Assembly: GCF_022865125.1 (NCBI RefSeq)
Contig: NZ_CP094828.1
Span: forward strand, 682,001 to 746,000
Reading direction: 5' to 3'
Length of the DNA: 64,000 nucleotides
DNA from: Acuticoccus sp. I52.16.1
GTDB lineage: Bacteria; Pseudomonadota; Alphaproteobacteria; Rhizobiales; Amorphaceae
The translations under genes and the position numbers were made by a program. Positions 1-64,000 of this stretch are shown here, in pieces (position 1 is the first letter of the stretch; each line of letters starts with the position of its first letter). The notes under the pieces are model-generated. The model saw only the letters and a program-made list of their open reading frames with translations. It was not told the origin of the DNA and did no database searches.

Positions 1-82
1 TCAGACCATATCACCCTTAGATTGAAAAGATCGAACGGCACAACTTATCGAGCCGGATCGTCGCACGGGGTATGAAGGCACG

Positions 83-110
83 AAAAAGCGGCGGCCCGGT
101 GGACCGCCGC
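83..110 (-). terminator. Rho-independent terminator after tolC
   Basis: Read on the minus strand, a GC stem (GCGGCGG pairing with CCGCCGC, 9-base loop) is followed directly by TTTTT. It lies about 30 bases past the tolC stop codon, so it probably ends the pcm/tolC transcription. The remaining bases 1-82 hold no gene I can support. Confidence 0.8.
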
Positions 111-140
111 TCGAAAGATCGTCCGGACCGTGGCCGCCGG

Positions 141-1517
141 TCAGCGGCCGTCGGGGGTACCCGCGCCGTACCACTTGTTGCGCACCGAGTCGGTGTGCTC
201 CTCCGGCCGGTAGGCGGCGACGTTGATGCCCAGCGCCGTCACGTTGAGCCGGCCGACGTTGGACAGGAGCTGGAAGGCCGCCGCATCCTTGTCGCGCTGC
301 GCGTTGACGAGGGTGATCTGCGCGCTGATGAGGTCGCGCTGCGCATCGAGTACGTCGAGCGTGGTGCGCTGGCCGACGCGCTGCTCCTCGATCACGCCTT
401 CCAGCGCGAGCTGCGCCGAGAACACGCCCGTCTGCGCGTTGCGGATGGAGCGGACCGAGGACTGGAAGCTCGACCACGAGGTCGCCACCGATTGGCGCAC
501 GATGTTGCGGTTGACGTCGACCTGGAGCCGCGCCGCGCCCAGGCTCTCCTTCGATTGCCGCACCCGCGCCGAGACGAGGCCGCGCTGGTAGATCGGGATC
601 GTCAGGTTGAGGCCGACGCGGGCGTCGTCGGTACGCTCGGTGCGGCCGACGGTCTGGAAGGTGGAGCTGGCCGACGCGGTGGCCCCCAGGCTCGGCAGGA
701 ACTGACCTTCCAGGGTGGCGACGTTGAAGATGTTGACGTCGACATTGTGCAGCGAGGCCATGATCGCCGGGTGGCGCTGCTGGCCGACGTTGAGCGCGTC
801 CGGCAGCGACTTGGGCAGCAGCCGCTCGACGTTGAAGTTGTCGCGCAGGTTGTTGGCGACGAGGTTGGTCTGGCGCTGGTAGGTGGCGCGGGCGGCCTCG
901 TAGTTGGCCTCCGAGGCGTTGAGCAGCGCCTGCGACTCGGCGCGGCGGGCCTCGGCCTGCGAGACGTCGGTGCGGGTGCCCTCACCCACCTCGAAGCGGT
1001 CGCGCGCGGCGCGGACCTGCTCGCCGAGGAACTCCACATCGTCGGTCCGCAGCTTCACGATCTGGCGGAACAGCAGCACGTCGAGGAAGGACACCGCCGT
1101 CTGGAGGAGGATGTCCTGCTCGGTGACCTCGAGCTCGGAGCGCTGCGCCAGCACCGAGGCTTCGGCCTGGCGGATCGAGTTGCGGACCTGGAAGCCCTGG
1201 AAGATCGGCTGCGTCAGCTGCAGCGAGAAGCCCAGCGTGTTGCTGGCGGTGTGGCCGGCGACGAGCGGGGCGCCGTGAACCTGGGTGGTGGAGGTCAGGT
1301 ACTGGACCGAGCCTTCCACCAGCGGCCGGTTCTGTGACCGGGCGATGGCGATGTCCTCGTCGACCGAGCGGAGCTGGGCGCGGGCGACGTTGAGCTGGGG
1401 GTTGGTGGAATAAGCCGCTGCGAGTGACTCGGTCATCGTCTGCGACGACGCCGGCGTCCCGCAGACTGCGGCCAGAGTGACCGCGGCCAAGGCTGAAACT
1501 CGGATACGACTTGGCAT
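141..1517 (-). CDS. tolC: TolC family outer membrane efflux protein
   Basis: Outer membrane channel of 458 aa, the usual TolC length, serving tripartite efflux pumps and type I secretion. The first ~25 residues are a Sec-type signal peptide (MPSRIRVSALAAVTLAAV, ending near ASSQ). The mature protein opens with the family pattern MTESLAAAYSTNPQL and carries two long helical outer membrane efflux repeats (for example RAQLRSVDEDIAIARSQ and a second ARVRQSKESLGAARLQ block). The start at 1517 was chosen because GAGGA lies about 7 bases upstream; a longer reading to 1544 would put nine residues before the signal. A terminator follows. Partner pump genes are not in the window. Confidence 0.92.
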   Translation of the reverse strand: MPSRIRVSALAAVTLAAVCGTPASSQTMTESLAAAYSTNPQLNVARAQLRSVDEDIAIARSQNRPLVEGSVQYLTSTTQVHGAPLVAGHTASNTLGFSLQLTQPIFQGFQVRNSIRQAEASVLAQRSELEVTEQDILLQTAVSFLDVLLFRQIVKLRTDDVEFLGEQVRAARDRFEVGEGTRTDVSQAEARRAESQALLNASEANYEAARATYQRQTNLVANNLRDNFNVERLLPKSLPDALNVGQQRHPAIMASLHNVDVNIFNVATLEGQFLPSLGATASASSTFQTVGRTERTDDARVGLNLTIPIYQRGLVSARVRQSKESLGAARLQVDVNRNIVRQSVATSWSSFQSSVRSIRNAQTGVFSAQLALEGVIEEQRVGQRTTLDVLDAQRDLISAQITLVNAQRDKDAAAFQLLSNVGRLNVTALGINVAAYRPEEHTDSVRNKWYGAGTPDGR

Positions 1518-1733
1518 GCTCTCGTCCTCAACGAACCTGAGCATGTTCTACGGTCAGGGCAATTCGTTGAGCCAGAGTCGAGTTCCGACCGGACGGGTCA
1601 GAACGATCAGGCTACGCGCAGGTGCGTCTTTCCTGCAACGACAAATGAACGAACAATGAAGCTCGCGTGGCCGCGTGATCACAAATGCCTGTGATTGCGC
1701 CCCTGTCGCGCCGGAGCAAACTGTGGATGGTTT

Positions 1734-2402
1734 CTAAAAGACGAACGAGGGTTCGCTCTTGAAGCCCGGCAGCACGGTTGCCGCGGCATTGAAGGCGAAT
1801 CGCATGGAGACGCCGTGCTCGCCCTTGGTGAAGATCTGGGCCCGGCCGGAGAGCCCTTCGCCGTAGACCGCGACCAGGCGGCCGCCGACCTTCAGCTGCT
1901 CGGTCAGTGCCGTGGGCTCCACCAGGATCGCACCGTCGACGAAGATCACGTCGTAGGGGGCCTCCTTCGGCCAGCCGGCCTCCAGCGGGCCGCTGACGAC
2001 GACGACGTTGGAGACGTCCTCTTCCAGGTCGGCGGAGGCCTTGTCGGCGAGGCTGTCCTCGCACTCCAGCGCGATCACCGAGCCGGCGAGCTGGCCGAGG
2101 ACCGCGGCCGTGTAGCCGAGGCCCGCCCCCACCAGGAGGACGACGTCGTCCTCCTTCGGCTGGGCGAGCTGGATGAGGCGGCCGAGGATCGCCGGACGCG
2201 TCATCGTGCGCACCGGGCGGCCGATGGAATCGCGCAGGATCGGGAGTGCTTCGTCGGAGTAGGCGATGGCGCGCTGGTCGGCGGGGACGAACTGTTCGCG
2301 CGGGACCGAGAGCACCGCGTCCTGGACCCGATGGTCCGTGACGTCGAACGTACGAAGCTGGTTGTTCACCATCCGCGTACGCAGAACAGCCTCGTCACCC
2401 AT
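1734..2402 (-). CDS. Protein-L-isoaspartate O-methyltransferase family protein
   Basis: SAM-dependent methyltransferase of 222 aa in the Pcm family, whose classical role is to methylate isoaspartyl residues in damaged proteins. The N-terminal helix pattern RTRMVNNQLRTFDVTDHRVQ and the SAM-binding loop LLVGAGLGYTAA match the alphaproteobacterial Pcm-like proteins that sit upstream of tolC. The loop reads GAGLGY rather than the GTGSGY of E. coli Pcm, so catalysis on isoaspartate is not assured for this subgroup. The start MGDEAVL was chosen because upstream codons run into the tRNA-Cys region. It lies 216 bases upstream of tolC on the same strand and may be cotranscribed with it. Confidence 0.8.
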   Translation of the reverse strand: MGDEAVLRTRMVNNQLRTFDVTDHRVQDAVLSVPREQFVPADQRAIAYSDEALPILRDSIGRPVRTMTRPAILGRLIQLAQPKEDDVVLLVGAGLGYTAAVLGQLAGSVIALECEDSLADKASADLEEDVSNVVVVSGPLEAGWPKEAPYDVIFVDGAILVEPTALTEQLKVGGRLVAVYGEGLSGRAQIFTKGEHGVSMRFAFNAAATVLPGFKSEPSFVF

Positions 2403-2471
2403 CGTCGTTCTCCTCGCGGGTCCGGCCCACGTCGTAGGGCACCGGCGAGGCCACCACCGCGCCGGATCAAG

Positions 2472-2545
2472 TGGAGGCGACGGCCGGAATCGAACCGGCG
2501 TACACGGATTTGCAGTCCGCTGCGTAACCACTCCGCCACGTCGCC
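2472..2545 (-). tRNA. tRNA-Cys (anticodon GCA)
   Basis: Read on the minus strand, a seven-base acceptor stem (GGCGACG with CGTCGCC) closes a full cloverleaf. The D arm contains GGAGTGGTTACGCAGC. The anticodon loop CTGCAAA has GCA at 2511-2513. The T arm reads CCGGTTCGATTCCGG. The discriminator is U, normal for tRNA-Cys, and CCA is encoded at 2474-2472. It lies 69 bases upstream of the pcm-like gene on the same strand. Confidence 0.97.
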
Positions 2546-2806
2546 GCAGCCGGTTCGATACGCGAAAGCCTGCATGACGGCAAGCCTGAGTTGGGCGCCA
2601 TCTCGTCTCGCCACAAGCCCCGCCCGATCCGCGGCGCCCCGGCGACCGATCGCCGCCCACCCACGGCCCCACGGCCCGGCGCTTCGCCGCTCGAGGGCGA
2701 GGATCGGGGGAAGGCGCTCAAAACGCTTTTGCGCCCCTGGGCGACAGGCTAACTCTCAACGTACTGCCGCATATCGGCCGCGGCGCCCGACAACGAGGGT
2801 CACCCC

Positions 2807-5359
2807 ATGACGGACTTGGTCTCCGACGAGGCGCGCCTCACCTCCACCATCCGCGAAGACTGGCAGACCGGCTCCGTCGTCGACGTGACCTTGTCGGCGC
2901 TGGAACCGGTCAACGGCTGGCAGGTGGAGCTCGATGCGGGCGGGACCATCGTCAACATCTGGAACGCGGTGGTGCTGTCCAACGAGGGGACGCGTTACCG
3001 TGTCGGCGCGGTGGACTACAACCACCTCGTGCGCGCCGGAACCGCGGTCCAGTTCGGCATGGAGATCGACGGCGGCGGCCCCTTCGCGCTGCTGGGGGCC
3101 GAGATCGAGCTCGCCGCCGACGTCGCCGACGCGAGCGCCGAAGCCGGGGTGCCGGCCCCGCCGCCCGTCGCAGGCGGCCCGGTCCCCACCCCCGGCACCC
3201 CGCCGGCCGCCACCGCGGCCGAGACGCCCGCCCCGGCACCCGAGCCGGCACCCGAGCCGGCCCAGCCCGGACCGCCCGCCGTCGCCATCGCGGTCAGCGG
3301 CCCCACCGTCGTCGAGCCCGCGGGCGAGGCGGTCGACCTCGCGGCCTTCCCACCGGGCGCCTTCTCGGTCCGCGGGACCGCGATCGTCGACGCGGCCGGC
3401 GAGCCGGTGGAGATCAACGGCATCAACTGGTTCGGCTTCGAGACCGACATCTTCGTCGCCCACGGCCTGTGGGCCCGCAACTGGCGTGGCATGATGGACG
3501 AGGTGAAGTCGCTCGGCTTCAACACCCTGCGCATCCCCTTCTCCGGGGAGCTGGCGGCCACCGGCGGCACCGTCTCTGGCGTCGACTTCGGCTACAACCC
3601 GGACCTCGCCGGCCTCGACGGCCTCGAGATCCTCGACGCCATCGTCGACTATGCCGACACCATCGGCCTTCGCGTCATCCTCGATTATCACCGCGGCAAT
3701 CCCGGCGGCGGGCCGAACGACAACGGCTTGTGGTACGGCGACGGCCGCACCGAGGCCGACGTCATCGCCGAGTGGCGCACGATGGCCGCCCGCTATGCCG
3801 ACAAGCCCGCCGTCATCGGCGCCGACCTCATCAACGAGCCGCACATGGCGACCTGGGGCGACGGCTCGGCGACCGACTGGGCGGCCGCGGCCGCGCGCAT
3901 CGGCAACGCGGTGCAACAGATCGCGCCGCAATGGCTGATCATCGTCGAGGGCACCTCCGTCTACGACGGGGACGGCTACTGGTGGGGCGGCAACCTGCAG
4001 GGCGTGCGCGACCATCCCGTGGCGCTGAACGACCCGGCCAAGCTCGTCTACTCGATCCACGACTATCCGCCCTCGGTCTACGACCAGCCCTGGTTCAACG
4101 ACGGCCGGTCGCTGCCCGAAGTGTGGGACAAGAACTGGGGTTACATCGTCAAGGACGGCATCGGCCCCGTGCTGATCGGCGAGTGGGGCAGTTTCCTCGC
4201 CACCCACCAGGACCTCGCCTGGGCCGAGGAACTGAGCGCCTACATCGCCGACCTCGGCCTGCCGTGGTTCTGGTGGTCGCTCAACCCCAATTCGGGCGAC
4301 ACCGGCGGCCTGTTCGCCGACGACTGGACCACCGTGCGCCCCGAGGTGGCACGCCTGCTCGAGCCGTTTCTGGGCGAGACGCAACCGCCCGTCGCACTCG
4401 ACGCGTCCGCCTCGCCGGTCACGGCGGACTTCGTGGTTTCGCTGGACCGGCCGGCGCCGAACGACATGCTGGTGAAGTACGCCACCACCGACGGCACCGC
4501 GACCGCCGGCGAGGACTACGTCGCCACCGCCGGCACGCTGACCTTCACCACGGGTGAGCGCGAGAAGACCGTCTCCGTTCCCATCCTGCCCGACATGGAC
4601 ACGGAGGGGGACACGTTCTTCTACCTCGTCCTGGGCGGGGGTAGCGGCAGCCGCGCGTCCGGCACCGGCGTCATCACCGAGGACGAGCGCGGCACGGCCC
4701 GCCGCCCGGCTGCGATGCCGATGCTCGACGTCGCCAACACCGTCTTCGCCGAGGGGGCCGAGGCCGCGAGCTTCCGCCTCGTCCTTTCCGCCCCCGCCGC
4801 CGAGGACGTGGCGATCGACTTCACCCTCACCGGCGCGGACGGCAGCCGCACGGCGCACTCCGCGGTGATCCCCGCCGGCGCCCGCCAGGTGGATCTCGAG
4901 GTCCCCATCGAACCCGGCGTGCAGCGTTTCACGCTGGAGCTGACCGCGGCGGACGGCGCCGCCATCCGCAACGGCGGCGCCGAGGCGCAGCTCGCCGGAG
5001 ACGGCCCGCTCGGCAGCGTCACCGGCGAGGCAGCGACCGCGCAGACCCAGCTCACCATCGAACTCATCCTGGAAGAGGACTGGGGGTCCGGATCGCTCTT
5101 CAACGTCATCCTGAAGAACGTGTCCGACCACCCCGTCGAGGCCTGGACGCTGGCGATGGACCTGCCGTTCGACATCTCGGAGATCTGGAGCGCGGCGGTC
5201 GTTGCCGACGAGGGCGAGCGGGTGACCCTCGAGAACGCGCAATGGAACGGGGAGATCGGCCCGGGCGAGACGATCAACTTCGGTTTCATCGCCACAGCCG
5301 GCGGGATCGCGCTGGACCAGCTCGTCGGCGCCGCGGATTTTGCCCTGACTGTACAATAA
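2807..5359 (+). CDS. Multidomain GH5 glycoside hydrolase (endoglucanase-like) with CBM2-like and Calx-beta modules
   Basis: Predicted beta-glycanase of 850 aa. Domains in order: a CBM2-like carbohydrate-binding fold (~10-105), a Pro/Ala-rich linker (~115-170), a GH5 catalytic barrel (~184-525), two Calx-beta-like modules (~532-625 and ~637-732; the first has GTATAGEDYVATAGTLTF), and a second CBM2-like fold (~745-850). The GH5 acid/base is E344 in DLINEPH and the nucleophile is E459 in LIGEWGSF; YHRGNPGG and FWWSLNPNSGDTGG also fit cellulase-type GH5. Both end modules share the pattern EDW-x-xGS, a later IWxAxV, and FGF or FGM. There is no N-terminal signal peptide, which is odd for a polysaccharide-active enzyme; Calx-beta modules and a non-cleaved N-terminus would fit type I secretion, but no transporter is adjacent. 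GAGGG seven bases before the ATG supports the start. Confidence 0.9.
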   Translation: MTDLVSDEARLTSTIREDWQTGSVVDVTLSALEPVNGWQVELDAGGTIVNIWNAVVLSNEGTRYRVGAVDYNHLVRAGTAVQFGMEIDGGGPFALLGAEIELAADVADASAEAGVPAPPPVAGGPVPTPGTPPAATAAETPAPAPEPAPEPAQPGPPAVAIAVSGPTVVEPAGEAVDLAAFPPGAFSVRGTAIVDAAGEPVEINGINWFGFETDIFVAHGLWARNWRGMMDEVKSLGFNTLRIPFSGELAATGGTVSGVDFGYNPDLAGLDGLEILDAIVDYADTIGLRVILDYHRGNPGGGPNDNGLWYGDGRTEADVIAEWRTMAARYADKPAVIGADLINEPHMATWGDGSATDWAAAAARIGNAVQQIAPQWLIIVEGTSVYDGDGYWWGGNLQGVRDHPVALNDPAKLVYSIHDYPPSVYDQPWFNDGRSLPEVWDKNWGYIVKDGIGPVLIGEWGSFLATHQDLAWAEELSAYIADLGLPWFWWSLNPNSGDTGGLFADDWTTVRPEVARLLEPFLGETQPPVALDASASPVTADFVVSLDRPAPNDMLVKYATTDGTATAGEDYVATAGTLTFTTGEREKTVSVPILPDMDTEGDTFFYLVLGGGSGSRASGTGVITEDERGTARRPAAMPMLDVANTVFAEGAEAASFRLVLSAPAAEDVAIDFTLTGADGSRTAHSAVIPAGARQVDLEVPIEPGVQRFTLELTAADGAAIRNGGAEAQLAGDGPLGSVTGEAATAQTQLTIELILEEDWGSGSLFNVILKNVSDHPVEAWTLAMDLPFDISEIWSAAVVADEGERVTLENAQWNGEIGPGETINFGFIATAGGIALDQLVGAADFALTVQ

Positions 5360-5512
5360 AGGTGCATTTCATGGTGAACGCTTGAGCGTCTCGTGCATTG
5401 GTGAGCAGAGACGTGCGTCCTCGGGCGCCGTTCGGCCTTGCCGTGCGCAGACGAGCTGCCCGGCTGACACCCTGTGGACCCGATGGCAAGGGCCCTAGTC
5501 CTGGAGCGTTCC

Positions 5513-5776
5513 ATGAACGTGACGAACACGATCATCACCATCATCATCGTCGCCCTGATCGCGGCCGGTGGTGCCTACTACCTCGGCTATTTCGACGAGA
5601 CGACGATCGAGAACGCGGGCGACGCGATCGAGAATGCGGCCGACAAGGTGGGCGACGCTGCGAAGGACGCAGCCAACAGCGTGACGAACGCCACGGAAAA
5701 CGCCGCCGACAAGGCTGAAGACGCCGCCGACGACGCAGAGAGTGCGGCCGACGAGGCGGTCCCCGCCGCGCAGTGA
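5513..5776 (+). CDS. Small membrane-anchored Ala-rich amphipathic helix protein
   Basis: Protein of 87 aa of no recognised family. Residues 4-24 form one transmembrane helix (TIITIIIVALIAAGGAYYLG). The rest is a low-complexity helix rich in Ala, Asp, Glu and Lys with a loose 11-residue beat (ENAADKVGDAAKDAANS, then ENAADKAEDAADDAESAA). This resembles YtxH-like or LEA-like stress helices. The start was set at the ATG with GGAG seven bases upstream; an in-frame ATG 39 bases earlier lacks such a site. It stands alone on the plus strand between the GH5 gene and the LOG gene. Role unknown; membrane or envelope stress protection is a guess. Confidence 0.7.
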   Translation: MNVTNTIITIIIVALIAAGGAYYLGYFDETTIENAGDAIENAADKVGDAAKDAANSVTNATENAADKAEDAADDAESAADEAVPAAQ

Positions 5777-5853
5777 AATCTGCCCTGATTCAGGCAGCAT
5801 AAGGCGCAATCATCAGCGTCGCGCGATCGTTTCGGCCATGCTAGCCTAGCGCG

Positions 5854-6456
5854 ATGAACGGTATGAACAGCGTCTGTGTCTACTGCGGGTCGGCCACCGG
5901 TCACGACCCGCGTTTTGCCGCCGCCGCGGACGAACTCGGCACCGCCCTCGCGCGGGCCGAGATCACGCTCGTCTACGGCGGTGGATCGCTCGGCCTCATG
6001 GGCCGCATCGCCCACAAGGTGTTGCAGGAGGGCGGCCACGTCGTCGGCGTGATCCCCCGCTTCCTGCACGACCGCGAGGTGATGCTGACCGACGTGACCG
6101 AGCTGATCGTCACCGAGGATATGCACGAGCGGAAGCGCCTCATGTTCGAGCGCGCGGACGGCTTCGTCGCCCTCCCCGGTGGGATCGGCACCCTGGAAGA
6201 GGTCGTCGAAATGATGACCTGGTCCCAGCTCGGCCGGCACGAGAAGCCCATCGTGCTCGCCAACGTGGCGGACTTCTGGAGCCCGCTCAACGCCATCATC
6301 AACCACATGGTCGACGCCGGCTTCATCCGCCCCGGATGGGACGTCTCCTACGATGTGGTCGACACCATCTCCGAAGTCGTGCCCATGCTGACCGAACGCC
6401 ACGAGGCGCTCGCCGAAGAACGCACGCCCAAAGAGGCGACGCTGCGCCGGATGTGA
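5854..6456 (+). CDS. LOG family protein (TIGR00730 Rossmann fold)
   Basis: Protein of 200 aa with the N-terminal strand SVCVYCGSATG, the loop VYGGGSLGLMG and the diagnostic motif PGGIGTLEEVVEMMTW, which holds the catalytic Glu and nucleotide-binding Gly of LOG enzymes. Characterised members cleave cytokinin riboside 5'-monophosphate or other nucleoside monophosphates (AMP nucleosidase-like) to free base and ribose 5-phosphate in the cytoplasm. Many bacterial members have no proven substrate, so only the family is certain. It is followed on the same strand by a SAM methyltransferase about 100 bases downstream. Confidence 0.9.
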   Translation: MNGMNSVCVYCGSATGHDPRFAAAADELGTALARAEITLVYGGGSLGLMGRIAHKVLQEGGHVVGVIPRFLHDREVMLTDVTELIVTEDMHERKRLMFERADGFVALPGGIGTLEEVVEMMTWSQLGRHEKPIVLANVADFWSPLNAIINHMVDAGFIRPGWDVSYDVVDTISEVVPMLTERHEALAEERTPKEATLRRM

Positions 6457-6557
6457 TCCGCCGCGCGCACTGCACCCTGAACGGTCCGGCCGACCCGGCC
6501 GGCCCTTCTCCCCGCCGCGACCTCCCTCCCTATTCGCTGCACCACGGGTCCGCTGCC

Positions 6558-7271
6558 ATGCGTGACGAAAACGGCTGGACCGCCTCCGCCGATGCCTGGA
6601 TCGCCGACATGGACGGCGACACCGGCGACTGGAGCCGCCGCATCGTCCTCGATGAGCCGATGACCGCTCGCGCGCTCGCAGCCACGCCCAGGACGATGCT
6701 CGACGTCGGCTGTGGCGAGGGCCGCTTCTGCCGCCGCCTCGCCGGCCACGGCGTCGCGACCGTCGGCCTCGACCCGATGCCGGCGATGGTGGAGGCGGCC
6801 CGCGCACGCCACCCCGGCGGGCTCTACCTCGCCGGGCATGGCGAGCGTCTCCCCTTCGCGGACGACGCCTTCGACCTCGTCGTCGCCTACCTCACCCTGA
6901 TCGACATCGACGACCACGTCGGCGCGGTCGCCGAGATGGCGCGCGTCCTGGTGCCGGGCGGACGGATCCTGGCCGCGAACCTCTCGGCCCATTTCACCGC
7001 CAGCGACGGCGGTTGGACCGTGGGCGCCGACGGCACCCCCGTCTTCGCCATCGACCGGTACTTCGAGGCGCGCTCCGCGTGGTTCTCCTGGCGCGGGATC
7101 CATGTGAAGAACTGGCACCGGCCGATGAGCGCCACCATGGACGCCTTCCTCGGCGCCGGCCTCACCCTCACCCACTTCGCCGAGCCGCAGCCCCGCGGCG
7201 ACGACGCCACCGCGACGCGCTACCGGCGCGTCCCGTGGTTCGTCGTCATGGAGTGGCGCAAGCCTCGATGA
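6558..7271 (+). CDS. Class I SAM-dependent methyltransferase
   Basis: Protein of 237 aa with a UbiE/type-11 methyltransferase core. Motif I is MLDVGCGEGRFCRRL, followed by the acidic strand end GLDPMPAM, motif II DLVVAYLTLIDIDD and the post-motif MARVLVPGGRIL. The C-terminal part, with many Trp and Phe (SAWFSWRGIHVKNWHRPMS), is typical of small-molecule methyltransferases. The substrate cannot be told. The start was placed at MRDENGWT because upstream codons (GPADPAGPSPRR) look like spacer. It converges with cysS, with only six bases between the stop codons. Confidence 0.85.
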   Translation: MRDENGWTASADAWIADMDGDTGDWSRRIVLDEPMTARALAATPRTMLDVGCGEGRFCRRLAGHGVATVGLDPMPAMVEAARARHPGGLYLAGHGERLPFADDAFDLVVAYLTLIDIDDHVGAVAEMARVLVPGGRILAANLSAHFTASDGGWTVGADGTPVFAIDRYFEARSAWFSWRGIHVKNWHRPMSATMDAFLGAGLTLTHFAEPQPRGDDATATRYRRVPWFVVMEWRKPR

Positions 7272-7277
7272 GCCGGC

Positions 7278-8639
7278 TCAGGACGCGCCGAAGGTCCAGG
7301 TGGTGACCAGCTTGCCCTCGGCGTCCTTGCCGTCCATCAGCACGATTCCGGCGGCGACCAGCTCGTCGCGGATCCGGTCGGCGCGGGCGAAGTCCTTCGC
7401 GGCGCGGGCGGCGACCCGCTCGGCGATCAGTGCCTCGACGTCGATCGTCAAGCCGGCCGCGCGATCCGCCTCGACGGCCTCCTGCGCGGCGCGCACGCGG
7501 GCGAGGTCGATGCCCAGCAGCGCCACGCTCGCGGCGAGCCCCGGCGCCTTGGCGCGGGCCATCTCGGCGAGCCGCGTCACGGCGAGCGGGGTGTTGAGGT
7601 CGTCGCCGAGAGCGGCGAGCACGGCGGCGTCCGGCGGCCCGTCGGCGCTTTCGGCCGCGGCCCAGGCGCGCGTCATCGTGCGCGCCTCGTCGAGGCGGCG
7701 CTCGGTCCAGTCGATCGGCTGGCGGTACTGCGTCATCAGCATCGCGAGGCGCAGCGTGTCGCCGTCCGCCATGGCGAGCGCGTCGCGGATGGTGATGAAA
7801 TTGCCCTCGGACTTGGCCATCTTGCGCCCCTCCACCTGGAGGAAGCCGTTGTGCATCCACACCCGCGCCATCTCCGGATGGCCGAACGCGGCGCACGTCT
7901 GCGCCCGCTCGTTCTCGTGGTGCGGGAAGGCGAGATCGATACCGCCGCCGTGGATGTCGAACTCTTCGCCGAGGTAGCGGTGCGCCATCGCCGAGCACTC
8001 GATGTGCCAGCCCGGCCGCCCCTCGCCCTCGATCCCGGCGGGGCTCGGCCACCCCGGTTCGCCCGGCGCGGACGGTTTCCACAACACGAAGTCCATCGCA
8101 TCGCGTTTGTAGGGCGCGACCTCGACCCGCGCGCCCGCCAGCATCTCGTCCAGCGAGCGCTTCGACAGCGCGCCGTAGCCATCGAACGAGCCCACCGCGA
8201 AGAGGACGTGCCCGTCCGCCACATAGGCGTGGCCACGCTCGACCAGCCGCTCGATCAAGCTGCGCATCTCGGCGATGTTGTCGGTCGCGCGCGGCTCCAC
8301 CGTCGGCGGCAGGCAGCCGATGGCGGCGATGTCGGCATGGAAGTCGGCGAGGGTCGCCTCGGTCAGGTCGCGGATGGAGATGCCGCGCTCGGCCGCGCGG
8401 GCGTTGATCTTGTCGTCCACGTCCGTGACGTTGCGCACGTAAGTCACGTTCGCCGCGCCGTATGTGGCCCGCAGCAGACGGAACAGCACGTCGAAGACGA
8501 TGATCGGCCGCGCGTTGCCGATATGGGCAAAGTCATAGACCGTCGGCCCGCAGACATACATCCGCACATCCCCGGGGTCACGGGGGACGAAGGGGGCCTT
8601 GGCGCGGCTGCGCGTGTCGTAGAGGGCGATGTCGATCAT
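7278..8639 (-). CDS. cysS: Cysteine--tRNA ligase
   Basis: Class I aminoacyl-tRNA synthetase charging tRNA-Cys, 453 aa. The zinc/cysteine-binding start of the fold is [18 protein letters not shown], which includes the HIGH motif as HIGN. Other landmarks are [12 protein letters not shown], the zinc-site region [20 protein letters not shown] and the KMSKS loop as KMAKSEGNF. The C-terminal anticodon-binding helix bundle ends at WTFGAS. The start MIDIALYD was chosen over an in-frame ATG 63 bases upstream because the family begins about seven residues before the LYDTRSR strand. A tRNA-Cys gene lies about 5 kb away in the window. Confidence 0.96.
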
Positions 8640-8836
8640 GACGACGCGGTATCCCGGCGGGCCCACATCCGCAACAATCTCTTTACGGGAAATACACCCC
8701 ATCCCCTAAGCGAGCGTTGGTATTGACGCCAACGCATTGCCCCTCCGCCCCATCCCGCGTATGACGAGGTGAACGACGCGTTACACGCTCGGATTGAATT
8801 CAGCGGGTACGCATCTGAAGATTGGGGTTGCCAGCT

Positions 8837-9004
8837 ATGGGTAAGACAGTCGGCGCGATGGCCGCGCTCACGATCCTGATGATGTTGATCGTCGGACCCG
8901 TCTACGTGGCGGTCAGCAATTCGCACTCGTTCGCGGACGGGGGTCGTTGCACCATCGGCCAAATCGGCTGCGATACGCAGGACCTGGCCGGCTACCGCGG
9001 CTGA
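8837..9004 (+). CDS. Small single-span hypothetical protein
   Basis: Possible protein of 55 aa. Residues 5-25 are hydrophobic (VGAMAALTILMMLIVGPVYV), a signal anchor or signal peptide, followed by a short tail with two Cys (RCTIGQIGCDTQDLAGYRG). No clear Shine-Dalgarno site is visible, and an in-frame ATG lies 15 bases upstream. It is followed by a strong hairpin that could end its transcript. No family recognised; reality is moderately likely because of the clean membrane segment. Confidence 0.45.
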   Translation: MGKTVGAMAALTILMMLIVGPVYVAVSNSHSFADGGRCTIGQIGCDTQDLAGYRG

Positions 9005-9013
9005 AGGATGCCG

Positions 9014-9037
9014 GTCGGGGCCGTTCGAGGCCCCGAC
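9014..9037. terminator. Hairpin between convergent small genes
   Basis: Perfect nine-base stem (GTCGGGGCC with GGCCCCGAC) and six-base loop GTTCGA, lying between the convergent 55-aa gene and the yqaE-like gene. There is no T-tract on either side, so it may be a bidirectional terminator or an RNA-stabilising stem. Confidence 0.5.
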
Positions 9038-9049
9038 GACGACACGATC

Positions 9050-9208
9050 TTACCGGCGTGCGATGACCCACACCGCGTGGATGATGCCCGGGATGTAGCC
9101 CAGCAGCGTCAGCAGGATGTTCAGCCAGAACTGAAGTCCAATACCGACCTGCAGAAAGACACCCAGCGGCGGCAGCAAAATTGCCAGCAGTACGCGAACG
9201 ACGTCCAT
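9050..9208 (-). CDS. YqaE/Pmp3 family membrane protein
   Basis: Protein of 52 aa, a length typical of this family of two-helix proteolipids linked to membrane potential and salt or stress tolerance. The sequence shows the family signature: first helix VRVLLAILLPPLGVFLQ, linker VGIGLQFWLN, second helix ILLTLLGYIPGIIHAVWVIA. The LPPLGVF turn and the GYIPGIIHA-hydrophobic end are diagnostic. CAGGAG lies 8-9 bases before the ATG. It sits alone, convergent with a small hypothetical gene. Stress induction is known for relatives but no specific promoter is visible here. Confidence 0.9.
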   Translation of the reverse strand: MDVVRVLLAILLPPLGVFLQVGIGLQFWLNILLTLLGYIPGIIHAVWVIARR

Positions 9209-9372
9209 GATTGGTCTCCTGTAGCTTCCTGCGAACAGAACGACCCAAACGCCGAAAAGATCCGTAAGCGCGTGACTTTTTGCGTGACTGATAGGACCCG
9301 CTGCACCCCTCGCGCGCGCCGCACGGCGTAACTTTCGCCCCCGCGCCCGCCCTCGCGCCGCACCGCGTCTCC

Positions 9373-9390
9373 GTCAGGGCGTGCCCTGAC
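9373..9390. terminator. Hairpin downstream of ntrC
   Basis: Perfect inverted repeat GTCAGGGC / GCCCTGAC separated by two bases, about 35 bases beyond the ntrC stop. No T-tract, so it may be a Rho-dependent end or a simple stabilising stem. The rest of the 9209-9424 gap shows no gene. Confidence 0.35.
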
Positions 9391-9424
9391 CCGGCGGCGG
9401 ACGGGGCGGCTGCCGGACGGTGCC

Positions 9425-10872
<1,448 letters not shown>

Positions 10873-10876
<4 letters not shown>

Positions 10877-11969
10877 TGGCTCACTCTCTCACTTCCTTCG
10901 TAGGCGGGCATCAGGACGCGGACCGTGGTGCCGGCATTCGAATCGATCTCGATGACGCCGCCGTGATCGCCGACGATCTTCGCCACCAGGGCGAGGCCGA
11001 GGCCCGTCCCGTTGGTCTTCGTCGTCACGAACGGTTCGAATAGATGCGGAACGAGGTCCTCCGGGACGCCCGGCCCGTTGTCTTTCACGCAGAATTCCAG
11101 CGGCAGTGACACCTTGTGCGGCGAGCCGGGAGCGGCGACGCGCATGCCCGGCTTGAACGCCGTCGTCAGCGTGATGACGCCGCCCTCCTGGTCCGCCAGC
11201 GCCTCCGAGGCATTCTTGACGAGGTTGAGGAACACCTGGATCAGCTGATCATGGTTGGCGTGGACCGGGGGCAGCGAGGGGTCGTACGCCTTGCGGATCT
11301 CGAGGTGCCGCGCGAAGCCGGACGTCGCCAGCCGCTCGACGTGGTCGAGCACGGTGTGAATGTTGACGGGGGCACGCTGCACCGGCCGCGCGTCGCCGAA
11401 GACCTCCATCCGGTCGACCAGCTTCACCACCCGGTCGGTCTCGGACATGATCAGGCGGGCGAGCGCGCGGTCGTCCTCGCCCAGCGTCGGCTCGATGAGC
11501 TGCGCCGCGCCGCGGATGCCCGACAGCGGGTTGCGGATCTCGTGCGCCAGCATCGCCGCGAGGCCCGTCACCGAGCGCGCCGCGGCACGGGAGGTCAGCG
11601 TGCGGTCGATCTTGTCGGCCATCGACGGGCGGTCGAGGGTGAGCACCACCATCTGCGGATCTTCCGGCAGCGGCATGGCGTGGATATCGAGGACCTGCCC
11701 CTGGCCGAGGCGCGGCGAGGAGAGGTCGACACGATACTCCACCAGCCCCGCGCCCGCCTGCCGCACCTTCGCCGGCAGCGACAGCAGCGGGCTGCCGAAC
11801 GGCACGAAGCGGTCCAGCGGCTTCTTCTGCAGGTGCGCCAGCGAGGCGCCGAAGAAGGCCTCCGCGGCGTCGTTGGCGGAGATGATCTCGTCGTCCGGCC
11901 CCAACACGACGATGGCGTGCGGCAGCGCGTTGAGGATGGCCGCCGGCGTGACGCGGCGTGCGGCGGCGG

Positions 11970-11973
<4 letters not shown>
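10873..11973 (-). CDS. ntrB: Nitrogen regulation sensor histidine kinase NtrB
   Basis: Cytosolic histidine kinase/phosphatase of 366 aa, the partner of NtrC. An N-terminal PAS domain (~8-125; [18 protein letters not shown]) is followed by the dimerisation/phosphotransfer helix with the phosphorylated His in [18 protein letters not shown]. The ATP-binding domain carries the N box [11 protein letters not shown]1 box [10 protein letters not shown] and G2 box [12 protein letters not shown]. No transmembrane segments, as expected for GlnB-controlled NtrB. The start [10 protein letters not shown] overlaps the dusB stop by four bases. A much longer in-frame reading upstream is out-of-frame dusB sequence and was discarded. 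Confidence 0.95.
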
Positions 11974-12968
<995 letters not shown>

Positions 12969-13316
12969 GTTCGGTTGGGCACCTCTGAGGCCTCACGGTG
13001 CTCATCTTTTGACCATGACACCAAAGTTGGCAAGTCCGTGTTCGACCCTTGAGGGGAAAACCTGTTTCGAGTCTCATATACAGCGCGTTGTGCAGAGTGT
13101 GCCCGCATGGCAGTCGCCCACGCCGCGAGCCGCGGGGGACCGCCCATATTCGCACCAATTTGCCCAACTTGGCGTCGTCTCCTGCAGGAGATTGCAACCA
13201 TGCGCAATGATCGACCGTGAAATGCCCCCGGTTGCACGACCTAGGGTCGCAGCATACGACCGGCGGCCATGCGCATTCGCATGGCGCCCCGACGCGCGGC
13301 GAGCTATGACGCGGCC
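12969..13316. other. Intergenic region between dusB and ispDF
   Basis: A 348-base divergent gap with no convincing gene. It must hold the promoter of the dusB-ntrBC operon and of ispDF, but I could not pick convincing -35/-10 boxes. It contains a 14-base perfect palindrome, TCTCCTGCAGGAGA, at 13178-13191. In-frame ATG codons at 13269 and 13317 compete as the ispDF start. Confidence 0.6.
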
Positions 13317-14492
13317 ATGATGCCCATCGACGCCATCATCGTTGCAGCCGGACGCGGCACCCGCCTGGGCGGCCCCGTCCCCAAGCAGTATCTGCCGCTG
13401 GGCGCGCGCACCGTCCTCGCCCGCGCGGTCGACGCCTTCCTGGGTCATCCGGCGATCCGCAGCGTGGTGGTCGTCATCGCCGCCGGCGACGAGCGGCGGG
13501 TCGACGAGGCGCTGGCCGACCGCACGCGCGCCGTCCGGGTGGTGACGGGCGGGGCCACGCGCCAGGCCTCAGTCGCCCGCGGGCTCGCCGCGCTCGGCGG
13601 AACCGCCCCACCCTCCGCGGTGATGGTCCACGACGCCGCGCGCCCCTTCGTCTCGGCCGGTGTGATCGACCGCGTCGCCGCCGCGCTCACCGAGGCGGCC
13701 GCGGTCGTCCCCGCCGTCCCCATCGCCGACACCGTCAAGCGCGTCGACGGCGGCCGCGTGATCGAGACGGTCGACCGCAGTGCCCTCGTCCAGGTGCAGA
13801 CGCCGCAGGGTTTCCACCTCGCCGCACTCCTCGCCGCGCACGCGGCTGCCGGCACCACCGAGACCGGCAGCACAGAGGCCGGCGCCACCGACGATGCGGG
13901 CCTCATCGAAGCCCAAGGAGGCCGCGTGACCACCGTTCCCGGCGAGCGCACCAACTTCAAGATCACCACCGAGGACGACCTCGCGGCCGCGCGCGCCAGC
14001 CTCGCCGCCGTCCCCGTCGTCGGCCACGGGTTCGACGTGCACCGCCTGGAGCCGGGCGGCCCGATGGTCATCGGCGGCCTGACGATCGAGAGTCCCACCC
14101 GCATGAAGGGCCACTCCGACGCCGACGTCGCCCTCCACGCCATCACCGACGCGCTGTTCGGCGCCATCGCCGACGGGGACATCGGCCACCATTTCCCCCC
14201 CAGCGACGAGACCTGGCGCGGCGCGGCGTCCGACCGTTTCCTCGCCTTCGCCGCCGAGCGGGTCCGCGCCCGCGGCGGGCGCATCGCCCACATCGACCTG
14301 ACGATCATGTGCGAGCGGCCCAAGATCGGCCCCTTGCGGGAGGCGATGCGGGCGCGGATCGCCGAGATCGTCGCCGTCCCGGTCGCGGCGGTATCGGTGA
14401 AGGCGACGACGACCGAGCGGCTCGGCTTCACCGGCCGCGGCGAGGGCATCGCCGCCCAGGCGACGGCCACAGTGCTGAGGGAGACGACATGA
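13317..14492 (+). CDS. ispDF: Bifunctional IspD/IspF isoprenoid enzyme
   Basis: Fusion of 391 aa acting at two steps of the MEP pathway. The N-terminal cytidylyltransferase (IspD, ~1-228) has the CTP-binding loop AAGRGTRLGGPVPKQY and the block MVHDAARPFVSAG. The C-terminal IspF (2C-methyl-D-erythritol 2,4-cyclodiphosphate synthase, ~233-391) has GHGFDVHRLEPGG, the metal-binding HSDADVALHAITDA and IGHHFPPSDETWRGA, and ends LGFTGRGEGIAAQATA. This fusion is common in alphaproteobacteria and a few other lineages. The start MMPIDAIIV places the first strand at the usual distance; an in-frame ATG 48 bases upstream is possible. The stop overlaps the next ATG. Confidence 0.94.
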   Translation: MMPIDAIIVAAGRGTRLGGPVPKQYLPLGARTVLARAVDAFLGHPAIRSVVVVIAAGDERRVDEALADRTRAVRVVTGGATRQASVARGLAALGGTAPPSAVMVHDAARPFVSAGVIDRVAAALTEAAAVVPAVPIADTVKRVDGGRVIETVDRSALVQVQTPQGFHLAALLAAHAAAGTTETGSTEAGATDDAGLIEAQGGRVTTVPGERTNFKITTEDDLAAARASLAAVPVVGHGFDVHRLEPGGPMVIGGLTIESPTRMKGHSDADVALHAITDALFGAIADGDIGHHFPPSDETWRGAASDRFLAFAAERVRARGGRIAHIDLTIMCERPKIGPLREAMRARIAEIVAVPVAAVSVKATTTERLGFTGRGEGIAAQATATVLRETT

Positions 14493-14989
14493 TCGACGAC
14501 GAAATCCGCGCCCGCGCCGAGGCGCTGCTCAACGCCGCCCGCACGGCGGGGGTCACGGTCGTCACGTGCGAATCGTGCACCGGCGGCCTCATCGGTGCCG
14601 CCCTCACGGCGATCCCCGGCTCGTCCGATGTGGTGGACGGCGGCTTCATCACCTACGCCAACCCCGCCAAGATGCGCCTGGGCGTGCCCGAGGCGCTGCT
14701 CGCGGCCCACGGTGCGGTCAGCGAGCCGGTCGCCCGCGCCATGGCGGAGGCGGCGCGCGAGCGGGGCGGCGCCGCCCCCGACCTCGTCTCGGTCGCGGTG
14801 ACGGGCGTCGCCGGGCCGGGCGGCGGATCGGCGGACAAGCCCGTCGGTCTCGTCCACTTCGCGGCAGCCGGCGCCGGCGCCACCGTCCACCGCGAGCGGC
14901 GCTTCGGCGACATCGGGCGCGACGCGGTGCGCAAGGCCAGCGTCCTCGAGGCGCTGAACCTCCTCGACGGCCTGATTTCGCGCGAGTAG
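14489..14989 (+). CDS. CinA C-terminal domain protein (nicotinamide-nucleotide amidohydrolase, PncC-like)
   Basis: Protein of 166 aa consisting only of the CinA C-terminal domain, which in PncC deamidates nicotinamide mononucleotide to nicotinic acid mononucleotide for NAD recycling. Landmarks are VVTCESCTGGLIGAALT with the catalytic Ser, the block GFITYANPAKMRLGV and VAVTGVAGPGGGSADKPVG. The start ATG overlaps the ispDF stop as ATGA, so the two are translationally coupled. The ispDF-cinA pair recurs in alphaproteobacteria, though no metabolic link is evident. Confidence 0.9.
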   Translation: MIDDEIRARAEALLNAARTAGVTVVTCESCTGGLIGAALTAIPGSSDVVDGGFITYANPAKMRLGVPEALLAAHGAVSEPVARAMAEAARERGGAAPDLVSVAVTGVAGPGGGSADKPVGLVHFAAAGAGATVHRERRFGDIGRDAVRKASVLEALNLLDGLISRE

Positions 14990-15047
14990 CCGGATCCAAA
15001 TCGCCGCACGGGCGTTGTGACCCGTGACGATTGGAGCGCCCTGCGCC

Positions 15048-15533
15048 GTGAACTGGCCCGTCCTGCTGATCTTTATTCTTGCAACGCTGGCGACCGCGGC
15101 GACCGGGTCGTTCTTTCGCCCCGGCGCGTGGTACCGCGGCCTGGCAAAGCCGGACTGGACGCCGCCGAATTGGGCATTTCCGGTCGCCTGGACCATTCTT
15201 TATGCGACGATCGCCGCCGCGGGCTATCTCTTCTACGAAGCCGCCGCGCCCGGCGAGCGCACCGTGCCGCTCGTTCTCTACACCCTCCAGTTGGGGCTGA
15301 ACGCGGCGTGGTCGCCCCTCTTCTTCCATGCCCATCGCATGGGATGGGCGCTCGTTGACATTCTCGTGATGATGGTGGTGATCGCGGCGACGATCCTCAT
15401 GTTTGCCGCAATTTCTCCCCTCAGCGGGCTACTTCTGGTTCCCTACCTTGGTTGGGTCGGCTTTGCTTCGACCCTGAACTACACTATCTTGCGGCTCAAT
15501 GACCCGCGGCGTCGAGCCGCGACGAGTATGTGA
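15048..15533 (+). CDS. tspO: TspO/MBR family tryptophan-rich sensory protein
   Basis: Integral membrane protein of 161 aa with five hydrophobic helices, the TspO length. The fold signatures are present: FFRPGAWYRGLAKPDWTPP, then FPVAWTILYATIAAAGYL, then LQLGLNAAWSPLFFHAHRMG and the last helix ending in LNYTILRLN. Relatives bind porphyrins and cholesterol-like ligands and, in Rhodobacter, modulate tetrapyrrole/carotenoid gene expression under oxygen. The start used is the GTG of the NWPVLLIF segment, with GGAG 11 bases upstream; another GTG 24 bases earlier has no such site. A 46-aa membrane ORF and a prenyl synthase follow. Confidence 0.9.
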   Translation: MNWPVLLIFILATLATAATGSFFRPGAWYRGLAKPDWTPPNWAFPVAWTILYATIAAAGYLFYEAAAPGERTVPLVLYTLQLGLNAAWSPLFFHAHRMGWALVDILVMMVVIAATILMFAAISPLSGLLLVPYLGWVGFASTLNYTILRLNDPRRRAATSM

Positions 15534-15548
15534 GCGACGGGGTGATCC

Positions 15549-15689
15549 ATGGATACCAACCTCATCGTGTTGCTTGAGATCCTGTTGATCGCCGGCAGCC
15601 TACTGACCTTCGCGGCATGCGAATTGCGCGACGCGCGCCGTCGCCCCGCGGAAGTGGGCCTCAACCGGCGTCGCAGCAACGCGAATTGA
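15549..15689 (+). CDS. Small single-span membrane protein
   Basis: Predicted protein of 46 aa of no known family: an acidic N-terminus (MDTNLIVLLEILLIAGSLLT), one hydrophobic helix to about residue 23 with one Cys, then a basic tail (ELRDARRRPAEVGLNRRRSN). A positive-inside C-terminus gives an N-out/C-in topology. It starts 16 bases after the tspO stop and lies on the same strand as the prenyl synthase 35 bases further on, so it is probably cotranscribed with both. GGGTGATCC precedes the ATG, a moderate ribosome site. Confidence 0.6.
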   Translation: MDTNLIVLLEILLIAGSLLTFAACELRDARRRPAEVGLNRRRSNAN

Positions 15690-15723
15690 CCGAACGGTTT
15701 GTTTTGAGACAAGCCGATCCGTG

Positions 15724-16602
15724 ATGAACGATGCCGCCGGATCGGACCTATCCCCACGCGTCGAGGCGGCGATCCGCCGTCACGTCGGCGCGCGGTGCGC
15801 ACCGCCTCGGCTGGGCGCGGCGATCGAGCATGCGATCCTCGCCGGCGGCTCGCGCGTGCGGCCCCGCTTCACGCTCGGCGTCGCCCTCGCCTGCGGTGAC
15901 GACCGGCCCGCCCTCGCGGACGCGGTCGCCGTCGCGATCGAGTGCCTGCACTGCGCCTCGCTGGTGCACGACGACCTCCCCTGCTTCGACGATGCCGCGA
16001 TCCGCCGCGGCAGGCCCACCGTCCACCTCGCCCACGGCGAGGCGCTGGCGGTGCTGTCCGGCGACGCCCTCATCGTGATGGCGTTCCAGACCCTCTCGGA
16101 CGTCTCCGCCCTCGCCGGAGAGCGGCTGCCGGAGCTGCTTCAGGTGCTGGCGGAGGCCGCCGGAGCCCCGGACGGCCTCGTCGGCGGTCAGGCGCTGGAG
16201 AGCGAGCACACGCCCGACCTCGACACCTACCACGCGGCCAAGACCGGCGCGCTGTTCGAGGCGGCTGCCGCGGGCGGGGCGGTCGCGGCCGGCGGCGACG
16301 TCACGGTCTGGCGGCGGATCGGCGCGTGGCTCGGCGCCGCCTATCAGATCGCCGACGACATCCACGACGCGCTCGGCATCGGCGGCGAAGGCAAGCCCAC
16401 CGGCCAGGACACCGCCCACGCGCGCCCCTCCGTCGTCGCCCGCCACGGCGTCGACGGGGCGGTCCTGGCGCTGCACCGGCACATGGAGGCCGCGGTCGAC
16501 GCGATCCCGCCCGGCCCCACCGCCGAGACGCTGCGAACCCTGGTGCGCGAGCAGACGACCCGTTTCCTCCCGGCCGACCTCGCCGCCCGCCGCAGCGCGT
16601 GA
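15724..16602 (+). CDS. Short-chain polyprenyl diphosphate synthase (FPP/GGPP synthase, IspA/CrtE-like)
   Basis: Cytoplasmic trans-prenyltransferase of 292 aa that condenses IPP with allylic diphosphates. The first Asp-rich motif is in LVHDDLPCFDDAAIRRGRP (from about residue 85) and the second is ADDIHD (about 210-214). GGSRVRPRF carries the substrate-binding Arg, and GLVGGQALE and HAAKTGALF are also present. The LPCFDD form and the neighbouring TspO recall carotenoid-linked synthases (CrtE of Rhodobacter) as much as IspA; chain length cannot be set from sequence alone. The ATG directly follows an in-frame GTG that could also initiate. It supplies the product end of the MEP pathway represented by ispDF and dxs in this window. 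Confidence 0.88.
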   Translation: MNDAAGSDLSPRVEAAIRRHVGARCAPPRLGAAIEHAILAGGSRVRPRFTLGVALACGDDRPALADAVAVAIECLHCASLVHDDLPCFDDAAIRRGRPTVHLAHGEALAVLSGDALIVMAFQTLSDVSALAGERLPELLQVLAEAAGAPDGLVGGQALESEHTPDLDTYHAAKTGALFEAAAAGGAVAAGGDVTVWRRIGAWLGAAYQIADDIHDALGIGGEGKPTGQDTAHARPSVVARHGVDGAVLALHRHMEAAVDAIPPGPTAETLRTLVREQTTRFLPADLAARRSA

Positions 16603-16813
16603 CGCGGCTCGCATCGGGCCCGGGCCGGCTTGCATGAAGGCGGGGTTAATCTCCGCCGCCTATCGTGCCGTCCCGGCAACATCGCCGGTGAATCGCGCGT
16701 CTGCGTGCGCTCCGGACGCGTGGTCGATCACCGCCGGCATGTTTTCCACGATAAAATGACAGGGCCGACTCGCTCGGCCGCCCCCTTCATCGCTGCAAAG
16801 GACCTGCCTCAGC

Positions 16814-17515
16814 ATGTATCGTACCCGTCAGTCGCATCGGCCGGGGGCAGCGTCACTCAGCAGGCGCGCGTTCGTCCTCGGATCGACGGCCGTCGCCGTC
16901 GCGGGCTGCCAGACCGGGACCATCGAGACCGTCGCCGTCAGCACTCCGGCGCCGACCGAGGAATCGTACCGGGTCATGTACGGGCCGCTGCCGAACGAGC
17001 GCTTCCCGCTCCCCGCGGTCGACATCAGCAAGTTCGAGCCGCAGTTTCTGCGCCGCGAAGTCAGCAATCCGACCGGCGAACGGCCGGGGACGATCGTCGT
17101 CGATACGACCAACAAGTTCCTCTACCTCACGCTGCCGAAGGGGCGGGCGATGCGCTACGGCGTGGGCCTCGGCCGCGCCGGATTCGGCTGGGACGGCGAG
17201 GCGGTGATCCGCCTGAAGCGCGAGTGGCCGACCTGGACGCCGCCGCCGGAGATGATCGACCGCGACCCCGACCTGGAGCAGTACCGCGACGGCATGCCCC
17301 CCGGCCCCCGCAACCCGCTCGGCGCGCGCGCGCTCTACCTCTTCCAGGGCGGGCAGGACACGCTCTACCGCCTGCACGGCACGGCCGAGGCCTACTCCAT
17401 CGGCCGCAACGTCTCCTCCGGCTGCGTGCGCCTCCTCAACCACGACATCATCGACCTCTACAGCCGCACCCCGATGAACACGCGCGTCGTGGTGCGGCCG
17501 GCGGCGATCTACTAG
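16814..17515 (+). CDS. L,D-transpeptidase (YkuD domain) with lipoprotein-like signal
   Basis: Periplasmic enzyme of 233 aa of the ErfK/YbiS group, which forms 3-3 peptidoglycan crosslinks or attaches proteins to peptidoglycan. The N-terminus carries a twin-Arg-like stretch SRRAFVLGSTAVAVAGC with a lipobox-like AVAGC, so C32 may be lipidated. The YkuD domain covers ~90-233 with strand TIVVDTTNKFLYL, catalytic His188 in LYRLHGTAEAYSIG and catalytic Cys204 in SSGCVRLLNHD. It stands alone, with 211 bases upstream and 230 bases downstream free of genes. Confidence 0.92.
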   Translation: MYRTRQSHRPGAASLSRRAFVLGSTAVAVAGCQTGTIETVAVSTPAPTEESYRVMYGPLPNERFPLPAVDISKFEPQFLRREVSNPTGERPGTIVVDTTNKFLYLTLPKGRAMRYGVGLGRAGFGWDGEAVIRLKREWPTWTPPPEMIDRDPDLEQYRDGMPPGPRNPLGARALYLFQGGQDTLYRLHGTAEAYSIGRNVSSGCVRLLNHDIIDLYSRTPMNTRVVVRPAAIY

Positions 17516-17690
17516 GCGCGTCCCCGCACGCCCCCGGAGCCGGCCCGCGCCGGCTTCGGCATTGCTGTCGGCATCGATATCGGCGCTGCCGCGCCGCGGC
17601 GGTTGCCGTGGCCGTTCGATGGCGACTAGCCTATTGGACGGCAGCAATAAGAAACTTCGGGAGCCTCGATGCCCACGCCAGCCCCAACCG

Positions 17691-17738
17691 CCACCGGTCG
17701 AGCCACCGTGCGATCCACCGGTCGAGCCACCGTGCGAG
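17691..17738. repeat. Two-copy 24-bp tandem repeat
   Basis: Two adjacent copies of a 24-base unit starting CCACCGGTCGAGCCACCGTG and differing only in the last base. The array ends seven bases before the chosen GTG start of the dehydrogenase, so it occupies its leader. It could be a regulatory repeat or a recent slippage duplication. Confidence 0.7.
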
Positions 17739-17745
17739 CCGCCTC

Positions 17746-18798
17746 GTGACCGTCGTCGTGGTGGCGCCCCTGGCGCTGGAGCGGTTCGTCCGCGCCGCGC
17801 TCTCGGCCGCCGGTGCCGACGGCGCGACGACCGATGCGGCCGCACGCGCCATGTTGCACGGGTCCCGCCTCGGCGTGGACAGCCACGGCGTGCGGCTGCT
17901 GGAGCACTACGTCACGGTCATGGAAGGCGGGCGCGTCAACAAGACGCCGAACCTCGCCTTCGTCGCCGAGCGCGCCGCCGTCGCCACTCTCGACGCCGAC
18001 CACGCCCACGGCGCTCTCGCCGCTTACGCCGCGATGGACAAGGCGACGGAGTTGGCCCGTAGCGCCGGCATCGGCGCCGTTTCGATCCGCAACTCGTCGC
18101 ACTTCGGCCCGGCCGGCGCCTACGCACTCGCCGCCGCGGAGGCGGGGATGATCGGCTTCGCCACCTGCAACTCGGACGCCTTCGTGCGCCTGCACGGCGG
18201 TGCGCGGCGCTTCCACGGCACCAACCCGCTCGCCGTCGCCGTTCCGGCCGACGGGCACCCCTGGCTGTTCGACATGGCCACCAGCGCGATCCCGTTCAAT
18301 CGCGTGCAGCTCTACCGCAGCCTGGGGGTCGAGGTGCCGGAGGGCACCGGCTCGGACGCGGCCGGGCTCGACACGCTGGACGCCGACGCGGTGGAGATGC
18401 TGGCGCCGCTGGGGGCGGCCTTCGGCTTCAAGGGCGCCGGCCTCGCCGGCATCGCCGAGATCTTCAGCGCCGTGCTCAGCGGTATGGGGCTCAGCTTCGA
18501 GCTGCTGCCGATGGGCGGGGACGACAAATCCACCCCGCGCGGCCTCGGTGCCTTCGTCATGGCGATCAACCCCGAGGCGTTCATCTCCCGCGCCGCGTTC
18601 GACGCCGGCATGCGGCGCTACCTCGACGCGCTGCGCACGTCTCCGCCGCGCGCCGACGGCACCGTCATGGCACCCGGCGACCGCGAGTGGGCTGTCGCCG
18701 AGGAGCGGCTCGACGGGATCCCGCTGGACCCGGTGACGGTCGAGGGCTTCGGCCGGCTCGCCGAACGGTACGGCCTGCCCTCCCTCGAAGGGCTCTGA
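17746..18798 (+). CDS. Malate/L-lactate/ureidoglycolate-type dehydrogenase (LDH2 family)
   Basis: NAD(P)-dependent 2-hydroxyacid dehydrogenase of 350 aa in the non-Rossmann LDH2 family, whose members oxidise malate, lactate, sulfolactate or ureidoglycolate. Family marks include the N-terminal helix LERFVRAALSAAGA, the substrate Arg/His region GVDSHGVRLLEHYV, VSIRNSSHFGPAGAYA with a catalytic His, and FHGTNPLAVAVP. The substrate is undetermined. No ATG is available; GTG at 17746 or at 17758 gives the usual N-terminal length, and the 24-bp repeat lies immediately before. It is convergent with the hxlR gene, seven bases apart. Confidence 0.85.
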   Translation: MTVVVVAPLALERFVRAALSAAGADGATTDAAARAMLHGSRLGVDSHGVRLLEHYVTVMEGGRVNKTPNLAFVAERAAVATLDADHAHGALAAYAAMDKATELARSAGIGAVSIRNSSHFGPAGAYALAAAEAGMIGFATCNSDAFVRLHGGARRFHGTNPLAVAVPADGHPWLFDMATSAIPFNRVQLYRSLGVEVPEGTGSDAAGLDTLDADAVEMLAPLGAAFGFKGAGLAGIAEIFSAVLSGMGLSFELLPMGGDDKSTPRGLGAFVMAINPEAFISRAAFDAGMRRYLDALRTSPPRADGTVMAPGDREWAVAEERLDGIPLDPVTVEGFGRLAERYGLPSLEGL

Positions 18799-18805
18799 GC
18801 GGGCC

Positions 18806-19243
18806 TCAACGCGTCGCGCGCACGTTCGCGGGGGTGATCGGCTCGCCGGTCGCCTCGTCCACCAGGAGCGGGCGCACCGGCGCGCCGGTCTGCCGCGAGA
18901 CGAGGCGCAGCGGCGCGTCCGAGCCGCCCGGCACCGCCGCCTCCCCCCACGCCATCAGCGTCACCAGCACCGGGTGGAAGGCGCGGCCGGTCTCGGTCAG
19001 GCGATATTCGTAGCGGGGCGGGCGATCCTGGTACGGCTCGCGCGTCAGCACGCCGGCCTCGACCAGCTTGCGCAATCGGTCCGCCAGGACGTGGCGGGTG
19101 ATCCCGAGCCGCTCCTGGAAGGCCTCGAAGCGGCGCACCCCGCGAAAGCAGTCGCGCAACAGGAGCAGCGTCCAGCGGTCGCCGACCACCGACATCGCCC
19201 GCGCGACCGGGCACGCCTCGTCCCCTAATTCCTGCCATTTCAT
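18806..19243 (-). CDS. HxlR family winged-helix regulator
   Basis: DNA-binding protein of 145 aa. The N-terminal CPVARAMSVVGDRWTLLLLRD includes the conserved family Cys (C11), which in YodB/HypR relatives senses electrophiles or oxidants. The recognition region is GITRHVLADRLRKLVEAGVL and the wing is RPPRYEYRLTETGRA. The tail from about residue 110 (DAPLRLVSRQTGAPVRPLLVD) is an extension beyond the minimal HxlR domain. It is divergent from a MATE exporter, and two identical inverted repeats lie 28-67 bases upstream of its ATG, so it probably represses itself and the exporter. Confidence 0.92.
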   Translation of the reverse strand: MKWQELGDEACPVARAMSVVGDRWTLLLLRDCFRGVRRFEAFQERLGITRHVLADRLRKLVEAGVLTREPYQDRPPRYEYRLTETGRAFHPVLVTLMAWGEAAVPGGSDAPLRLVSRQTGAPVRPLLVDEATGEPITPANVRATR

Positions 19244-19270
19244 GCCCCCGATAGTAGACGAGCTTGACAG

Positions 19271-19310
19271 GTTCCGAAAGGGAACTCAGTCTCAAGTTCC
19301 AAAAAGGAAC
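19271..19310. promoter_or_regulatory. Paired palindromic operator for the HxlR regulator
   Basis: Two perfect copies of the inverted repeat GTTCC-N5-GGAAC at 19271-19285 and 19296-19310, 25 bases apart centre to centre (about 2.4 helical turns). They lie between hxlR and the divergent MATE gene. Two-site occupancy by winged-helix dimers is the likely reading; the assignment to this HxlR protein is inferred from position. Confidence 0.75.
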
Positions 19311-19424
19311 TGAGGCGGCGCGCATGCCATCGTCGACGATCGTCCCCCGGCCGGGTCCCCGCCTCGCCGCAGCGCCGGCGCAGACCCGCCGCACCGCGCC
19401 CACCGCCGCCCCCGGTGCGCCGGC

Positions 19425-20906
19425 ATGACCCTCCGCGCGGGCTCCGGCACGGCCCTTCGCCCGAACTCCGGCCTCCGAACCGACGCTCGCCCGGTGGTGC
19501 CGCCGGATGCGCCGGGGCCGGTGGTCCCCCCCACGCCCACCCGCATGGAGGCCGCCGCGCTGCGACGCGCGGCCCGCACGCGGGTCCTGCTGGAGGGGCC
19601 GATCGGCCCGACGCTCGCCCGCCTCGCCGCCCCCAATGTGCTCGCCATGCTGGTCTCCTCGGTGCTCGTCATCACCGAGGCGGTGTTCGCCGGCCAGCTC
19701 GGCATTTCGGCGCTGGCGGGGCTGGCGCTCGTCTTCCCGCTGGTGATGCTGGTGCAGATGATGTCGGCCGGGGCGATGGGCGGCGCGATCTCCTCGGCGG
19801 TGTCGCGGGCGCTGGGGGCGGGCGATCCGGCGAGGGCGGCCGGCCTCGCCGTGACCGCCTGGGCCATCGGGCTGGTCGCGGCCCTGATCTTCGCGCTCGC
19901 CGTCGTCGGCGCTGGCCGCACGGTGTTCGGCTGGCTCGGCGGCGACGGCGCGGCGGTGGAGGCGGCCTACGCCTACGCGCTCGTCTTCTTCCCCGGCTGC
20001 CTCACCTATTGGCTGCTGCACGGCACGCTCAGCGTCATGCGCGGCACCGGCAACATGCTCGCCCCCGCCTGCACGCTGCTGGCCGTGGCGGTCGCGACGG
20101 TGCCGATCTCGGGTGCCCTCTCGCTGGGGTGGGGGCCGTTTCCGGCGCTCGGCATGGCCGGGCTCGCGGCCGGGCTCGTCATCGCCCACGGGCTCGCCGC
20201 GATCGGCGCCGTGCTCTACGTCCTCGCCGGCCGCGCCGGCCTCACCATCGACCGCGCCGCCTTCCGCCTCCGCCGGGACCGCTTCGCCGATATCTTGCGC
20301 GTCGGGCTGATCGCCTCGCTCAACGCGCTGCAGAGCGTCGCCACGATCGTCATCATGGTCGCCCTGGTGGGCCGTTTCGGACCGGAGGCGATGGCCGGCT
20401 ACGGCCTCGGCGCGCGGCTGGAATTCCTGATGATCCCGGTCGTCTTCGGCATCGGCGCGGCGATGACGGCGATGGTCGGCGCCAACATCGGCGCCGGGGC
20501 GCGGGCGCGCGCGCTGCGGATCGGCTTCACCGGGGCGTTGGCGGCGGGCGGCGCGGTGGGCTGCATCTCGCTCACACTCGCCCTCTTCCCGGATCTGTGG
20601 CTCGGCCTCTTCCTCTCTCCCGCCGATACCGCCGTTCTGGAGGCGGGCCGGCTCTACTTCCGCATCGTCGCCCCCTTCCTCGCCTTCTTCGCGCTCGGCC
20701 TCGCCCTCTACTTCGCCTCGCAGGGGGCCGGGCGGATGATCTGGCCCGTCGCGGCGAGCTTCGTGCGGATGGGCGTCGCATTCGGCGGCGCGCTGGCACT
20801 GGTCGGCCCGCTCGGCCTCGGCGGCATCTTCGTCGGCGTCGCGGCCGGCATGCTCGTCTACGGCGCGATGACGGCGGCGGCGATCCTCGCCACGCGCTGG
20901 CGCTGA
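19425..20906 (+). CDS. MATE family efflux transporter
   Basis: Inner membrane multidrug/organic cation exporter of 493 aa with 12 hydrophobic helices in two MatE halves (~60-220 and ~285-450). The first helix pair is LARLAAPNVLAMLVSSVLVITEAVFAGQLG, and repeat features include GGAISSAVSRALGAGD in the first half and VGANIGAGARARA in the second. The first 40 residues are Pro/Arg-rich and not typical; the ATG at 19545 (MEAAALRRAARTRV) gives a normal N-terminus and may be the real start. It is divergent from the HxlR regulator with a shared operator, suggesting induction by an exported toxic compound. Confidence 0.9.
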   Translation: MTLRAGSGTALRPNSGLRTDARPVVPPDAPGPVVPPTPTRMEAAALRRAARTRVLLEGPIGPTLARLAAPNVLAMLVSSVLVITEAVFAGQLGISALAGLALVFPLVMLVQMMSAGAMGGAISSAVSRALGAGDPARAAGLAVTAWAIGLVAALIFALAVVGAGRTVFGWLGGDGAAVEAAYAYALVFFPGCLTYWLLHGTLSVMRGTGNMLAPACTLLAVAVATVPISGALSLGWGPFPALGMAGLAAGLVIAHGLAAIGAVLYVLAGRAGLTIDRAAFRLRRDRFADILRVGLIASLNALQSVATIVIMVALVGRFGPEAMAGYGLGARLEFLMIPVVFGIGAAMTAMVGANIGAGARARALRIGFTGALAAGGAVGCISLTLALFPDLWLGLFLSPADTAVLEAGRLYFRIVAPFLAFFALGLALYFASQGAGRMIWPVAASFVRMGVAFGGALALVGPLGLGGIFVGVAAGMLVYGAMTAAAILATRWR

Positions 20907-21135
20907 CGCGGCGGCCGTCGATCCGGGGATTTTCGCAGCCCGCAAGCCCCAGGCGGTCAGCGCCGGTTTGACCTCACCATGTTAATCGTGCGACGCGATC
21001 GCCGCTGCGGCGACACACCACGGTCCCGCACTTCAGGCGGTTAGTGGCGGATCGGGCTCCATCCCACCCGCCTTCTGTACCGCGTATGATTGAAAGTCTG
21101 GGGCCGGCCCCTACAGTCGGACTAGAGATGTTCGA

Positions 21136-23046
21136 ATGAGGCTTCGGGTGCGTCCGCTTCTCCAGTCGGTTAACCTGCCGAAAGATCTACGCGCGTTGCC
21201 GGAACGCGACCTGAAGGCGTTCGCGGACGAACTGCGCGCCGAGCTGATCGACGTCGTGTCCACCACGGGCGGGCATCTCGGTTCTGCGCTGGGCGTCGTC
21301 GAGCTGACCGTCGCGTTGCATTACGTGTTCGACACGCCGCGCGACAAACTGATCTGGGACGTCGGCCATCAGTGCTACCCGCACAAGATGCTGACCGGCC
21401 GGCGCGACCGGATGGGCACGCTGCGCCAGGGCGGCGGCCTCTCCGGCTTCACCAAGCGCGACGAGAGCGTCTACGACCCCTTCGGCGCGGCCCACTCGTC
21501 GACCTCGATCTCGGCCGGGCTCGGGTTCGCCAACGCGCGCGATCTGCTCGGCGAGGATCACGAGGTCGTCGCGGTGATCGGCGACGGGGCGATGTCCGCC
21601 GGCATGGCCTACGAGGCGATGAACAACGCCGGTGCGCACGACGCCCGCCTCATCGTCATCCTCAACGACAACGACATGTCGATCGCCCCGCCCGTCGGCG
21701 CCATGAGCGCCTATCTGGCGCGGCTGGCCAGCGGCGAGCCTTACGTCACCATGCGCGAGGCACTGAAGGGGTTGGTGCGCCGCTTGCCGCGCTTCGTCGA
21801 GCGTGGGGCGGCCCGGGCGGAGGAGTTCGCCAAGGGCATCGCCATGGGCGGCACCCTCTTCGAGGAGCTGGGCTTCTACTATGTCGGCCCGATCGACGGT
21901 CACAACCTCGATCACCTCCTCCCGGTCCTCGCCAACGTGCGTGACGCCGACAACAAGCCGGTGCTCGTCCACGTCGTCACCCAGAAGGGCAAGGGTTACC
22001 CGCCGGCGGAGAACTCGGCCGACAAGTATCACGGCGTCTCCAAGTTCGACGTCGTCACCGGCGAGCAGGCCAAGGCCAAGCCGAACGCGCCCGCCTACAC
22101 CAAGGTCTTCGGCCAGGCGCTGATCGCCGAGGCGGAGCGGGACGACCGCATCGTCGGCATCACCGCCGCCATGCCGTCCGGCACCGGGATCGACCTCTTC
22201 GAGCGCGTCTTCCCGGAGCGGACCTACGACGTCGGCATCGCCGAGCAGCACGCGGTCACCTTCGCGGCCGGGCTGGCGGCGGGTGGCTGCAAGCCCTTCG
22301 CCGCCATCTACTCGACCTTCCTGCAACGCGGCTACGACCAGGTCGTGCACGACGTCGCCATCCAGGGCCTGCCGGTGCGCTTCGCGATCGACCGTGCCGG
22401 CTTCGTCGGGGCCGACGGCTCGACCCACGCCGGCGCGTTCGACATCGCCTACCTCTCGTGCCTCCCCGGCATGGTCGTGATGGCCGCGGGCGACGAGGCG
22501 GAGTTGACGCACATGGTCGCCACCGCCGCCGCCTACGACGACGGGCCGATCGCCTTCCGCTATCCGCGTGGCGAGGGCGTCGGCGTGGAGATGCCGGAGC
22601 GCGGCACGCCGCTGGAGATCGGCAAGGGCCGTATCCTGCGCGAGGGGTCCACCATCGCCATCCTGTCGCTGGGGGGGCGGCTCTCGGCGGCGCTGCTGGC
22701 GGCGGAGGAGCTTTCCGCCAGGGGCCTGCCGGCCACCGTCGCCGACGCGCGCTTCGCAAAGCCGCTGGACCGCGACCTCATCCTGCACCTGGCGCGCGAG
22801 CACGAGGTGCTGATCACCGTGGAAGAAGGCGCGATCGGCGGCTTCGGCAGCCATGTCCTGACGATGCTCGCCCGCGAGGGCGCGCTCGACACCGGCTGCA
22901 AGGTGCGCCCGCTGACGATGCCCGACGCGTTCGTCGACCAGGACAAGCCCGACTTAATGTATGCGCGCGCCGGGCTCGACGCGGCCGGCATCGTGCGCAC
23001 CGCACTCGAGGCGCTGGGCGCCGGCGCGCTGGCCAACCGCGCATGA
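21136..23046 (+). CDS. dxs: 1-deoxy-D-xylulose-5-phosphate synthase
   Basis: Thiamine diphosphate enzyme of 636 aa that condenses pyruvate and glyceraldehyde 3-phosphate, the first step of the MEP pathway. The thiamine-binding region has [32 protein letters not shown] and the GDG...N motif as [20 protein letters not shown]. The transketolase pyrimidine domain has [16 protein letters not shown] with the catalytic Glu, and [15 protein letters not shown]. The C-terminal domain ends with [13 protein letters not shown]. The start gives [21 protein letters not shown], close to the family N-terminus. Its stop overlaps the next gene's ATG. Confidence 0.96.
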
Positions 23047-23924
23047 GCCGCGTCAATCTCGTCCACGACGCCGGCGCGGCCATCGGCGAGGGCGCCTTCT
23101 GGGATCCCGCCTCCGGGCTCCTCTTCTGGTGCGACATCGACAAGGGCATCGTCCATCGGTACGACCCCCGCTCGGGCCCGAAGGACCCCATCGCCGTGGG
23201 CGAGCGCGTCGGCTGCCTGGCACCGCGCCGGGACGGCGACCTCGTCATCGCCACCCAGTCCGGCCTCTACGACCTCGACCTTGCGACCGGCGGCAAGACG
23301 ATGTTCGCCGAGCCCGAGGCGCACCTCCCCGACAACCGCTTCAACGACGGCGCGACCGACCGGCAGGGCCGCTGGTGGGCGGGGACCATGTCCATCGCCC
23401 AACCGCCGACGCCCGTCGGCACGTTCTACCGGATCGACGCCGACCGCCGCGTGACGCCGATGATCGACGGCATCTACACCACCAACGGCCTCGCCTTCTC
23501 GCCCGACGGCCGGACGATGTACTTCTCGGACTCCAACCCGTTGGTGCGCACCATCTGGGCCGCCGACTACGACATCGACGACGGCGTCCCCACCGCGCGC
23601 CGCGTCTTCTTCGACACCCGCTCGGTCGCCGGCCGTCCGGACGGGGCGACCGTCGACGCGGCCGGGTGCTACTGGATGGCCGGGGTCGGCGGCTGGCAGA
23701 TCCTGCGGATCACCCCGGCGGGCAAGGTGGACATGATCGTCGACATGCCGGTCGAACGGCCGAGCAAGCCCGAGTTCGGCGGCCCCGGCCTCACCGATCT
23801 CTACGTCACCTCGATCGGCAGCGGCGCCGGCCCGGTCGGTCCCGAGCAGCCCCACGCCGGGGGCCTGTTCGTGGTGACCGGACTGCCGGCCGCCGGCCTC
23901 GCCCCGACCCCCTTCGCCGGCTGA
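23043..23924 (+). CDS. SMP-30/gluconolactonase/LRE family protein
   Basis: Six-bladed beta-propeller of 293 aa. Calcium/catalytic residues of the family appear in [20 protein letters not shown] (Glu), [19 protein letters not shown] (Asn and Asp), [19 protein letters not shown] and [18 protein letters not shown] (Asp). Members hydrolyse sugar lactones such as gluconolactone or arabinonolactone; the substrate here is open. Its ATG overlaps the dxs stop (ATGA), so it is translated with dxs although no metabolic link is obvious. Confidence 0.88.
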
Positions 23925-23951
23925 CCCCGCGCGGGCCCCGGCGCCCGTTCG

Positions 23952-23967
23952 CTTGACCGACGTCAAG
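23952..23967. promoter_or_regulatory. FNR/FixK-type inverted repeat upstream of the alcohol dehydrogenase
   Basis: CTTGAC-N4-GTCAAG, a perfect six-base inverted repeat with a four-base spacer. It fits the TTGAY-N4-RTCAA consensus of FNR/FixK/NnrR regulators. It ends 130 bases before the dehydrogenase ATG. Low-oxygen control of this gene is an inference. Confidence 0.55.
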
Positions 23968-24097
23968 GTGGTGCCACGCTGCGGCCCCTATCGTCCCGTG
24001 AAGTGCGACGACCGTCGTGCCGGACCCAAGCGCGGCGTCCGCGCCCGGCCGGACGCTCGCGCGCACGACGCCCATGCAACCACGGGGACGCTTGAAC

Positions 24098-25123
24098 ATG
24101 GCGAAGATGATGAAAGCCGCGGTGGTGCACGAATTCGGTGCCCCGCTGGTCATCGAGGACAGGCCCGTGCCGGAGGTCGGCCCGGGACAGATCCTCATGA
24201 AGGTGGAAGCCTCCGGCGTGTGCCACACCGACCTGCACGCCGCCTCGGGCGATTGGCCGGCCAAGCCGAGCCCCCCGTTCATTCCGGGCCATGAGGGCGT
24301 CGGCTTCGTCGCCGCGGTCGGCGCGGGGGTGAGCGGCGTCAAGGAGGGGGACCGGATCGGCGTGCCGTGGCTCCACACCGCGTGCGGCCACTGCGAGCAC
24401 TGCCGCACCGGCTGGGAGACGCTCTGCTACGATCAGCAGATGACCGGCTACACCGTCGACGGCGGCTTTGCCGAGTACGTGCTGGCGGACCCGAATTTCG
24501 TCGGCCACCTGCCCGACAATCTGGAGTTCGGCGCCGCTGCGCCGGTGCTGTGCGCCGGCGTCACCGTCTACAAGGGCCTCAAGGAGGCCGAGACCAAGCC
24601 GGGCGAGTGGATGGTCGTCTCCGGCATCGGCGGCCTCGGCCACATGGCGGTGCAGTACGCCAAGGCGATGGGCATGCGCGTCGTCGCGGTGGACATCGCC
24701 GAGGACAAGCTGGCGCTCGCCGCGTCGCTCGGCGCCGAGGCCACGGTCGACGCCCGCGGCAACGACGCCATCGCCGAGGTGCGGCGCATCACCGATGGGG
24801 GCGGCCACGGCGTGCTGGTGACCGCCGTGTCGCGCGGGGCGTTCGCGCAGGCGGTGGCGATGACGCGCCGGCACGGCACCATGTCGCTCGTCGGCCTGCC
24901 GCCGGGCGACTTTGCGCTGCCGATCTTCGACGTCGTCCTCAACCGCATCACCGTGCGCGGGTCGATCGTCGGCACCCGGCAGGATCTCGTCGAGGCGCTG
25001 CAGTTCGCCGGCGACGGCAAGGTCGCCTCGCATTTCAGCTGGGACACGCTGGACAACATCAACGCCATCTTCGCGCGCATGAAGGCCGGCCGCATCGACG
25101 GCCGCGTGGTGATGAAGATCTAG
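24098..25123 (+). CDS. Zinc-dependent alcohol dehydrogenase (AdhP/AdhA-like)
   Basis: Cytosolic NAD-dependent medium-chain dehydrogenase of 341 aa. Catalytic zinc ligands lie in SGVCHTDLHAASGDW (Cys) and FIPGHEGVGFV (His, Glu). The structural zinc site is the four-Cys block CGHCEHCRTGWETLC. The Rossmann loop is SGIGGLGHMAVQYAKAMG. The length and sequence fit the propanol-preferring AdhP group that interconverts short primary alcohols and aldehydes. The start MAKMMKAAVV has GGGGACG upstream. Convergent with cobU: both genes end within the shared bases CTAG at 25120-25123. An FNR-type site lies upstream. Confidence 0.94.
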   Translation: MAKMMKAAVVHEFGAPLVIEDRPVPEVGPGQILMKVEASGVCHTDLHAASGDWPAKPSPPFIPGHEGVGFVAAVGAGVSGVKEGDRIGVPWLHTACGHCEHCRTGWETLCYDQQMTGYTVDGGFAEYVLADPNFVGHLPDNLEFGAAAPVLCAGVTVYKGLKEAETKPGEWMVVSGIGGLGHMAVQYAKAMGMRVVAVDIAEDKLALAASLGAEATVDARGNDAIAEVRRITDGGGHGVLVTAVSRGAFAQAVAMTRRHGTMSLVGLPPGDFALPIFDVVLNRITVRGSIVGTRQDLVEALQFAGDGKVASHFSWDTLDNINAIFARMKAGRIDGRVVMKI

Positions 25124-25653
25124 AGGCCGATCGCCGGCGCCGGAGCCGGCTTGACCTGCAAAGGGCAGCCGGCGACCAGCTTGACGACCGCCGTCGCGCG
25201 CCGGGCCAGCGCCTGGTTGAGGGTCCCCTGCGCGTCGCGAAAGGCGCGGCCGAGCGGCGTCGCCGGGACGATCCCCTCGCCCACCTCGTTGGCCACGGCG
25301 ATCACGTCGCGCCCCCGCGCCTCCAGCGCCGCACACAGCGCCCGGCTGTGCCGGGCGACGTCGTGCTCACCCAGCATCACGTTGGTCAGCCACAAGGTCA
25401 GGCAGTCGAGCAGGACGACGCCTTCGCCCTGGAGCGTCGGCGCGAGGTCGATGGTGGCCTCGATGGTGGTCCAGTGGGGCGGGCGGCGCTCGCGGTGGGC
25501 GGCGATGCGGGCGGCCATCTCCTCGTCACGGGGCGGGCCGGCGGTGGCAACGTAGGTCACCGGGCGCCCGGCCCCCTCGGCGAGCGTTTCGGCGTAGCGG
25601 GATTTGCCGGACCGCGCGCCTCCGAGGACGAGAATGAAATGAGGCTGGCCGAT
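25120..25653 (-). CDS. cobU: Bifunctional adenosylcobinamide kinase/guanylyltransferase with apparent ATC start
   Basis: CobU/CobP of the cobalamin nucleotide-loop pathway, 177 aa when read from the ATC at 25653-25651, close to the ~180 aa of known CobU. The P-loop is GGARSGKSRYAETLAEGAG, followed by VTYVATAGPPRDEEMAARI with RI-x-x-H-RERRP, then LLDCLTLWLTNVML and the end NEVGEGIVPATPLGRAFRD. The only ATG/GTG/TTG in frame is a GTG at 25560, which would remove the P-loop. Upstream of the ATC the frame is open to a TAG at about 25693 without a standard start, and AGGGAGA sits seven bases before the ATC. No other cob genes lie in the window. Confidence 0.85.
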   Translation of the reverse strand: MGQPHFILVLGGARSGKSRYAETLAEGAGRPVTYVATAGPPRDEEMAARIAAHRERRPPHWTTIEATIDLAPTLQGEGVVLLDCLTLWLTNVMLGEHDVARHSRALCAALEARGRDVIAVANEVGEGIVPATPLGRAFRDAQGTLNQALARRATAVVKLVAGCPLQVKPAPAPAIGL

Positions 25654-25717
25654 GTCGCTTCTCCCTGTTGCGCGTCCTATGCCGGCTTGCTATATCCCCC
25701 CAACGCGAGCGCGTCAT

Positions 25718-25792
25718 TCCCCGGTAGCTCAGCGGTAGAGCAACCGGCTGTTAACCGGTTGGTCGCTGGTTCGAATCCGGCCCGGGGAGCCA
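25718..25792 (+). tRNA. tRNA-Asn (anticodon GTT)
   Basis: Complete cloverleaf: acceptor TCCCCGG with CCGGGGA, D arm TAGCTCAGCGGTAGAGCA, anticodon stem-loop ACCGGCTGTTAACCGGT with GTT at 25750-25752, T arm GCTGGTTCGAATCCGGC, discriminator G and encoded CCA at 25790-25792. I found no copy of its 3' end elsewhere in the window that would mark an integrated element. Confidence 0.97.
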
Positions 25793-26155
25793 CTCGCCCA
25801 TCCGCTGCGAGTCCCGCTGGCGCACTCCTCCCCACATCCGACGCGCAACACACCCGACCACGCTCGCATCCGGTGCGATGCCGCACGTCCGGCGTCCTCG
25901 GCCTTCCGCTCCCCGTGCACGCCGCTCCCGACGCTGCGCGACAGCAGCCGGCTCCCCCGCCCGCACGCCTCCATCGTCTTTCCCCGCGCGGCCGGTGTTC
26001 CGGCGGCGGGGCCGTCGCCGCGCTGTAAACGGCGCATGAACGGGCGCTGTAAAAGTGTGACGCGCGTCACACTGGCGCACGTCGGCATCGCCCATTTGTG
26101 AACAGGAGTTAACCAAGTCCCGCACCAGGGCCGCGTGCCGATCGGGAGAGCGAAC
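25793..26155. other. Intergenic region after tRNA-Asn
   Basis: A 363-base stretch with no convincing gene. Its right half holds a perfect CRP-type palindrome and GGGAGAG just before the ATG of the 62-aa membrane protein. The left half is GC-rich spacer. Confidence 0.6.
26054..26073. promoter_or_regulatory. CRP-type palindrome TGTGA-N6-TCACA
   Basis: A 20-base perfect palindrome, AGTGTGACGCGCGTCACACT, that contains the exact CRP/FNR-superfamily core TGTGA-N6-TCACA. Its right end is 82 bases before the ATG of the 62-aa membrane protein, a distance compatible with activation. Identity of the binding protein is inferred from the consensus only. Confidence 0.65.
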
Positions 26156-26344
26156 ATGAATGGCATAGAGAACTTCAGAACCGCGGCCCTGTCCGTCCTC
26201 ATCGGCGCGCTGGTGCTGGTGTCCCTGGCGATGCCGGTGCTGATCGTCGGCACCTCGGCCAGCCGCTACACCGTTGTCTTCTCCGCCGTGGACGAGGCGC
26301 CGCGCAGTGCCGCCATCGCAGGCGAGGACGGCCCCGCGACCTGA
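26156..26344 (+). CDS. Small single-span membrane protein under a CRP-type site
   Basis: Predicted protein of 62 aa: a short polar start (MNGIENFRTAA), one hydrophobic helix of about 20 residues (LSVLIGALVLVSLAMPVLIV), and a 30-residue tail (GTSASRYTVVFSAVDEAPRS). GGGAGAG lies six bases before the ATG, so the start is well supported. No family recognised. It converges with the metal ATPase gene, 17 bases apart. Confidence 0.65.
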   Translation: MNGIENFRTAALSVLIGALVLVSLAMPVLIVGTSASRYTVVFSAVDEAPRSAAIAGEDGPAT

Positions 26345-26361
26345 CGCGGCGCTCGAGCCGA

Positions 26362-28692
26362 TCAGGCCCGCGCCGGTCGTCCGGCGGCCGGAGCATCGGT
26401 CCCGAGCCGCGACACCGCCTCCGGCCGACGACCGCGCAGCAGCCGCAGCGCGTTGGCCACCACCACAAGCGATACGCCCACGTCCGCCGCGATCGCCCCC
26501 CACATCGACGCCACCCCCATTGCCGTCAGCACCACGAAGCCGGCCTTCGTCACCAGCGAGATGCCGATATTCTCGTGGATGACACGCATGGTGCGGCGGG
26601 AGTGATCGATCAGCCATGGCACTTTGGCGATGTCGTCCGTCATCAGCGCGATGTCGGCCACCTCGATCGCCGCGTCCGAGCCGACCACCCCCATCGCGAT
26701 GCCGTAGTGCGCCCGCGCCATCGCCGGCGCGTCGTTGATCCCGTCGCCGACCATCGCCACCACCGCGTGGGTGGCCACCAGCTCCTCCACCGCGCGGACC
26801 TTGTCCTGCGGCAGCAGCTCGGCGCGCACGGCGTCGATCCCGACGGCGTCGGCGACCGCACGCGCGGTCGCCGCGTTGTCGCCGGTGAGCATGACGATGG
26901 TGCCGACGCCCTGCGCCCGCAGGCGCGCCACGATCGCCCTCGCCTCCGGACGGATCCGGTCGCGCAGCTCCAGGACCCCCAAAACGCCCGAACCGTCGCC
27001 GACGACGACCAGCGTGCTGCCGGCCGCCTCGATCCGCGCTCGCACCTCCGGCGGGACCGCCTCGGCGAAGCCGCGCTCGGCGGCGAACCGGTCGGACCCG
27101 AGCCAGACCGCCTCCCCGTCGATACGGCCCTCCAGGCCGCGGCCCGGCACGGTGCGCGTGTCCTCGGCCGCCGCCGGGTGGAGGCCGGCGTCGGCGGCAC
27201 GCGTCAGGATCGCGCGCGCCAGCGGATGGGAGGAACGCGCCTCCAGCGCGGCGGCGCGGCGCAGCAGATCGTCCGGCGCGCCGCGCGACGGATGGACCGC
27301 ATGGACCTCGGGCTCGCCCATGGTGAGGGTCCCGGTCTTGTCCAGCGCCAGCGCAGTGGTACGCCCCGGCGCCTCGACATAGGCCCCGCCCTTGATGAGC
27401 ACTCCGGCGCGGGCTGACGAGGCGAGCGCGGCGACGATCGACACCGGCGTCGAGATCACCAGCGCACAGGGGCAGGCGATCACCAGCAGCACCAGCGCGT
27501 TGTAGATCGCGCTGTCCCACGCCGCGCCCAGGACGAGCGGCGGTGCCAGCGCCAGGACCACCGCCAGCGCCATCACCGCGGGCGTATAGATGCGGGCGAA
27601 CTTCGCCACCCACTGCTCGACCTCGGCCCGGCGGGCCTGCGCGTCGCCCACCATGCGCACGATCTTGGCCAGGACGGTGTCCGACGCCGCTTTGGTGGCA
27701 CGTACGGTGAGACTGCCCTCGCCGTTGATGGTACCGGCGTAGACCTCGTCCCCCGGCTCCTTGGCCACGAGCGCGCTCTCGCCGGTGATCGGCGCCTGAT
27801 CGACCGCGCCGGCGCCGCGCACCACCTCGCCGTCCAGCGCGATGCGGTCGCCCCCACGGACCACGAAGAGGTCGCCTACGGCCACCGCCCCGGCGGCCAC
27901 CGTCTCCTCGCGGCCGTCGGGGCGGACGACGCGCGCGGTGGGGGGCGCGAGGTCCAGTAGCGTCGCCACGGCATTGCGCGCGCGCCCGACGCTCCAACTC
28001 TCCAGCGCCAGCGAGAGGGAGAAGAGGAAAGCCACCGTCGCCGCCTCGAAGAATTCGCCCAGGCCGACGGCACCGGCGATGGCGACCACCATGAGGAGGT
28101 TCATGTCCGGCGACAGGCGCCGCGCCGCGGCCCATGCCTTCGGCGCCACCAGCCACACCCCGCAGATGATCGCGATCGAAAAGAGCGCGATCTCGACGCG
28201 CGGCATCGGCACCGCGCCGTGGCCGGCGAAGAGGGTGAGCGCGCCGCCGGGCCCGGTCTCGACGATATGGTAGAGGAGACCGGCCGCCCAGAACGCACCG
28301 CTCGCCAGCGTGACGCGGCGCTGGCGGGCGGCATGCGCGGCCTGATCGGAGGCGGCATCGGCGTCGTCCCACGGCGCGGCGCGCATGCCGGTCGCGGCGA
28401 CCAGCTTGGCGATGCGCGCGTCGGACACCGGCTCGGCGCCGTCGCGCACGATCATCCGCCCGTTCAGGACGTCGAACGCCAGCCGATCGGCGCCGCCGAC
28501 CGCGGGACCGACCGCCTTGTTGAGGATCGCCACCTCCTCCGCACAGTCGAGCCCGCTGACGCGGAAGCTGCGGCCCGCCCCCGGCGGCGGCGGCGCCGGC
28601 ACGGCGCTGGAGGCGGCGCCGCAGCAGGCGCCGTCGTTCGTGGCGGCGGCATGGGGCTCGTGATGATGGTGGCGGTGGGCGCAATCGGACAT
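26362..28692 (-). CDS. Heavy metal P-type ATPase (Zn2+/Cd2+/Pb2+ exporter, ZntA/CadA type)
   Basis: Inner membrane P1B-ATPase of 776 aa. The N-terminus is His-rich (HRHHHHEPHAAA) and is followed by a heavy-metal-associated domain whose metal loop reads GLDCAEEV, a Cys/Glu variant seen in zinc/cadmium pumps rather than the CxxC of copper pumps. Core motifs are the transmembrane CPC site in VIACPCALVISTP, phosphorylation site DKTGTLTMGE and hinge MVGDGINDAPAMARA. AGGA lies upstream of the ATG. Transcription starts from a MerR-type promoter with a 19-base spacer, and the CadR/ZntR-like regulator is encoded about 340 bases away, divergently. Confidence 0.94.
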   Translation of the reverse strand: MSDCAHRHHHHEPHAAATNDGACCGAASSAVPAPPPPGAGRSFRVSGLDCAEEVAILNKAVGPAVGGADRLAFDVLNGRMIVRDGAEPVSDARIAKLVAATGMRAAPWDDADAASDQAAHAARQRRVTLASGAFWAAGLLYHIVETGPGGALTLFAGHGAVPMPRVEIALFSIAIICGVWLVAPKAWAAARRLSPDMNLLMVVAIAGAVGLGEFFEAATVAFLFSLSLALESWSVGRARNAVATLLDLAPPTARVVRPDGREETVAAGAVAVGDLFVVRGGDRIALDGEVVRGAGAVDQAPITGESALVAKEPGDEVYAGTINGEGSLTVRATKAASDTVLAKIVRMVGDAQARRAEVEQWVAKFARIYTPAVMALAVVLALAPPLVLGAAWDSAIYNALVLLVIACPCALVISTPVSIVAALASSARAGVLIKGGAYVEAPGRTTALALDKTGTLTMGEPEVHAVHPSRGAPDDLLRRAAALEARSSHPLARAILTRAADAGLHPAAAEDTRTVPGRGLEGRIDGEAVWLGSDRFAAERGFAEAVPPEVRARIEAAGSTLVVVGDGSGVLGVLELRDRIRPEARAIVARLRAQGVGTIVMLTGDNAATARAVADAVGIDAVRAELLPQDKVRAVEELVATHAVVAMVGDGINDAPAMARAHYGIAMGVVGSDAAIEVADIALMTDDIAKVPWLIDHSRRTMRVIHENIGISLVTKAGFVVLTAMGVASMWGAIAADVGVSLVVVANALRLLRGRRPEAVSRLGTDAPAAGRPARA

Positions 28693-28722
28693 CGGTCCTG
28701 CCTCGCTGAACGTTGTGGGCCC

Positions 28723-28753
28723 AAGGTAGTCTCTACAGCCGCTAGAGCTTCAA
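28723..28753 (-). promoter_or_regulatory. MerR-type promoter/operator of the metal ATPase
   Basis: On the minus strand a -35 box TTGAAG and a -10 box TACCTT are separated by 19 bases, the stretched spacing that MerR-family activators correct by DNA distortion. The spacer contains the dyad CTCTA-N7-TAGAG. The -10 box ends 31 bases before the ATPase ATG. Confidence 0.85.
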
Positions 28754-28798
28754 GGGGTGCGGCGCGCGATATCCTCATGCCGCACCGGGGGCGGCCCG

Positions 28799-28983
28799 CT
28801 ACACAGCGCGGCGGATCTTGGGGAGGGGGCGAACCGGCGCGGCTCGTGATTGTCGATCGTCGCGACGAGGCGGCCCGTGGCATTGAACAGAAAGACGCCG
28901 CAGGTGTGGTTCATCGTGTAGCCGCCGCCCTCGAGCGGCACCTCGGCGGCGACGGGCGGGCGTGCCGCGGGCGCGCATTGCAC
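28799..28983 (-). pseudogene. Remnant of a SCO1/SenC-family copper chaperone
   Basis: The minus strand encodes VPLEGGGYTMNHTCGVFLFN followed by ATGRLVATIDNHEP, which matches the C-terminal strand-helix region of SCO proteins, including their conserved His near a hydrophobic strand. After a +1 frame change the reading continues LPKIRRAV and stops at 28801-28799, like the SCO C-terminus. Only about 50 of the usual ~200 residues are left; the CxxxC copper site is missing. It sits between the two MerR-type operators. Confidence 0.6.
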
Positions 28984-28998
28984 GGCGCGCGGCAGATC

Positions 28999-29013
28999 CT
29001 ATAGTTGCTGTAG
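28999..29013. promoter_or_regulatory. Second MerR-type operator, upstream of merR
   Basis: CTATAG-TTG-CTGTAG matches the core of the ATPase operator (CTCTAG-CGG-CTGTAG). It lies 15-29 bases before the regulator ATG. Read on the minus strand, ATGAAG stands where the ATPase promoter has TTGAAG, but the -10 position is poor, so it may be a decayed promoter that once served the SCO remnant, or an autoregulation site. Confidence 0.6.
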
Positions 29014-29028
29014 CTTCATGAGGGACCC

Positions 29029-29463
29029 ATGCTGACCATCGGCACGCTCGCCCACCGGACCGGAACCAAGGTCCAGACCATCCGGTACTACGAGCAGATC
29101 GGGCTGATGCCGGAACCCGGCCGCACCGAAGGCGGGCAGCGCCGCTACGGCGAGGCCGAGCTGGACCGGCTGGCCTTCATCCGCCACGCCCGGCAGCTCG
29201 GCTTCCCGCTGGACGCGATCCGCGAGTTGCTGGACCTTTCGGATCATCCGAGCCGGCCGTGCGACGAGGCCAACGCCATCGCGCTGCGCCAGCTGAAGCA
29301 GGTGGAGCGCCGCATCGAACGGCTGGAGGCCCTGCGCACGGAGCTGAACCGCATGGTGCGCGAATGCGACGGCGGCGGCTGCGCCGAGGACTGCCGCGTG
29401 CTGGAGGTCCTGCGCGACCATTCCGAGTGCCTCACCGAGCATGAGGACATCGGCGCCGCGTAG
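29029..29463 (+). CDS. MerR family heavy metal regulator (CadR/PbrR/ZntR-like)
   Basis: Metal-sensing activator of 144 aa. The N-terminal winged helix reads TIGTLAHRTGTKVQTIRYYE, followed by the long dimerisation helix. Metal-binding Cys are at 78, 113, 118 and 122, with a fifth at 134; the spacing of 78/113/118 is close to the three-Cys site of CadR/PbrR, and the extra Cys with His139 recall ZntR. It should activate the P-ATPase through the 19-base-spacer promoter. GAGGG precedes the ATG by four bases. It converges with an amidohydrolase, four bases apart. Confidence 0.93.
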   Translation: MLTIGTLAHRTGTKVQTIRYYEQIGLMPEPGRTEGGQRRYGEAELDRLAFIRHARQLGFPLDAIRELLDLSDHPSRPCDEANAIALRQLKQVERRIERLEALRTELNRMVRECDGGGCAEDCRVLEVLRDHSECLTEHEDIGAA

Positions 29464-29467
29464 CGCC

Positions 29468-30961
29468 TCAGACCCAGCCGCGGTAGAAGTCGCGCACCGG
29501 GCCCATCAGCGCGCCGGCGAGGCGACGGCGCTCGGCCTCGGCCGCGCTTCCGGGCTGCGCCAGCGTGCCGGCGATCTCGGCCAGTACGGCCTGCCGGTCG
29601 ACCTTGGCGAACGCGCCCTGGCGGTAGGCGACCGCCCCGCCCACCATCACCGTCTCCACCGCACCGGCCTTCGCCCGGCGCACCAGGACGTCGACCAGCG
29701 GCATGGAAGGATCCTGCCAGGGCCACGTCACCGCCGGCCAGTCGAGCAGCACCACGTCGGCCAGCATGCCGGGGGCGAGGCGGCCGATACGGCCGGCGAA
29801 AGGGGTCGTCGCCGCGCCGTGCTCGGTCGCCATGCGCAGGATCTGCGCGGCCGTCGGACACGGCGCATCGTGTCCCGCAGGCCGGTGCAGCGTCAGCGCC
29901 AGGCGCATCTCCTGCAGCATGTCGCGGTCGTCGTTGATGCCGGCCTCGTCGATCCCCAGCGCGACCGGGACGCCGGCGGCGAGATAGGCGTTGAGGTCCG
30001 CCGTACCACTCTTGAGGCGCAGGTTGGACGAGCAGTTGTGGCACAGGCACCCGCCCCGCTCGGCCAGCATCGCGACGTCGTCCGGCGTCATCCATACGCC
30101 GTGCCCGATGGTGAGCCTGTCGTTCACCAAGCCGAACCGGTCGACGAAGGCGAGGGCCGTGCCGCCGGTGCGCCGCTGGGCATATTCCTTCTGGTACGGC
30201 GTTTCGAGGAGGTGCATGTGGACCGGGGCGCCGGTCGCCTCGGCGGCACGGGCGGTCCCTTCCAGCGCCGCGTCGGACAGCCAATGGAGATTGGAGGGGG
30301 CGAGCTGAATGGCGACCAACGGCTCCGCCCCATAGCGTGCGCGCAGGGTGTGGAAGACGCCGATCTGCTCGTCCAGCGGCAGCGCGAAGGCGTCGAGATA
30401 GGCCGCCGTGGGCCCCTGCAGCGCCGCCGGCAGGGAGGCGACGAACGCTTCGTCGGCGGCGTAGATCATCCGGTTCTGGTCGCGCAGCGCGAACGAATAG
30501 GAGGCGCGCATCCCGACTTCGGTGTAGGCGCCCAAGACCGCGTCCGCCCGTGCCACCACCGCATCGGCATCGCCCGGCGCGCGGCTGTGGAGGTGCTGCA
30601 CCGTGGTCACGCCGGAGGCCAGCATCTCGAACGCCGAATAGAGCGTATCGAGCCGAGGGTCGACGTCGCGCATGGCGAGCCGTTCGGGGAACCACAGCTC
30701 CAGCGGCTGGTCGCGCGCGCCGAGCTGGAACGGCGTCAGCCCCACGTGGTGGTGCGCGTTGACGAGGCCCGGTATCGCGACGCGGCCGCGGCCGCCGATC
30801 TGGTGCGCCTCGGGGTGGGCGCGGCGCAGCGCCTCGGCGGGGCCGACGGCGGCGATCGTATCGCCCTCGACCAGCAGCGCGCCTCCTTCCAGGATCTCGG
30901 GCGCCCCGTCCGGGCCGAACCCGGTGAGAACATGGTCGGCGACGACGAGGGTTGCGGTCAT
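29468..30961 (-). CDS. Amidohydrolase (AtzA/TrzN/guanine deaminase-like)
   Basis: Metal-dependent hydrolase of 497 aa in the cyclic deaminase/chlorohydrolase group. Metal ligands lie in IPGLVNAHHHVGLTPF (HxH), VHMHLLET (His and Glu), IGHGVWMT (His) and LGIDEAGINDDRDM (Asp). The C-terminal beta-sandwich has GRIGRLAPGMLADVVLLDW. Relatives deaminate guanine, 8-oxoguanine, S-adenosylhomocysteine or triazines; the substrate is unknown. It is last in the minus-strand operon, its ATG overlapping the stop of the racemase-like gene. A second member of the same subfamily lies at 40468-41991, which suggests a nitrogen heterocycle pathway. Confidence 0.85.
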   Translation of the reverse strand: MTATLVVADHVLTGFGPDGAPEILEGGALLVEGDTIAAVGPAEALRRAHPEAHQIGGRGRVAIPGLVNAHHHVGLTPFQLGARDQPLELWFPERLAMRDVDPRLDTLYSAFEMLASGVTTVQHLHSRAPGDADAVVARADAVLGAYTEVGMRASYSFALRDQNRMIYAADEAFVASLPAALQGPTAAYLDAFALPLDEQIGVFHTLRARYGAEPLVAIQLAPSNLHWLSDAALEGTARAAEATGAPVHMHLLETPYQKEYAQRRTGGTALAFVDRFGLVNDRLTIGHGVWMTPDDVAMLAERGGCLCHNCSSNLRLKSGTADLNAYLAAGVPVALGIDEAGINDDRDMLQEMRLALTLHRPAGHDAPCPTAAQILRMATEHGAATTPFAGRIGRLAPGMLADVVLLDWPAVTWPWQDPSMPLVDVLVRRAKAGAVETVMVGGAVAYRQGAFAKVDRQAVLAEIAGTLAQPGSAAEAERRRLAGALMGPVRDFYRGWV

Positions 30962-31623
30962 GACGGGCGCTCCGGGCCCCGGTCGACGGACGCGAGGCGG
31001 GTGAGGGACAGGCGAACGGCGGCCGGTACGGGCTCGATCAGCGGGACGCCGACGGTGCCGGCGAGCGCGCGGGCGGCCTGGGCGAGCGGACCGCCGCCGA
31101 TGACGATGGCCTCCGCACCGCCCTCCTCCACCGCCGCGCGGCAGGCCTCGCCGAGGGCGACGACGAGGGCGTCGGGGTCGGCCATGCGGGCGGCGGCATC
31201 GCCCGGCGTCAGCCACGTGCCGGCGAACCGGCGATGGCCGTAGCGAGCGGCGATCGCGGCGATGGCGGCGGCGAGGTCGGGCGTGGTCGTCACCACGGCG
31301 AAGCGGCGGCCCTCGGCGGCGGCCTCGGCCATCCCCGCCTCGGCGAGGCCGGTGACGGGGGATGCGAGCCGGGCCCGCAGCGCATCGAGCCCCGGATCGC
31401 CGAACGCGGCGACAATGACCGCGTCGGCCGCGGCGAGGTCCGGCGCCAGCGAGGCCACCGCCTCGGCCGCGACGGCCAACGCGGCCGGCTCGGTGATCAA
31501 CGGGGCGCCGAACGGGGCGGTGAGGCCGCGGACGGGCACGTCGCCCGCCGCCTCCTGCGCGATCGCCACCATTGCGGCCGTGGTGGCGGCGGACGTGTTG
31601 GGGTTGACGAGCGCGATCCTCAT
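30958..31623 (-). CDS. Asp/Glu/hydantoin racemase-fold protein lacking both catalytic cysteines
   Basis: Protein of 221 aa with the family start MRIALVNPNTSAATTAAM and overall layout of hydantoin racemases. In active racemases each half carries a Cys (as in ACFxDPGL and LGCAGM); here the same positions read VAAFGDPGLDALR and VIGGGPLAQAAR, so Ala and Gly replace them. The only Cys is in a helix (GEACRAA). It therefore cannot use the two-base Cys mechanism and may be a decarboxylase, isomerase or binding protein on the same scaffold. It is coupled by a 4-base overlap to the amidohydrolase. Confidence 0.8.
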   Translation of the reverse strand: MRIALVNPNTSAATTAAMVAIAQEAAGDVPVRGLTAPFGAPLITEPAALAVAAEAVASLAPDLAAADAVIVAAFGDPGLDALRARLASPVTGLAEAGMAEAAAEGRRFAVVTTTPDLAAAIAAIAARYGHRRFAGTWLTPGDAAARMADPDALVVALGEACRAAVEEGGAEAIVIGGGPLAQAARALAGTVGVPLIEPVPAAVRLSLTRLASVDRGPERPS

Positions 31624-31664
31624 CGCCCGGTCATACCGCAGCGTTGGCGAGGCCGCGCGCGCTT

Positions 31665-32447
31665 TCACCCCCGCGCCGCGTCCATGAAGCGGCGACACAG
31701 GTCGCCGTCCCAGCGCACGACGTCGTCCTCGCCGGCGTCACGCCGCATCAGCGCGCTGGAGACGACGACGCCGTCGCCCGCGCCCAGCGCCTCGCCGACG
31801 TTGGCCGCCGTCACCCCGCCGCCGATGAGGAGGGGGCGACCGACCCCCGCCTCGCGCACCGCCGCGATGCGGGCGAGCGTGTCGGGGAAGCTGGAGCCGG
31901 TGATGACGAGCCCGTCGGCGCCGGTCTTGACGGCCCACTCGGCCGCGAACGGCTGACTCTCGCCCGACAGCGGCACCGCGGTGCGGTCGTGCACGTCGGC
32001 GAGGATCGCGACGCCCTCCGCGCCGATCGCCGCGCGGTGGGCGATCGCCGCGGCGCCGAGGCCGTAGCGCGGCCCCTGCGCCGTCATCGCGCCGCCGACG
32101 AAGACCTTGAGCCGCACGAAATCGGCCTGCGCGGCGTGGGCGACGGAGATCGCCGCGGCCGGGTCGTGCGCCTCGACGATGATGCCGAGGCCGATCTGCG
32201 GCACCTCGGCCTTGATGAGCCGTGCGATGGCGGTGGTCATCGCCAGCGTGTCGGTGGTGGCGGAGCCGTCGGTCCGGGTCTGGTCCTGCAGCTTCAGCCA
32301 GGGCACCCCCGCCTCGGCGAAGACGCGCGCGTTGGCGACGGCGTAGTCCTCGTACCAGGCCATCGAGCGGCCGCGCGAGAGCGCATAGTCCGGCAGGTGG
32401 AGCGCGGCGATCACCAGCGGGCGATGCGCGAAGACGTTCAGAGGCAT
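31665..32447 (-). CDS. BtpA/SgcQ family TIM-barrel protein
   Basis: Protein of 260 aa in the BtpA family, named for a photosystem I biogenesis factor in cyanobacteria and including SgcQ of an E. coli sugar operon. The sequence shows a barrel: IAALHLPDY, VPWLKLQDQ, IGLGIIVEAHDP, ADFVRLKVFVGG, VAILADVHDRT, ADGLVITGSSFP and the phosphate-binding-like PLLIGGGVTAANVGEAL. No enzymatic role is established for the family; the phosphate loop plus the neighbouring kinase suggests action on a phosphorylated intermediate. It overlaps the PfkB gene by ten bases. Confidence 0.85.
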   Translation of the reverse strand: MPLNVFAHRPLVIAALHLPDYALSRGRSMAWYEDYAVANARVFAEAGVPWLKLQDQTRTDGSATTDTLAMTTAIARLIKAEVPQIGLGIIVEAHDPAAAISVAHAAQADFVRLKVFVGGAMTAQGPRYGLGAAAIAHRAAIGAEGVAILADVHDRTAVPLSGESQPFAAEWAVKTGADGLVITGSSFPDTLARIAAVREAGVGRPLLIGGGVTAANVGEALGAGDGVVVSSALMRRDAGEDDVVRWDGDLCRRFMDAARG

Positions 32448-33460
32448 CGAGTTCTCTCGAGGTTGAGGGCGGCACGCGCGCTCGCGCGGTCGACCGGCAG
32501 GGCGCCATCGGCCCCGAAATGCTGCACGACGCGGCTCGCCGAGAGCGCGCCGAAGCGGGCCGCCTGGACGGGATCGCCCGTTTCGACGAGCCCGGCGAGG
32601 AAGCCGCCGGAGAAGCTGTCGCCGGCGCCGGTCGGATCCACGGTGGCGACGCGGAAGGCGGGCACCGTGACCCCTTCCCCGGCGACGCGGTCCCACACCA
32701 TCACCCCCTCGGGTCCGAGCTTGACCGCGACGGCGCCGCGGCAACGCTCGGCGACGGCGGCGAGCGCCTCGGCGAGGCCGGAGCCGGGCACCAGCGCCCG
32801 CAGCTCCACCTCGCTGGGGAGGAAGGCGTCGAGCCGGGCGAGCACCGGGGTGATCTCGTCCAGCGTGCGCGCGGCGAGCTGCCATCCGGGGTCGGCGGTG
32901 ACGATGGCCCCGCCGGGCGCGAAGAGGTCGAGCATTCCCATCATCACGTCCGGCTGACTGGGCGCGAGGTGGACGCCGCGCACGCCGTGCCATTCGGTCG
33001 GGACCTGCGCGGGGGTGAGGCCGTGGGTGTTGCGGAACTGCGAGTAGGTCAGCTCGGCGGAGGTGTCGCGCGCGGCGAGGTGCTCGCGCCAGGCCTTCAC
33101 CTCGGCCGGAGACAGCCGGTCGGCCGGGTAGCCGGCGGCGGCGAGCGCCTCGGGCGGGCTCGTCAGCCCCTCCTGGCGGTGGCCGCCGGCGTCGTAGATG
33201 AACCAGTTGCAGGACGACAGCGCGACGTCCGACCAGATGACGCCGGCGAGATCGACCCCGCCCGCCTCCAGCCGCGCGATCACCTCGCGCGGGTAGGTGG
33301 CGACGGCCTGGCTGACGAGGCCGACGCGCGGCCGCCACACCAGCGCGCCGACCGCCGAATAGGCCCCGTTGCCGCCCGCCTGGGCGAGCGCCACGGTCCC
33401 GTCGGCCGCCACCACGTTGTCGCGCGTCAGGCCGCCGACGGTGACGAGGTCGGGCCGCAT
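32438..33460 (-). CDS. PfkB family carbohydrate kinase
   Basis: Sugar or nucleoside kinase of 340 aa of the ribokinase superfamily. The N-terminal substrate side has VTVGGLTRDNVVA and AQAGGNGAYSAVGAL (the GGN motif), and the catalytic signature with the Asp base and anion hole is VDPTGAGDSFSGGFLAG. VAVKLGPEGVMVW is the usual strand before the ATP site. The substrate is unknown. It lies one base after the SIS gene stop and overlaps the BtpA-family gene, so it belongs to the same operon. Confidence 0.88.
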   Translation of the reverse strand: MRPDLVTVGGLTRDNVVAADGTVALAQAGGNGAYSAVGALVWRPRVGLVSQAVATYPREVIARLEAGGVDLAGVIWSDVALSSCNWFIYDAGGHRQEGLTSPPEALAAAGYPADRLSPAEVKAWREHLAARDTSAELTYSQFRNTHGLTPAQVPTEWHGVRGVHLAPSQPDVMMGMLDLFAPGGAIVTADPGWQLAARTLDEITPVLARLDAFLPSEVELRALVPGSGLAEALAAVAERCRGAVAVKLGPEGVMVWDRVAGEGVTVPAFRVATVDPTGAGDSFSGGFLAGLVETGDPVQAARFGALSASRVVQHFGADGALPVDRASARAALNLERTRCL

Positions 33461-33461
33461 G

Positions 33462-34595
33462 TCAGCCGCCGAGCCGCGGTGCGCCGAGGCCGATGGCGTC
33501 GCGCGCCATGGCGACGTGATAGCCGAAGAGGTGCAGCGGCACGCTGTAGACGATGGGCGCGGTGTCGGCCGGGACCGCCGGCAGGTGCCAGGCGACGTCG
33601 GCGACCGAGGCGATCTCGGTCTCCCCCTCGGGCACGAGCGCGATGCACACCCCGTCCGACCCGCGGCTCATGATGGCGGTCTCCAGCGCGCGGGCGTGGC
33701 TGGCGGCGTCGCCGGCGACCATGAACATCACGTCGCCTTCCTTCTGCGTGCGGTAGTGGTGGTACTCCTCCAGCGGGAAGGCGTAGGCGTGGATCGGCGC
33801 CAGTTCCTTCAGCTTGGCGGTATTGAAGGCGGCCGGCGCGTAGAACGGCCCTGCGCCGCAGGACATGACGAGATCGGCCCGGGCGAGGCGCTCGGCGAGC
33901 GTGCGGGCGGGCTCGTAGAAGGCGGCCGCGACGGCGTCGACCTGGTCCGGCAGCGCCTCGAGCGCGGCTTTCAGCGCGGAGACGTCCTTGCCCTTCGCCT
34001 CGGCGACGGCGACGGTGAAGGCGAGCTTCAGCGCCATCGCCGCGGTGCTCGACTGAGTGGGCCAGCCGCCGCGGGTGGCGCGGATGTGGAGCGCGCCGGG
34101 GAACTCCTCCATCAGCGGCGAGCCGAGAGTATTGGAGAGGCCGATGGCGTAGGCGCCCTTGGCCGCCGCGCCCTTCAGGCCGTCGATCACCGGCTCGGTC
34201 TTGCCGCTGGAGGAGAGGCCGATGACGACCGTCTCTGCGTCGACCACGTCGAGGCCGTAGGTGGCGAAATCGAACGCCTCGCACGGCTCGCAGACGGCGC
34301 CGAGGGCCTTCTCCATCGCCTGGCGCACGCCGTAGCCGGAGATCCACGAATCGCCGCAGCCGACCATGGCAACGCGGCGGATGGTGCGGTCCTTGAGGTC
34401 GCGGGCGATGGCGGCGAGCGGCGCGGCGTTGGCGGCCAGCGTCTCGCGGATCGCCTTGCCCTGGGCCATCATCTCGTCGTTCGTCAGCGCGACGCGGCGG
34501 AAACGCTCCGGATCGCCCGGCGCGTCGGAAGAGGATTCGCGCCGGATTTCCTTCAGCCGCAATTCAATGTCCAATGACTTGTCTCCCAAGGGCAT
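33462..34595 (-). CDS. Double SIS domain sugar-phosphate isomerase/deaminase/deglycase-like protein
   Basis: Protein of 377 aa with two sugar isomerase (SIS) domains. The first has VAMVGCGDSWISGYG and the Ser-rich phosphate loop VIGLSSSGKTEPVI, followed by LSNTLGSPLMEE; the second begins near LVMSCGAGPFYAPAAF and has EEYHHYRTQKEGDV. This is the layout of GlmS-C, AgaS and FrlB, which isomerise, deaminate or deglycate amino-sugar or fructosamine 6-phosphates. With the adjacent PfkB kinase the pair recalls FrlD/FrlB of Amadori compound catabolism, but the substrate is not shown. First gene of the minus-strand operon, divergent from the DeoR gene. Confidence 0.8.
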   Translation of the reverse strand: MPLGDKSLDIELRLKEIRRESSSDAPGDPERFRRVALTNDEMMAQGKAIRETLAANAAPLAAIARDLKDRTIRRVAMVGCGDSWISGYGVRQAMEKALGAVCEPCEAFDFATYGLDVVDAETVVIGLSSSGKTEPVIDGLKGAAAKGAYAIGLSNTLGSPLMEEFPGALHIRATRGGWPTQSSTAAMALKLAFTVAVAEAKGKDVSALKAALEALPDQVDAVAAAFYEPARTLAERLARADLVMSCGAGPFYAPAAFNTAKLKELAPIHAYAFPLEEYHHYRTQKEGDVMFMVAGDAASHARALETAIMSRGSDGVCIALVPEGETEIASVADVAWHLPAVPADTAPIVYSVPLHLFGYHVAMARDAIGLGAPRLGG

Positions 34596-34674
34596 GCGCG
34601 CCGCTCCTGGCGCGGACTCACGATTTGCGATAATTGTCATTACAGCCAGAAACGCAAGCCGCCAACGATCATTG
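34596..34674. promoter_or_regulatory. Divergent promoter region of SIS operon and DeoR gene
   Basis: A 79-base gap, locally AT-richer than its surroundings (GCGATAATTGTCATTACAG). TGTCAT at 34635-34640 is inverted as ATGACA at 34675-34680, the second copy including the regulator's start codon. It probably holds the DeoR operator for the minus operon, though the exact site is uncertain. Confidence 0.4.
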
Positions 34675-35484
34675 ATGACAAACTCCGAAACCGCACCCGC
34701 ACCTCCCCTCAACCGCCGGCACGAGCGGATCATGGAAATCCTCGGGCGGGATCGGATGGTGGAGGTCGTGCAGTTGTCCGAGGCGCTCGGCGTGTCGGCG
34801 GTGACGATCCGCTCCGACCTCGATGCGCTGGAGCGGCGGCTCCTGCTGCGGCGCATCCGGGGCGGGGCGGTCTCGGTCCAGCCGGCGAGGTTCGAGCGCC
34901 CGCTGGACCTGCCGAGCCAGAGCTTCGCGGCCGAAAAGGAGCGCATCGGCGCGGTCGCCGCCCGCATGGTGCGCGACGGCGAGACCATCATCCTCGACGC
35001 CGGCTCCACCACGCACGCGATGGCCCTGGCGCTGCCGCCGGACCTGAAGGACGTGGTCGTCATCACCTCCAGCCTCGACATCGCGATCGCGCTGGAGGGG
35101 CACATGGGGGCGACGGTGATGGTCACCGGCGGCACCTTGAAGCAGGCCGGCCGCACGTCCCGCCGGGCGCGCTCGCTGATCTCGCCCTTCGGCGGCCTGC
35201 TGCTGGCCGAGATCAACGCCGACTGCGCCTATCTGTGCTGCGCCGGGATCGACGCCGAGCGCGGCTTCACCAACGCCAACTTCGAGGAGCTGGAGATCAA
35301 GCGGGCGATGATGGCCGCCGCCCGCCGCGCCGTGGTGCTGGGCGACCACGCCAAGATCGGCCACGTCGCCGGCGCGCGCATCGCCGCCACCGACGCCGTG
35401 TCCGCCCTCATCACCGACAGCGACGCCGCCCCCGCCGACGTGCAGGCGCTCGAGGCGGCCGGCCTCCAGGTGCTGCTGGCCTGA
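34675..35484 (+). CDS. DeoR/GlpR family transcriptional regulator
   Basis: Repressor of 269 aa. The N-terminal helix-turn-helix is MVEVVQLSEALGVSAVTIRS, followed by the family RDLxxLE-like DLDALERRLLLRRIRGGA. The C-terminal sensor domain (~80-260) has the sugar-phosphate-binding pattern ILDAGSTTHAMALAL and later AGIDAERGFTN and VVLGDHAKIG. Such proteins are released by phosphorylated sugars, which fits a kinase/SIS pathway. It sits between the divergent SIS-PfkB-BtpA operon and the ABC transporter operon and probably controls both. Confidence 0.92.
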   Translation: MTNSETAPAPPLNRRHERIMEILGRDRMVEVVQLSEALGVSAVTIRSDLDALERRLLLRRIRGGAVSVQPARFERPLDLPSQSFAAEKERIGAVAARMVRDGETIILDAGSTTHAMALALPPDLKDVVVITSSLDIAIALEGHMGATVMVTGGTLKQAGRTSRRARSLISPFGGLLLAEINADCAYLCCAGIDAERGFTNANFEELEIKRAMMAAARRAVVLGDHAKIGHVAGARIAATDAVSALITDSDAAPADVQALEAAGLQVLLA

Positions 35485-35552
35485 GCGTTGCACGCCCAAG
35501 CGGCGCGGCGCCTCATTCGCAGGCGCCTCATGCCGTTCATTCGTGCATCATT

Positions 35553-35584
35553 CTTACGATTTCGTTCTTGCGAAAACTTACGAT
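35553..35584. promoter_or_regulatory. Candidate DeoR operator upstream of the ABC transporter
   Basis: Two direct copies of CTTACGAT (35553-35560 and 35577-35584, 24 bases apart) flank the inverted repeat TTTCG-N6-CGAAA (35560-35575). TTTCG elements are common in DeoR/GlpR sites. It lies 66 bases before the ATG of the substrate-binding protein gene, in a locally AT-rich stretch of the 35485-35650 gap. Confidence 0.55.
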
Positions 35585-35650
35585 CGGTCATCCAATAAAA
35601 GTCGACCGCAACATCGCGCCGGCTCGTGCCGCACTCCAGGGAGATCGACG

Positions 35651-36700
35651 ATGAAGCTCACTCGCAGAACGGTGGTCGGCGGCCTCGCCGCGACGACCGC
35701 CTTGGTCGCAGCCCCCGCCATCGTCCGCGCCCAAAGCCGCGAACTCGTCATGGTCGGCTACGGCAACGAGCAGGACCAGCCGTTCCAGAAGGCCGGCGAA
35801 GAACTCGCCAAGCGCCACCCCGGCGTCTCGCTGCGCATCATCGGCGGCCTCTCGGCCGAGGCGCTGGCCCAGATCAAGGCCGCCCGCGGCAACTCCCCCT
35901 ACGACCTCGCCGTCATGGGCACCCCCGCGATCGTCAACGCGCTCGCCGAGGACGTTCTCGTCCCGCTCGACCTCTCCAAGATCCCCAACTCGAAGAACAT
36001 CGAGCCGAGCTTCCTGCCCTACGGCCTCGACACCGGCTGCCCGGTGGTCTTCGAGGGCATCGGCATCGCCTACAACTCCGAGACGGTCGAGACCCCGCCG
36101 GCCACCTGGGAAGAGCTGTGGGGCGAGGAGTTCCATGGCCGCGTCGGCATGTGCCGGCCGCAGTCCAACCTCGGCCTCGGCGTCCTCGCCGCCACCTGCG
36201 AGGCGTTCGGCGAGCCGGAGACCAACCTCACCTTCGCGCTGGAGAAGTGGAAGGAGCTCGACCCGCTGGTCGGCCGCAGCCCCAACCTGTTGCAGCAGAT
36301 GATCGAGCGCGGCGAAGTCGACCTCGCGCCGCTGTGGCACACCAACGCCGCGCTCGCCGCGCAGGCGGGCGTGCCGATCGGCTACGTCAAGATCAAGGGT
36401 CCCGGCCCGCTGATGCTGCCGACCAACATCGTCCACTACATCAACACCGCCGACGGCACCGGCGAGCTGGTGCACGAGTTCGCCGACATCATCCTCTCCC
36501 AGCAGATCCAGGAGATGGCCGCCGGCGCGCCCTACTTCTTCGGCACCGTCGTCGAAGGCATCGAGACCCCGGCCGAGGCGGCTCCCTACGTCCCCTCCAC
36601 CCCCGAGGAGCGCGAGACCATGACCTCCCTGCAGTGGCCCGAAATCGCCCCGCTGCGCGGCGAGACCGTCGAGAACTTCGACCGCATGTTCGCAGGCTGA
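35651..36700 (+). CDS. ABC transporter substrate-binding protein (PotD/SBP type)
   Basis: Periplasmic binding protein of 349 aa. The N-terminus LTRRTVVGGLAATTALVAAP resembles a Tat signal, with likely cleavage after VRAQ. The mature part begins ELVMVGYGNEQDQPFQKAG and has the extracellular-protein-family features TCGxV-like DTGCPVVFEGIGIAYN and PATWEELWGEEFHGRVGM. The group binds polyamines, opines, iron or phosphonates; the ligand here is unknown. It heads the transporter operon downstream of the DeoR gene. Confidence 0.9.
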   Translation: MKLTRRTVVGGLAATTALVAAPAIVRAQSRELVMVGYGNEQDQPFQKAGEELAKRHPGVSLRIIGGLSAEALAQIKAARGNSPYDLAVMGTPAIVNALAEDVLVPLDLSKIPNSKNIEPSFLPYGLDTGCPVVFEGIGIAYNSETVETPPATWEELWGEEFHGRVGMCRPQSNLGLGVLAATCEAFGEPETNLTFALEKWKELDPLVGRSPNLLQQMIERGEVDLAPLWHTNAALAAQAGVPIGYVKIKGPGPLMLPTNIVHYINTADGTGELVHEFADIILSQQIQEMAAGAPYFFGTVVEGIETPAEAAPYVPSTPEERETMTSLQWPEIAPLRGETVENFDRMFAG

Positions 36701-37792
36701 TTGTCGCGATCCGTGGTTCCCGTCTCGAACCTTGCGGCGCCGGTCCTGCGGATCGGCGCCGTCTCCAAGCGGTTCGGCACGCAGACCGTGCTGGACCACT
36801 GTGTGCTGGACGTCGCCGAGGGTGAGATCGTCACCCTGCTCGGCCCCTCGGGCTGCGGCAAGACGACCTTGTTGCGTTGCATCGCCGGCTTCTGGGACTC
36901 CGACGACGGGACCATCCTCGTCGACGGGCGGCCGATGGACCGCCTGCCGGTCAACCGCCGCCCCGTCGGCGTCGTCTTCCAGAGCTACGCGCTCTTCCCC
37001 CACCTCACCGTCGCCGGCAACGTCGGCTACGGGCTGCGCATGCGCGGCGTCAAGCGCGCCGAGATCAAGCGCCGCGTCGCCGCCGCGCTGGAGACGGTGT
37101 CGCTGACCGGGTTCGAGGACCGCTACCCCGCCCAGCTCTCCGGCGGCCAGCAGCAGCGCGTCGCCATCGCCCGCGTCATGGTGCTGGAGCCGCGCGTCAT
37201 CCTGCTCGACGAGCCGTTCAACGCGCTCGACGCCAAGCTGCGCGGGACCATGCAGGTCGAGCTGCGCCAGCTCATCAAGCGCCTCGGCATGACCGCCATC
37301 TTCGTCACCCACGACCAGGAAGAGGCGCTGACGATGTCCGACCGGATCGCCGTCATGCGCGGCGGCAAGATCGAGCAGGTCGCCCCGCCGGAAGAGATCT
37401 TCGACCGCCCCGCCAGCGCCTACGTCGCCGACTTCATCGGTTCGTCCAACTTCTGGGAGGCGCACGCCGAGGGGGGCCGCGTCGCCCTCCCCGACGGGCA
37501 GTCCGTCGCCACCGACCTCGCCGGCCCGGTGATGATCATGGCCCGCCCGCACAACCTGCGCCTCGAGCCGGCCGGGGGCGCGGGCGAGGGCGAGGTGGGG
37601 CCCTGGCGCGGCACCGTCACCCTGCACCGCTCCATCGGACCGCTGATCGAGTACCACGTCGCGCTCGCCGGCGGTGCCACGGTGCGCGTCGTCCACATGC
37701 GCCAGGAGCGCGCCGGCATCATCCGCGACGGCGCCGCCGTCACCGTGCGGGTGCTCGACCCCGACCTCATGTCGATCTACCGGCCGGCATGA
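36701..37792 (+). CDS. ABC transporter ATP-binding protein (PotA type)
   Basis: Cytoplasmic ATPase of 363 aa that drives the PotABCD-like importer. Walker A is GPSGCGKTTLL, signature LSGGQQQRVAIARV, Walker B VILLDEPFNALD, switch VTHDQEEALT. The C-terminal TOBE domain (~280-363) is present. It begins with TTG directly after the stop codon of the binding-protein gene; a GTG 12 bases later is an alternative. Its stop overlaps the first permease ATG. Confidence 0.93.
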   Translation: MSRSVVPVSNLAAPVLRIGAVSKRFGTQTVLDHCVLDVAEGEIVTLLGPSGCGKTTLLRCIAGFWDSDDGTILVDGRPMDRLPVNRRPVGVVFQSYALFPHLTVAGNVGYGLRMRGVKRAEIKRRVAAALETVSLTGFEDRYPAQLSGGQQQRVAIARVMVLEPRVILLDEPFNALDAKLRGTMQVELRQLIKRLGMTAIFVTHDQEEALTMSDRIAVMRGGKIEQVAPPEEIFDRPASAYVADFIGSSNFWEAHAEGGRVALPDGQSVATDLAGPVMIMARPHNLRLEPAGGAGEGEVGPWRGTVTLHRSIGPLIEYHVALAGGATVRVVHMRQERAGIIRDGAAVTVRVLDPDLMSIYRPA

Positions 37793-38721
37793 GCGAGCGC
37801 GCCCTCTCCGCCGCGCCCCGCCGGGCCGGTCTCGGCGAGACGATCCTCGACAAGCTGATCTCCGGGCGCGGCATCTGGCCCGCGGTCCCGGCGATCGTGG
37901 TCCTGATGGTCGTCGCCGTGATCCCGTTCGCGATCCTCCTGTCGCTCGGCTTCTCCGACATCGTCGTCGAGCGCGGCAACATCGTCTCGCAGACCTTCTC
38001 GCTCGACCACCTGGCCAACGCACTGAACGACCGGCTCTACTGGATCACCTTTCAGCGCTCGATGAGCCTGGCGCTGTCGACCACCCTCTTCTGCTTCCTC
38101 TTCGGCTATCCGGTCGCCTACCTCTACCTCGTCGGCGGGACGTGGACGCGGCGGCTGATCCTCATCCTCACCATCGCACCGCTCCTCACCAGCGGCATCG
38201 TGCGCACCTACGCGTGGCTGGTGATCCTGGGCGGGCGCGGCGTCGTCAACATGGCACTCACCGACCTCGGCCTGATCGACCGGCCGCTGCGCATCATCAA
38301 CACTCCCGTCGCGGTGCTGATCGGCATGGTGCAGATCCACCTGCCGGTGATGATCCTGCCGCTGATCGCCGTCATGAGCCGGCACGACCGCCGCCTCGAC
38401 GAGGCGTCCGCCAACCTCGGCGCCTCGCGGCTCGGCACCCTGCGCACCGTCATCCTGCCGCTGTCCGTCCCCGGCATCGGCACCGGCTGCGCGCTGGTCT
38501 TCACCCTGAGCTACACCACCTTCGTGGTCCCGCAGCTCCTGGGCGGCGGCAACTACCTCAACGCCGCCACCATGATCTACGAGCAGGTCATCTACTCGCT
38601 CGACTGGAGCAAGGGGTCCGTCTCCTCGCTCATCTTGATGGTGACGTGCCTCGTCGTGCTCCTCGCCATCGCCCTCGTCACCAACCACTTCTCCCGCTGG
38701 ACCAAGGGGCGCGAGGCATGA
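37789..38721 (+). CDS. ABC transporter permease (PotB type)
   Basis: Inner membrane permease of 310 aa with about six transmembrane helices, beginning with WPAVPAIVVLMVVAVIPFAI. The EAA loop that contacts the ATPase reads DEASANLGASRLGTLRTVIL. The 4-base overlaps with both neighbours show tight translational coupling. It imports the unknown ligand of the binding protein at 35651-36700. Confidence 0.92.
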   Translation: MSERALSAAPRRAGLGETILDKLISGRGIWPAVPAIVVLMVVAVIPFAILLSLGFSDIVVERGNIVSQTFSLDHLANALNDRLYWITFQRSMSLALSTTLFCFLFGYPVAYLYLVGGTWTRRLILILTIAPLLTSGIVRTYAWLVILGGRGVVNMALTDLGLIDRPLRIINTPVAVLIGMVQIHLPVMILPLIAVMSRHDRRLDEASANLGASRLGTLRTVILPLSVPGIGTGCALVFTLSYTTFVVPQLLGGGNYLNAATMIYEQVIYSLDWSKGSVSSLILMVTCLVVLLAIALVTNHFSRWTKGREA

Positions 38722-39533
38722 CGGGACCCGGCATCTCCCCGGCCGCCGACCGCTTCGGCATCGCCGTCATCGTCGCCGTCGCCGTCGCCGCGCTCGTCCT
38801 GCTCGTGGCGCCGTCGGTGATCGTCGTCATCATCTCGTTCGACACGCGCGGCTACGTCTCCTTCCCGCCCGAAGGCTTCACGTTCGACTGGTACCGCGAG
38901 CTGTTCCGCCAGACCGTGCTGGTCGAATCCATGTGGAACAGCTTGAAGGTCGGCGTGATGGTGACGATCCTCTGCATCGTCCTCGGCGTCCCGACCGCAC
39001 TCGCCTGCGCCCGCGGCCGCTTCCGCGGCACCACCGCGCTGTCGGTCTACGTCATGGCGCCGCACATGGTGCCGGGGATCGTGCTCGGCACCGCGGTGCT
39101 CTTCGCCGGCGCGCTCGTCGGCGTCTCGCCGTCGATCTGGCTGCAATCGATCTCGATCGCCGTCTTCGTGCTGGCGGTGATGGTCCGCACGGTGACGAGC
39201 CGCCTGCAACGGCTGGACCCGGCGCTGGAGGAAGCGGCCACCAACCTCGGCGCGTCGTCCTTTCAGGCGCTGCGGACGATCACCTTCCCGCTGCTGCTGC
39301 CGGCGATCCTCGCCGGGGCCGTGTTCACCTTCGTGGAAGGGTTCGACAACCTGTCGGTCGCGATCTTCACCCACGGCTTCCGCGACCGGCCGCTGCCGAT
39401 CGAGCTGCTCGCCCTCGTGCAGAACACGTCCTCGCCGCTCGTCGCCGCCGTGTCGGGCTTTCAGATCCTCCTCGCCATCGTCGCCCTCGTCGCGGTCTCG
39501 ATGAGCATCGGCCTCGACAAGGTGAACGAGTGA
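38718..39533 (+). CDS. ABC transporter permease (PotC type)
   Basis: Second permease of 271 aa with about six helices (first: IAVIVAVAVAALVLLVAPSV) and the periplasmic PotC-like segment YVSFPPEGFTFDWYREL. The EAA loop is EEAATNLGASSFQALRTITF. Both ends overlap neighbours: ATGA with the first permease and GTGA with the deacetylase-like gene that follows, which places that enzyme in the transporter operon. Confidence 0.92.
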   Translation: MTGPGISPAADRFGIAVIVAVAVAALVLLVAPSVIVVIISFDTRGYVSFPPEGFTFDWYRELFRQTVLVESMWNSLKVGVMVTILCIVLGVPTALACARGRFRGTTALSVYVMAPHMVPGIVLGTAVLFAGALVGVSPSIWLQSISIAVFVLAVMVRTVTSRLQRLDPALEEAATNLGASSFQALRTITFPLLLPAILAGAVFTFVEGFDNLSVAIFTHGFRDRPLPIELLALVQNTSSPLVAAVSGFQILLAIVALVAVSMSIGLDKVNE

Positions 39534-40414
39534 CGGAGCCACTGCCGGGTCACGGACGCTACCCCTACCGGCCCGTCACCGAGCCGGTGCCTTACCGCTG
39601 GCCGCACGGCGAGGGTCTCGCCGTCTACGTCGCCGTCAACCTCGAGGCCTACGCGTTCGAGGGCGCCGTGCTGGACGAATTGGTCGCCAACCCCGCCCGG
39701 CCCGACGTCATCAACTACGCCTGGCTCGACTACGGCAACCGCGTCGGCGCCTGGCGCCTCATGGAGGCCATGCAGGACGCCGGCGTTCCCGCCACCTGCC
39801 TCGTCAACTCACACCTTTACGATGCCGCGCCGGGGCTGGTGGACGCCTGGCGCGCCGCCGGCGCCGAGATCGCCGCCCACGGCCGCACCAACGGCGAGAC
39901 CCAGGCCGGCCTCGCCGAAGCCGACGAACGCGCCCTGATCGCCGAGGCGACCGGCGAGATCACCCGCCGCGAAGGCGCGCCGCCCGCCGGCTGGCTCGGC
40001 CCCTGGATCGCCGAGACGCGCCACACCCCCGACCTCCTCGCCGAAGCCGGCTACCGCTACCTCCTCGACTGGTGCGCCGACGACCGGCCCATCGCGATGA
40101 CGACCCGCGCCGGACCCATCCTCGCGGTGCCCTATCCGCAGGAGGCCAACGACGCCAACGCCATCGTCGTGCGCCGCATGTCCGCTCCGGCCTTCGCCGA
40201 TCTCTGCCTCGCCCAGATCGAGGAGATGCTGCACCAGGCGCGCACCGGTCCCCTCGTCTGCGCCATCTCGCTCCATCCGCACGTCACCGGGCAAGCCCAC
40301 CGCCTGCACGCCTTCCGCGACGTCCTCACCCGTCTCGCCGAGTTGCGCGAACGCGTATGGTTGACCACGGCCGGAGAGATCGCCCGCGTCGCCGCGGCGG
40401 GGCACGGGGTGTAG
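39530..40414 (+). CDS. Polysaccharide deacetylase/PuuE-like allantoinase family protein
   Basis: NodB-fold hydrolase of 294 aa of the cytosolic PuuE-like branch that includes allantoinase and cyclic-imide hydrolases. The N-terminal part has the branch-typical LAVYVAVNLEAYAFEG in place of the usual ThrPheAspAsp motif, and NYAWLDYGNRVGAWRLM. EIAAHGRTNGETQ and ISLHPHVTGQAHRLHAFRDV match the histidine motifs. The metal-binding Asp of the first motif is not evident, so activity needs care. It starts with GTG overlapping the permease stop, so it likely acts on the imported compound. Confidence 0.83.
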   Translation: MTEPLPGHGRYPYRPVTEPVPYRWPHGEGLAVYVAVNLEAYAFEGAVLDELVANPARPDVINYAWLDYGNRVGAWRLMEAMQDAGVPATCLVNSHLYDAAPGLVDAWRAAGAEIAAHGRTNGETQAGLAEADERALIAEATGEITRREGAPPAGWLGPWIAETRHTPDLLAEAGYRYLLDWCADDRPIAMTTRAGPILAVPYPQEANDANAIVVRRMSAPAFADLCLAQIEEMLHQARTGPLVCAISLHPHVTGQAHRLHAFRDVLTRLAELRERVWLTTAGEIARVAAAGHGV

Positions 40415-40467
40415 CGCCGCACCGACCCGCGAACCACGCTCCGGGCGGCGAGTCCGAGCGAGGGGTT

Positions 40468-41991
40468 TCACCCCGCGAACCGCGGCACCCAGCGGGACAT
40501 GCCGACGTCCCTGGCGAGCGCGGTCTCGTACATCTGCCGATAGTAGGGCTCCAGCCGCGCGGCATGCCCTTCGATCGCCCTCAGGCGCGGGGTGAACTCC
40601 TCGAAGGCGGCTTCGATCTCCGCTCGCGCGGCGTCCTCGTCGATCCGCGTCAGCCGGCCGTCCCGCACCACGACCTCGCCCTCGACAACGACGTGGCGGA
40701 CCGACGAGCCGTCCTCCGCGAAGACGAGCTGGCGCCTCAGGTCGTTCATCGGCAGATAGCCCACCGCGCTCAGGTCGATGAGCGCGATGTCGGCCCGCAT
40801 CCCCGGCGCCAGACGGCCGAGGTCGTCCCGCCGCAGTGAACGCGCCCCACCCTCGAACGCGGCCGCCAGCATCTCCTCGGCGGTCGGCCAGCGGGTCCAC
40901 TCCGGGTCGGCGATCTTCTGGATCAGCGCGCCCGTCTTGAGGACGCCCCACAGGTTCGTCGTGTCGTCGCACGCCGCCTCGTCGGTGCCGAGACAGATCG
41001 GCACGCCCGCCTCCCGCAGCGCGCGGAACGGCATCACCCCCGAGCCGAGCTTCAGGTTGGAGATCGGATTGTGCGCCACCACGCAGCCCGAGCGCGCCAG
41101 CGCCTCGATGTCCGCACCGTCGATCCACACCGCGTGGATCACCTGCTTGCGCGCGTCGAGACAGCCGAGATCGTCGAGGTATCTCACCAGCGACTTGCCG
41201 TATTTCTCCTCGCCCAGCACCCGCTGCAGGCGCGTCTCCAGGACGTGGACGTTGAACGGCAGGTCGTGCTCGGCCGACAGCGTCGTCAGCGCCTGGAGGT
41301 AGTCCGCCGTGACCCGCTGCGGCGCCGAGCAGGAGACCGCGCAGCGCAGCCGCCCGCCTTCCGCCCCGTGCCACCGCGCGATGAAGGCGCGGTAGAGGTC
41401 GATCAGCTCCGCCCCGCCCATCCGCGGCCGGGTCGACAGCGTGGCCCGAAGGTCGGCCGGCAGCAGATCGGCGAGGAAGGGGTACTTTTCCGCCTCCGCC
41501 ACCTCCGGCTGATCGAGCGCCACCGTCGCCCGGATCCCCGCGTCGCGGTAGGCGCCCATGATGGCGTCGATCGCGTCCATGTCCGGCTCGGGGTTGAAGA
41601 AGGCGTCGTCGTGGACCGCCGTGATGCCGCGCTTCAGCATCTCCATCGCCGACAGCAGCGCCCGCGCATGGCATACCGCCGCGCTCTCCGACCCGCCCAG
41701 CGTCGGCGGCGTCTCGCGCAGCATGAAGATCTCCAGCGGCGCGTCGACCAGCGCGCCCTTCAGGAACGCGGCCGGCGAATGGAGGTGGGCGTTGATGAGG
41801 CCGGGCACCGCGAGGAGACCCGCCGCCTCGACCACCGCCGCGCCGGGCGCCGCGAGGTCGGCGCCGATCTCGACGATGGCACCGTCGGCGATCAGGATGT
41901 CGACGGGGCCGGTCGGCGCCGCCTGGTGCGCGTCCGCCAGCAGCGCGCAACCGCGGATCAGGAGCGCGCCGCGCGTGGGGGTCTCGGTCAT
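40468..41991 (-). CDS. Amidohydrolase (AtzA/cytosine-guanine deaminase-like), second paralogue
   Basis: Metal-dependent hydrolase of 507 aa. Ligand motifs are VPGLINAHLHSPAAF (HxH), FNVHVLETRLQ, VIHAVWID and CLGTDEAACDDTTN. The C-terminal sandwich has DDLGRLAPGMRADIALIDL. It shares overall layout with the amidohydrolase at 29468-30961 and may act on a related heterocycle. Start MTETPTRG was chosen; an ATG 18 bases upstream is possible. It converges with the deacetylase-like gene and has 208 empty bases upstream. Confidence 0.85.
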   Translation of the reverse strand: MTETPTRGALLIRGCALLADAHQAAPTGPVDILIADGAIVEIGADLAAPGAAVVEAAGLLAVPGLINAHLHSPAAFLKGALVDAPLEIFMLRETPPTLGGSESAAVCHARALLSAMEMLKRGITAVHDDAFFNPEPDMDAIDAIMGAYRDAGIRATVALDQPEVAEAEKYPFLADLLPADLRATLSTRPRMGGAELIDLYRAFIARWHGAEGGRLRCAVSCSAPQRVTADYLQALTTLSAEHDLPFNVHVLETRLQRVLGEEKYGKSLVRYLDDLGCLDARKQVIHAVWIDGADIEALARSGCVVAHNPISNLKLGSGVMPFRALREAGVPICLGTDEAACDDTTNLWGVLKTGALIQKIADPEWTRWPTAEEMLAAAFEGGARSLRRDDLGRLAPGMRADIALIDLSAVGYLPMNDLRRQLVFAEDGSSVRHVVVEGEVVVRDGRLTRIDEDAARAEIEAAFEEFTPRLRAIEGHAARLEPYYRQMYETALARDVGMSRWVPRFAG

Positions 41992-42199
41992 ACGTCCTCG
42001 TTCGGCCATCGTCGGGATGCGCGGCGCTCCGGCCCGCCGTTGCGGCGATGCCGGCGCGGGTCGGCGGCGTCGCGCGGCTGTGGTGCACGGCGCGTGGGCG
42101 GCGGGCACGGGCGCCACGCCGCCATTCTCGCCGATTGGCCTCGCAGGCCAAGCGATTTCAGCGCCTTGTGGACAATATCTGCCCTCTGCCGAGCGATCG

Positions 42200-42964
42200 T
42201 CAGACCGCCGCGGCGTAGCCCCCGTCGACCGGGATCGCCGTGCCGGACACGAACGCCGACGCGGGCGAGGCGAGGAAGACCGCGATGCCCTCGAAGTCGT
42301 CCGGACGGCCCCAGCGCGCCGCCGGCGTGCGCGCCAGGATCGCGTCGTTGATCGTCGGCACGTCCTTGCGCAGCTGGTCGGTCAACGGCGTCGCGATCCA
42401 GCCCGGCAGCACCGCGTTGACGAGGATGCCGTACTGCGCCCACGCCACCGCCAGCGCCTTGGTGAGTTGCACGATGCCGCCCTTCGACGCGCTGTAGGGT
42501 GCGGCGAACGGCGCCCCGAAGATCGACGTCATCGACCCCGTGTTGATGATCCGCCCGCCGTTCGCCTTCATGTGCGCGAACGCCGCCTTGGAGGCGACGA
42601 AGACGCTCGTCAGGTTGGTGTCCATCAGCGCGCGCCATTCCTCGACCGTGTAGGCCTCCGGCGCCTTGCGCAGGTTCGTGCCGGCGTTGTTCACCAGGAT
42701 GTCGATCCGGCCGAACGCCGCCACGGTGTCCGTGACCAGGCCCGCGCAGGCCGCTTCGTCGGCGACGTCGGCGGTCAGCGCCAGCGCCTCGCCGCCGAGG
42801 GCACGGAGCGATTCGGCCGCCGCCTCGGCCTTGGCCGCGTCCCGGCCGGAGACGGCGACGCTGGCGCCCTTGCGCGCCAGCCCCTGCGCCATCGCGAGGC
42901 CGATGCCGGAGGTGCCGCCGGTGACGAGGGCGCTCCGCCCGGTGAGGTCGAATAGATCGGTCAT
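42200..42964 (-). CDS. SDR family oxidoreductase
   Basis: Short-chain dehydrogenase of 254 aa. Cofactor loop LVTGGTSGIGLAMAQ, NNAG motif ILVNNAGTNLRK, catalytic Ser in NTGSM, Tyr and Lys in YSASKGGIVQLTK, and the end motif GTAIPVDGGYAAAV. The Arg in AVSGRDAAKA after the second strand suggests NADP preference. Closest in style to gluconate 5-dehydrogenase/2-deoxygluconate dehydrogenases, but the substrate is not fixed. It is divergent from mlrC-like gene, with 163 bases between. Confidence 0.9.
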   Translation of the reverse strand: MTDLFDLTGRSALVTGGTSGIGLAMAQGLARKGASVAVSGRDAAKAEAAAESLRALGGEALALTADVADEAACAGLVTDTVAAFGRIDILVNNAGTNLRKAPEAYTVEEWRALMDTNLTSVFVASKAAFAHMKANGGRIINTGSMTSIFGAPFAAPYSASKGGIVQLTKALAVAWAQYGILVNAVLPGWIATPLTDQLRKDVPTINDAILARTPAARWGRPDDFEGIAVFLASPASAFVSGTAIPVDGGYAAAV

Positions 42965-43127
42965 TGGGTTCAGTCTCTTATCATTGTGCGGCGTTCCATC
43001 CCGCTCGCCGCATTATAGAGACCGGATCGGCCCGCGCCGCATCCCCCGCCGCGCTCGCCGTCTCGCCCACGCCCCTTGGCGCCGACCCCGGCCGGCGCGC
43101 CCGTCCACCGCACCCGGAAGTCCGCCC

Positions 43128-44630
43128 ATGTCCCGCGCGCGCAGCATCCTCGTCGGCCAGCTCTGGCACGAGGGTCACTCGTTCAATCCGCTCGTCACCG
43201 CTCGCGAGGACGTCGCCGTCGTCCACGGCGCGGCCGCCCTCGCCGAGGCGCGCGTCAGCCGCACCGCGCTCGCCGGGATCGTCTCCGCCTGCGACGCGCT
43301 CGGCGCGACGCCGGTGCCCACGCTGATCGCGCGTGCCCGCCCCGGCGGCCCGATCGACGAGGCGGTCTTCCAGGACGTCGCCGACCGCCTCGTCGCCGCC
43401 GCCGCGGCCGGCGGATTCGACGCCGTCTGCCTCGACCTGCATGGCGCCACCGTGGCCGCGCGGACCGGCGATACCGAGGGCGTCCTGCTGGCGCGCATCC
43501 GCGAGGCGGTCGGCCCGGAGGTTCCCATCGCCGTCGCGCTCGACCTCCACGGCTACATCACCCCTGCGATGCTGGACGCGGCGACCATCCTCACCGGTTA
43601 CCGTACCAACCCGCACCGCGACATCTTCGAGACCGGCGAGCGCGCCATGCGCCTCCTCGACCGCGCCCTGCGCGAGGGGCCGCCGCGCGGTGTGGCCGTC
43701 CGCCTCCCCTTCATCACCCGCGGCAACGACGAGACGGACCGCGGCCCCCTGGTGGAACTGGGGGCGATCGCCGACCGCTGGCGCGCGCACCCCGGCATCG
43801 TCGACGTGTCCGTCTTCAACGTGCAGCCTTTCCTGGACCTTCCCGACATCGGCCAGGTCGTGCTGGCCTACGACGACGGGACCGGCGCCGCGCCGGACGC
43901 CTGCCGGGAGCTGGCGGAATGCCTCTGGGCCCATCGCGCCGACTTCGACGAGCGGCTCACCACCGTCGACGAGGCGTTCGCGCTCGCCCGCCGGAGCGAC
44001 GTCGTGCTCGCCCTCGGCGACCAGGGGGACCGCGTGGTCGGTGGCGGGCCGGGCGATTCGGCCTTCATCGCCGCCAAGGCGCTCGATGCGGGCGACCTCG
44101 CCGTCGCCAGCGGCATCTACGACCCCGCCGCCGTCGCCGCCGCGCAGGCCGCCGGGGTCGGCGCCGTGCTGGACCTTTCGGTCGGCGGCGGCGTCAACGC
44201 CGAGATCGCTCCCTTGCGCGCCACCTGGACCGTCGCCGCCGTGCGGGACGCGCGGTTCCACAACACCGGTCCATACATGAACGGCGTCGCGGCCGACTTC
44301 GGGCGCGCGGCGGTGCTGACCCACGGGCGCCTCAGCGTGGTGGTGACGAGCCGCGCCCCCAACATCCACGACCCCGCCTTCTACGAGACGATGGGCATCC
44401 CGGTCGCCGAGCAGGACGTTGTCGTGACGCGCTCGGCCAATCACTACAAGCTGTCCTTCGCCGGCACGGCTCGTTGCATCACGGTCGACACGCCCGGCCT
44501 GACCGCGTTCCGCCCGGCCGACCTGCCGTTCACCGTCGCCCGCCCCTTCTACCCGCTCGACGACGTCGCCTGGTGCTTCGAGGAGGCGGTGCGAAGCGTC
44601 GGCCGCCCACGCGCCCCGGCACCCGGCTGA
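43128..44630 (+). CDS. M81 family metallopeptidase (MlrC, microcystin-degradation type)
   Basis: Cytoplasmic zinc hydrolase of 500 aa. Zinc ligands of the family appear in ILVGQLWHEGHSFNPL (His), CLDLHGATV and ALDLHGYITPAM (Asp and His), and TGYRTNPHRDIFETG. The C-terminal MlrC domain (~300-490) contains VLALGDQGDRVVGGGPGD. MlrC finishes microcystin breakdown, but homologues occur widely in soil and marine alphaproteobacteria beside ABC transporters and probably cleave other small peptides or amides. A dipeptide-type transporter follows 566 bases downstream. Confidence 0.9.
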   Translation: MSRARSILVGQLWHEGHSFNPLVTAREDVAVVHGAAALAEARVSRTALAGIVSACDALGATPVPTLIARARPGGPIDEAVFQDVADRLVAAAAAGGFDAVCLDLHGATVAARTGDTEGVLLARIREAVGPEVPIAVALDLHGYITPAMLDAATILTGYRTNPHRDIFETGERAMRLLDRALREGPPRGVAVRLPFITRGNDETDRGPLVELGAIADRWRAHPGIVDVSVFNVQPFLDLPDIGQVVLAYDDGTGAAPDACRELAECLWAHRADFDERLTTVDEAFALARRSDVVLALGDQGDRVVGGGPGDSAFIAAKALDAGDLAVASGIYDPAAVAAAQAAGVGAVLDLSVGGGVNAEIAPLRATWTVAAVRDARFHNTGPYMNGVAADFGRAAVLTHGRLSVVVTSRAPNIHDPAFYETMGIPVAEQDVVVTRSANHYKLSFAGTARCITVDTPGLTAFRPADLPFTVARPFYPLDDVAWCFEEAVRSVGRPRAPAPG

Positions 44631-45196
44631 TCGGTCTCGCGGCGAACGTGGGGGAGGCGCCGAGGGGCACGTGGCGCCGGGGTCGACCGCGCCCGGCTTC
44701 AACGGCCGTGGCTGCGTTGCGCCTTGCGGGCCGTCGCCGGGCCGGGCCCGCGCATATAATGCCGCTCTGGATGGTAGGGCTCGCGGATCGGCGCGGTCGC
44801 CCGCAGCGCGAACGCCGTCACGGCCACCGCGAGCGCGCCCCATGCCGTGCGACCGCGCGTCGCCAACCGGTCGAACACCGACGAACCGTGAACCGAGAGC
44901 ATGTGTGACATCTGTCTGACCGCACCGATGTTTTGCTTTCGGCTGAAATAGAGCCGTCCGGGGCCAGACTTCGTGTTGGCAATCACAGGATTTCGCGGCG
45001 CTGTGCGCGCCGGATACGCACGCCGGAGCCGGACGGGCGGCGGCGATCGTCGCTCGCGCCGGTCGGGGCCCGCGCCGTCTCGCGGCTGCGGCTGTTCGCG
45101 GCGCGCGAGAAAAAAGCGCCGTCTCACCCTTCCGGACGATGGACGAGCGGCATGTAAATTGCGTTGATGAGAAGAATTGCAAAATGGGGGTGACAG
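44631..45196. other. Sparse region between the mlrC-like gene and the peptide transporter
   Basis: A 566-base stretch, less GC-rich in its right third. It holds one possible small minus-strand gene (44699-44911) and the presumed promoter of the dipeptide-type ABC operon, for which I cannot fix boxes. No RNA gene or repeat seen. Confidence 0.5.
44699..44911 (-). CDS. Possible small membrane protein
   Basis: Possible protein of 70 aa: MSHMLSVHGSSVFDRLATRG, a short hydrophobic stretch (WGALAVAVTAFAL), then a basic tail (RATAPIREPYHPERHYMRG). No good ribosome site and no recognised family. The codon use is GC-rich like its neighbours. Listed with low confidence because the span is otherwise empty. 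Confidence 0.3.
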   Translation of the reverse strand: MSHMLSVHGSSVFDRLATRGRTAWGALAVAVTAFALRATAPIREPYHPERHYMRGPGPATARKAQRSHGR

Positions 45197-46873
45197 ATGT
45201 CTCGGCTTCCCAATACCACCGCCTTCCGTCGGCTCGAACAGCTCCGCCGCGAGCGCTCCGAGCTCGACAACAATGTCATCGACAACCTGATTGCCGGCCG
45301 CCTCGATCGACGCGCCTTCCTGCGCCATGGCTCGCGCCTCGGCCTTTCCGCCGCGTTGATGGGGTCGGCCCTCGGCACCGTCGGCCTCGCCGGGTTGCGG
45401 TCGGCCCGCGCCCAGGGGGCACCCGGCGCCACCATCCGCGTCGCGCAGATAACGCCTTCGGGCGCCATCAACCCCGTCACCGTGGCCGACCAGGGCGGCC
45501 TGCTGCCGCTGCAGATCGTCGGCGACTTCCTGGTGATGGACGGGCCGGACCTCGTTCTGCGGCCGATGCTCGCCACCGAATGGAGCGCCAACGAGGAAGG
45601 CACCGTCTGGACCTTCAAGCTGCGCGAGGGGGTCAAGTTCCACGACGGTGGCACCATGACGGCCGACGACGTGGTCGCCTCCATCAAGCGTCTCGCGGAC
45701 CCGGCCAACGGCTCCAACGCGCTATCGGCCTTCAAGGGCGTGCTCTCGCCGGGCGGGATCAAGAAGATCGACGATCTCACCGTCGAGTTCACGCTCGACG
45801 CGCCCAACGGCAACTTCCCCTACTACGTCTCGACCGACAACTATAACGCCATCATCGTCCCAGCCGACACCGACCCGGACGCGTTCGAAGGCACGATGAT
45901 CGCCACCGGGCCCTTCAAGCGCGAGAGCTACACGCCCAAGGTCGGCGCGACGTACGTGCGCAACGAGGACTACTGGGCCGGTCCCCCGCTGCCGGCTCGG
46001 ATCGAGTTGAACTTCTACGACGACCTGCAACCGCAGGTGCTCGGCCTTCTGGGCGGACAGATCGACGTCATCCAGCAGGTCAACGTCCAGGGCGCGCGCC
46101 CGCTCTTGGACAATCCGGCCGCCAAGATCCTGCAGTTGAAGGCCAATACGCACCGCCAGGTCCACATGAAGACCCGGGAGGGCCCCTTCGCCGACAAGCG
46201 CATCCGCCAGGCGATGGCGCTCACCATCGACCGGCAAAAGCTCGTCGACGGGCTCTTCCAGGGCATGGCCTCGCTGGGCAACGATTCGCCCTTCGCCCCG
46301 GTCTTCCCCTCGACGGACACCAGCGTGCCGCAGCGCGCCCGCGACATCGACAAGGCCAAGGCGCTGATGGCGGAGGCGGGCGCGACGTCCCTCAACACCA
46401 CGCTCACCACCATGCAGATGCAGGAGCTGCCGACGCTGGCGACGCTGCTGAAGAACTTCGGCGCCGAGATCGGCATCGAGATCGAGCTGAAGATCGAGGA
46501 CGTCGGCGCCTACTACGGGGACGCCGTACCCGGCAAATCCGACTGGCTGGACAGCGAGTTCGGCATCACCGACTACGGCCACCGCGGCACGCCGAACGTC
46601 TTCCTCTCGGCGCCGCTGTTGTCCACCGGCACCTGGAATTCGGCCAACTTCGACAATCCCACCTACGACAAGCTGGTGGCCGACTACATCGCCGCGGTCG
46701 ACCTCGAGGTGCAGACCGAGCTGGCCGGCAAGATCCAGACGCTGCTGCTGGACGAGACGCCGATCATCTTCCCCTACTTCTACGACTATCTTTCGGCGAC
46801 CGGGCCGACGGTGGCGGGGGTGGAGACCACGGCGATGGGCCAGATCTTCCTGACCCAGGCCACCAAGGGCTAG
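45197..46873 (+). CDS. Peptide/opine ABC transporter substrate-binding protein (SBP_bac_5)
   Basis: Periplasmic binding protein of 558 aa of the DppA/OppA family. An unusually long N-terminal region of ~40 residues precedes a twin-Arg signal (DRRAFLRHGSRLGLSAALMG), with cleavage likely after ARAQ. Domain landmarks are LATEWSANEEGTVWTFKLRE, VKFHDGGTMTADDVVASI and REGPFADKRIRQAMALTIDR. The ligand may be a dipeptide, opine or other amino acid derivative. It heads a four-gene operon that ends at 50768. Confidence 0.93.
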   Translation: MSRLPNTTAFRRLEQLRRERSELDNNVIDNLIAGRLDRRAFLRHGSRLGLSAALMGSALGTVGLAGLRSARAQGAPGATIRVAQITPSGAINPVTVADQGGLLPLQIVGDFLVMDGPDLVLRPMLATEWSANEEGTVWTFKLREGVKFHDGGTMTADDVVASIKRLADPANGSNALSAFKGVLSPGGIKKIDDLTVEFTLDAPNGNFPYYVSTDNYNAIIVPADTDPDAFEGTMIATGPFKRESYTPKVGATYVRNEDYWAGPPLPARIELNFYDDLQPQVLGLLGGQIDVIQQVNVQGARPLLDNPAAKILQLKANTHRQVHMKTREGPFADKRIRQAMALTIDRQKLVDGLFQGMASLGNDSPFAPVFPSTDTSVPQRARDIDKAKALMAEAGATSLNTTLTTMQMQELPTLATLLKNFGAEIGIEIELKIEDVGAYYGDAVPGKSDWLDSEFGITDYGHRGTPNVFLSAPLLSTGTWNSANFDNPTYDKLVADYIAAVDLEVQTELAGKIQTLLLDETPIIFPYFYDYLSATGPTVAGVETTAMGQIFLTQATKG

Positions 46874-46876
46874 CGC

Positions 46877-47842
46877 GTGGGGCGGGGCCTCCTGCGCGCG
46901 GTCGGGCGGCGGCTCGCCCTCGGCCTGCTGACGCTCTTCTTGTTGTCGATCGTCGTCTTCGTCGGCACGCAGGTGCTCCCCGGCAACCCCGGCCGCGCGA
47001 TCCTCGGCCCCCTCGCCGACATTCGGGCGGTCGAGGCACTGAACGAACAGCTCGGTGCCAACCGCCCGCCGGTCCGGATCTATCTCGACTGGATCGGCGC
47101 GATGCTGACCGGCGACATGGGCCAGTCCTACACCTATCGCCAGCCGGTGGCGCCGTTCGTCGGCGCCGCGCTCGTCAACTCGTTGAAGCTGGTGGCGGTG
47201 ATCTTCGTGCTGGTGGTGCCGCTGGCGATCGGCGCCGGCGTCGTCGCCGCGCTCAATGCGGGGCGGACGGTCGACCGTATCGTCTCCATCGCCTCGCTGT
47301 CGCTCACCGTGATCCCGGAGTTCGTCTCCTCGATCGTGCTCATCCTGGTGTTCGCGGTGCTGCTGCGCTGGCTGCCGTTGACGGCGTCCTGGCCGCCCGG
47401 CGCCGGACCGCTGGTGCAGCTGCAACACCTCGTCCTGCCGGCGCTGCCGCTCGTCATCGTGCTGTTCGGCTATATCGCGCGGATGGCACGCTCGGGCACC
47501 ATCGAGGCCCTTTCGGCCGACTACACCCGCACCGCGATCCTCAAGGGCCTCCCCTGGCGCACCGTCCTCAACCGCCATGTCCTGCGCAACGCGCTGCTGC
47601 CGACGATCACCGTCATCGCCACCCAGGCCGGTTACGCGCTGGGCGGGCTCGTGGTGGTGGAGACGCTGTTTCGCTACCAGGGGATCGGCAACCTCGTGCT
47701 GACCGCCGCCAAGGGCAAGGACTTCGCCATGTTGCAGGCCGGGGTCCTCACCATCGGCGCCTTCTTCATCCTGGTGACGCTGATCGCCGACACGCTGGTC
47801 GTGATGCTCAACCCGCGCCTGCGCGCGGGGCTGAAGCGATGA
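46877..47842 (+). CDS. ABC transporter permease (DppB type)
   Basis: Inner membrane permease of 321 aa with six helices (first: LALGLLTLFLLSIVVFVGTQ) and the DppB-typical segment LPGNPGRAILGP. The EAA-like loop is YTRTAILKGLPWRTVLNRHV. It starts with GTG three bases after the binding-protein stop, and its own stop overlaps the next ATG. Confidence 0.93.
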   Translation: MGRGLLRAVGRRLALGLLTLFLLSIVVFVGTQVLPGNPGRAILGPLADIRAVEALNEQLGANRPPVRIYLDWIGAMLTGDMGQSYTYRQPVAPFVGAALVNSLKLVAVIFVLVVPLAIGAGVVAALNAGRTVDRIVSIASLSLTVIPEFVSSIVLILVFAVLLRWLPLTASWPPGAGPLVQLQHLVLPALPLVIVLFGYIARMARSGTIEALSADYTRTAILKGLPWRTVLNRHVLRNALLPTITVIATQAGYALGGLVVVETLFRYQGIGNLVLTAAKGKDFAMLQAGVLTIGAFFILVTLIADTLVVMLNPRLRAGLKR

Positions 47843-48723
47843 CCGTGGCCGACCCGGCCGCCGCCGCGCCCGCGACCGATGTCGCCGAGGCGCCGCGCCG
47901 CGCCCGCTCGACCGCCGCGATCCTCCTGACCACTCCGACCTTCCTCGTCGGCGCCGCGATCGTCCTCTTCTGGGTCGGCTGCGCGATCTTCGGCGACAGC
48001 CTGGTTCCCTACGATCCGTTCGCGGACGACCTTCTCGCCACGCTCGCCCCGCCGTCCGCCGCGCACTGGTTCGGCACCGACATGATCGGCCGCGACGTCT
48101 TCTCCCGCGTCATCTGCGGGGCGCGCGACATCCTCATCGTCGCCCCGCTCGCCACGCTCATCGGCACGGTCACCGGCACCGCGGTCGGGCTCTCGATGGG
48201 TTATTTCGGCGGCTGGGTGGACGCCGTCGTCGGCCGCATCATCGAGGTGATGCTGTCACTGCCCCTCATCATCGTGGCGCTCCTGGTGCTGGTCGCGCTC
48301 GGTCCGTCCACGCCCACCGTGGTCGTGGTGGTGGGCCTCGTCTTCACCCCCATCGTCGCGCGCACGGTGCGCGCCGCGGTGCTGGCCGAGCGCCACCTCG
48401 ACTACGTCGCCGCCGCGTCGGTGCGCGCGGAGACCGCCTTCCACATCATGTTCGTGGAGATCCTGCCGAACATCTGGCCGCCGATCATCGTCGAGGCGAC
48501 GGTCCGGCTCGGCTATGCGATCTTCACCATCGCCTCGCTCTCCTTCCTCGGCTTCGGCGTGCAGCCGCCCTCGCCCGATTGGGGGCTCACGATCTCCGAG
48601 AACTACGGCGTCCTCGTCGGCGGCTTCTGGTGGACCGTGGTGCCCGCGACCGTCGCCGTCGCCTCGCTCGTGGTGGGCGTCAACCTCGTGGCCGAATCGG
48701 TGCAGAGGGCATTGGCCGAATGA
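47839..48723 (+). CDS. ABC transporter permease (DppC type)
   Basis: Permease of 294 aa with the DppC N-terminal pattern DSLVPYDPFADD, HWFGTDMIGRDVFSRVICG and EAA-like loop YVAAASVRAETAFHIMFVEI. The end SFLGFGVQPPSPDWGLTISE is typical. It overlaps both neighbours by four bases. Confidence 0.93.
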   Translation: MTVADPAAAAPATDVAEAPRRARSTAAILLTTPTFLVGAAIVLFWVGCAIFGDSLVPYDPFADDLLATLAPPSAAHWFGTDMIGRDVFSRVICGARDILIVAPLATLIGTVTGTAVGLSMGYFGGWVDAVVGRIIEVMLSLPLIIVALLVLVALGPSTPTVVVVVGLVFTPIVARTVRAAVLAERHLDYVAAASVRAETAFHIMFVEILPNIWPPIIVEATVRLGYAIFTIASLSFLGFGVQPPSPDWGLTISENYGVLVGGFWWTVVPATVAVASLVVGVNLVAESVQRALAE

Positions 48724-50768
48724 GCATCGCGGCCGACCGCACACCGGCGCTGGAGCTGGACCGCCTCTCGGTCGACTACCGGGTGAGGGGGCGGGACCTG
48801 CCGGTGCTGAAGGACGTCACCCTCACCGTCCGCCGCGGCGAGGCCTACGGGCTGGTCGGCGAATCGGGGTCGGGCAAGTCCACGGTGGCGCTGGCGGTGC
48901 AGCGGGTGCTGCCGCCCAACGGACGCGTCTCGTCCGGCACCGCGAAGGTGCGGGGCTACGACATCGAGGCGCTGGACGCGGGCGAGCTGCGCAAGGTGCG
49001 CGCGCGCGACGTCGCCATGGTGTTCCAGGATCCGGGCAAGGCACTGAACCCGTCGCTCACCATCGGCCGGCAGATCGGCGAGGTGTTCGAGATCCTCGGC
49101 GAGAGCCGGCGCGCGGCGTGGGCGCGTGGTGAGGAGATGCTCGGCCGGGTTCGCATCTCAGCCCCCGCGCGGGTGATGGCGAGCTACCCGCACCAGCTCT
49201 CCGGCGGCATGCAGCAGCGCGTGGTCATCGCCATGGCGCTCGCCAAGGACCCCGCCCTCCTCGTCCTCGACGAGCCGACGACCGGGCTCGACGCCACCAT
49301 CGAGGCGGAGGTGCTCGACCTCGTGCAGGCGCTGCGGCGCGAGTTCGGCGCGTCGATCCTCTTCATCAGCCACAATCTCGGCGCCATCGCCGGGCTGTGC
49401 GACCGCGTCGGCGTGCTCTACGCCGGCCGCCTCGTCGAGGAGGGCGACGCGCGCGAGATCTTCGCCCGGCCGCGCCATCCCTATACCGTCGGCCTGTTGC
49501 GCTGCCTGCCGCGCGCGGGCCTGCGCAAGGGCGAGGGCCACCTCGACACGATCCCCGGCTTTCCACCGCCGCCGGGCTCCATCCCGGTCGGCTGCGTCTT
49601 CGCGCCCCGCTGCGGCCTCGCCCGCGAGCGGTGCCGCAGCGAGACGCCGCCGCTCTACCCGGTCTCCCCCGGCCACGGCAGCCGCTGCCACTGCCACGAC
49701 GAGGTGGACGCCCTGCCCCGCGTCGGCACCGTCGCCGCGGCGCCCGAGATCCGCGCCGACGCGCGGCCGGTCGTCGAACTCACCCACCTCTCCAAGACCT
49801 ACACGCTGGGCGGCAAGCCGATCTACGCCCTGCGCGACGTCAACCTGACGCTCGCCGCAGGGGAGACTTTGGGGCTGGTCGGCGAGTCCGGTTCGGGCAA
49901 GTCGACCCTCGCCAACCTCCTCCTGGGGCTGGTGGAGCACGACGACGGCGGCACCATCGCGATCGACGGCGCGCCGGTGCCGGCGGCGGTCCAGAAGCGG
50001 ACACGCGAGCAGGTGAAGGCGTTGCAGATCGTCTTCCAGAACCCGGACTCGGCTCTGAACCGGGCGCATACGGTCAAGCACCTCATCGGCCGCGCGGTGA
50101 AGAAGCTCGCCGGCCTCACCGGCAAGGCGCGCGCGGCCGAGATCACGCGCCTGGTGGAGGCCGTGCGCCTCACCCCGCGCCAGCTCCCCGCGCGCCCGCG
50201 CCAGCTCTCCGGGGGCATGAAGCAGCGCGTCGCCGTCGCCCGCGCCTTCGCCGCGGCGCCGCGCGTCGTGGTGTGCGACGAGCCGACCTCCGCGCTCGAC
50301 GTCTCGGTGCAGTCCGCGATCCTCAACCTCCTCACCGAGTTGCAGCGCGAGCGGGGCGTCTCCTACATCCTCATCAGCCATGACCTCGGCGTCGTGCGCC
50401 ACCTCTCGGACCGGATCGCGGTCCTCTACCTGGGGCGCATCATGGAGATCGGCCCCGCGTCGGCAGTGCTGGACGGGCCGCACCACCCCTATACCGAGGC
50501 GCTGCTCTCCGCCGCGCCCACCATCACCGGCGAACGGGGGACGCGCATCCGCCTCACCGGCGAGATCCCGAGCCCGCTCGATCCGCCGACCGGCTGCGTC
50601 TTCAATACCCGCTGCCCGCGCAAGTTCGGCCCCGTCTGCGAGACCGAGGAGCCGCCGCTCGACGACGACACGTCCGGCCATGGCATCCGCTGCCACCTGC
50701 CGCGCAGTGCGCTCGGCCGCGTCGGCGGTGCGCCGCCGCGACCGCGGCGCGACCTCGCCGACGCCTGA
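48720..50768 (+). CDS. Fused dipeptide ABC transporter ATPase (DppD-DppF in one chain)
   Basis: Protein of 682 aa with two complete ATPase domains. The first (~8-255) has Walker A GESGSGKSTVAL, signature LSGGMQQRVVIAMAL and Walker B LLVLDEPTTGLDA. The second (~355-600) has GESGSGKSTLAN, LSGGMKQRVAVARAF and VVCDEPTSALDVS. Each is followed by the oligopeptide/dipeptide transporter C-terminal region with Cys (VGCVFAPRCGLARERC and TGCVFNTRCPRKFGPVC). Such fusions occur in several lineages and give a fixed heterodimer-like engine. Convergent with lysR, five bases apart. Confidence 0.94.
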   Translation: MSIAADRTPALELDRLSVDYRVRGRDLPVLKDVTLTVRRGEAYGLVGESGSGKSTVALAVQRVLPPNGRVSSGTAKVRGYDIEALDAGELRKVRARDVAMVFQDPGKALNPSLTIGRQIGEVFEILGESRRAAWARGEEMLGRVRISAPARVMASYPHQLSGGMQQRVVIAMALAKDPALLVLDEPTTGLDATIEAEVLDLVQALRREFGASILFISHNLGAIAGLCDRVGVLYAGRLVEEGDAREIFARPRHPYTVGLLRCLPRAGLRKGEGHLDTIPGFPPPPGSIPVGCVFAPRCGLARERCRSETPPLYPVSPGHGSRCHCHDEVDALPRVGTVAAAPEIRADARPVVELTHLSKTYTLGGKPIYALRDVNLTLAAGETLGLVGESGSGKSTLANLLLGLVEHDDGGTIAIDGAPVPAAVQKRTREQVKALQIVFQNPDSALNRAHTVKHLIGRAVKKLAGLTGKARAAEITRLVEAVRLTPRQLPARPRQLSGGMKQRVAVARAFAAAPRVVVCDEPTSALDVSVQSAILNLLTELQRERGVSYILISHDLGVVRHLSDRIAVLYLGRIMEIGPASAVLDGPHHPYTEALLSAAPTITGERGTRIRLTGEIPSPLDPPTGCVFNTRCPRKFGPVCETEEPPLDDDTSGHGIRCHLPRSALGRVGGAPPRPRRDLADA

Positions 50769-50773
50769 CCGGA

Positions 50774-51754
50774 CTATGCTCCTTGCTGTGCGAACCGTCC
50801 GATGAGGAAGGAGCGGAACAGCGCGATCGCCGGGTCGTGCAGGTCGTCGGGATGGAGAGTGAGGTAGTAGCCGTAGGCGGTGTCGACGCGGGGGCCGAGC
50901 GTCACCAGGCGGCCGGCGGTCACCTCGGGCCCCCACGTCCGCTCGTCGATCAGCACGACACCGCCGCCGCCGACGGCCCATTGCACCGCCAGCGCCTCGG
51001 TGTCGAACGCGAGCCCGCGGCGCTCGTCGATGGTGAGGCCGCGCTGGCGCACATAGTCGGCCCAGAAGACGCCGAACGGCTCGTCCTCCAGCTTCACGTG
51101 CAGCAGCTCGGCCCGCGCCAGGACGCGCTCCAGCGACCCGCCGGCCGTCTCGGCCGTCTCGGCCACCATGTCCGGCGACGCGGCCGGCGTGCAGCTCACG
51201 GTCCACAGGAGATCGCGCACACGGTCGTCCACGCGCGGCTTGTCGAACACCACCGCCACGTCGAGCGCGCGCTGCGCCGGCAGGCCGACACCGTTGGTGG
51301 ACGACACGTCGATCAGCACGTCCGGGAAGGCGGCGCGGAACTCCTTCAGCAGACCCATCCCGAAGACGGTCAGGAAGGTCGGCGGCATGTGGACCCGCAA
51401 CAGGCGCGGCCCGGCGCTCTCCTGCCGCAGGCCGCGCAGCGTCGTCTCGATCCGGTCGAACGAGGCGGTCAGCACCGGGAGCAGCGCCGCCCCCTCGGCG
51501 GTCAGGGTCACGCCGCCGGGCTTGCGGTCGAACAGGCGGCGGCCGATCAGCTCCTCCAGGCGCCCCACATGCCGCGAGAGCGCGCTTTGCGACACGTGCA
51601 GCGAGGCGGCGGCCGCGGTGAACGATTGCTGCTTGGCCACCGCCTCGAACGCGCGCAGCGCGTTGAGCGGCAGCCAGATGCGCGCGCCGGTGCCGTTCGC
51701 CGGCCCGCCGCCGCCGCGCTCGTCGTCGTCCCGCTCACCCGCCCGACGCGCCAT
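50774..51754 (-). CDS. LysR family transcriptional regulator
   Basis: Regulator of 326 aa. A 20-residue Arg/Gly-rich lead precedes the winged helix LNALRAFEAVAKQQSFTAAA and SLHVSQSALSRHVGRLE, followed by a periplasmic-binding-fold sensor domain (~110-310) with RVHMPPTFLTVFGMGLL. The domain order and the GcvA-like start (WLPLNALRAFEA) place it in the GcvA/AmpR branch. The ATG at 51754 has GAGG six bases upstream; a TTG 12 bases earlier is less likely. It is divergent from the Rieske operon and probably its activator. Confidence 0.92.
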   Translation of the reverse strand: MARRAGERDDDERGGGGPANGTGARIWLPLNALRAFEAVAKQQSFTAAAASLHVSQSALSRHVGRLEELIGRRLFDRKPGGVTLTAEGAALLPVLTASFDRIETTLRGLRQESAGPRLLRVHMPPTFLTVFGMGLLKEFRAAFPDVLIDVSSTNGVGLPAQRALDVAVVFDKPRVDDRVRDLLWTVSCTPAASPDMVAETAETAGGSLERVLARAELLHVKLEDEPFGVFWADYVRQRGLTIDERRGLAFDTEALAVQWAVGGGGVVLIDERTWGPEVTAGRLVTLGPRVDTAYGYYLTLHPDDLHDPAIALFRSFLIGRFAQQGA

Positions 51755-51763
51755 CCCTTGCCT

Positions 51764-51827
51764 CAATTCGATGGGGCCATGATAAAATAGAATTGGAGCG
51801 ACTCCGGCTTCCCTGCTTAAATTCTAT
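51764..51827. promoter_or_regulatory. LysR operator region upstream of the Rieske operon
   Basis: Three AATTC-containing half sites fill this divergent gap: CAATTC at 51764-51769, ATAGAATTG at 51787-51795 and AATTCTAT at 51820-51827. ATAGAATT and AATTCTAT are exact inverses 33 bases apart; CAATTC and GAATTG are inverses 26 bases apart. Multi-site dyads of this kind fit a LysR recognition site plus activation site. Confidence 0.6.
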
Positions 51828-51862
51828 CGTCGCACACGATATGGGCAGAGGGAGACAGGGCG

Positions 51863-53188
51863 ATGCTCGACCTCGCGAGGATCGGCGGACTTTTGGGCGA
51901 GTGCAAGCCCGGTCACACATTGCCGCAAGCGCTCTACAACAGCCCCGATATCCACGAATTCGATCGGAAGGCGGTGTTCGGCTCAACCTGGCTCCTCGCC
52001 GCCTTTTCCTGCGAGATCCCCGCCGCGCGCAACTATCTGGCGCTGACCCTGGCCGGCTCGCCGATCGTCCTGACGCGCGGGACCGACGGCGTGCTGCGCG
52101 GCTTCCACAATGCCTGTCGCCACCGCGGCGCGCAGGTCTGTGCCGACGGTCCGGGCCGGCGCGCCCGCCTCACCTGCCCCTATCATCAGTGGGTCTACGA
52201 CCTCGACGGAACGCTCGTCCACGCTCGCAACATGCAGCCCGGGTTCGACGCCGCCTCGCACGGCCTCAACCCCATCCACTTGCGCGAAGTGGCCGGGGTG
52301 GTCTTCGTCTGCCTCGCGGCCGAGGCGCCGGCCTTCGCCCGCTTCGAGGCCGAGCTCGCCCCCATGCTGGCGCCGCACGATCTGGAGAACGCCAAAGTCG
52401 CCCATACCTCGACCTTGGTCGAGAAAGGCAACTGGAAGCTCGTCATGGAGAACGCGCGCGAGTGCTACCACTGCGCGACCGGTCATCCGGAACTGTGCCT
52501 CACCTTCCCGATCGAGGACCTCGGCGAGACGATGGCGAGCGCCGGCAACGCGCACTACGGCGCCTTCGCGGCGAAGATGGGCGACTACGGCCTCGGCCTC
52601 GGCCCCTATTTCGGTCCCTGGTGGCAGATCGAGCGGTTTCCGCTGAAGGAGGGCAGCCAGTCCCTCACCATCGACGGCGCGCTCGCAGTGGCGAAGCTGA
52701 TGGTCGACACCCCGGCCGACATCGGCTCCCTGCGCTGGGCGATCGAGCCGCACGTCTTCTGCCACTCCACCGCCGATCAGACGGTGATGTTCTCGGCGAT
52801 GCCCACCGGTCCGAACGAGACGGTGGTGACCTGCAAGTGGCTCGTCCACAAGGACGCGGTCGAGGGGGTCGACTACGACGTCGACCGGCTGATCCACCTG
52901 TGGACCGTCACCAACTTGCAGGACCGCGACCTCGTCGAGATGAACCAGCGCGGCGTCAACTCGATCGGCTACACCCCCGGCCCCTACAACGAGCGGGACG
53001 AGGCGTACGTGAAGCGCTTCACCGAGTGGTACCTCGATACCGCGTGCCGCTACGTCGCCGCCCGCGCCGGGTTCGAGCCGCTGCCCGAACGCATGGTCCG
53101 CAACGACCTCGACCAGCTGGTCCCGCTGGCGCTGCGGGACGCGGCCAACGACGCCTATTCCACCTACTCCGGCGCCGGCCACCTATGA
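51863..53188 (+). CDS. Rieske non-heme iron oxygenase, CntA/GbcA type (quaternary amine)
   Basis: Oxygenase alpha subunit of 441 aa. The Rieske [2Fe-2S] ligands are C85 and H87 (ACRHRGAQ) and C105 and H108 (CPYHQW). The mononuclear iron site has E200, H203 and H208 in MENARECYHCATGHPE; the Glu at this spacing replaces the usual bridging Asp and is the mark of carnitine (CntA) and glycine betaine (GbcA) monooxygenases. The C-terminal catalytic domain runs to about residue 430. Relatives remove a methyl or split trimethylamine from quaternary amines, needing an NADH reductase, which is not encoded nearby. Its stop overlaps the next ATG. Confidence 0.9.
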   Translation: MLDLARIGGLLGECKPGHTLPQALYNSPDIHEFDRKAVFGSTWLLAAFSCEIPAARNYLALTLAGSPIVLTRGTDGVLRGFHNACRHRGAQVCADGPGRRARLTCPYHQWVYDLDGTLVHARNMQPGFDAASHGLNPIHLREVAGVVFVCLAAEAPAFARFEAELAPMLAPHDLENAKVAHTSTLVEKGNWKLVMENARECYHCATGHPELCLTFPIEDLGETMASAGNAHYGAFAAKMGDYGLGLGPYFGPWWQIERFPLKEGSQSLTIDGALAVAKLMVDTPADIGSLRWAIEPHVFCHSTADQTVMFSAMPTGPNETVVTCKWLVHKDAVEGVDYDVDRLIHLWTVTNLQDRDLVEMNQRGVNSIGYTPGPYNERDEAYVKRFTEWYLDTACRYVAARAGFEPLPERMVRNDLDQLVPLALRDAANDAYSTYSGAGHL

Positions 53189-54462
53189 GCGACGTGCCGG
53201 AGCGGCTCGCCGGGCCGCACCATCCCGAGACGATCGCCATCGGCCACGGCTACGACGCGGCCGCCGCCTACGGCGCGGTCAAGCCGCCCATCGTGCTGAC
53301 GTCGACCTTCACCTACCCGACCGCGGCCGCCGCCAAGGAGGCGCACCGCACCTTCTTCCAGAGCACGCACCCGGACGAGGCGGAATTCATCTACGCCCGG
53401 CTCGACCATCCCAACCTGCGCATGGTGCAGGAGCGGTTCGCCGCGCTCGACGGCGCGGAGGCGTGCGCCGCGTTCGCCTCGGGCATGGCGGCGATCTCGG
53501 CCGTGCTGCTCGCCACCGTGCGACCGGGAGACACCGTCGTCCACACCGCGCCGCTTTATGGCGGCACGCTGGGCCTCCTGAACGGGCTGCTCGCGGACCT
53601 CGGCGTGCGCGCGTTCGCGATCACCGACGCACTCGCCCCCGCCGCCATCGCCGAGGCGATGGCCCGCGCCACCGCCGCCGGCCGCCTCGCGCTGGTGATG
53701 GTGGAATCGCCCGCCAACCCCACTGCCGGGCTGACCGATATCCGCGCCGTGGTCGCCGCCGCCAAGGCGCTCGGGCGCAGCAGCCATCGCCCGCTGGTGG
53801 TGGTGGACAACACCTTCCTCGGCCCCTTCGCCCAGCGCCCGCTCGAAGAGGGCGCCGACCTCGCCATCACCTCGCTCACCAAGTATGCCGGCGGCCATTC
53901 GGACGTCCTGGGCGGGGCCGTCACCGGGTCGGCCGCGGCGCTGCTGCCGGTGCGCAAGCTGCGCACCTCGCTCGGCACGCACCTCGACCCGTTCTCGGCC
54001 TGGCTCACCCTGCGCTCGCTGGAGACGCTGCCGCTCCGGGCCGAGCGCGCGGCCAGGAACGCCGCCGCCGTCGCCGCCTTCCTGAACGATCACGCCAAGG
54101 TCACCGCGGTCAGCTATCTCGGCTTCCTCGCCGAGGGGACGGCCGCGCGCGCCGTCTACGACCGGCAGTGCCGCGGCGCGGGGTCGACCTTCTCGTTCCG
54201 CATCGACGGCGGCGAGCGGGAGGCGTTCGCGATGCTGGACCGGCTGCGCGTCATCCGGATGGCCGTCAGCCTCGGCGGCACGGAAACGCTGATCTGCCAC
54301 TCGGCGACCACCACCCACTATTCCGTCGCCCCGGAGGTGCGGGCCGCCGTCGGCGTCGACGACGCGTCGCTGCGCATCTCCATCGGGCTCGAACATCCGG
54401 ACGACCTCATTGCCGACCTCGACCAGGCGCTCGGCGCCATCCGACCTCTCGCGCGGACCTGA
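53185..54462 (+). CDS. Trans-sulfuration family PLP enzyme (cystathionine gamma-synthase/methionine gamma-lyase-like)
   Basis: PLP-dependent enzyme of 425 aa, fold type I. The active-site Lys is K233 in AITSLTKYAGGHSDVLGG. Phosphate and ring contacts lie in ASGMAAISAVLL, VHTAPLYGGTLGLL and VVVDNTFLGPFAQRPLEEG. The C-terminal domain has MAVSLGGTETLICHSATTTH, the family SLGG block. Members perform gamma- or beta-elimination or replacement on sulfur amino acids. Its place between a Rieske oxygenase and amine oxidases is unusual and suggests cleavage of a modified amino acid. Translationally coupled to the Rieske gene. Confidence 0.9.
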   Translation: MSDVPERLAGPHHPETIAIGHGYDAAAAYGAVKPPIVLTSTFTYPTAAAAKEAHRTFFQSTHPDEAEFIYARLDHPNLRMVQERFAALDGAEACAAFASGMAAISAVLLATVRPGDTVVHTAPLYGGTLGLLNGLLADLGVRAFAITDALAPAAIAEAMARATAAGRLALVMVESPANPTAGLTDIRAVVAAAKALGRSSHRPLVVVDNTFLGPFAQRPLEEGADLAITSLTKYAGGHSDVLGGAVTGSAAALLPVRKLRTSLGTHLDPFSAWLTLRSLETLPLRAERAARNAAAVAAFLNDHAKVTAVSYLGFLAEGTAARAVYDRQCRGAGSTFSFRIDGGEREAFAMLDRLRVIRMAVSLGGTETLICHSATTTHYSVAPEVRAAVGVDDASLRISIGLEHPDDLIADLDQALGAIRPLART

Positions 54463-54465
54463 CGC

Positions 54466-56037
54466 ATGACCTTGACGCTCCCCTTCCCCGACCGCGCGTC
54501 CGTCACCGGCAAGCTGACCCCGCCGGCCGAACGCGCCGAGATCGTCGTCGTCGGCGCCGGCGCGGCCGGCTGCGCCGCGGCGATCGAGGCGGCCCGCGCC
54601 GGCGCCTCGGTGATGCTGATCGACGAGAACCCGGTCGCGCCCGGCCTCATCGGCATGGACGTGCCGCTGCAGTACGGCGGCCGCGCCGGAGCCGCCGTGC
54701 AGAACCCGGAGCGCCTCGTCGAGCAGATCCTCGCCACCTCGCCCGCGCTCGCCGAAGCGTTCGAGGCCGGCGTCGACGTGCGGCTCTCCACCTCCGTCTG
54801 GGGCGCGTGGGCCAACGGGTCCGGCATCTGCGGCTTCCCCGGCCCGGTGGTCGGCGTGGCGGACGAGACGAGGAGCTGGCTCGTCGGCTTCGGCCGGCTG
54901 ATCGTCGCCACCGGCGCGCGCGACCTCAACTTCACCTTCGCCGGCTCGGACCAGCCGGGCGTGATGGGCGCGCAGGCCTTCCACGCCCTCGTCGCCCGCT
55001 ACGACGCGTTCGAGGGTAAGCGCATCGTCATCCTCGGTAGCGGCGCCCTGGCGGCGCAGACGGCCGCCCTCGCCGCAGCACACGGCATCACGGTCGCCGC
55101 CATCGTCGAGGCGCGCGCCACCGTCCAGTCGCCGGCGCTGGAAGAGACCGCCGCGCAGCTCCTGGTGGGCCACGTCCCCCTCACCGCCCACGCCGGGGTC
55201 GAGGGCGTCGCCGGGCTGACGGTGTGCGACATCGCCGACCCGTCGCTGCGCGAGGAGATCGCCTGCGACACCATCGTCATCGCCGTTGGCGCAGTGCCGG
55301 TGATCGAGCTCTTCGACGTCCTGGGCGCGGCGCGGATCATGGACCCGGTGCGCGGCGGGCACATCCCGGCGCTCGGCGACCACGGCGGCACCTCGCTCCC
55401 CTCGGTCTGGGCGGCGGGCGACTGTGCGGGCCTCGGCGGCGATCCGGAAGCGGAGGGCGTCGCCGCCGCCCGCGCCGCGCTCGCCTCGCTGGCGCGCACC
55501 GCCGAGCCGGCCGCCACCACCCTCAAGCCCGCCGGCGCCGACGCCCTCGCCTACCAGCTCGACTGGGCGCGCGCGCTACTCGACACCGGCGGGCGCGAGG
55601 TGATGGCGTGCCTGTGCGAAGAGGTGACGCGCGGCGAACTCCTCGACGTGCAGCCGCCGCGCTATCTGGGCTGGCGCTCCAACCAGATGGCGCAGCGCGA
55701 CCTGAAGACCCTCGCCGCGGACGGCCCGGTCGACCAGGACCAGATCAAGCGGCTGACGCGGGCCTGCATGGGCCCCTGCCAGGCCCGCCGCTGCCGCGAG
55801 CAAGTGGCGCTGACGATGGCGATCGGCACCGGCGCGCCGCCCGAGACGGTGCCGCTCGCCGGCTACCGCGCACCGGTCCGCCCGCTTCCGCTGGCGGTGC
55901 TGGCCGACCATGACGAGCCCGCCGAGGCGAGCCGCGACTGGAACGTGTGGTTCGGCATCATCACGCAGTGGATCGGCTACGAGGACATCGGCACCGACGC
56001 CGAAAAAGAGCAGATGAACGCCGGGATGCCCTACTAA
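54466..56037 (+). CDS. FAD/NAD(P)-binding oxidoreductase with BFD-type [2Fe-2S] domain (HcnB/OoxA-like)
   Basis: Large flavoprotein subunit of 523 aa related to hydrogen cyanide synthase HcnB and opine oxidase subunit A. The FAD loop is VVVGAGAAGCAAAIEAARAG, a second nucleotide loop is VILGSGALAAQTAALAAAHG, and the redox end is VWAAGDCAGLGG. The C-terminal domain carries four Cys in ACLCEEVTRGEL and RACMGPCQARRC, a BFD-like iron-sulfur site. It normally pairs with a DadA-like beta subunit, which follows directly, but the small ferredoxin subunit (HcnA-like) is absent. Three bases separate it from the PLP gene. Confidence 0.88.
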   Translation: MTLTLPFPDRASVTGKLTPPAERAEIVVVGAGAAGCAAAIEAARAGASVMLIDENPVAPGLIGMDVPLQYGGRAGAAVQNPERLVEQILATSPALAEAFEAGVDVRLSTSVWGAWANGSGICGFPGPVVGVADETRSWLVGFGRLIVATGARDLNFTFAGSDQPGVMGAQAFHALVARYDAFEGKRIVILGSGALAAQTAALAAAHGITVAAIVEARATVQSPALEETAAQLLVGHVPLTAHAGVEGVAGLTVCDIADPSLREEIACDTIVIAVGAVPVIELFDVLGAARIMDPVRGGHIPALGDHGGTSLPSVWAAGDCAGLGGDPEAEGVAAARAALASLARTAEPAATTLKPAGADALAYQLDWARALLDTGGREVMACLCEEVTRGELLDVQPPRYLGWRSNQMAQRDLKTLAADGPVDQDQIKRLTRACMGPCQARRCREQVALTMAIGTGAPPETVPLAGYRAPVRPLPLAVLADHDEPAEASRDWNVWFGIITQWIGYEDIGTDAEKEQMNAGMPY

Positions 56038-57251
56038 TGACCCCATCCGATCCCGCCCGCCCCCTCGCCACCGGCGGCGACGCCAAGGGCGCCTCGGTCG
56101 TCGTCGTCGGCGGCGGCGTGACGGGCCTCTCGGCGGCGTGGTGGCTGTCGCGCGAGGGTGTCGACGTCACGGTGCTGGAAAAGGGCATCGTCGGCTTCGA
56201 GGCGTCGGGCCGCAACGGCGGCGGCTGCACGCACTACCAGAGCCCCCTGTTCCACGAAGAGCAGCGCCTGTGGCCGCAAATGGACGAGCTGCTCGGCTAC
56301 CCGACCGAGTACCGGCGCACCCGCATCATCTTCCAGATCGACCCCGCCAAGGCGAACTTCGCCGAGGGGCTGAAGATGCGCATACCGGCAGGCTACGAGA
56401 TGGAAAAGCTCAGCCCCGACGAGGTACGCCGGCGCGTCCCGCTGGCGGGCGACAACGTGGTCGCCGGGGTGCACCTGAAGTTCGGCGGGCACGCCAACCC
56501 GCAGCGCACCAGCCAGGCCTACGCCTGGGCCGCGCAGGACCACGGCGCGACGATCCGCCAGCACGTCGCGGTGCTGAAGGTGATCACCGAGGGCGGCCGC
56601 GCGGTGGCGGTGGAGACCTCGGAGGGCCGCATCGCCTGCGACCACCTGGTGATCGCCGCCGGCCCGCTGACGGGCAAGCTCCTCGCCACCATCGGCATCG
56701 ACCTGCCGCTCGCCCCGGCGCGGGCGGAGATGATCGTCACCGAGCCGCTGCCGCTGATGCCGCTGACGGGGGTCGACGGCAACGGCATGTACGGCCGGCA
56801 GACGCTGCGCGGCAACCTCGCCTACGGCGGCGGCTGGCACGAGTGGTACGACGACGTGCCGCTCGACACCGCGCCGCCGCGCCCGTCGGGCACCGCACTG
56901 CGGGGCCTCGCCAAACGCGTCGCGGCGCTGTTGCCGAAGGCGGCGCACGCCCGCGTCATCCGTTCGTGGTCCGGCGTCATCGAGAACACGCCCGACGGTC
57001 GCCCGGTGCTGGAGCGCCTCGCGGCACCCGGCAACGTCACGGTCGCCACGATGTCGGCGGTCGGCTTCGGCCTGTCGCCGGCATCGGGCCACGCGATCCG
57101 CGACCTGGTGATCGACGGCAAGCCCTCGTTCTGCGACCTCTCGAAGCTCTCCCTGTCGCGCTTCGCGGGCCTGCCGGCGAACTGGCGCGAGGAGCTGAAC
57201 TGGGTGCCGACCAGGCCGACGCCCGCGCCGAGCGCGATGGAGACCCAATGA
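56037..57251 (+). CDS. FAD-dependent amine oxidase subunit (HcnC/OoxB/sarcosine oxidase beta-like)
   Basis: DAO-family flavoprotein of 404 aa. FAD loop VVVGGGVTGLSAAWWLSREG, followed by FEASGRNGGGCTHY, which corresponds to the ASGRNxGG motif of sarcosine oxidase beta and opine oxidases. The C-terminus has SWSGVIENTPDGRPVLER and SAVGFGLSPASGHAI. It most likely forms a complex with the preceding subunit to oxidise a secondary or tertiary amine. Its ATG overlaps the previous stop by one base (TAATG). Confidence 0.88.
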   Translation: MTPSDPARPLATGGDAKGASVVVVGGGVTGLSAAWWLSREGVDVTVLEKGIVGFEASGRNGGGCTHYQSPLFHEEQRLWPQMDELLGYPTEYRRTRIIFQIDPAKANFAEGLKMRIPAGYEMEKLSPDEVRRRVPLAGDNVVAGVHLKFGGHANPQRTSQAYAWAAQDHGATIRQHVAVLKVITEGGRAVAVETSEGRIACDHLVIAAGPLTGKLLATIGIDLPLAPARAEMIVTEPLPLMPLTGVDGNGMYGRQTLRGNLAYGGGWHEWYDDVPLDTAPPRPSGTALRGLAKRVAALLPKAAHARVIRSWSGVIENTPDGRPVLERLAAPGNVTVATMSAVGFGLSPASGHAIRDLVIDGKPSFCDLSKLSLSRFAGLPANWREELNWVPTRPTPAPSAMETQ

Positions 57252-58411
57252 GCCGCTCCGCCATCGTCGTCGGCGCCGGGATCGCCGGCCTCTCGACCGC
57301 CTGGGCGCTGAACCGCCGCGGCTTCGAGGTCACGGTGATCGAGCAGGGCCCGATCCCCAACCCGCGCGCCTCGTCCTACGACGAGCACCGCATCACCCGC
57401 TACGCCTACGGACCGTGGGAAGGCTACGCCTACATGATGCCGGCCGCGTTCGCGATGTACGAGCGGTTGTTCCAGGACATCGGCGCGAACCACCTCGCCC
57501 CGTCCTCGGTGGTCTACTTCGAGCGCGGCGACAGCGGCTGGTACGAGCCGGTGAAGCGCAATCTCGCCGAGATGGGCCGCTCCGCCCGCGACATCCCGCT
57601 CGCCGAGGTGCCGGACCGCTTCCCGATGGTGAACACCGCCGGCCTGACGCGCGCGGTGGAGACCGAAGGCGGCGGCATGCTGTTCCCGATCCGCATCCTG
57701 ACCGACATGGTGGTCGCGCTCGCGGCGCGCGGCGTGACCCTCGTCGCCGACACCGAAGTCACCGCGGTCGACCCCGACGGCGGCACGGTCGTCGCCGGCG
57801 CGGCCGAGTTCAAGGCCGACCACGTGGTCATCGCTGCCGGCGCCTGGGTGAACCGCATCACCGACGCGGTGGCGGGCGACGTCGTCGCCTCGCGCCAGGC
57901 GGTGATGTACCTCGCGCCGCCGCCGGACCTCGCGCGGCTCTGGGCCGAGGTCCCGATCCTGTGCGACCTCGGCACCGAATCGGGCACCTACACCCTCCCC
58001 CCGCGGCGCGGCACGCGGCTGAAGGTGGGCGACCACGTCTTCACCCGGCGGGGCGACGCGGCGGGCGACCGGATCGCGACCGTGGACGACCTCGCGCGGC
58101 TGATGCGCGCCGCCCCGCTCGCCTACAACGATTTCCACCGCTACCGGATCATCGAGAGGAAGATCTGCTTCTACACCGTCACGCGCGACCCCTCGGAGGA
58201 ATTCCAGGTGCGCCCGTGGGGCACGAAGGCGTGGATCCAGAGCGCCTGCTCGGGCCACGGCTTCAAGCTCGGCCCGCTGATCGGCGACGCGGTGGCAGCA
58301 GCGATCGCCGGTGAGCGCGACCCGGCCGAGACCACCCGCTTCGCCGCCGGCCGCATGACCAAGCCCGAGTGCGACGCCTTCACCGCCCGAACGGCACAAG
58401 CGGCACAATAA
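57248..58411 (+). CDS. Monomeric sarcosine oxidase/N-methyl amino acid oxidase-like flavoprotein
   Basis: Flavoprotein of 387 aa in the MSOX/MTOX branch of the DAO family. FAD loop VVGAGIAGLSTAWALNRRG. C307 in KICFYTVTRDPSEEF lies in the position of the Cys that binds FAD covalently in monomeric sarcosine oxidase, and SGHGFKLGPLIGDAV matches the conserved C-terminal loop. It should oxidise an N-methyl group to formaldehyde with hydrogen peroxide. It is last in the operon and overlaps the previous gene by four bases. Confidence 0.88.
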   Translation: MSRSAIVVGAGIAGLSTAWALNRRGFEVTVIEQGPIPNPRASSYDEHRITRYAYGPWEGYAYMMPAAFAMYERLFQDIGANHLAPSSVVYFERGDSGWYEPVKRNLAEMGRSARDIPLAEVPDRFPMVNTAGLTRAVETEGGGMLFPIRILTDMVVALAARGVTLVADTEVTAVDPDGGTVVAGAAEFKADHVVIAAGAWVNRITDAVAGDVVASRQAVMYLAPPPDLARLWAEVPILCDLGTESGTYTLPPRRGTRLKVGDHVFTRRGDAAGDRIATVDDLARLMRAAPLAYNDFHRYRIIERKICFYTVTRDPSEEFQVRPWGTKAWIQSACSGHGFKLGPLIGDAVAAAIAGERDPAETTRFAAGRMTKPECDAFTARTAQAAQ

Positions 58412-58440
58412 CGCCGAGCGCCCGCGCCGTCTCGCAGGCC

Positions 58441-59304
58441 CTACCGCACTTCCTCCGCCAACCGTGCCATCAGCTCGCACGCCTCGTGCGGCTGGACCAC
58501 GGCGGCGCGGATCAGATCGTCGAACCGGCGGTTCAGCGCGCGCACGTGCTCGGTGGCGGTGAACATGAAGAAGAGCGCGCCGATGTAGATCATCGCCCGC
58601 TGCGGTCCGAAGACGGTGAACGGCGCCGAGTAGGTCTGCCGCAGATCGTAGAGGTGGAAGGTGAGGCTGGGATAGAGTTCGCGGCAGATGGTCGACATCT
58701 CCACCAGCTGTTCGTGGCGCACGCGGGCGGGGAGCGCGTGCCATTGCCCGGTGCCGGCGGCGAAGGCCTGAAGGGCCTGGATGGGGACGCACGATTCCTG
58801 GGACAGCTCGGAGCGGCGCAGATGCTCGCGGCGCTCCAGCGCCCAGCGCGCGGTCGCCGCTTCGTCGACCTCCGGCCACTGGGCGTATTCGTACGCGGTC
58901 ACCTCGGCCGACTTGAGGAAGTCCGGGAAGCTGCGGGGGACGGAGCGAATACGGTAGCCAGCGGTTTCGGCCTCGGCGTACCAGCGCAGGAAGCGATCGT
59001 CGATCGGCGAGTGGGCGCCGCCTTCGATGCGGACCGGCTCGATGACCTCCGCACCGGGCCGCTCCTGACTGGTCAGGCCGAGGAGCCAATCGACCGAGAC
59101 CCCGGCGAGGGTGGCGACGGCGGCCAGCGTTTCGGCGCGGGGAAGGCGCGCGTTGGCGGGGGCGAGAAGCTGGGCGAGGGTCGACCGGTCGATCCCGACG
59201 GCCTTGGCGTAGGCGGAAGGGCTGAGGCGGGAACGGTCGATGACGAGCTGAAGCCGCTCGCGAAAGCTGGTCACGACGGCGTGGCGCTGTGCAGTCACCG
59301 GCAC
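58441..59304 (-). CDS. XRE family regulator with C-terminal sensor-like domain
   Basis: Regulator of 287 aa. The N-terminal Cro/C1-type helix-turn-helix is SPSAYAKAVGIDRSTLAQLL, ending with VATLAGVSVDWLLGLT. The rest (~85-287) is a large domain with many aromatic residues (HEQLVEMSTICRELYPSLTFHLYDLRQTY is the densest part) of unknown ligand; it is not a standard cupin or peptidase. It converges with the amine oxidase operon, 29 bases apart, and is divergent from the desaturase gene, with 122 bases between, so either could be its target. Confidence 0.85.
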   Translation of the reverse strand: MPVTAQRHAVVTSFRERLQLVIDRSRLSPSAYAKAVGIDRSTLAQLLAPANARLPRAETLAAVATLAGVSVDWLLGLTSQERPGAEVIEPVRIEGGAHSPIDDRFLRWYAEAETAGYRIRSVPRSFPDFLKSAEVTAYEYAQWPEVDEAATARWALERREHLRRSELSQESCVPIQALQAFAAGTGQWHALPARVRHEQLVEMSTICRELYPSLTFHLYDLRQTYSAPFTVFGPQRAMIYIGALFFMFTATEHVRALNRRFDDLIRAAVVQPHEACELMARLAEEVR

Positions 59305-59426
59305 GCTCCGTAAAATCTCGGTTCGAGCGTAATATCACGCTTTCGGCTATTGGCGCGACAACTCCCACGGTATGTCTCGCAATCCCGCATTGCGGCGCGC
59401 CGCCCGGCTGCGACATCCTCGCCGGC

Positions 59427-60473
59427 ATGCCGGCAACCCCTTTCGATCATGTGACCTTTTCGCACCGCCGCACCGTCGAGTGGCCGACGGTGGCGCTCTG
59501 CGGTGCCGTGTTCGGCGGCTGGGGCGCGCTGACCTACTGGCACGCCTGCCTGCCGCTTGCCGTGTCGATACCGGCGGCGGCGTGGGTGGTGGCGTGGCAC
59601 TCGTCGTTGCAGCACGAGATCGTGCATGGGCATCCGACGGCGTGGCGGGCGGTGAACCGGGCGCTGGGGTTCGTTCCATTGTCGCTGTGGATCCCGTTCG
59701 CACGCTACCGGGCGATGCACCTCGCCCATCACCGCGACGAGCGCCTCACCGACCCGCTGGACGACCCCGAAACCTACTATTGGACGCCGGACGACTGGTC
59801 CGCCCTCTCCCCGCCGATCCGCCTTCTGGTCGCCGCGCAGGCGACGCTGCTGGGGCGGATGGCGATCGGCCCGGCGTGGTGCATCGGGCGCTACCTCGCA
59901 GCGGATTTTTCGGCGATCTGCGCCGGGGACCGGGCGTTGGCACGGGTCTGGCTGCGGCACGGGGTGGGGTGCATCGCGGTGCTGGCGTGGCTGTGGGCCG
60001 TGTGCGGGATGGCGCCGTGGGTCTACGTCGCGCTCTTCGTCTACCCCGGCACGGCGCTGCTCCTGGTGCGCTCGTTCGCCGAACACCGGGCGGAGGACGC
60101 TGTGCACCACCGCACGGCGATCGTCGAGCGGGCGCCGGTGCTCGGCCTCCTCTTCCTCTACAACAACCTGCACGCCGCGCATCACGCCCGGCCGACGCTG
60201 CCGTGGTACCGCCTCCCGGCATGGTATGCGCAAAATCGCGATATGTTGATTTCCCGCAACGGCGGCCTCGTCTACCGCGGCTATGCCGAGATCGTGCGGC
60301 GCTATCTCCTCGCGCCGCACGACATGCCCCTGCACCCCACCGGGCGGGCACCGGACGGGACGGCTTCGGCCGCGGGCGCGATGCGGCCGGCGCCCGGCGC
60401 ACGTGCCGGCGGTGCGGCGATCCACGGCGCGGCGGTCGGCGCGATCGCGGCGCCCGCCGCGCCCGAGCGTTGA
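59427..60473 (+). CDS. Membrane fatty acid desaturase family protein
   Basis: Di-iron membrane enzyme of 348 aa. The three His boxes are HEIVHGH, HLAHHRD and NNLHAAHHARP, and about four membrane helices are seen, including AAAWVVAWHSSLQHEIVHG around the first box. The family desaturates or hydroxylates lipids, carotenoids or small amines; the exact substrate cannot be told. The last ~45 residues are Ala/Gly/Pro-rich and look non-catalytic. The start MPATPFDHV was preferred to in-frame upstream codons because it lies near the usual N-terminus. Confidence 0.87.
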   Translation: MPATPFDHVTFSHRRTVEWPTVALCGAVFGGWGALTYWHACLPLAVSIPAAAWVVAWHSSLQHEIVHGHPTAWRAVNRALGFVPLSLWIPFARYRAMHLAHHRDERLTDPLDDPETYYWTPDDWSALSPPIRLLVAAQATLLGRMAIGPAWCIGRYLAADFSAICAGDRALARVWLRHGVGCIAVLAWLWAVCGMAPWVYVALFVYPGTALLLVRSFAEHRAEDAVHHRTAIVERAPVLGLLFLYNNLHAAHHARPTLPWYRLPAWYAQNRDMLISRNGGLVYRGYAEIVRRYLLAPHDMPLHPTGRAPDGTASAAGAMRPAPGARAGGAAIHGAAVGAIAAPAAPER

Positions 60474-60527
60474 CAGCCCCTGCCGCCGAGGCGCCCCCTC
60501 GCCCGCCGACCCACCCGTGAGGCGCCG

Positions 60528-61334
60528 ATGGGAACCGCCAGCCTCGGAATGTACGACGCCCCCTTCGTGGCGCCCGCCAACGACGCGCTGTGGGCCGCCG
60601 TCGCCGCGCGGCTGAGGGCAGCCGGCCTCGCCGACGTGCCCGCGGCGCTCGACCGCACGCGGCCGCTCGCCGCCATCTGGCAGGCGCCGGACCTGCTGTT
60701 CGCCCAGACCTGCGGCTACCCGCTGGTGACGACGCTGCGCGACGTCGTTCGCCCCGTCGCCGCACCGATCTACCGCTGGCCCGGCTGCCAAGGGGCGACG
60801 CATCGCAGCGTCGTCGTGGTGGCGACGGGTTCGCCTGCCGACGGGCTCGCCGCGCTGATCGGCGCACGAGCGGCCATCAACGGGCGCGACAGCAACACCG
60901 GCATGAACCTCTTCCGCCGGGCGCTGGCCGATGTCGCGGCCGGCGCGCCGATGTTCGGCGAAGTGATCGAGACCGGCAGCCACCTCGCCAGCCTCGCGGC
61001 GGTGCGCGACGGCGAGGCCGACGCCGCCGCGATCGACGCCGTCACCTTCGCGCTCGCCACGCACCATAGGCCGGAGCTGACGGCCGGCCTGCGCGTCGTC
61101 GCCACGACGCCGGTCAGCCCCTCCCTCCCCTTCGTCACGCGCCGGGATGCCGCGCCCGCCCTGGTCGCCGCCCTCGTCGAGGCGCTCGCGGGCGCGATCG
61201 CCGACCCGGTCAACGCCGCGGCCACCACGGCGCTCGGCCTCGTCGCGGTGCAGCCGGTGACATTCGCCGACTACGCCGTCGTCCGGCGCTACGCCGAGGA
61301 GGCGGCGGCTCTGGGCTACCCCGCCCTCGCCTGA
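60528..61334 (+). CDS. PhnD-like periplasmic-binding-fold protein without signal peptide
   Basis: Protein of 268 aa with the PhnD/phosphite-binding fold: first strand ASLGMYDAPFVAPANDALW, then LLFAQTCGYPLVTTL, SVVVVATGSPADGL, INGRDSNTGMNLFR and ETGSHLASLAAVRDGEADAA. The protein starts directly with the first strand, so it has no export signal and no ABC partners nearby. It may work in the cytoplasm as a ligand sensor, or be exported by another route. It follows the desaturase by 54 bases on the same strand, perhaps as one unit. Confidence 0.82.
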   Translation: MGTASLGMYDAPFVAPANDALWAAVAARLRAAGLADVPAALDRTRPLAAIWQAPDLLFAQTCGYPLVTTLRDVVRPVAAPIYRWPGCQGATHRSVVVVATGSPADGLAALIGARAAINGRDSNTGMNLFRRALADVAAGAPMFGEVIETGSHLASLAAVRDGEADAAAIDAVTFALATHHRPELTAGLRVVATTPVSPSLPFVTRRDAAPALVAALVEALAGAIADPVNAAATTALGLVAVQPVTFADYAVVRRYAEEAAALGYPALA

Positions 61335-61410
61335 CGCGCAGGCCCACGCGAGCGCGCCGCGGCATCTCGTTCGTTCGACCATTTGAGGGGGTGAAAATTA
61401 CGTCGTTTTC

Positions 61411-61444
61411 ATGCATTCTCTCCCGAGATACGGGAAGAATGCAT
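61411..61444 (+). promoter_or_regulatory. Hairpin covering the tupB start codon, with a short upstream ORF
   Basis: ATGCATTCT (61411-61419) pairs with AGAATGCAT (61436-61444) and TCCCG with CGGGA, giving a 14-bp stem with one bulged base and loop AGATA. The right arm contains the likely ribosome site GGGAAG and the first two bases of the tupB ATG. ATG at 61411 opens a 14-codon reading frame (MHSLPRYGKNAWKA) that ends inside tupB. It may act at RNA level or as a DNA operator for a metal-oxyanion regulator. Confidence 0.6.
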
Positions 61445-62150
61445 GGAAAGCTTAGGCGGCGCAGTGGCCGGAGCCTTCGGGCTCGTCCTCTCCGGAGACC
61501 CGGCGCTGATGGAAATCATCGGCCTGTCGCTGCGCGTCACGCTGTCGGCGGTGCTGCTCGCCTGCCTGATCGGCCTGCCGTTGGGGGCCGCGGTCGGCGC
61601 CTTCCGTTTCCCGGGCCGGACCGTGCTCGCCATCGTCCTCAATTCGCTGATGGGCCTGCCGCCGGTGGTGGTCGGCCTCGGCGTCTACCTCATGCTGTCG
61701 GCGTCGGGACCGCTCGGCGTGCTGGGGCTGCTCTATACGCCGACCGCGATGGTCATCGCGCAGACGATCCTCGTCACCCCCATCGTCGCGGCGCTGACCC
61801 GGCAGGTGGTGGAGGACCTCGACGCCGAATATTCCGAGCAGTTCGCATCGCTCGGCGTGCGCCCTTTGCCGCGCATCGCCGCCCTCCTGTGGGACGCGCG
61901 CTACAGCCTGCTGACGGTGGCGCTCGCCGGCTTCGGCCGGGCGGTGGCGGAGGTCGGCGCGGTGATCATCGTCGGCGGCAACATCAACCACGTCACCCGC
62001 GTCATGACGACGACGATCGCGCTGGAAACCTCCAAGGGCAACCTGAGCCTGGCGATGGCGCTGGGTATCGTGCTCCTCACCATCGCCCTCCTCGTCAACG
62101 CGATGGTGATGGCGGTGCGCGCGTCGGCGGCGAGGTCGGCTTATGCTTGA
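61443..62150 (+). CDS. tupB: Tungstate ABC transporter permease TupB
   Basis: Permease of 235 aa with five to six helices (GLSLRVTLSAVLLACLIGLP, LAIVLNSLMGLPPVVVGLGV). The ATPase-contact loop is YSEQFASLGVRPLPRIAALL, and the later helix VAEVGAVIIVGGNINHVTRV is characteristic of TupB over ModB or PstC. It forms an importer with TupC and TupA, order B-C-A here. Its stop region overlaps tupC by eight bases. The start lies inside a hairpin. Confidence 0.9.
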   Translation: MESLGGAVAGAFGLVLSGDPALMEIIGLSLRVTLSAVLLACLIGLPLGAAVGAFRFPGRTVLAIVLNSLMGLPPVVVGLGVYLMLSASGPLGVLGLLYTPTAMVIAQTILVTPIVAALTRQVVEDLDAEYSEQFASLGVRPLPRIAALLWDARYSLLTVALAGFGRAVAEVGAVIIVGGNINHVTRVMTTTIALETSKGNLSLAMALGIVLLTIALLVNAMVMAVRASAARSAYA

Positions 62151-62922
62151 GGCCGCCTTCGCCCACCCGGCCCACCTCGCGGGCAGCGTCGTCACCCTGG
62201 CGCCGCCGCTGCTCGAAACGCGCGAGCTCACCTTCGCGGTGCGTGGGCGGCGCCTGGTGGACGGCGTCCGCCTCGCGGTCCGGCCGGGGCGGCGCACGGT
62301 GGTGCTCGGCGCCAACGGGGCGGGCAAGAGCCTGCTGCTGCGCCTGATGCACGGCCTGATCGCGCCGACCGAGGGCGCGGTGCTGTGGCAGGGACGGCCG
62401 CTGGACAAAGCGGCGCGGCGGCGGCAGGCGATGGTGTTCCAGCGGCCGGTGATGCTGCGCCGCTCGGCCCGCGCGAACATCGCCTTCGCGCTCGGCGTGA
62501 GCGGCGTGCCGCGCGCACGGCGGGCCGCGCGGATCGACGAGGCGCTGGAGCGGGCCCGGCTGACGGCGCTCGCCGGCCAGCCCGCCCGGCTTCTCTCCGG
62601 CGGCGAGCAGCAGCGTCTGGCGCTCGCCCGCGCGCTCGTGTGCGCGCCGGAGATCCTCTTCCTCGACGAGCCCACCGCCAGCCTCGACCCGGCCTCCACC
62701 CAGGCGATCGAGGCGGTGATCGCCGAGGCCGCCGCCGCCGGCGTCACCATCGTCATGGTCACGCACGACCGCGGCCAGGCCGAGCGCCTCGCCGACGACG
62801 TCGCCTTCCTGCACGCGGGCCGCCTCGTCGAGCACGGCCCTGCGGCGCGGCTCCTCGAGGCCCCGCAATCGGAACCGCTGCGCGCCTGGCTCGGAGGGCG
62901 GCTCTACCTCGGCCCCGCCTGA
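62143..62922 (+). CDS. tupC: Tungstate ABC transporter ATP-binding protein TupC
   Basis: ATPase of 259 aa. Walker A is LGANGAGKSLLLRL, Q loop VFQRPVMLRRSA, signature LSGGEQQRLALARAL, Walker B LFLDEPTASLDP and switch MVTHDRGQA. It is short and lacks the MOP-type C-terminal domain of ModC. The first ~24 residues before the ATPase core (LEAAFAHPAHLAGSVV) are extra; an internal start is conceivable. Overlaps tupB and is followed by tupA after 42 bases. Confidence 0.9.
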   Translation: MLEAAFAHPAHLAGSVVTLAPPLLETRELTFAVRGRRLVDGVRLAVRPGRRTVVLGANGAGKSLLLRLMHGLIAPTEGAVLWQGRPLDKAARRRQAMVFQRPVMLRRSARANIAFALGVSGVPRARRAARIDEALERARLTALAGQPARLLSGGEQQRLALARALVCAPEILFLDEPTASLDPASTQAIEAVIAEAAAAGVTIVMVTHDRGQAERLADDVAFLHAGRLVEHGPAARLLEAPQSEPLRAWLGGRLYLGPA

Positions 62923-62964
62923 GCGCGTCGCCGCCGCAAACGAAAACACACGGGAGGACCCCTC

Positions 62965-63807
62965 ATGCTCCGTCGCCATTTCCTCAGCCTCACCGCGGCC
63001 GGTCTCGTCGCCGCCACGTTCGCCGCGACGTTCGCCGGCGGTGCGCGCGCCGACGCGCCGTTCATCGTCGTGCAGTCGACGACGTCGACCCAGAACTCGG
63101 GCCTCTTCGACGAGCTGCTGCCGAAGTTCACCGACAAGACCGGCATCGAGGTCCGCGTCGTCGCGGTCGGCACCGGGCAGGCGATCAAGAACGCCGCGAA
63201 CGGCGACGGCGACGTCCTCTTCGTGCACGCCAAGCCCGCCGAGGAGGCGTTCGTGGCCGGCGGCGACGGCGTCGAGCGGCACGACGTGATGTACAACGAC
63301 TTCGTCATCGTCGGCCCGCCCTCCGACCCCGCCGAGGTCGCCGGTTCGGCCGACGTGGTCGCCGCCCTCACCAAGATCGCCGCGGCGCAGGCGCCGTTCG
63401 CCTCGCGCGGCGACGATTCGGGAACCAACAAGGCCGAACTGCGGCTGTGGGACGAAGCCGGCATCGACGTCGCGGGCGCGTCGGGCGGGTGGTACCGCGA
63501 GACCGGGTCGGGCATGGGCGCGACGCTCAACACCGGCACCGGCATGGGCGCCTACATCATGACCGACCGCGCCACCTGGATCGCCTTCGGCAACAAAGGC
63601 GACTACCAGATCGCCGTCGAGGGCGATCCGAAGATGTTCAACCAGTACGGCATCATCCTCGTGAGCCCGCAAAAGCACCCCAACGTGAAGGCGCAGGAGG
63701 GTCAGGCCTTCGTCGACTGGGTGATCTCGCCGGAAGGCCAGCAGGCCATCGCCGACTACCGGGTCGACGGGCAGCAGCTCTTCTTCCCCAACGCCGTGGG
63801 CGACTGA
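62965..63807 (+). CDS. tupA: Tungstate ABC transporter substrate-binding protein TupA
   Basis: Periplasmic binding protein of 280 aa. Signal peptide LRRHFLSLTAAGLVAATFAA with cleavage likely at ARADA. The oxyanion-binding motif of TupA is present as VVQSTTSTQNSGLFDELL, with FASRGDDSGTNKAEL and GMGATLNTGTGMGAY as further ligand loops. TupA proteins bind tungstate very tightly and discriminate against molybdate. GGGAGGA lies nine bases before the ATG. Confidence 0.93.
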   Translation: MLRRHFLSLTAAGLVAATFAATFAGGARADAPFIVVQSTTSTQNSGLFDELLPKFTDKTGIEVRVVAVGTGQAIKNAANGDGDVLFVHAKPAEEAFVAGGDGVERHDVMYNDFVIVGPPSDPAEVAGSADVVAALTKIAAAQAPFASRGDDSGTNKAELRLWDEAGIDVAGASGGWYRETGSGMGATLNTGTGMGAYIMTDRATWIAFGNKGDYQIAVEGDPKMFNQYGIILVSPQKHPNVKAQEGQAFVDWVISPEGQQAIADYRVDGQQLFFPNAVGD

Positions 63808-63811
63808 CGCC

Positions 63812-64000
63812 TCAGCGCGACAGCCAGCGCACGCGGCCGTGGCCGGCGACGTCGTAGCCGCCCATCGCGGCGGCTTTGGCGGCGAACTCGGGCGTGCGGC
63901 AGAACGCCAGCAGCGCCTGCACGGGCGGGGTGAAATAGGCGTGCCGGTCGATCAGGAGATCGAACGCCTCGTCGACCAGCGGGCGGAACGACAGGCGGAA
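63812..64000 (-). CDS. Probable molybdate/tungstate-binding regulator, C-terminal end (partial)
   Basis: The minus strand carries the last 62 codons of a gene that continues beyond the window. The tail ALLAFCRTPEFAAKAAAMGG, then YDVAGHGRVRWLSR, matches the end of the periplasmic-binding-like domain fused to a helix-turn-helix in proteins linked to molybdate/tungstate uptake. It converges with tupA, five bases apart. Assignment rests on a short segment and on location. Confidence 0.65.
   Translation of the reverse strand, partial: FRLSFRPLVDEAFDLLIDRHAYFTPPVQALLAFCRTPEFAAKAAAMGGYDVAGHGRVRWLSR

Follow-up and report, generated by a model that had tools for sequence, protein, structure and literature searches.

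Five genes in the window, by which we mean the whole stretch of 64,000 nucleotides analysed here, form a real operon that encodes a Rieske oxygenase, a PLP enzyme and three flavoproteins (Table 1). From sequence comparisons we tentatively suggest that the operon serves to break down an alpha-amino-acid betaine whose side chain carries a leaving group. The substrate would most likely be N,N,N-trimethylhomoserine, either free or derived from DGTS.

Operon layout

The original prediction described five genes that overlap or nearly touch, and this is what we see. The Rieske and PLP genes overlap by 4 nt (ATGA), a 3-nt gap lies between the PLP gene and the gene of the FAD protein, the latter overlaps DAO1 by 1 nt (TAATG), and DAO1 overlaps DAO2 by 4 nt, i.e., the junctions are -4, +3, -1 and -4 nt. 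In gene order, the Pfam domains are Rieske with Ring_hydroxyl_A, Cys_Met_Meta_PP, Pyr_redox_2, DAO and DAO. The span first assigned to the operon, 50774-58411, holds for its five-gene part, while 50774-51766 is a divergent LysR-type regulator that had gone unmentioned.

Table 1. Features of the operon and the adjoining importer set, in window positions
Feature	Position	Strand	Basis
SBP_bac_5 solute-binding protein, peptide/nickel/opine-type ABC importer	45197..46873	+	PF00496
Two importer permeases	46877-47842, 47839-48723	+	67% and 59% identical in L188
Fused double ATPase of the importer	48717..50768	+	ABC_tran and oligo_HPY, two stretches each; start codon tentative
LysR-type regulator, divergent	50774..51766	-	HTH_1, LysR_substrate; TTG start as listed, tentative
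Group V-type Rieske oxygenase, proposed first N-demethylase	51863..53188	+	Pfam, solved-sequence matches, alignments
CGS-fold PLP enzyme, proposed beta/gamma-lyase	53185..54462	+	PF01053 E 7e-102; clade; diagnostic positions
SoxA/HcnB-like FAD protein, proposed DAO1 partner	54466..56037	+	Pyr_redox_2, SO_alpha_A3; nearest solved chain 2gag_A
DAO1, proposed tertiary-amine N-demethylating subunit	56037..57251	+	PF01266 E 1.9e-60; nearest solved chain 1y56_B
DAO2, monomeric-sarcosine-oxidase-like, proposed secondary-amine N-demethylase	57248..58411	+	DAO; 1el5 alignment

The operon was compared with a set of 34 loci picked for the presence of the Rieske gene, which is thus found in 34/34 by construction. 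The set leaves out L180 and L184 as duplicates of L007 and L008, and it includes near-copies (e.g., L169/L170, L167/L168 and L182/L183), so that counts over it are inflated. These counts come from translated searches; home-made gene calls miss some genes. A LysR gene is present in 32 of the 34 loci. The LysR-Rieske gap of the window contains an inverted repeat, ATAGAATT/AATTCTAT, which was not found in G005 or in the other gaps examined, and we therefore make no claim of an operator.

Downstream XRE, fatty-acid-desaturase-like and PhnD-like genes were left out of the system. The desaturase-like gene adjoins 5/34 clusters and has a relative in 20 of 61 relatives examined; it is mostly found in genomes without a PLP-enzyme match (18 of these 20, at E 1e-90), which is the reason for the exclusion.

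Conservation of the gene order

Uniqueness of the gene order to this genome had been named beforehand as an outcome that would count against the prediction, and it is not what we found. The same arrangement is found in further families and orders, with proteins roughly 45-75% identical, and is therefore far from chance. With the PLP enzyme of L131 as query in both family searches, the Rieske gene lies directly upstream of the PLP-enzyme match in 11/11 cases in the G1015 family and in 19/23 in the G749 family, where 10 of the other 22 matches were examined over long regions. The remaining four of the G749 family are three matches at a contig end and L161, which carries the PLP enzyme of the clade described below and lacks both a Rieske and an FAD gene within 1.5 kb. 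The order-level search gave 10 matches, 8 with the cluster (G300 and G365 are without), the class-level search 11, with the cluster in 3 and without it in 8, and the phylum-level search 6, from partly the same genomes, of which 4 have the cluster and 2 (G300 and G990) do not. A scan of named genomes found a Rieske match in four (L007-L010) among the 80 listed of 398 confirmed stretches. In Novosphingobium, a PLP gene of this type is annotated adjoining a Rieske gene (the cluster of Novosphingobium capsulatum HAMBI_0103 is on NZ_CP140001.1); despite this, no match was obtained when plasmids were searched with the PLP enzyme at E 1e-90.

Two other loci resemble L161 in being incomplete: L008 has the Rieske and PLP genes with no FAD or DAO genes nearby, and Mesorhizobium L188 has the importer and a Rieske gene with no PLP gene nearby. 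Such incomplete sets, as well as the variation in importer type, speak against the proposal.

Importer and formaldehyde genes

The importer type differs between loci: ProX is found in 5/34, among them L121, and SBP_bac_5 in 4/34, and neither was detected within the stretch examined in 25/34, counting L100, where an importer ATPase lies at the stretch edge. Relatives of the window's solute-binding protein adjoin the operon in L091 (90% identity), L103 (58%) and, more distantly, L009 (29%). In L188, a 62% identical copy is oriented divergently to a related Rieske gene, and the ATPase is 62% identical as well.

The solved members of the SBP_bac_5 family include agrocinopine, nickel and dipeptide binders, and TonB receptor genes are found near several loci (from annotation and by eye). 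Both observations would agree with the SoxA-like protein and DAO1 forming an opine-oxidase-type enzyme that acts on an opine-like or metallophore-like N-substituted amino acid conjugate. We regard this as improbable, as other loci have ProX-type importers and the oxygenase family handles small betaines (PMC7948474). Methyl removal also fits better with the sarcosine oxidase and the formaldehyde genes; AdhC and FghA directly follow DAO1 in 3/34 loci, and the AdhC of L007 passes TIGR02818.

The Rieske oxygenase

That the oxygenase belongs to the quaternary-amine type, group V, is borne out by its ligands and motifs. Residues were matched to CntA numbering by spacing and order. The Rieske ligands C85, H87, C105 and H108 are invariant in a 7-row alignment, as are H203, H208 and D354. 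The bridging E200 is present together with C201 and C204, and the motif ECYHC is found in 35/35 rows; E200, H203 and H208 are exactly where they had been predicted. The window oxygenase thus has the Cys-His-Cys-His and His-His-Asp ligands, the bridging Glu and the adjacent Cys-x-x-Cys of group V, the last being a feature of some group V members (PMC7948474).

The Glu-His-His spacing, originally read as typical of CntA/GbcA, is indeed present but does not discriminate CntA from GbcA, whereas the residue at CntA position 203 does. This residue is Tyr or Phe in group Va and Asn in group Vb (PMC7948474). The cluster oxygenases have neither signature: the window oxygenase has Ala198 here, and the 35 rows (including 2 duplicates and leaving out L103) have Ala in 22 and Gly in 13. 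In the outgroup, 9/10 rows have Asn and the tenth, L188, has Ala; in the tree, a 100/100 branch groups L188 with the cluster rows.

The closest solved sequences are 3n0q, with 386.9 bits, and 3vca/4qup, with about 355 bits, which we take to be the stachydrine demethylase Stc2. With Stc2 and GbcA (group Vb) the window oxygenase has in common the domains, the ligands and the Glu-Cys-x-x-Cys motif; the cluster oxygenases differ from them by Ala/Gly instead of Asn at CntA 203, and the window operon by its PLP enzyme. Against the GbcA family NF058607 the oxygenase scores 406.6 bits, below the cut-off of 670. With CntA (group Va) it has the Glu-His-His spacing and the cysteine pair in common; however, the ammonium-binding aromatic residue of CntA is missing from it, and it scores 129 bits to CntA compared with 387 for 3n0q. 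For the group Vb relatives, PMC7948474 gives alpha-betaines as substrates, with the carboxylate binding the iron.

The original prediction also stated that the matching reductase is missing. This applies to the window's version of the operon only, since in 4/34 loci the Rieske gene and the PLP gene flank a GbcB-like reductase gene. The host genome itself has a GbcB-like reductase gene at G000:C1:411089-412066, and L092 has a copy too.

The flavoproteins

Three flavin amine oxidases had been expected. Two of them do have the DAO fold, but the third is a pyridine-nucleotide-disulphide-type protein, a SoxA/HcnB-like putative partner with the C-terminal cysteine motifs CLC (at 382) and CMGPCQARRC (at 434). 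The same solved complexes (2gag, 1vrq and 1y56) contain a relative of this protein as chain A and a relative of DAO1 as chain B.

DAO2 is found in 8/34 loci and SoxA in 14/34 but never both, and 12/34 have neither within the stretch examined. This mutual exclusion marks DAO2 as the putative sarcosine-oxidase step. DAO2 and the four-subunit sarcosine oxidase replace each other, which suggests three successive N-demethylations, in support of the stepwise N-demethylation proposed earlier. Aligned to 1el5, DAO2 has KICFYT (from 305), RLKVGDH (from 257), SGHGFK (from 335) and DEHRITR (from 45), which presumably contain the covalent-FAD Cys and the basic active-site residues of monomeric sarcosine oxidase. 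Its score against that family, TIGR01377, is 107 bits, below the cut-off of 479.65, and its best NCBIfam family is N-methyl-L-tryptophan oxidase with 155.1 bits, also below the cut-off (257).

The logic of successive N-demethylations, as well as SoxA in the 14 loci where it adjoins, is in common with glycine betaine catabolism (GbcAB, a dimethylglycine step and SoxBDAG). However, the cluster adds the PLP enzyme and the SoxA-like/DAO1 pair, and the host genome encodes another oxygenase elsewhere, GbcA-like and with Asn at CntA 203, whose gene has a reductase gene next to it.

The PLP enzyme

K233 in the SLTKY motif is presumably the PLP lysine. The best family match is NF005455 (PRK07049, a cystathionine gamma-synthase family protein), with a score of 501.9 bits, just below the cut-off of 504; the cluster enzymes, however, form a distinct clade. 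This one clade contains every one of the 31 cluster PLP enzymes in the tree, and on addition of further rows it gains only four, L161 and three that are truncated by contig ends. Apart from L161, the tree separates PLP enzymes with a cluster from those without. Thirteen positions part the cluster enzymes from the relatives compared, and the window's enzyme carries 10 of them. L010, L091, L179, L052 and L057 were left out of this set because their matched stretch contains a stop codon. In the first three, the stop is at the very end and nearly all diagnostic residues are present, with misses at positions 50 and 242 in L010, 129, 274 and 256 in L091, and 261 in L179.

A PLP enzyme is superfluous to the ordinary glycine-betaine, proline-betaine or carnitine pathways, as noted originally for the first and the last of these. 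An ordinary betaine could still be the substrate if the enzyme were an accessory, e.g., for sulfur or methionine balance. L188 and L161, each with only part of the set, would agree with this, as would the glycine-betaine-type importer (OpuAC) that adjoins 5/34 loci and scores 227 bits to 7yle, a code given in a paper on the DMSP binder DmpX. We find it unlikely, since an accessory role fits poorly with a single clade for the cluster enzymes and with a gene that overlaps the oxygenase gene in the window, and an ordinary betaine with a genome that has a separate Rieske/reductase pair, its oxygenase having the usual Asn.

The same route could also act on another betaine, such as methionine betaine, an S-substituted cysteine or homocysteine betaine, or tryptophan betaine (hypaphorine). 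The general evidence for three N-demethylations and a PLP step applies equally to these, the PLP enzyme is a member of the broad Cys/Met family, and the best family of DAO2, at its sub-threshold score, points to tryptophan. A methionine-type substrate is harder to reconcile with the residues: Gly127, invariant in two further alignments, and Arg260-Thr261 are aligned to a Cys and to Lys-Asp, which we take to be methionine gamma-lyase signatures (an aligned chain with Ala at the Cys position is presumably a mutant), and the score against methionine gamma-lyase, TIGR01328, is 326.4 bits, below the cut-off of 549.7. Apart from hypaphorine, we know of no abundant natural betaine of this sort, and tryptophanases have another fold. 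A betaine of this kind thus seems rather doubtful to us.

Proposed pathway and substrate

From the observed gene content, gene order, conservation, gene swaps and subfamily residues we infer every reaction, the subunit pairing, the regulation and the substrate of the following route. The betaine would be imported by the ABC system, and the Rieske oxygenase would then release the first methyl group as formaldehyde, a GbcB-like reductase supplying the electrons. The second would be removed by the SoxA-like FAD protein and DAO1 acting as a two-subunit dehydrogenase, and the third by DAO2, giving homoserine or an O-substituted homoserine. The PLP enzyme would then eliminate the gamma oxygen, as water or glycerol, to yield 2-oxobutyrate and ammonia, and LysR would control the set. 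In keeping with this route are also the glycine-betaine-type importer genes of 5/34 loci, the GbcB-like reductase genes within 4/34, the alpha-betaine substrates of the group Vb relatives and the distinct clade of the PLP enzymes. Among the regular neighbours of the cluster loci we recognised no gene for glycerol or 2-oxobutyrate.

An amino-acid betaine with a beta or gamma leaving group, as originally proposed, remains the best reading, and we judge ergothioneine, stachydrine and carnitine to be poor candidates. No residue reads out the substrate. Three N-methyl-removing units would match a trimethylammonium group, and the deamination of homoserine by gamma-cystathionase is a precedent for the last step. 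Free homoserine can also enter threonine metabolism, so the lyase would not be strictly needed, which counts against trimethylhomoserine. Trimethylated homoserine (homoserine betaine) is a cyanobacterial osmolyte and an algal lipid head group. DGTS has the same head group (PMC9892843). The DGTS-derived substrate would be the glyceryl ether left after these betaine lipids have lost their fatty acids.

A PETase/PAF-AH-like hydrolase is found near 9/34 loci; it would fit a lipid source and may have another role, and these hydrolases score far below the cut-off of the nearest named family, BHET hydrolase. Breakdown of DGTS made by the cell itself was considered and set aside: BtaA (PF11899) was not found in the genome and is present in 4/29 carriers examined, and an outside lipid source is thereby neither supported nor excluded.

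The canavanine gamma-lyase pathway uses a same-fold PLP gamma-lyase on an O-substituted homoserine and is not known to include N-demethylation genes; the operon resembles it in the proposed lyase and differs by its proposed N-demethylation genes. Canavanine itself was rejected as substrate, as the operon has no recognised feature that would point to guanidine chemistry, and our literature search returned no paper joining canavanine, gamma-lyase and Rieske.

It is possible, though we put it forward with real doubt, that this is the first recognised bacterial trimethylhomoserine pathway, in which a third kind (Ala/Gly) of group V oxygenase would start an aerobic, formaldehyde-releasing three-step N-demethylation followed by a dedicated CGS-fold lyase, and by which alphaproteobacteria would eat homoserine betaine and the DGTS head group. 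No description of bacterial trimethylhomoserine breakdown was found in the literature searched, which covered few subscription journals. Independently of the substrate, the cluster defines a distinct PLP subfamily and a Rieske subgroup in which a pocket residue is altered, and both can be put to a direct test. Algae and cyanobacteria make pools of reduced carbon and nitrogen in the form of betaine lipids and homoserine betaine, and if the assignment holds, the operon would provide marker genes for trimethylhomoserine flux.

Operon layout and conservation of the gene order

The original prediction described five genes that overlap or almost touch, and this is borne out by the junctions: the Rieske and PLP genes overlap by 4 nt, a gap of 3 nt separates the PLP and FAD protein genes, and the FAD protein/DAO1 and DAO1/DAO2 junctions are overlaps of 1 and 4 nt.

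Features of the operon, its surroundings and compared loci
Feature	Location	Positions	Strand	Remarks
ABC importer with SBP_bac_5 binding protein	window	45197-50768	plus	upstream of operon; Pfam
LysR gene	window	50774-51766	minus	divergent from operon
Rieske oxygenase	window	51863-53188	plus	Pfam Rieske and Ring_hydroxyl_A
CGS-fold PLP enzyme	window	53185-54462	plus	Pfam Cys_Met_Meta_PP
SoxA-like FAD protein	window	54466-56037	plus	Pfam Pyr_redox_2, weaker SO_alpha_A3
DAO1	window	56037-57251	plus	Pfam DAO
DAO2	window	57248-58411	plus	Pfam DAO
XRE-type regulator (minus), FA_desaturase-family membrane protein, PhnD-like binding protein	window	58441-61334		3' of operon
Permease, ATPase and binding protein	window	61443-63807		tungstate (TupABC-type) importer-like by eye
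Second oxygenase (GbcA-like) and reductase	L214, G000:C1	402000-421900		dimethylglycine and sarcosine oxidation-like genes around the GbcA-like gene (by eye)
PLP enzyme of the cluster clade	L161, G1422:C125	11344-12588		oxygenase not close by
Importer divergent from related Ala-type Rieske gene and reductase	L188, Mesorhizobium plasmid	2973-11210		

The gene order was also sought in other genomes, where it recurs. When named genomes were scanned with the PLP enzyme as query, LysR, Rieske and PLP genes stand in the same order on at least four contigs among the matches listed (80 of 398 stretches). These belong to two Caulobacterales MAGs, one Sphingomonadales MAG and one Alphaproteobacteria MAG; the FAD gene is present on three of them and missing from locus L008. 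Whole-genome searches for PLP enzyme relatives at E 1e-128 gave 10 matches in 397 genomes of the order (8 with the cluster), 11 in 385 of the class (3 with the cluster) and 6 in 398 of the phylum (4 with the cluster), some genomes being counted in more than one search. Two family searches used the enzyme of a relative's locus, L131, as query. In the family of genome G1015, matches occur in 11 of 249 genomes, with a Rieske gene directly upstream in all 11. In the family of G749 they occur in 23 of 119 genomes, 19 with the Rieske gene upstream; three of the others stop at a contig edge and one, L161, has neither a Rieske nor a FAD gene within 1.5 kb. A Novosphingobium capsulatum HAMBI_0103 plasmid carries LysR, Rieske, PLP, FAD and FAD genes in the same order, followed by a CocE/NonD hydrolase.

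A distinct clade of PLP enzymes

The best family of the window PLP enzyme is PRK07049/NF005455 (501.9 bits against a cut-off of 504), while methionine gamma-lyase TIGR01328 reaches 326.4 bits against 549.7. In a tree with 46 relatives without the cluster (>300 bits), the 31 cluster sequences form one clade (100/100, stem 0.75), and four added rows, three ending with the contig at the gene plus L161, all fall inside it in a quick tree. Thirteen positions separate the 31 cluster sequences from the 46 relatives; they include A50, H54, F58, L73, T229 and Y379, all six present in the window enzyme, which departs from the common residue of the clade at 129, 256 and 310. In this fold, several of the segments with separating positions form part of the active-site wall. 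By eye, the non-cluster relatives in genomes G300, G365 and G559 are divergent from an Lrp/AsnC-like regulator, as are those at loci L104, L105 and L128; such a neighbour suggests a different role for the latter three.

The oxygenase differs from the glycine-betaine type

The nearest solved chains of the window oxygenase are, in order, 3n0q, then 3vca and 4qup, which we take to be Stc2, then CntA. PMC7948474 and PMC10952381 split group V by position 203 (CntA numbering) into Va with Tyr or Phe (carnitine, choline, benzalkonium) and Vb with Asn (glycine betaine, stachydrine), and describe the iron of Stc2 as bound by the substrate carboxylate. By its distance from the bridging Glu, residue 198 of the window oxygenase corresponds to this position, and 3n0q and 3vca align Asn there. 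All 35 cluster rows (including two duplicates; L103 is outside the alignment) have Ala (22) or Gly (13) at this position. The outgroup has Asn in nine of ten rows, the tenth, Mesorhizobium L188, having Ala, and 33 cluster rows and L188 lie on one side of a 100/100 branch. At E 1e-10 the window genome contains one other relative, 40% identical, in which Asn occupies this position and which adjoins a reductase of its own. Our conclusion is that this operon differs from the ordinary glycine-betaine system.

Flavoproteins and variable genes

Three flavin amine oxidases had been predicted. The amine-oxidase fold is present in DAO1 and DAO2; the third, the FAD protein, is instead sarcosine-oxidase-alpha-like, with two cysteine motifs and 54.8 bits to 2gag_A (1y56_A is weaker). 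DAO1 matches 1y56_B (100.9 bits) and the sarcosine oxidase beta chains 1vrq_B and 2gag_B. The same solved structures contain relatives of both, as chain A and chain B respectively, and the comparison supports the FAD protein and DAO1 being one enzyme, for which HcnBC and opine oxidase are further analogies. In the alignment to monomeric sarcosine oxidase, DAO2 retains the cysteine that in that enzyme binds FAD covalently, and its basic residues.

Translated searches were run on 34 cluster loci selected for the Rieske gene, with duplicates taken out and near-copies left in. LysR and the FAD protein are each found in 32/34, and DAO1 in 31/34, missing from L008 and from L009 and L010, both cut by a contig end. 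DAO2 is present in 8/34, SoxA and SoxG in 14/34, SoxB and SoxD in 11/34. DAO2 and SoxA never co-occur (0/34; neither in 12/34 within the stretch examined), so the final demethylation appears to be performed by one or the other. A GbcB-like reductase is found in 4/34 loci; the one in L092 has Fer2 and FAD/NAD domains and scores 187 bits against GbcB, below the cut-off of 500. AdhC and FghA occur in 3/34; the AdhC of L007 scores above the S-(hydroxymethyl)glutathione dehydrogenase cut-off, in line with formaldehyde release, and formate dehydrogenase genes are seen by eye close to the L007, L169 and L170 clusters.

Other neighbours vary. A PETase/PAF-AH-like hydrolase is found in 9/34 loci. The ProX of L121 matches OpuAC and structure 7yle, a code that appears in the DmpX paper (PMC10030565). 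Mesorhizobium mediterraneum (L188) has a copy of the window importer, 59-67% identical, with no PLP gene nearby, and is perhaps a shortened form of the system. The desaturase-like gene adjoins 5/34 clusters in varying orientation, with a relative in 20 of 61 relatives, 18 of the 20 without a PLP enzyme match. By eye, GMC oxidoreductase-, HIBADH- and zinc alcohol dehydrogenase-like genes recur upstream in L171, L178, L182 and L183, from two families, and all but L171 also have an aldehyde dehydrogenase-like gene; they may serve in substrate preparation or finishing.

Proposed route and substrate

We suggest that N-methyl groups would be removed by three units, i.e., the Rieske oxygenase, the FAD protein with DAO1, and DAO2 or SoxBDAG, which would match a trimethylammonium group. 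As an enzyme of this fold requires a free alpha-amino group, the PLP enzyme would act last, once the amino acid has lost its methyl groups, by beta or gamma elimination. That the oxygenase is related to group Vb makes an alpha-betaine the probable substrate.

Several observations speak against the proposal. The importer differs between loci, with ProX in 5/34 and an SBP_bac_5 protein in 4/34 by translated searches, and neither type was detected in 25/34 within the stretch examined, although one of these 25, L100, has an importer ATPase at the edge of its stretch. As L161 and L188 show, the PLP and the Rieske gene can each occur without the other close by, and the L008 cluster is without FAD and DAO genes. 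The hydrolases near the clusters are generic in type, no glycerol or 2-oxobutyrate genes were recognised as regular neighbours of the cluster, and BtaA is found in 4 of the 29 carriers examined.

To our knowledge, few natural alpha-betaines carry a group that could leave in such an elimination; the abundant one is N,N,N-trimethylhomoserine, which makes it our candidate. A literature search, conducted mostly outside the subscription journals, found no description of the breakdown of trimethylhomoserine, homoserine betaine or the DGTS head group, and nothing on a Rieske protein together with cystathionine gamma-synthase and sarcosine oxidase. Judged from the sequences, and unchanged by the four rows added to the PLP tree, demethylation of an alpha-betaine followed by elimination is a fairly probable general route for this cluster, and trimethylhomoserine a possible, still rather doubtful, substrate.
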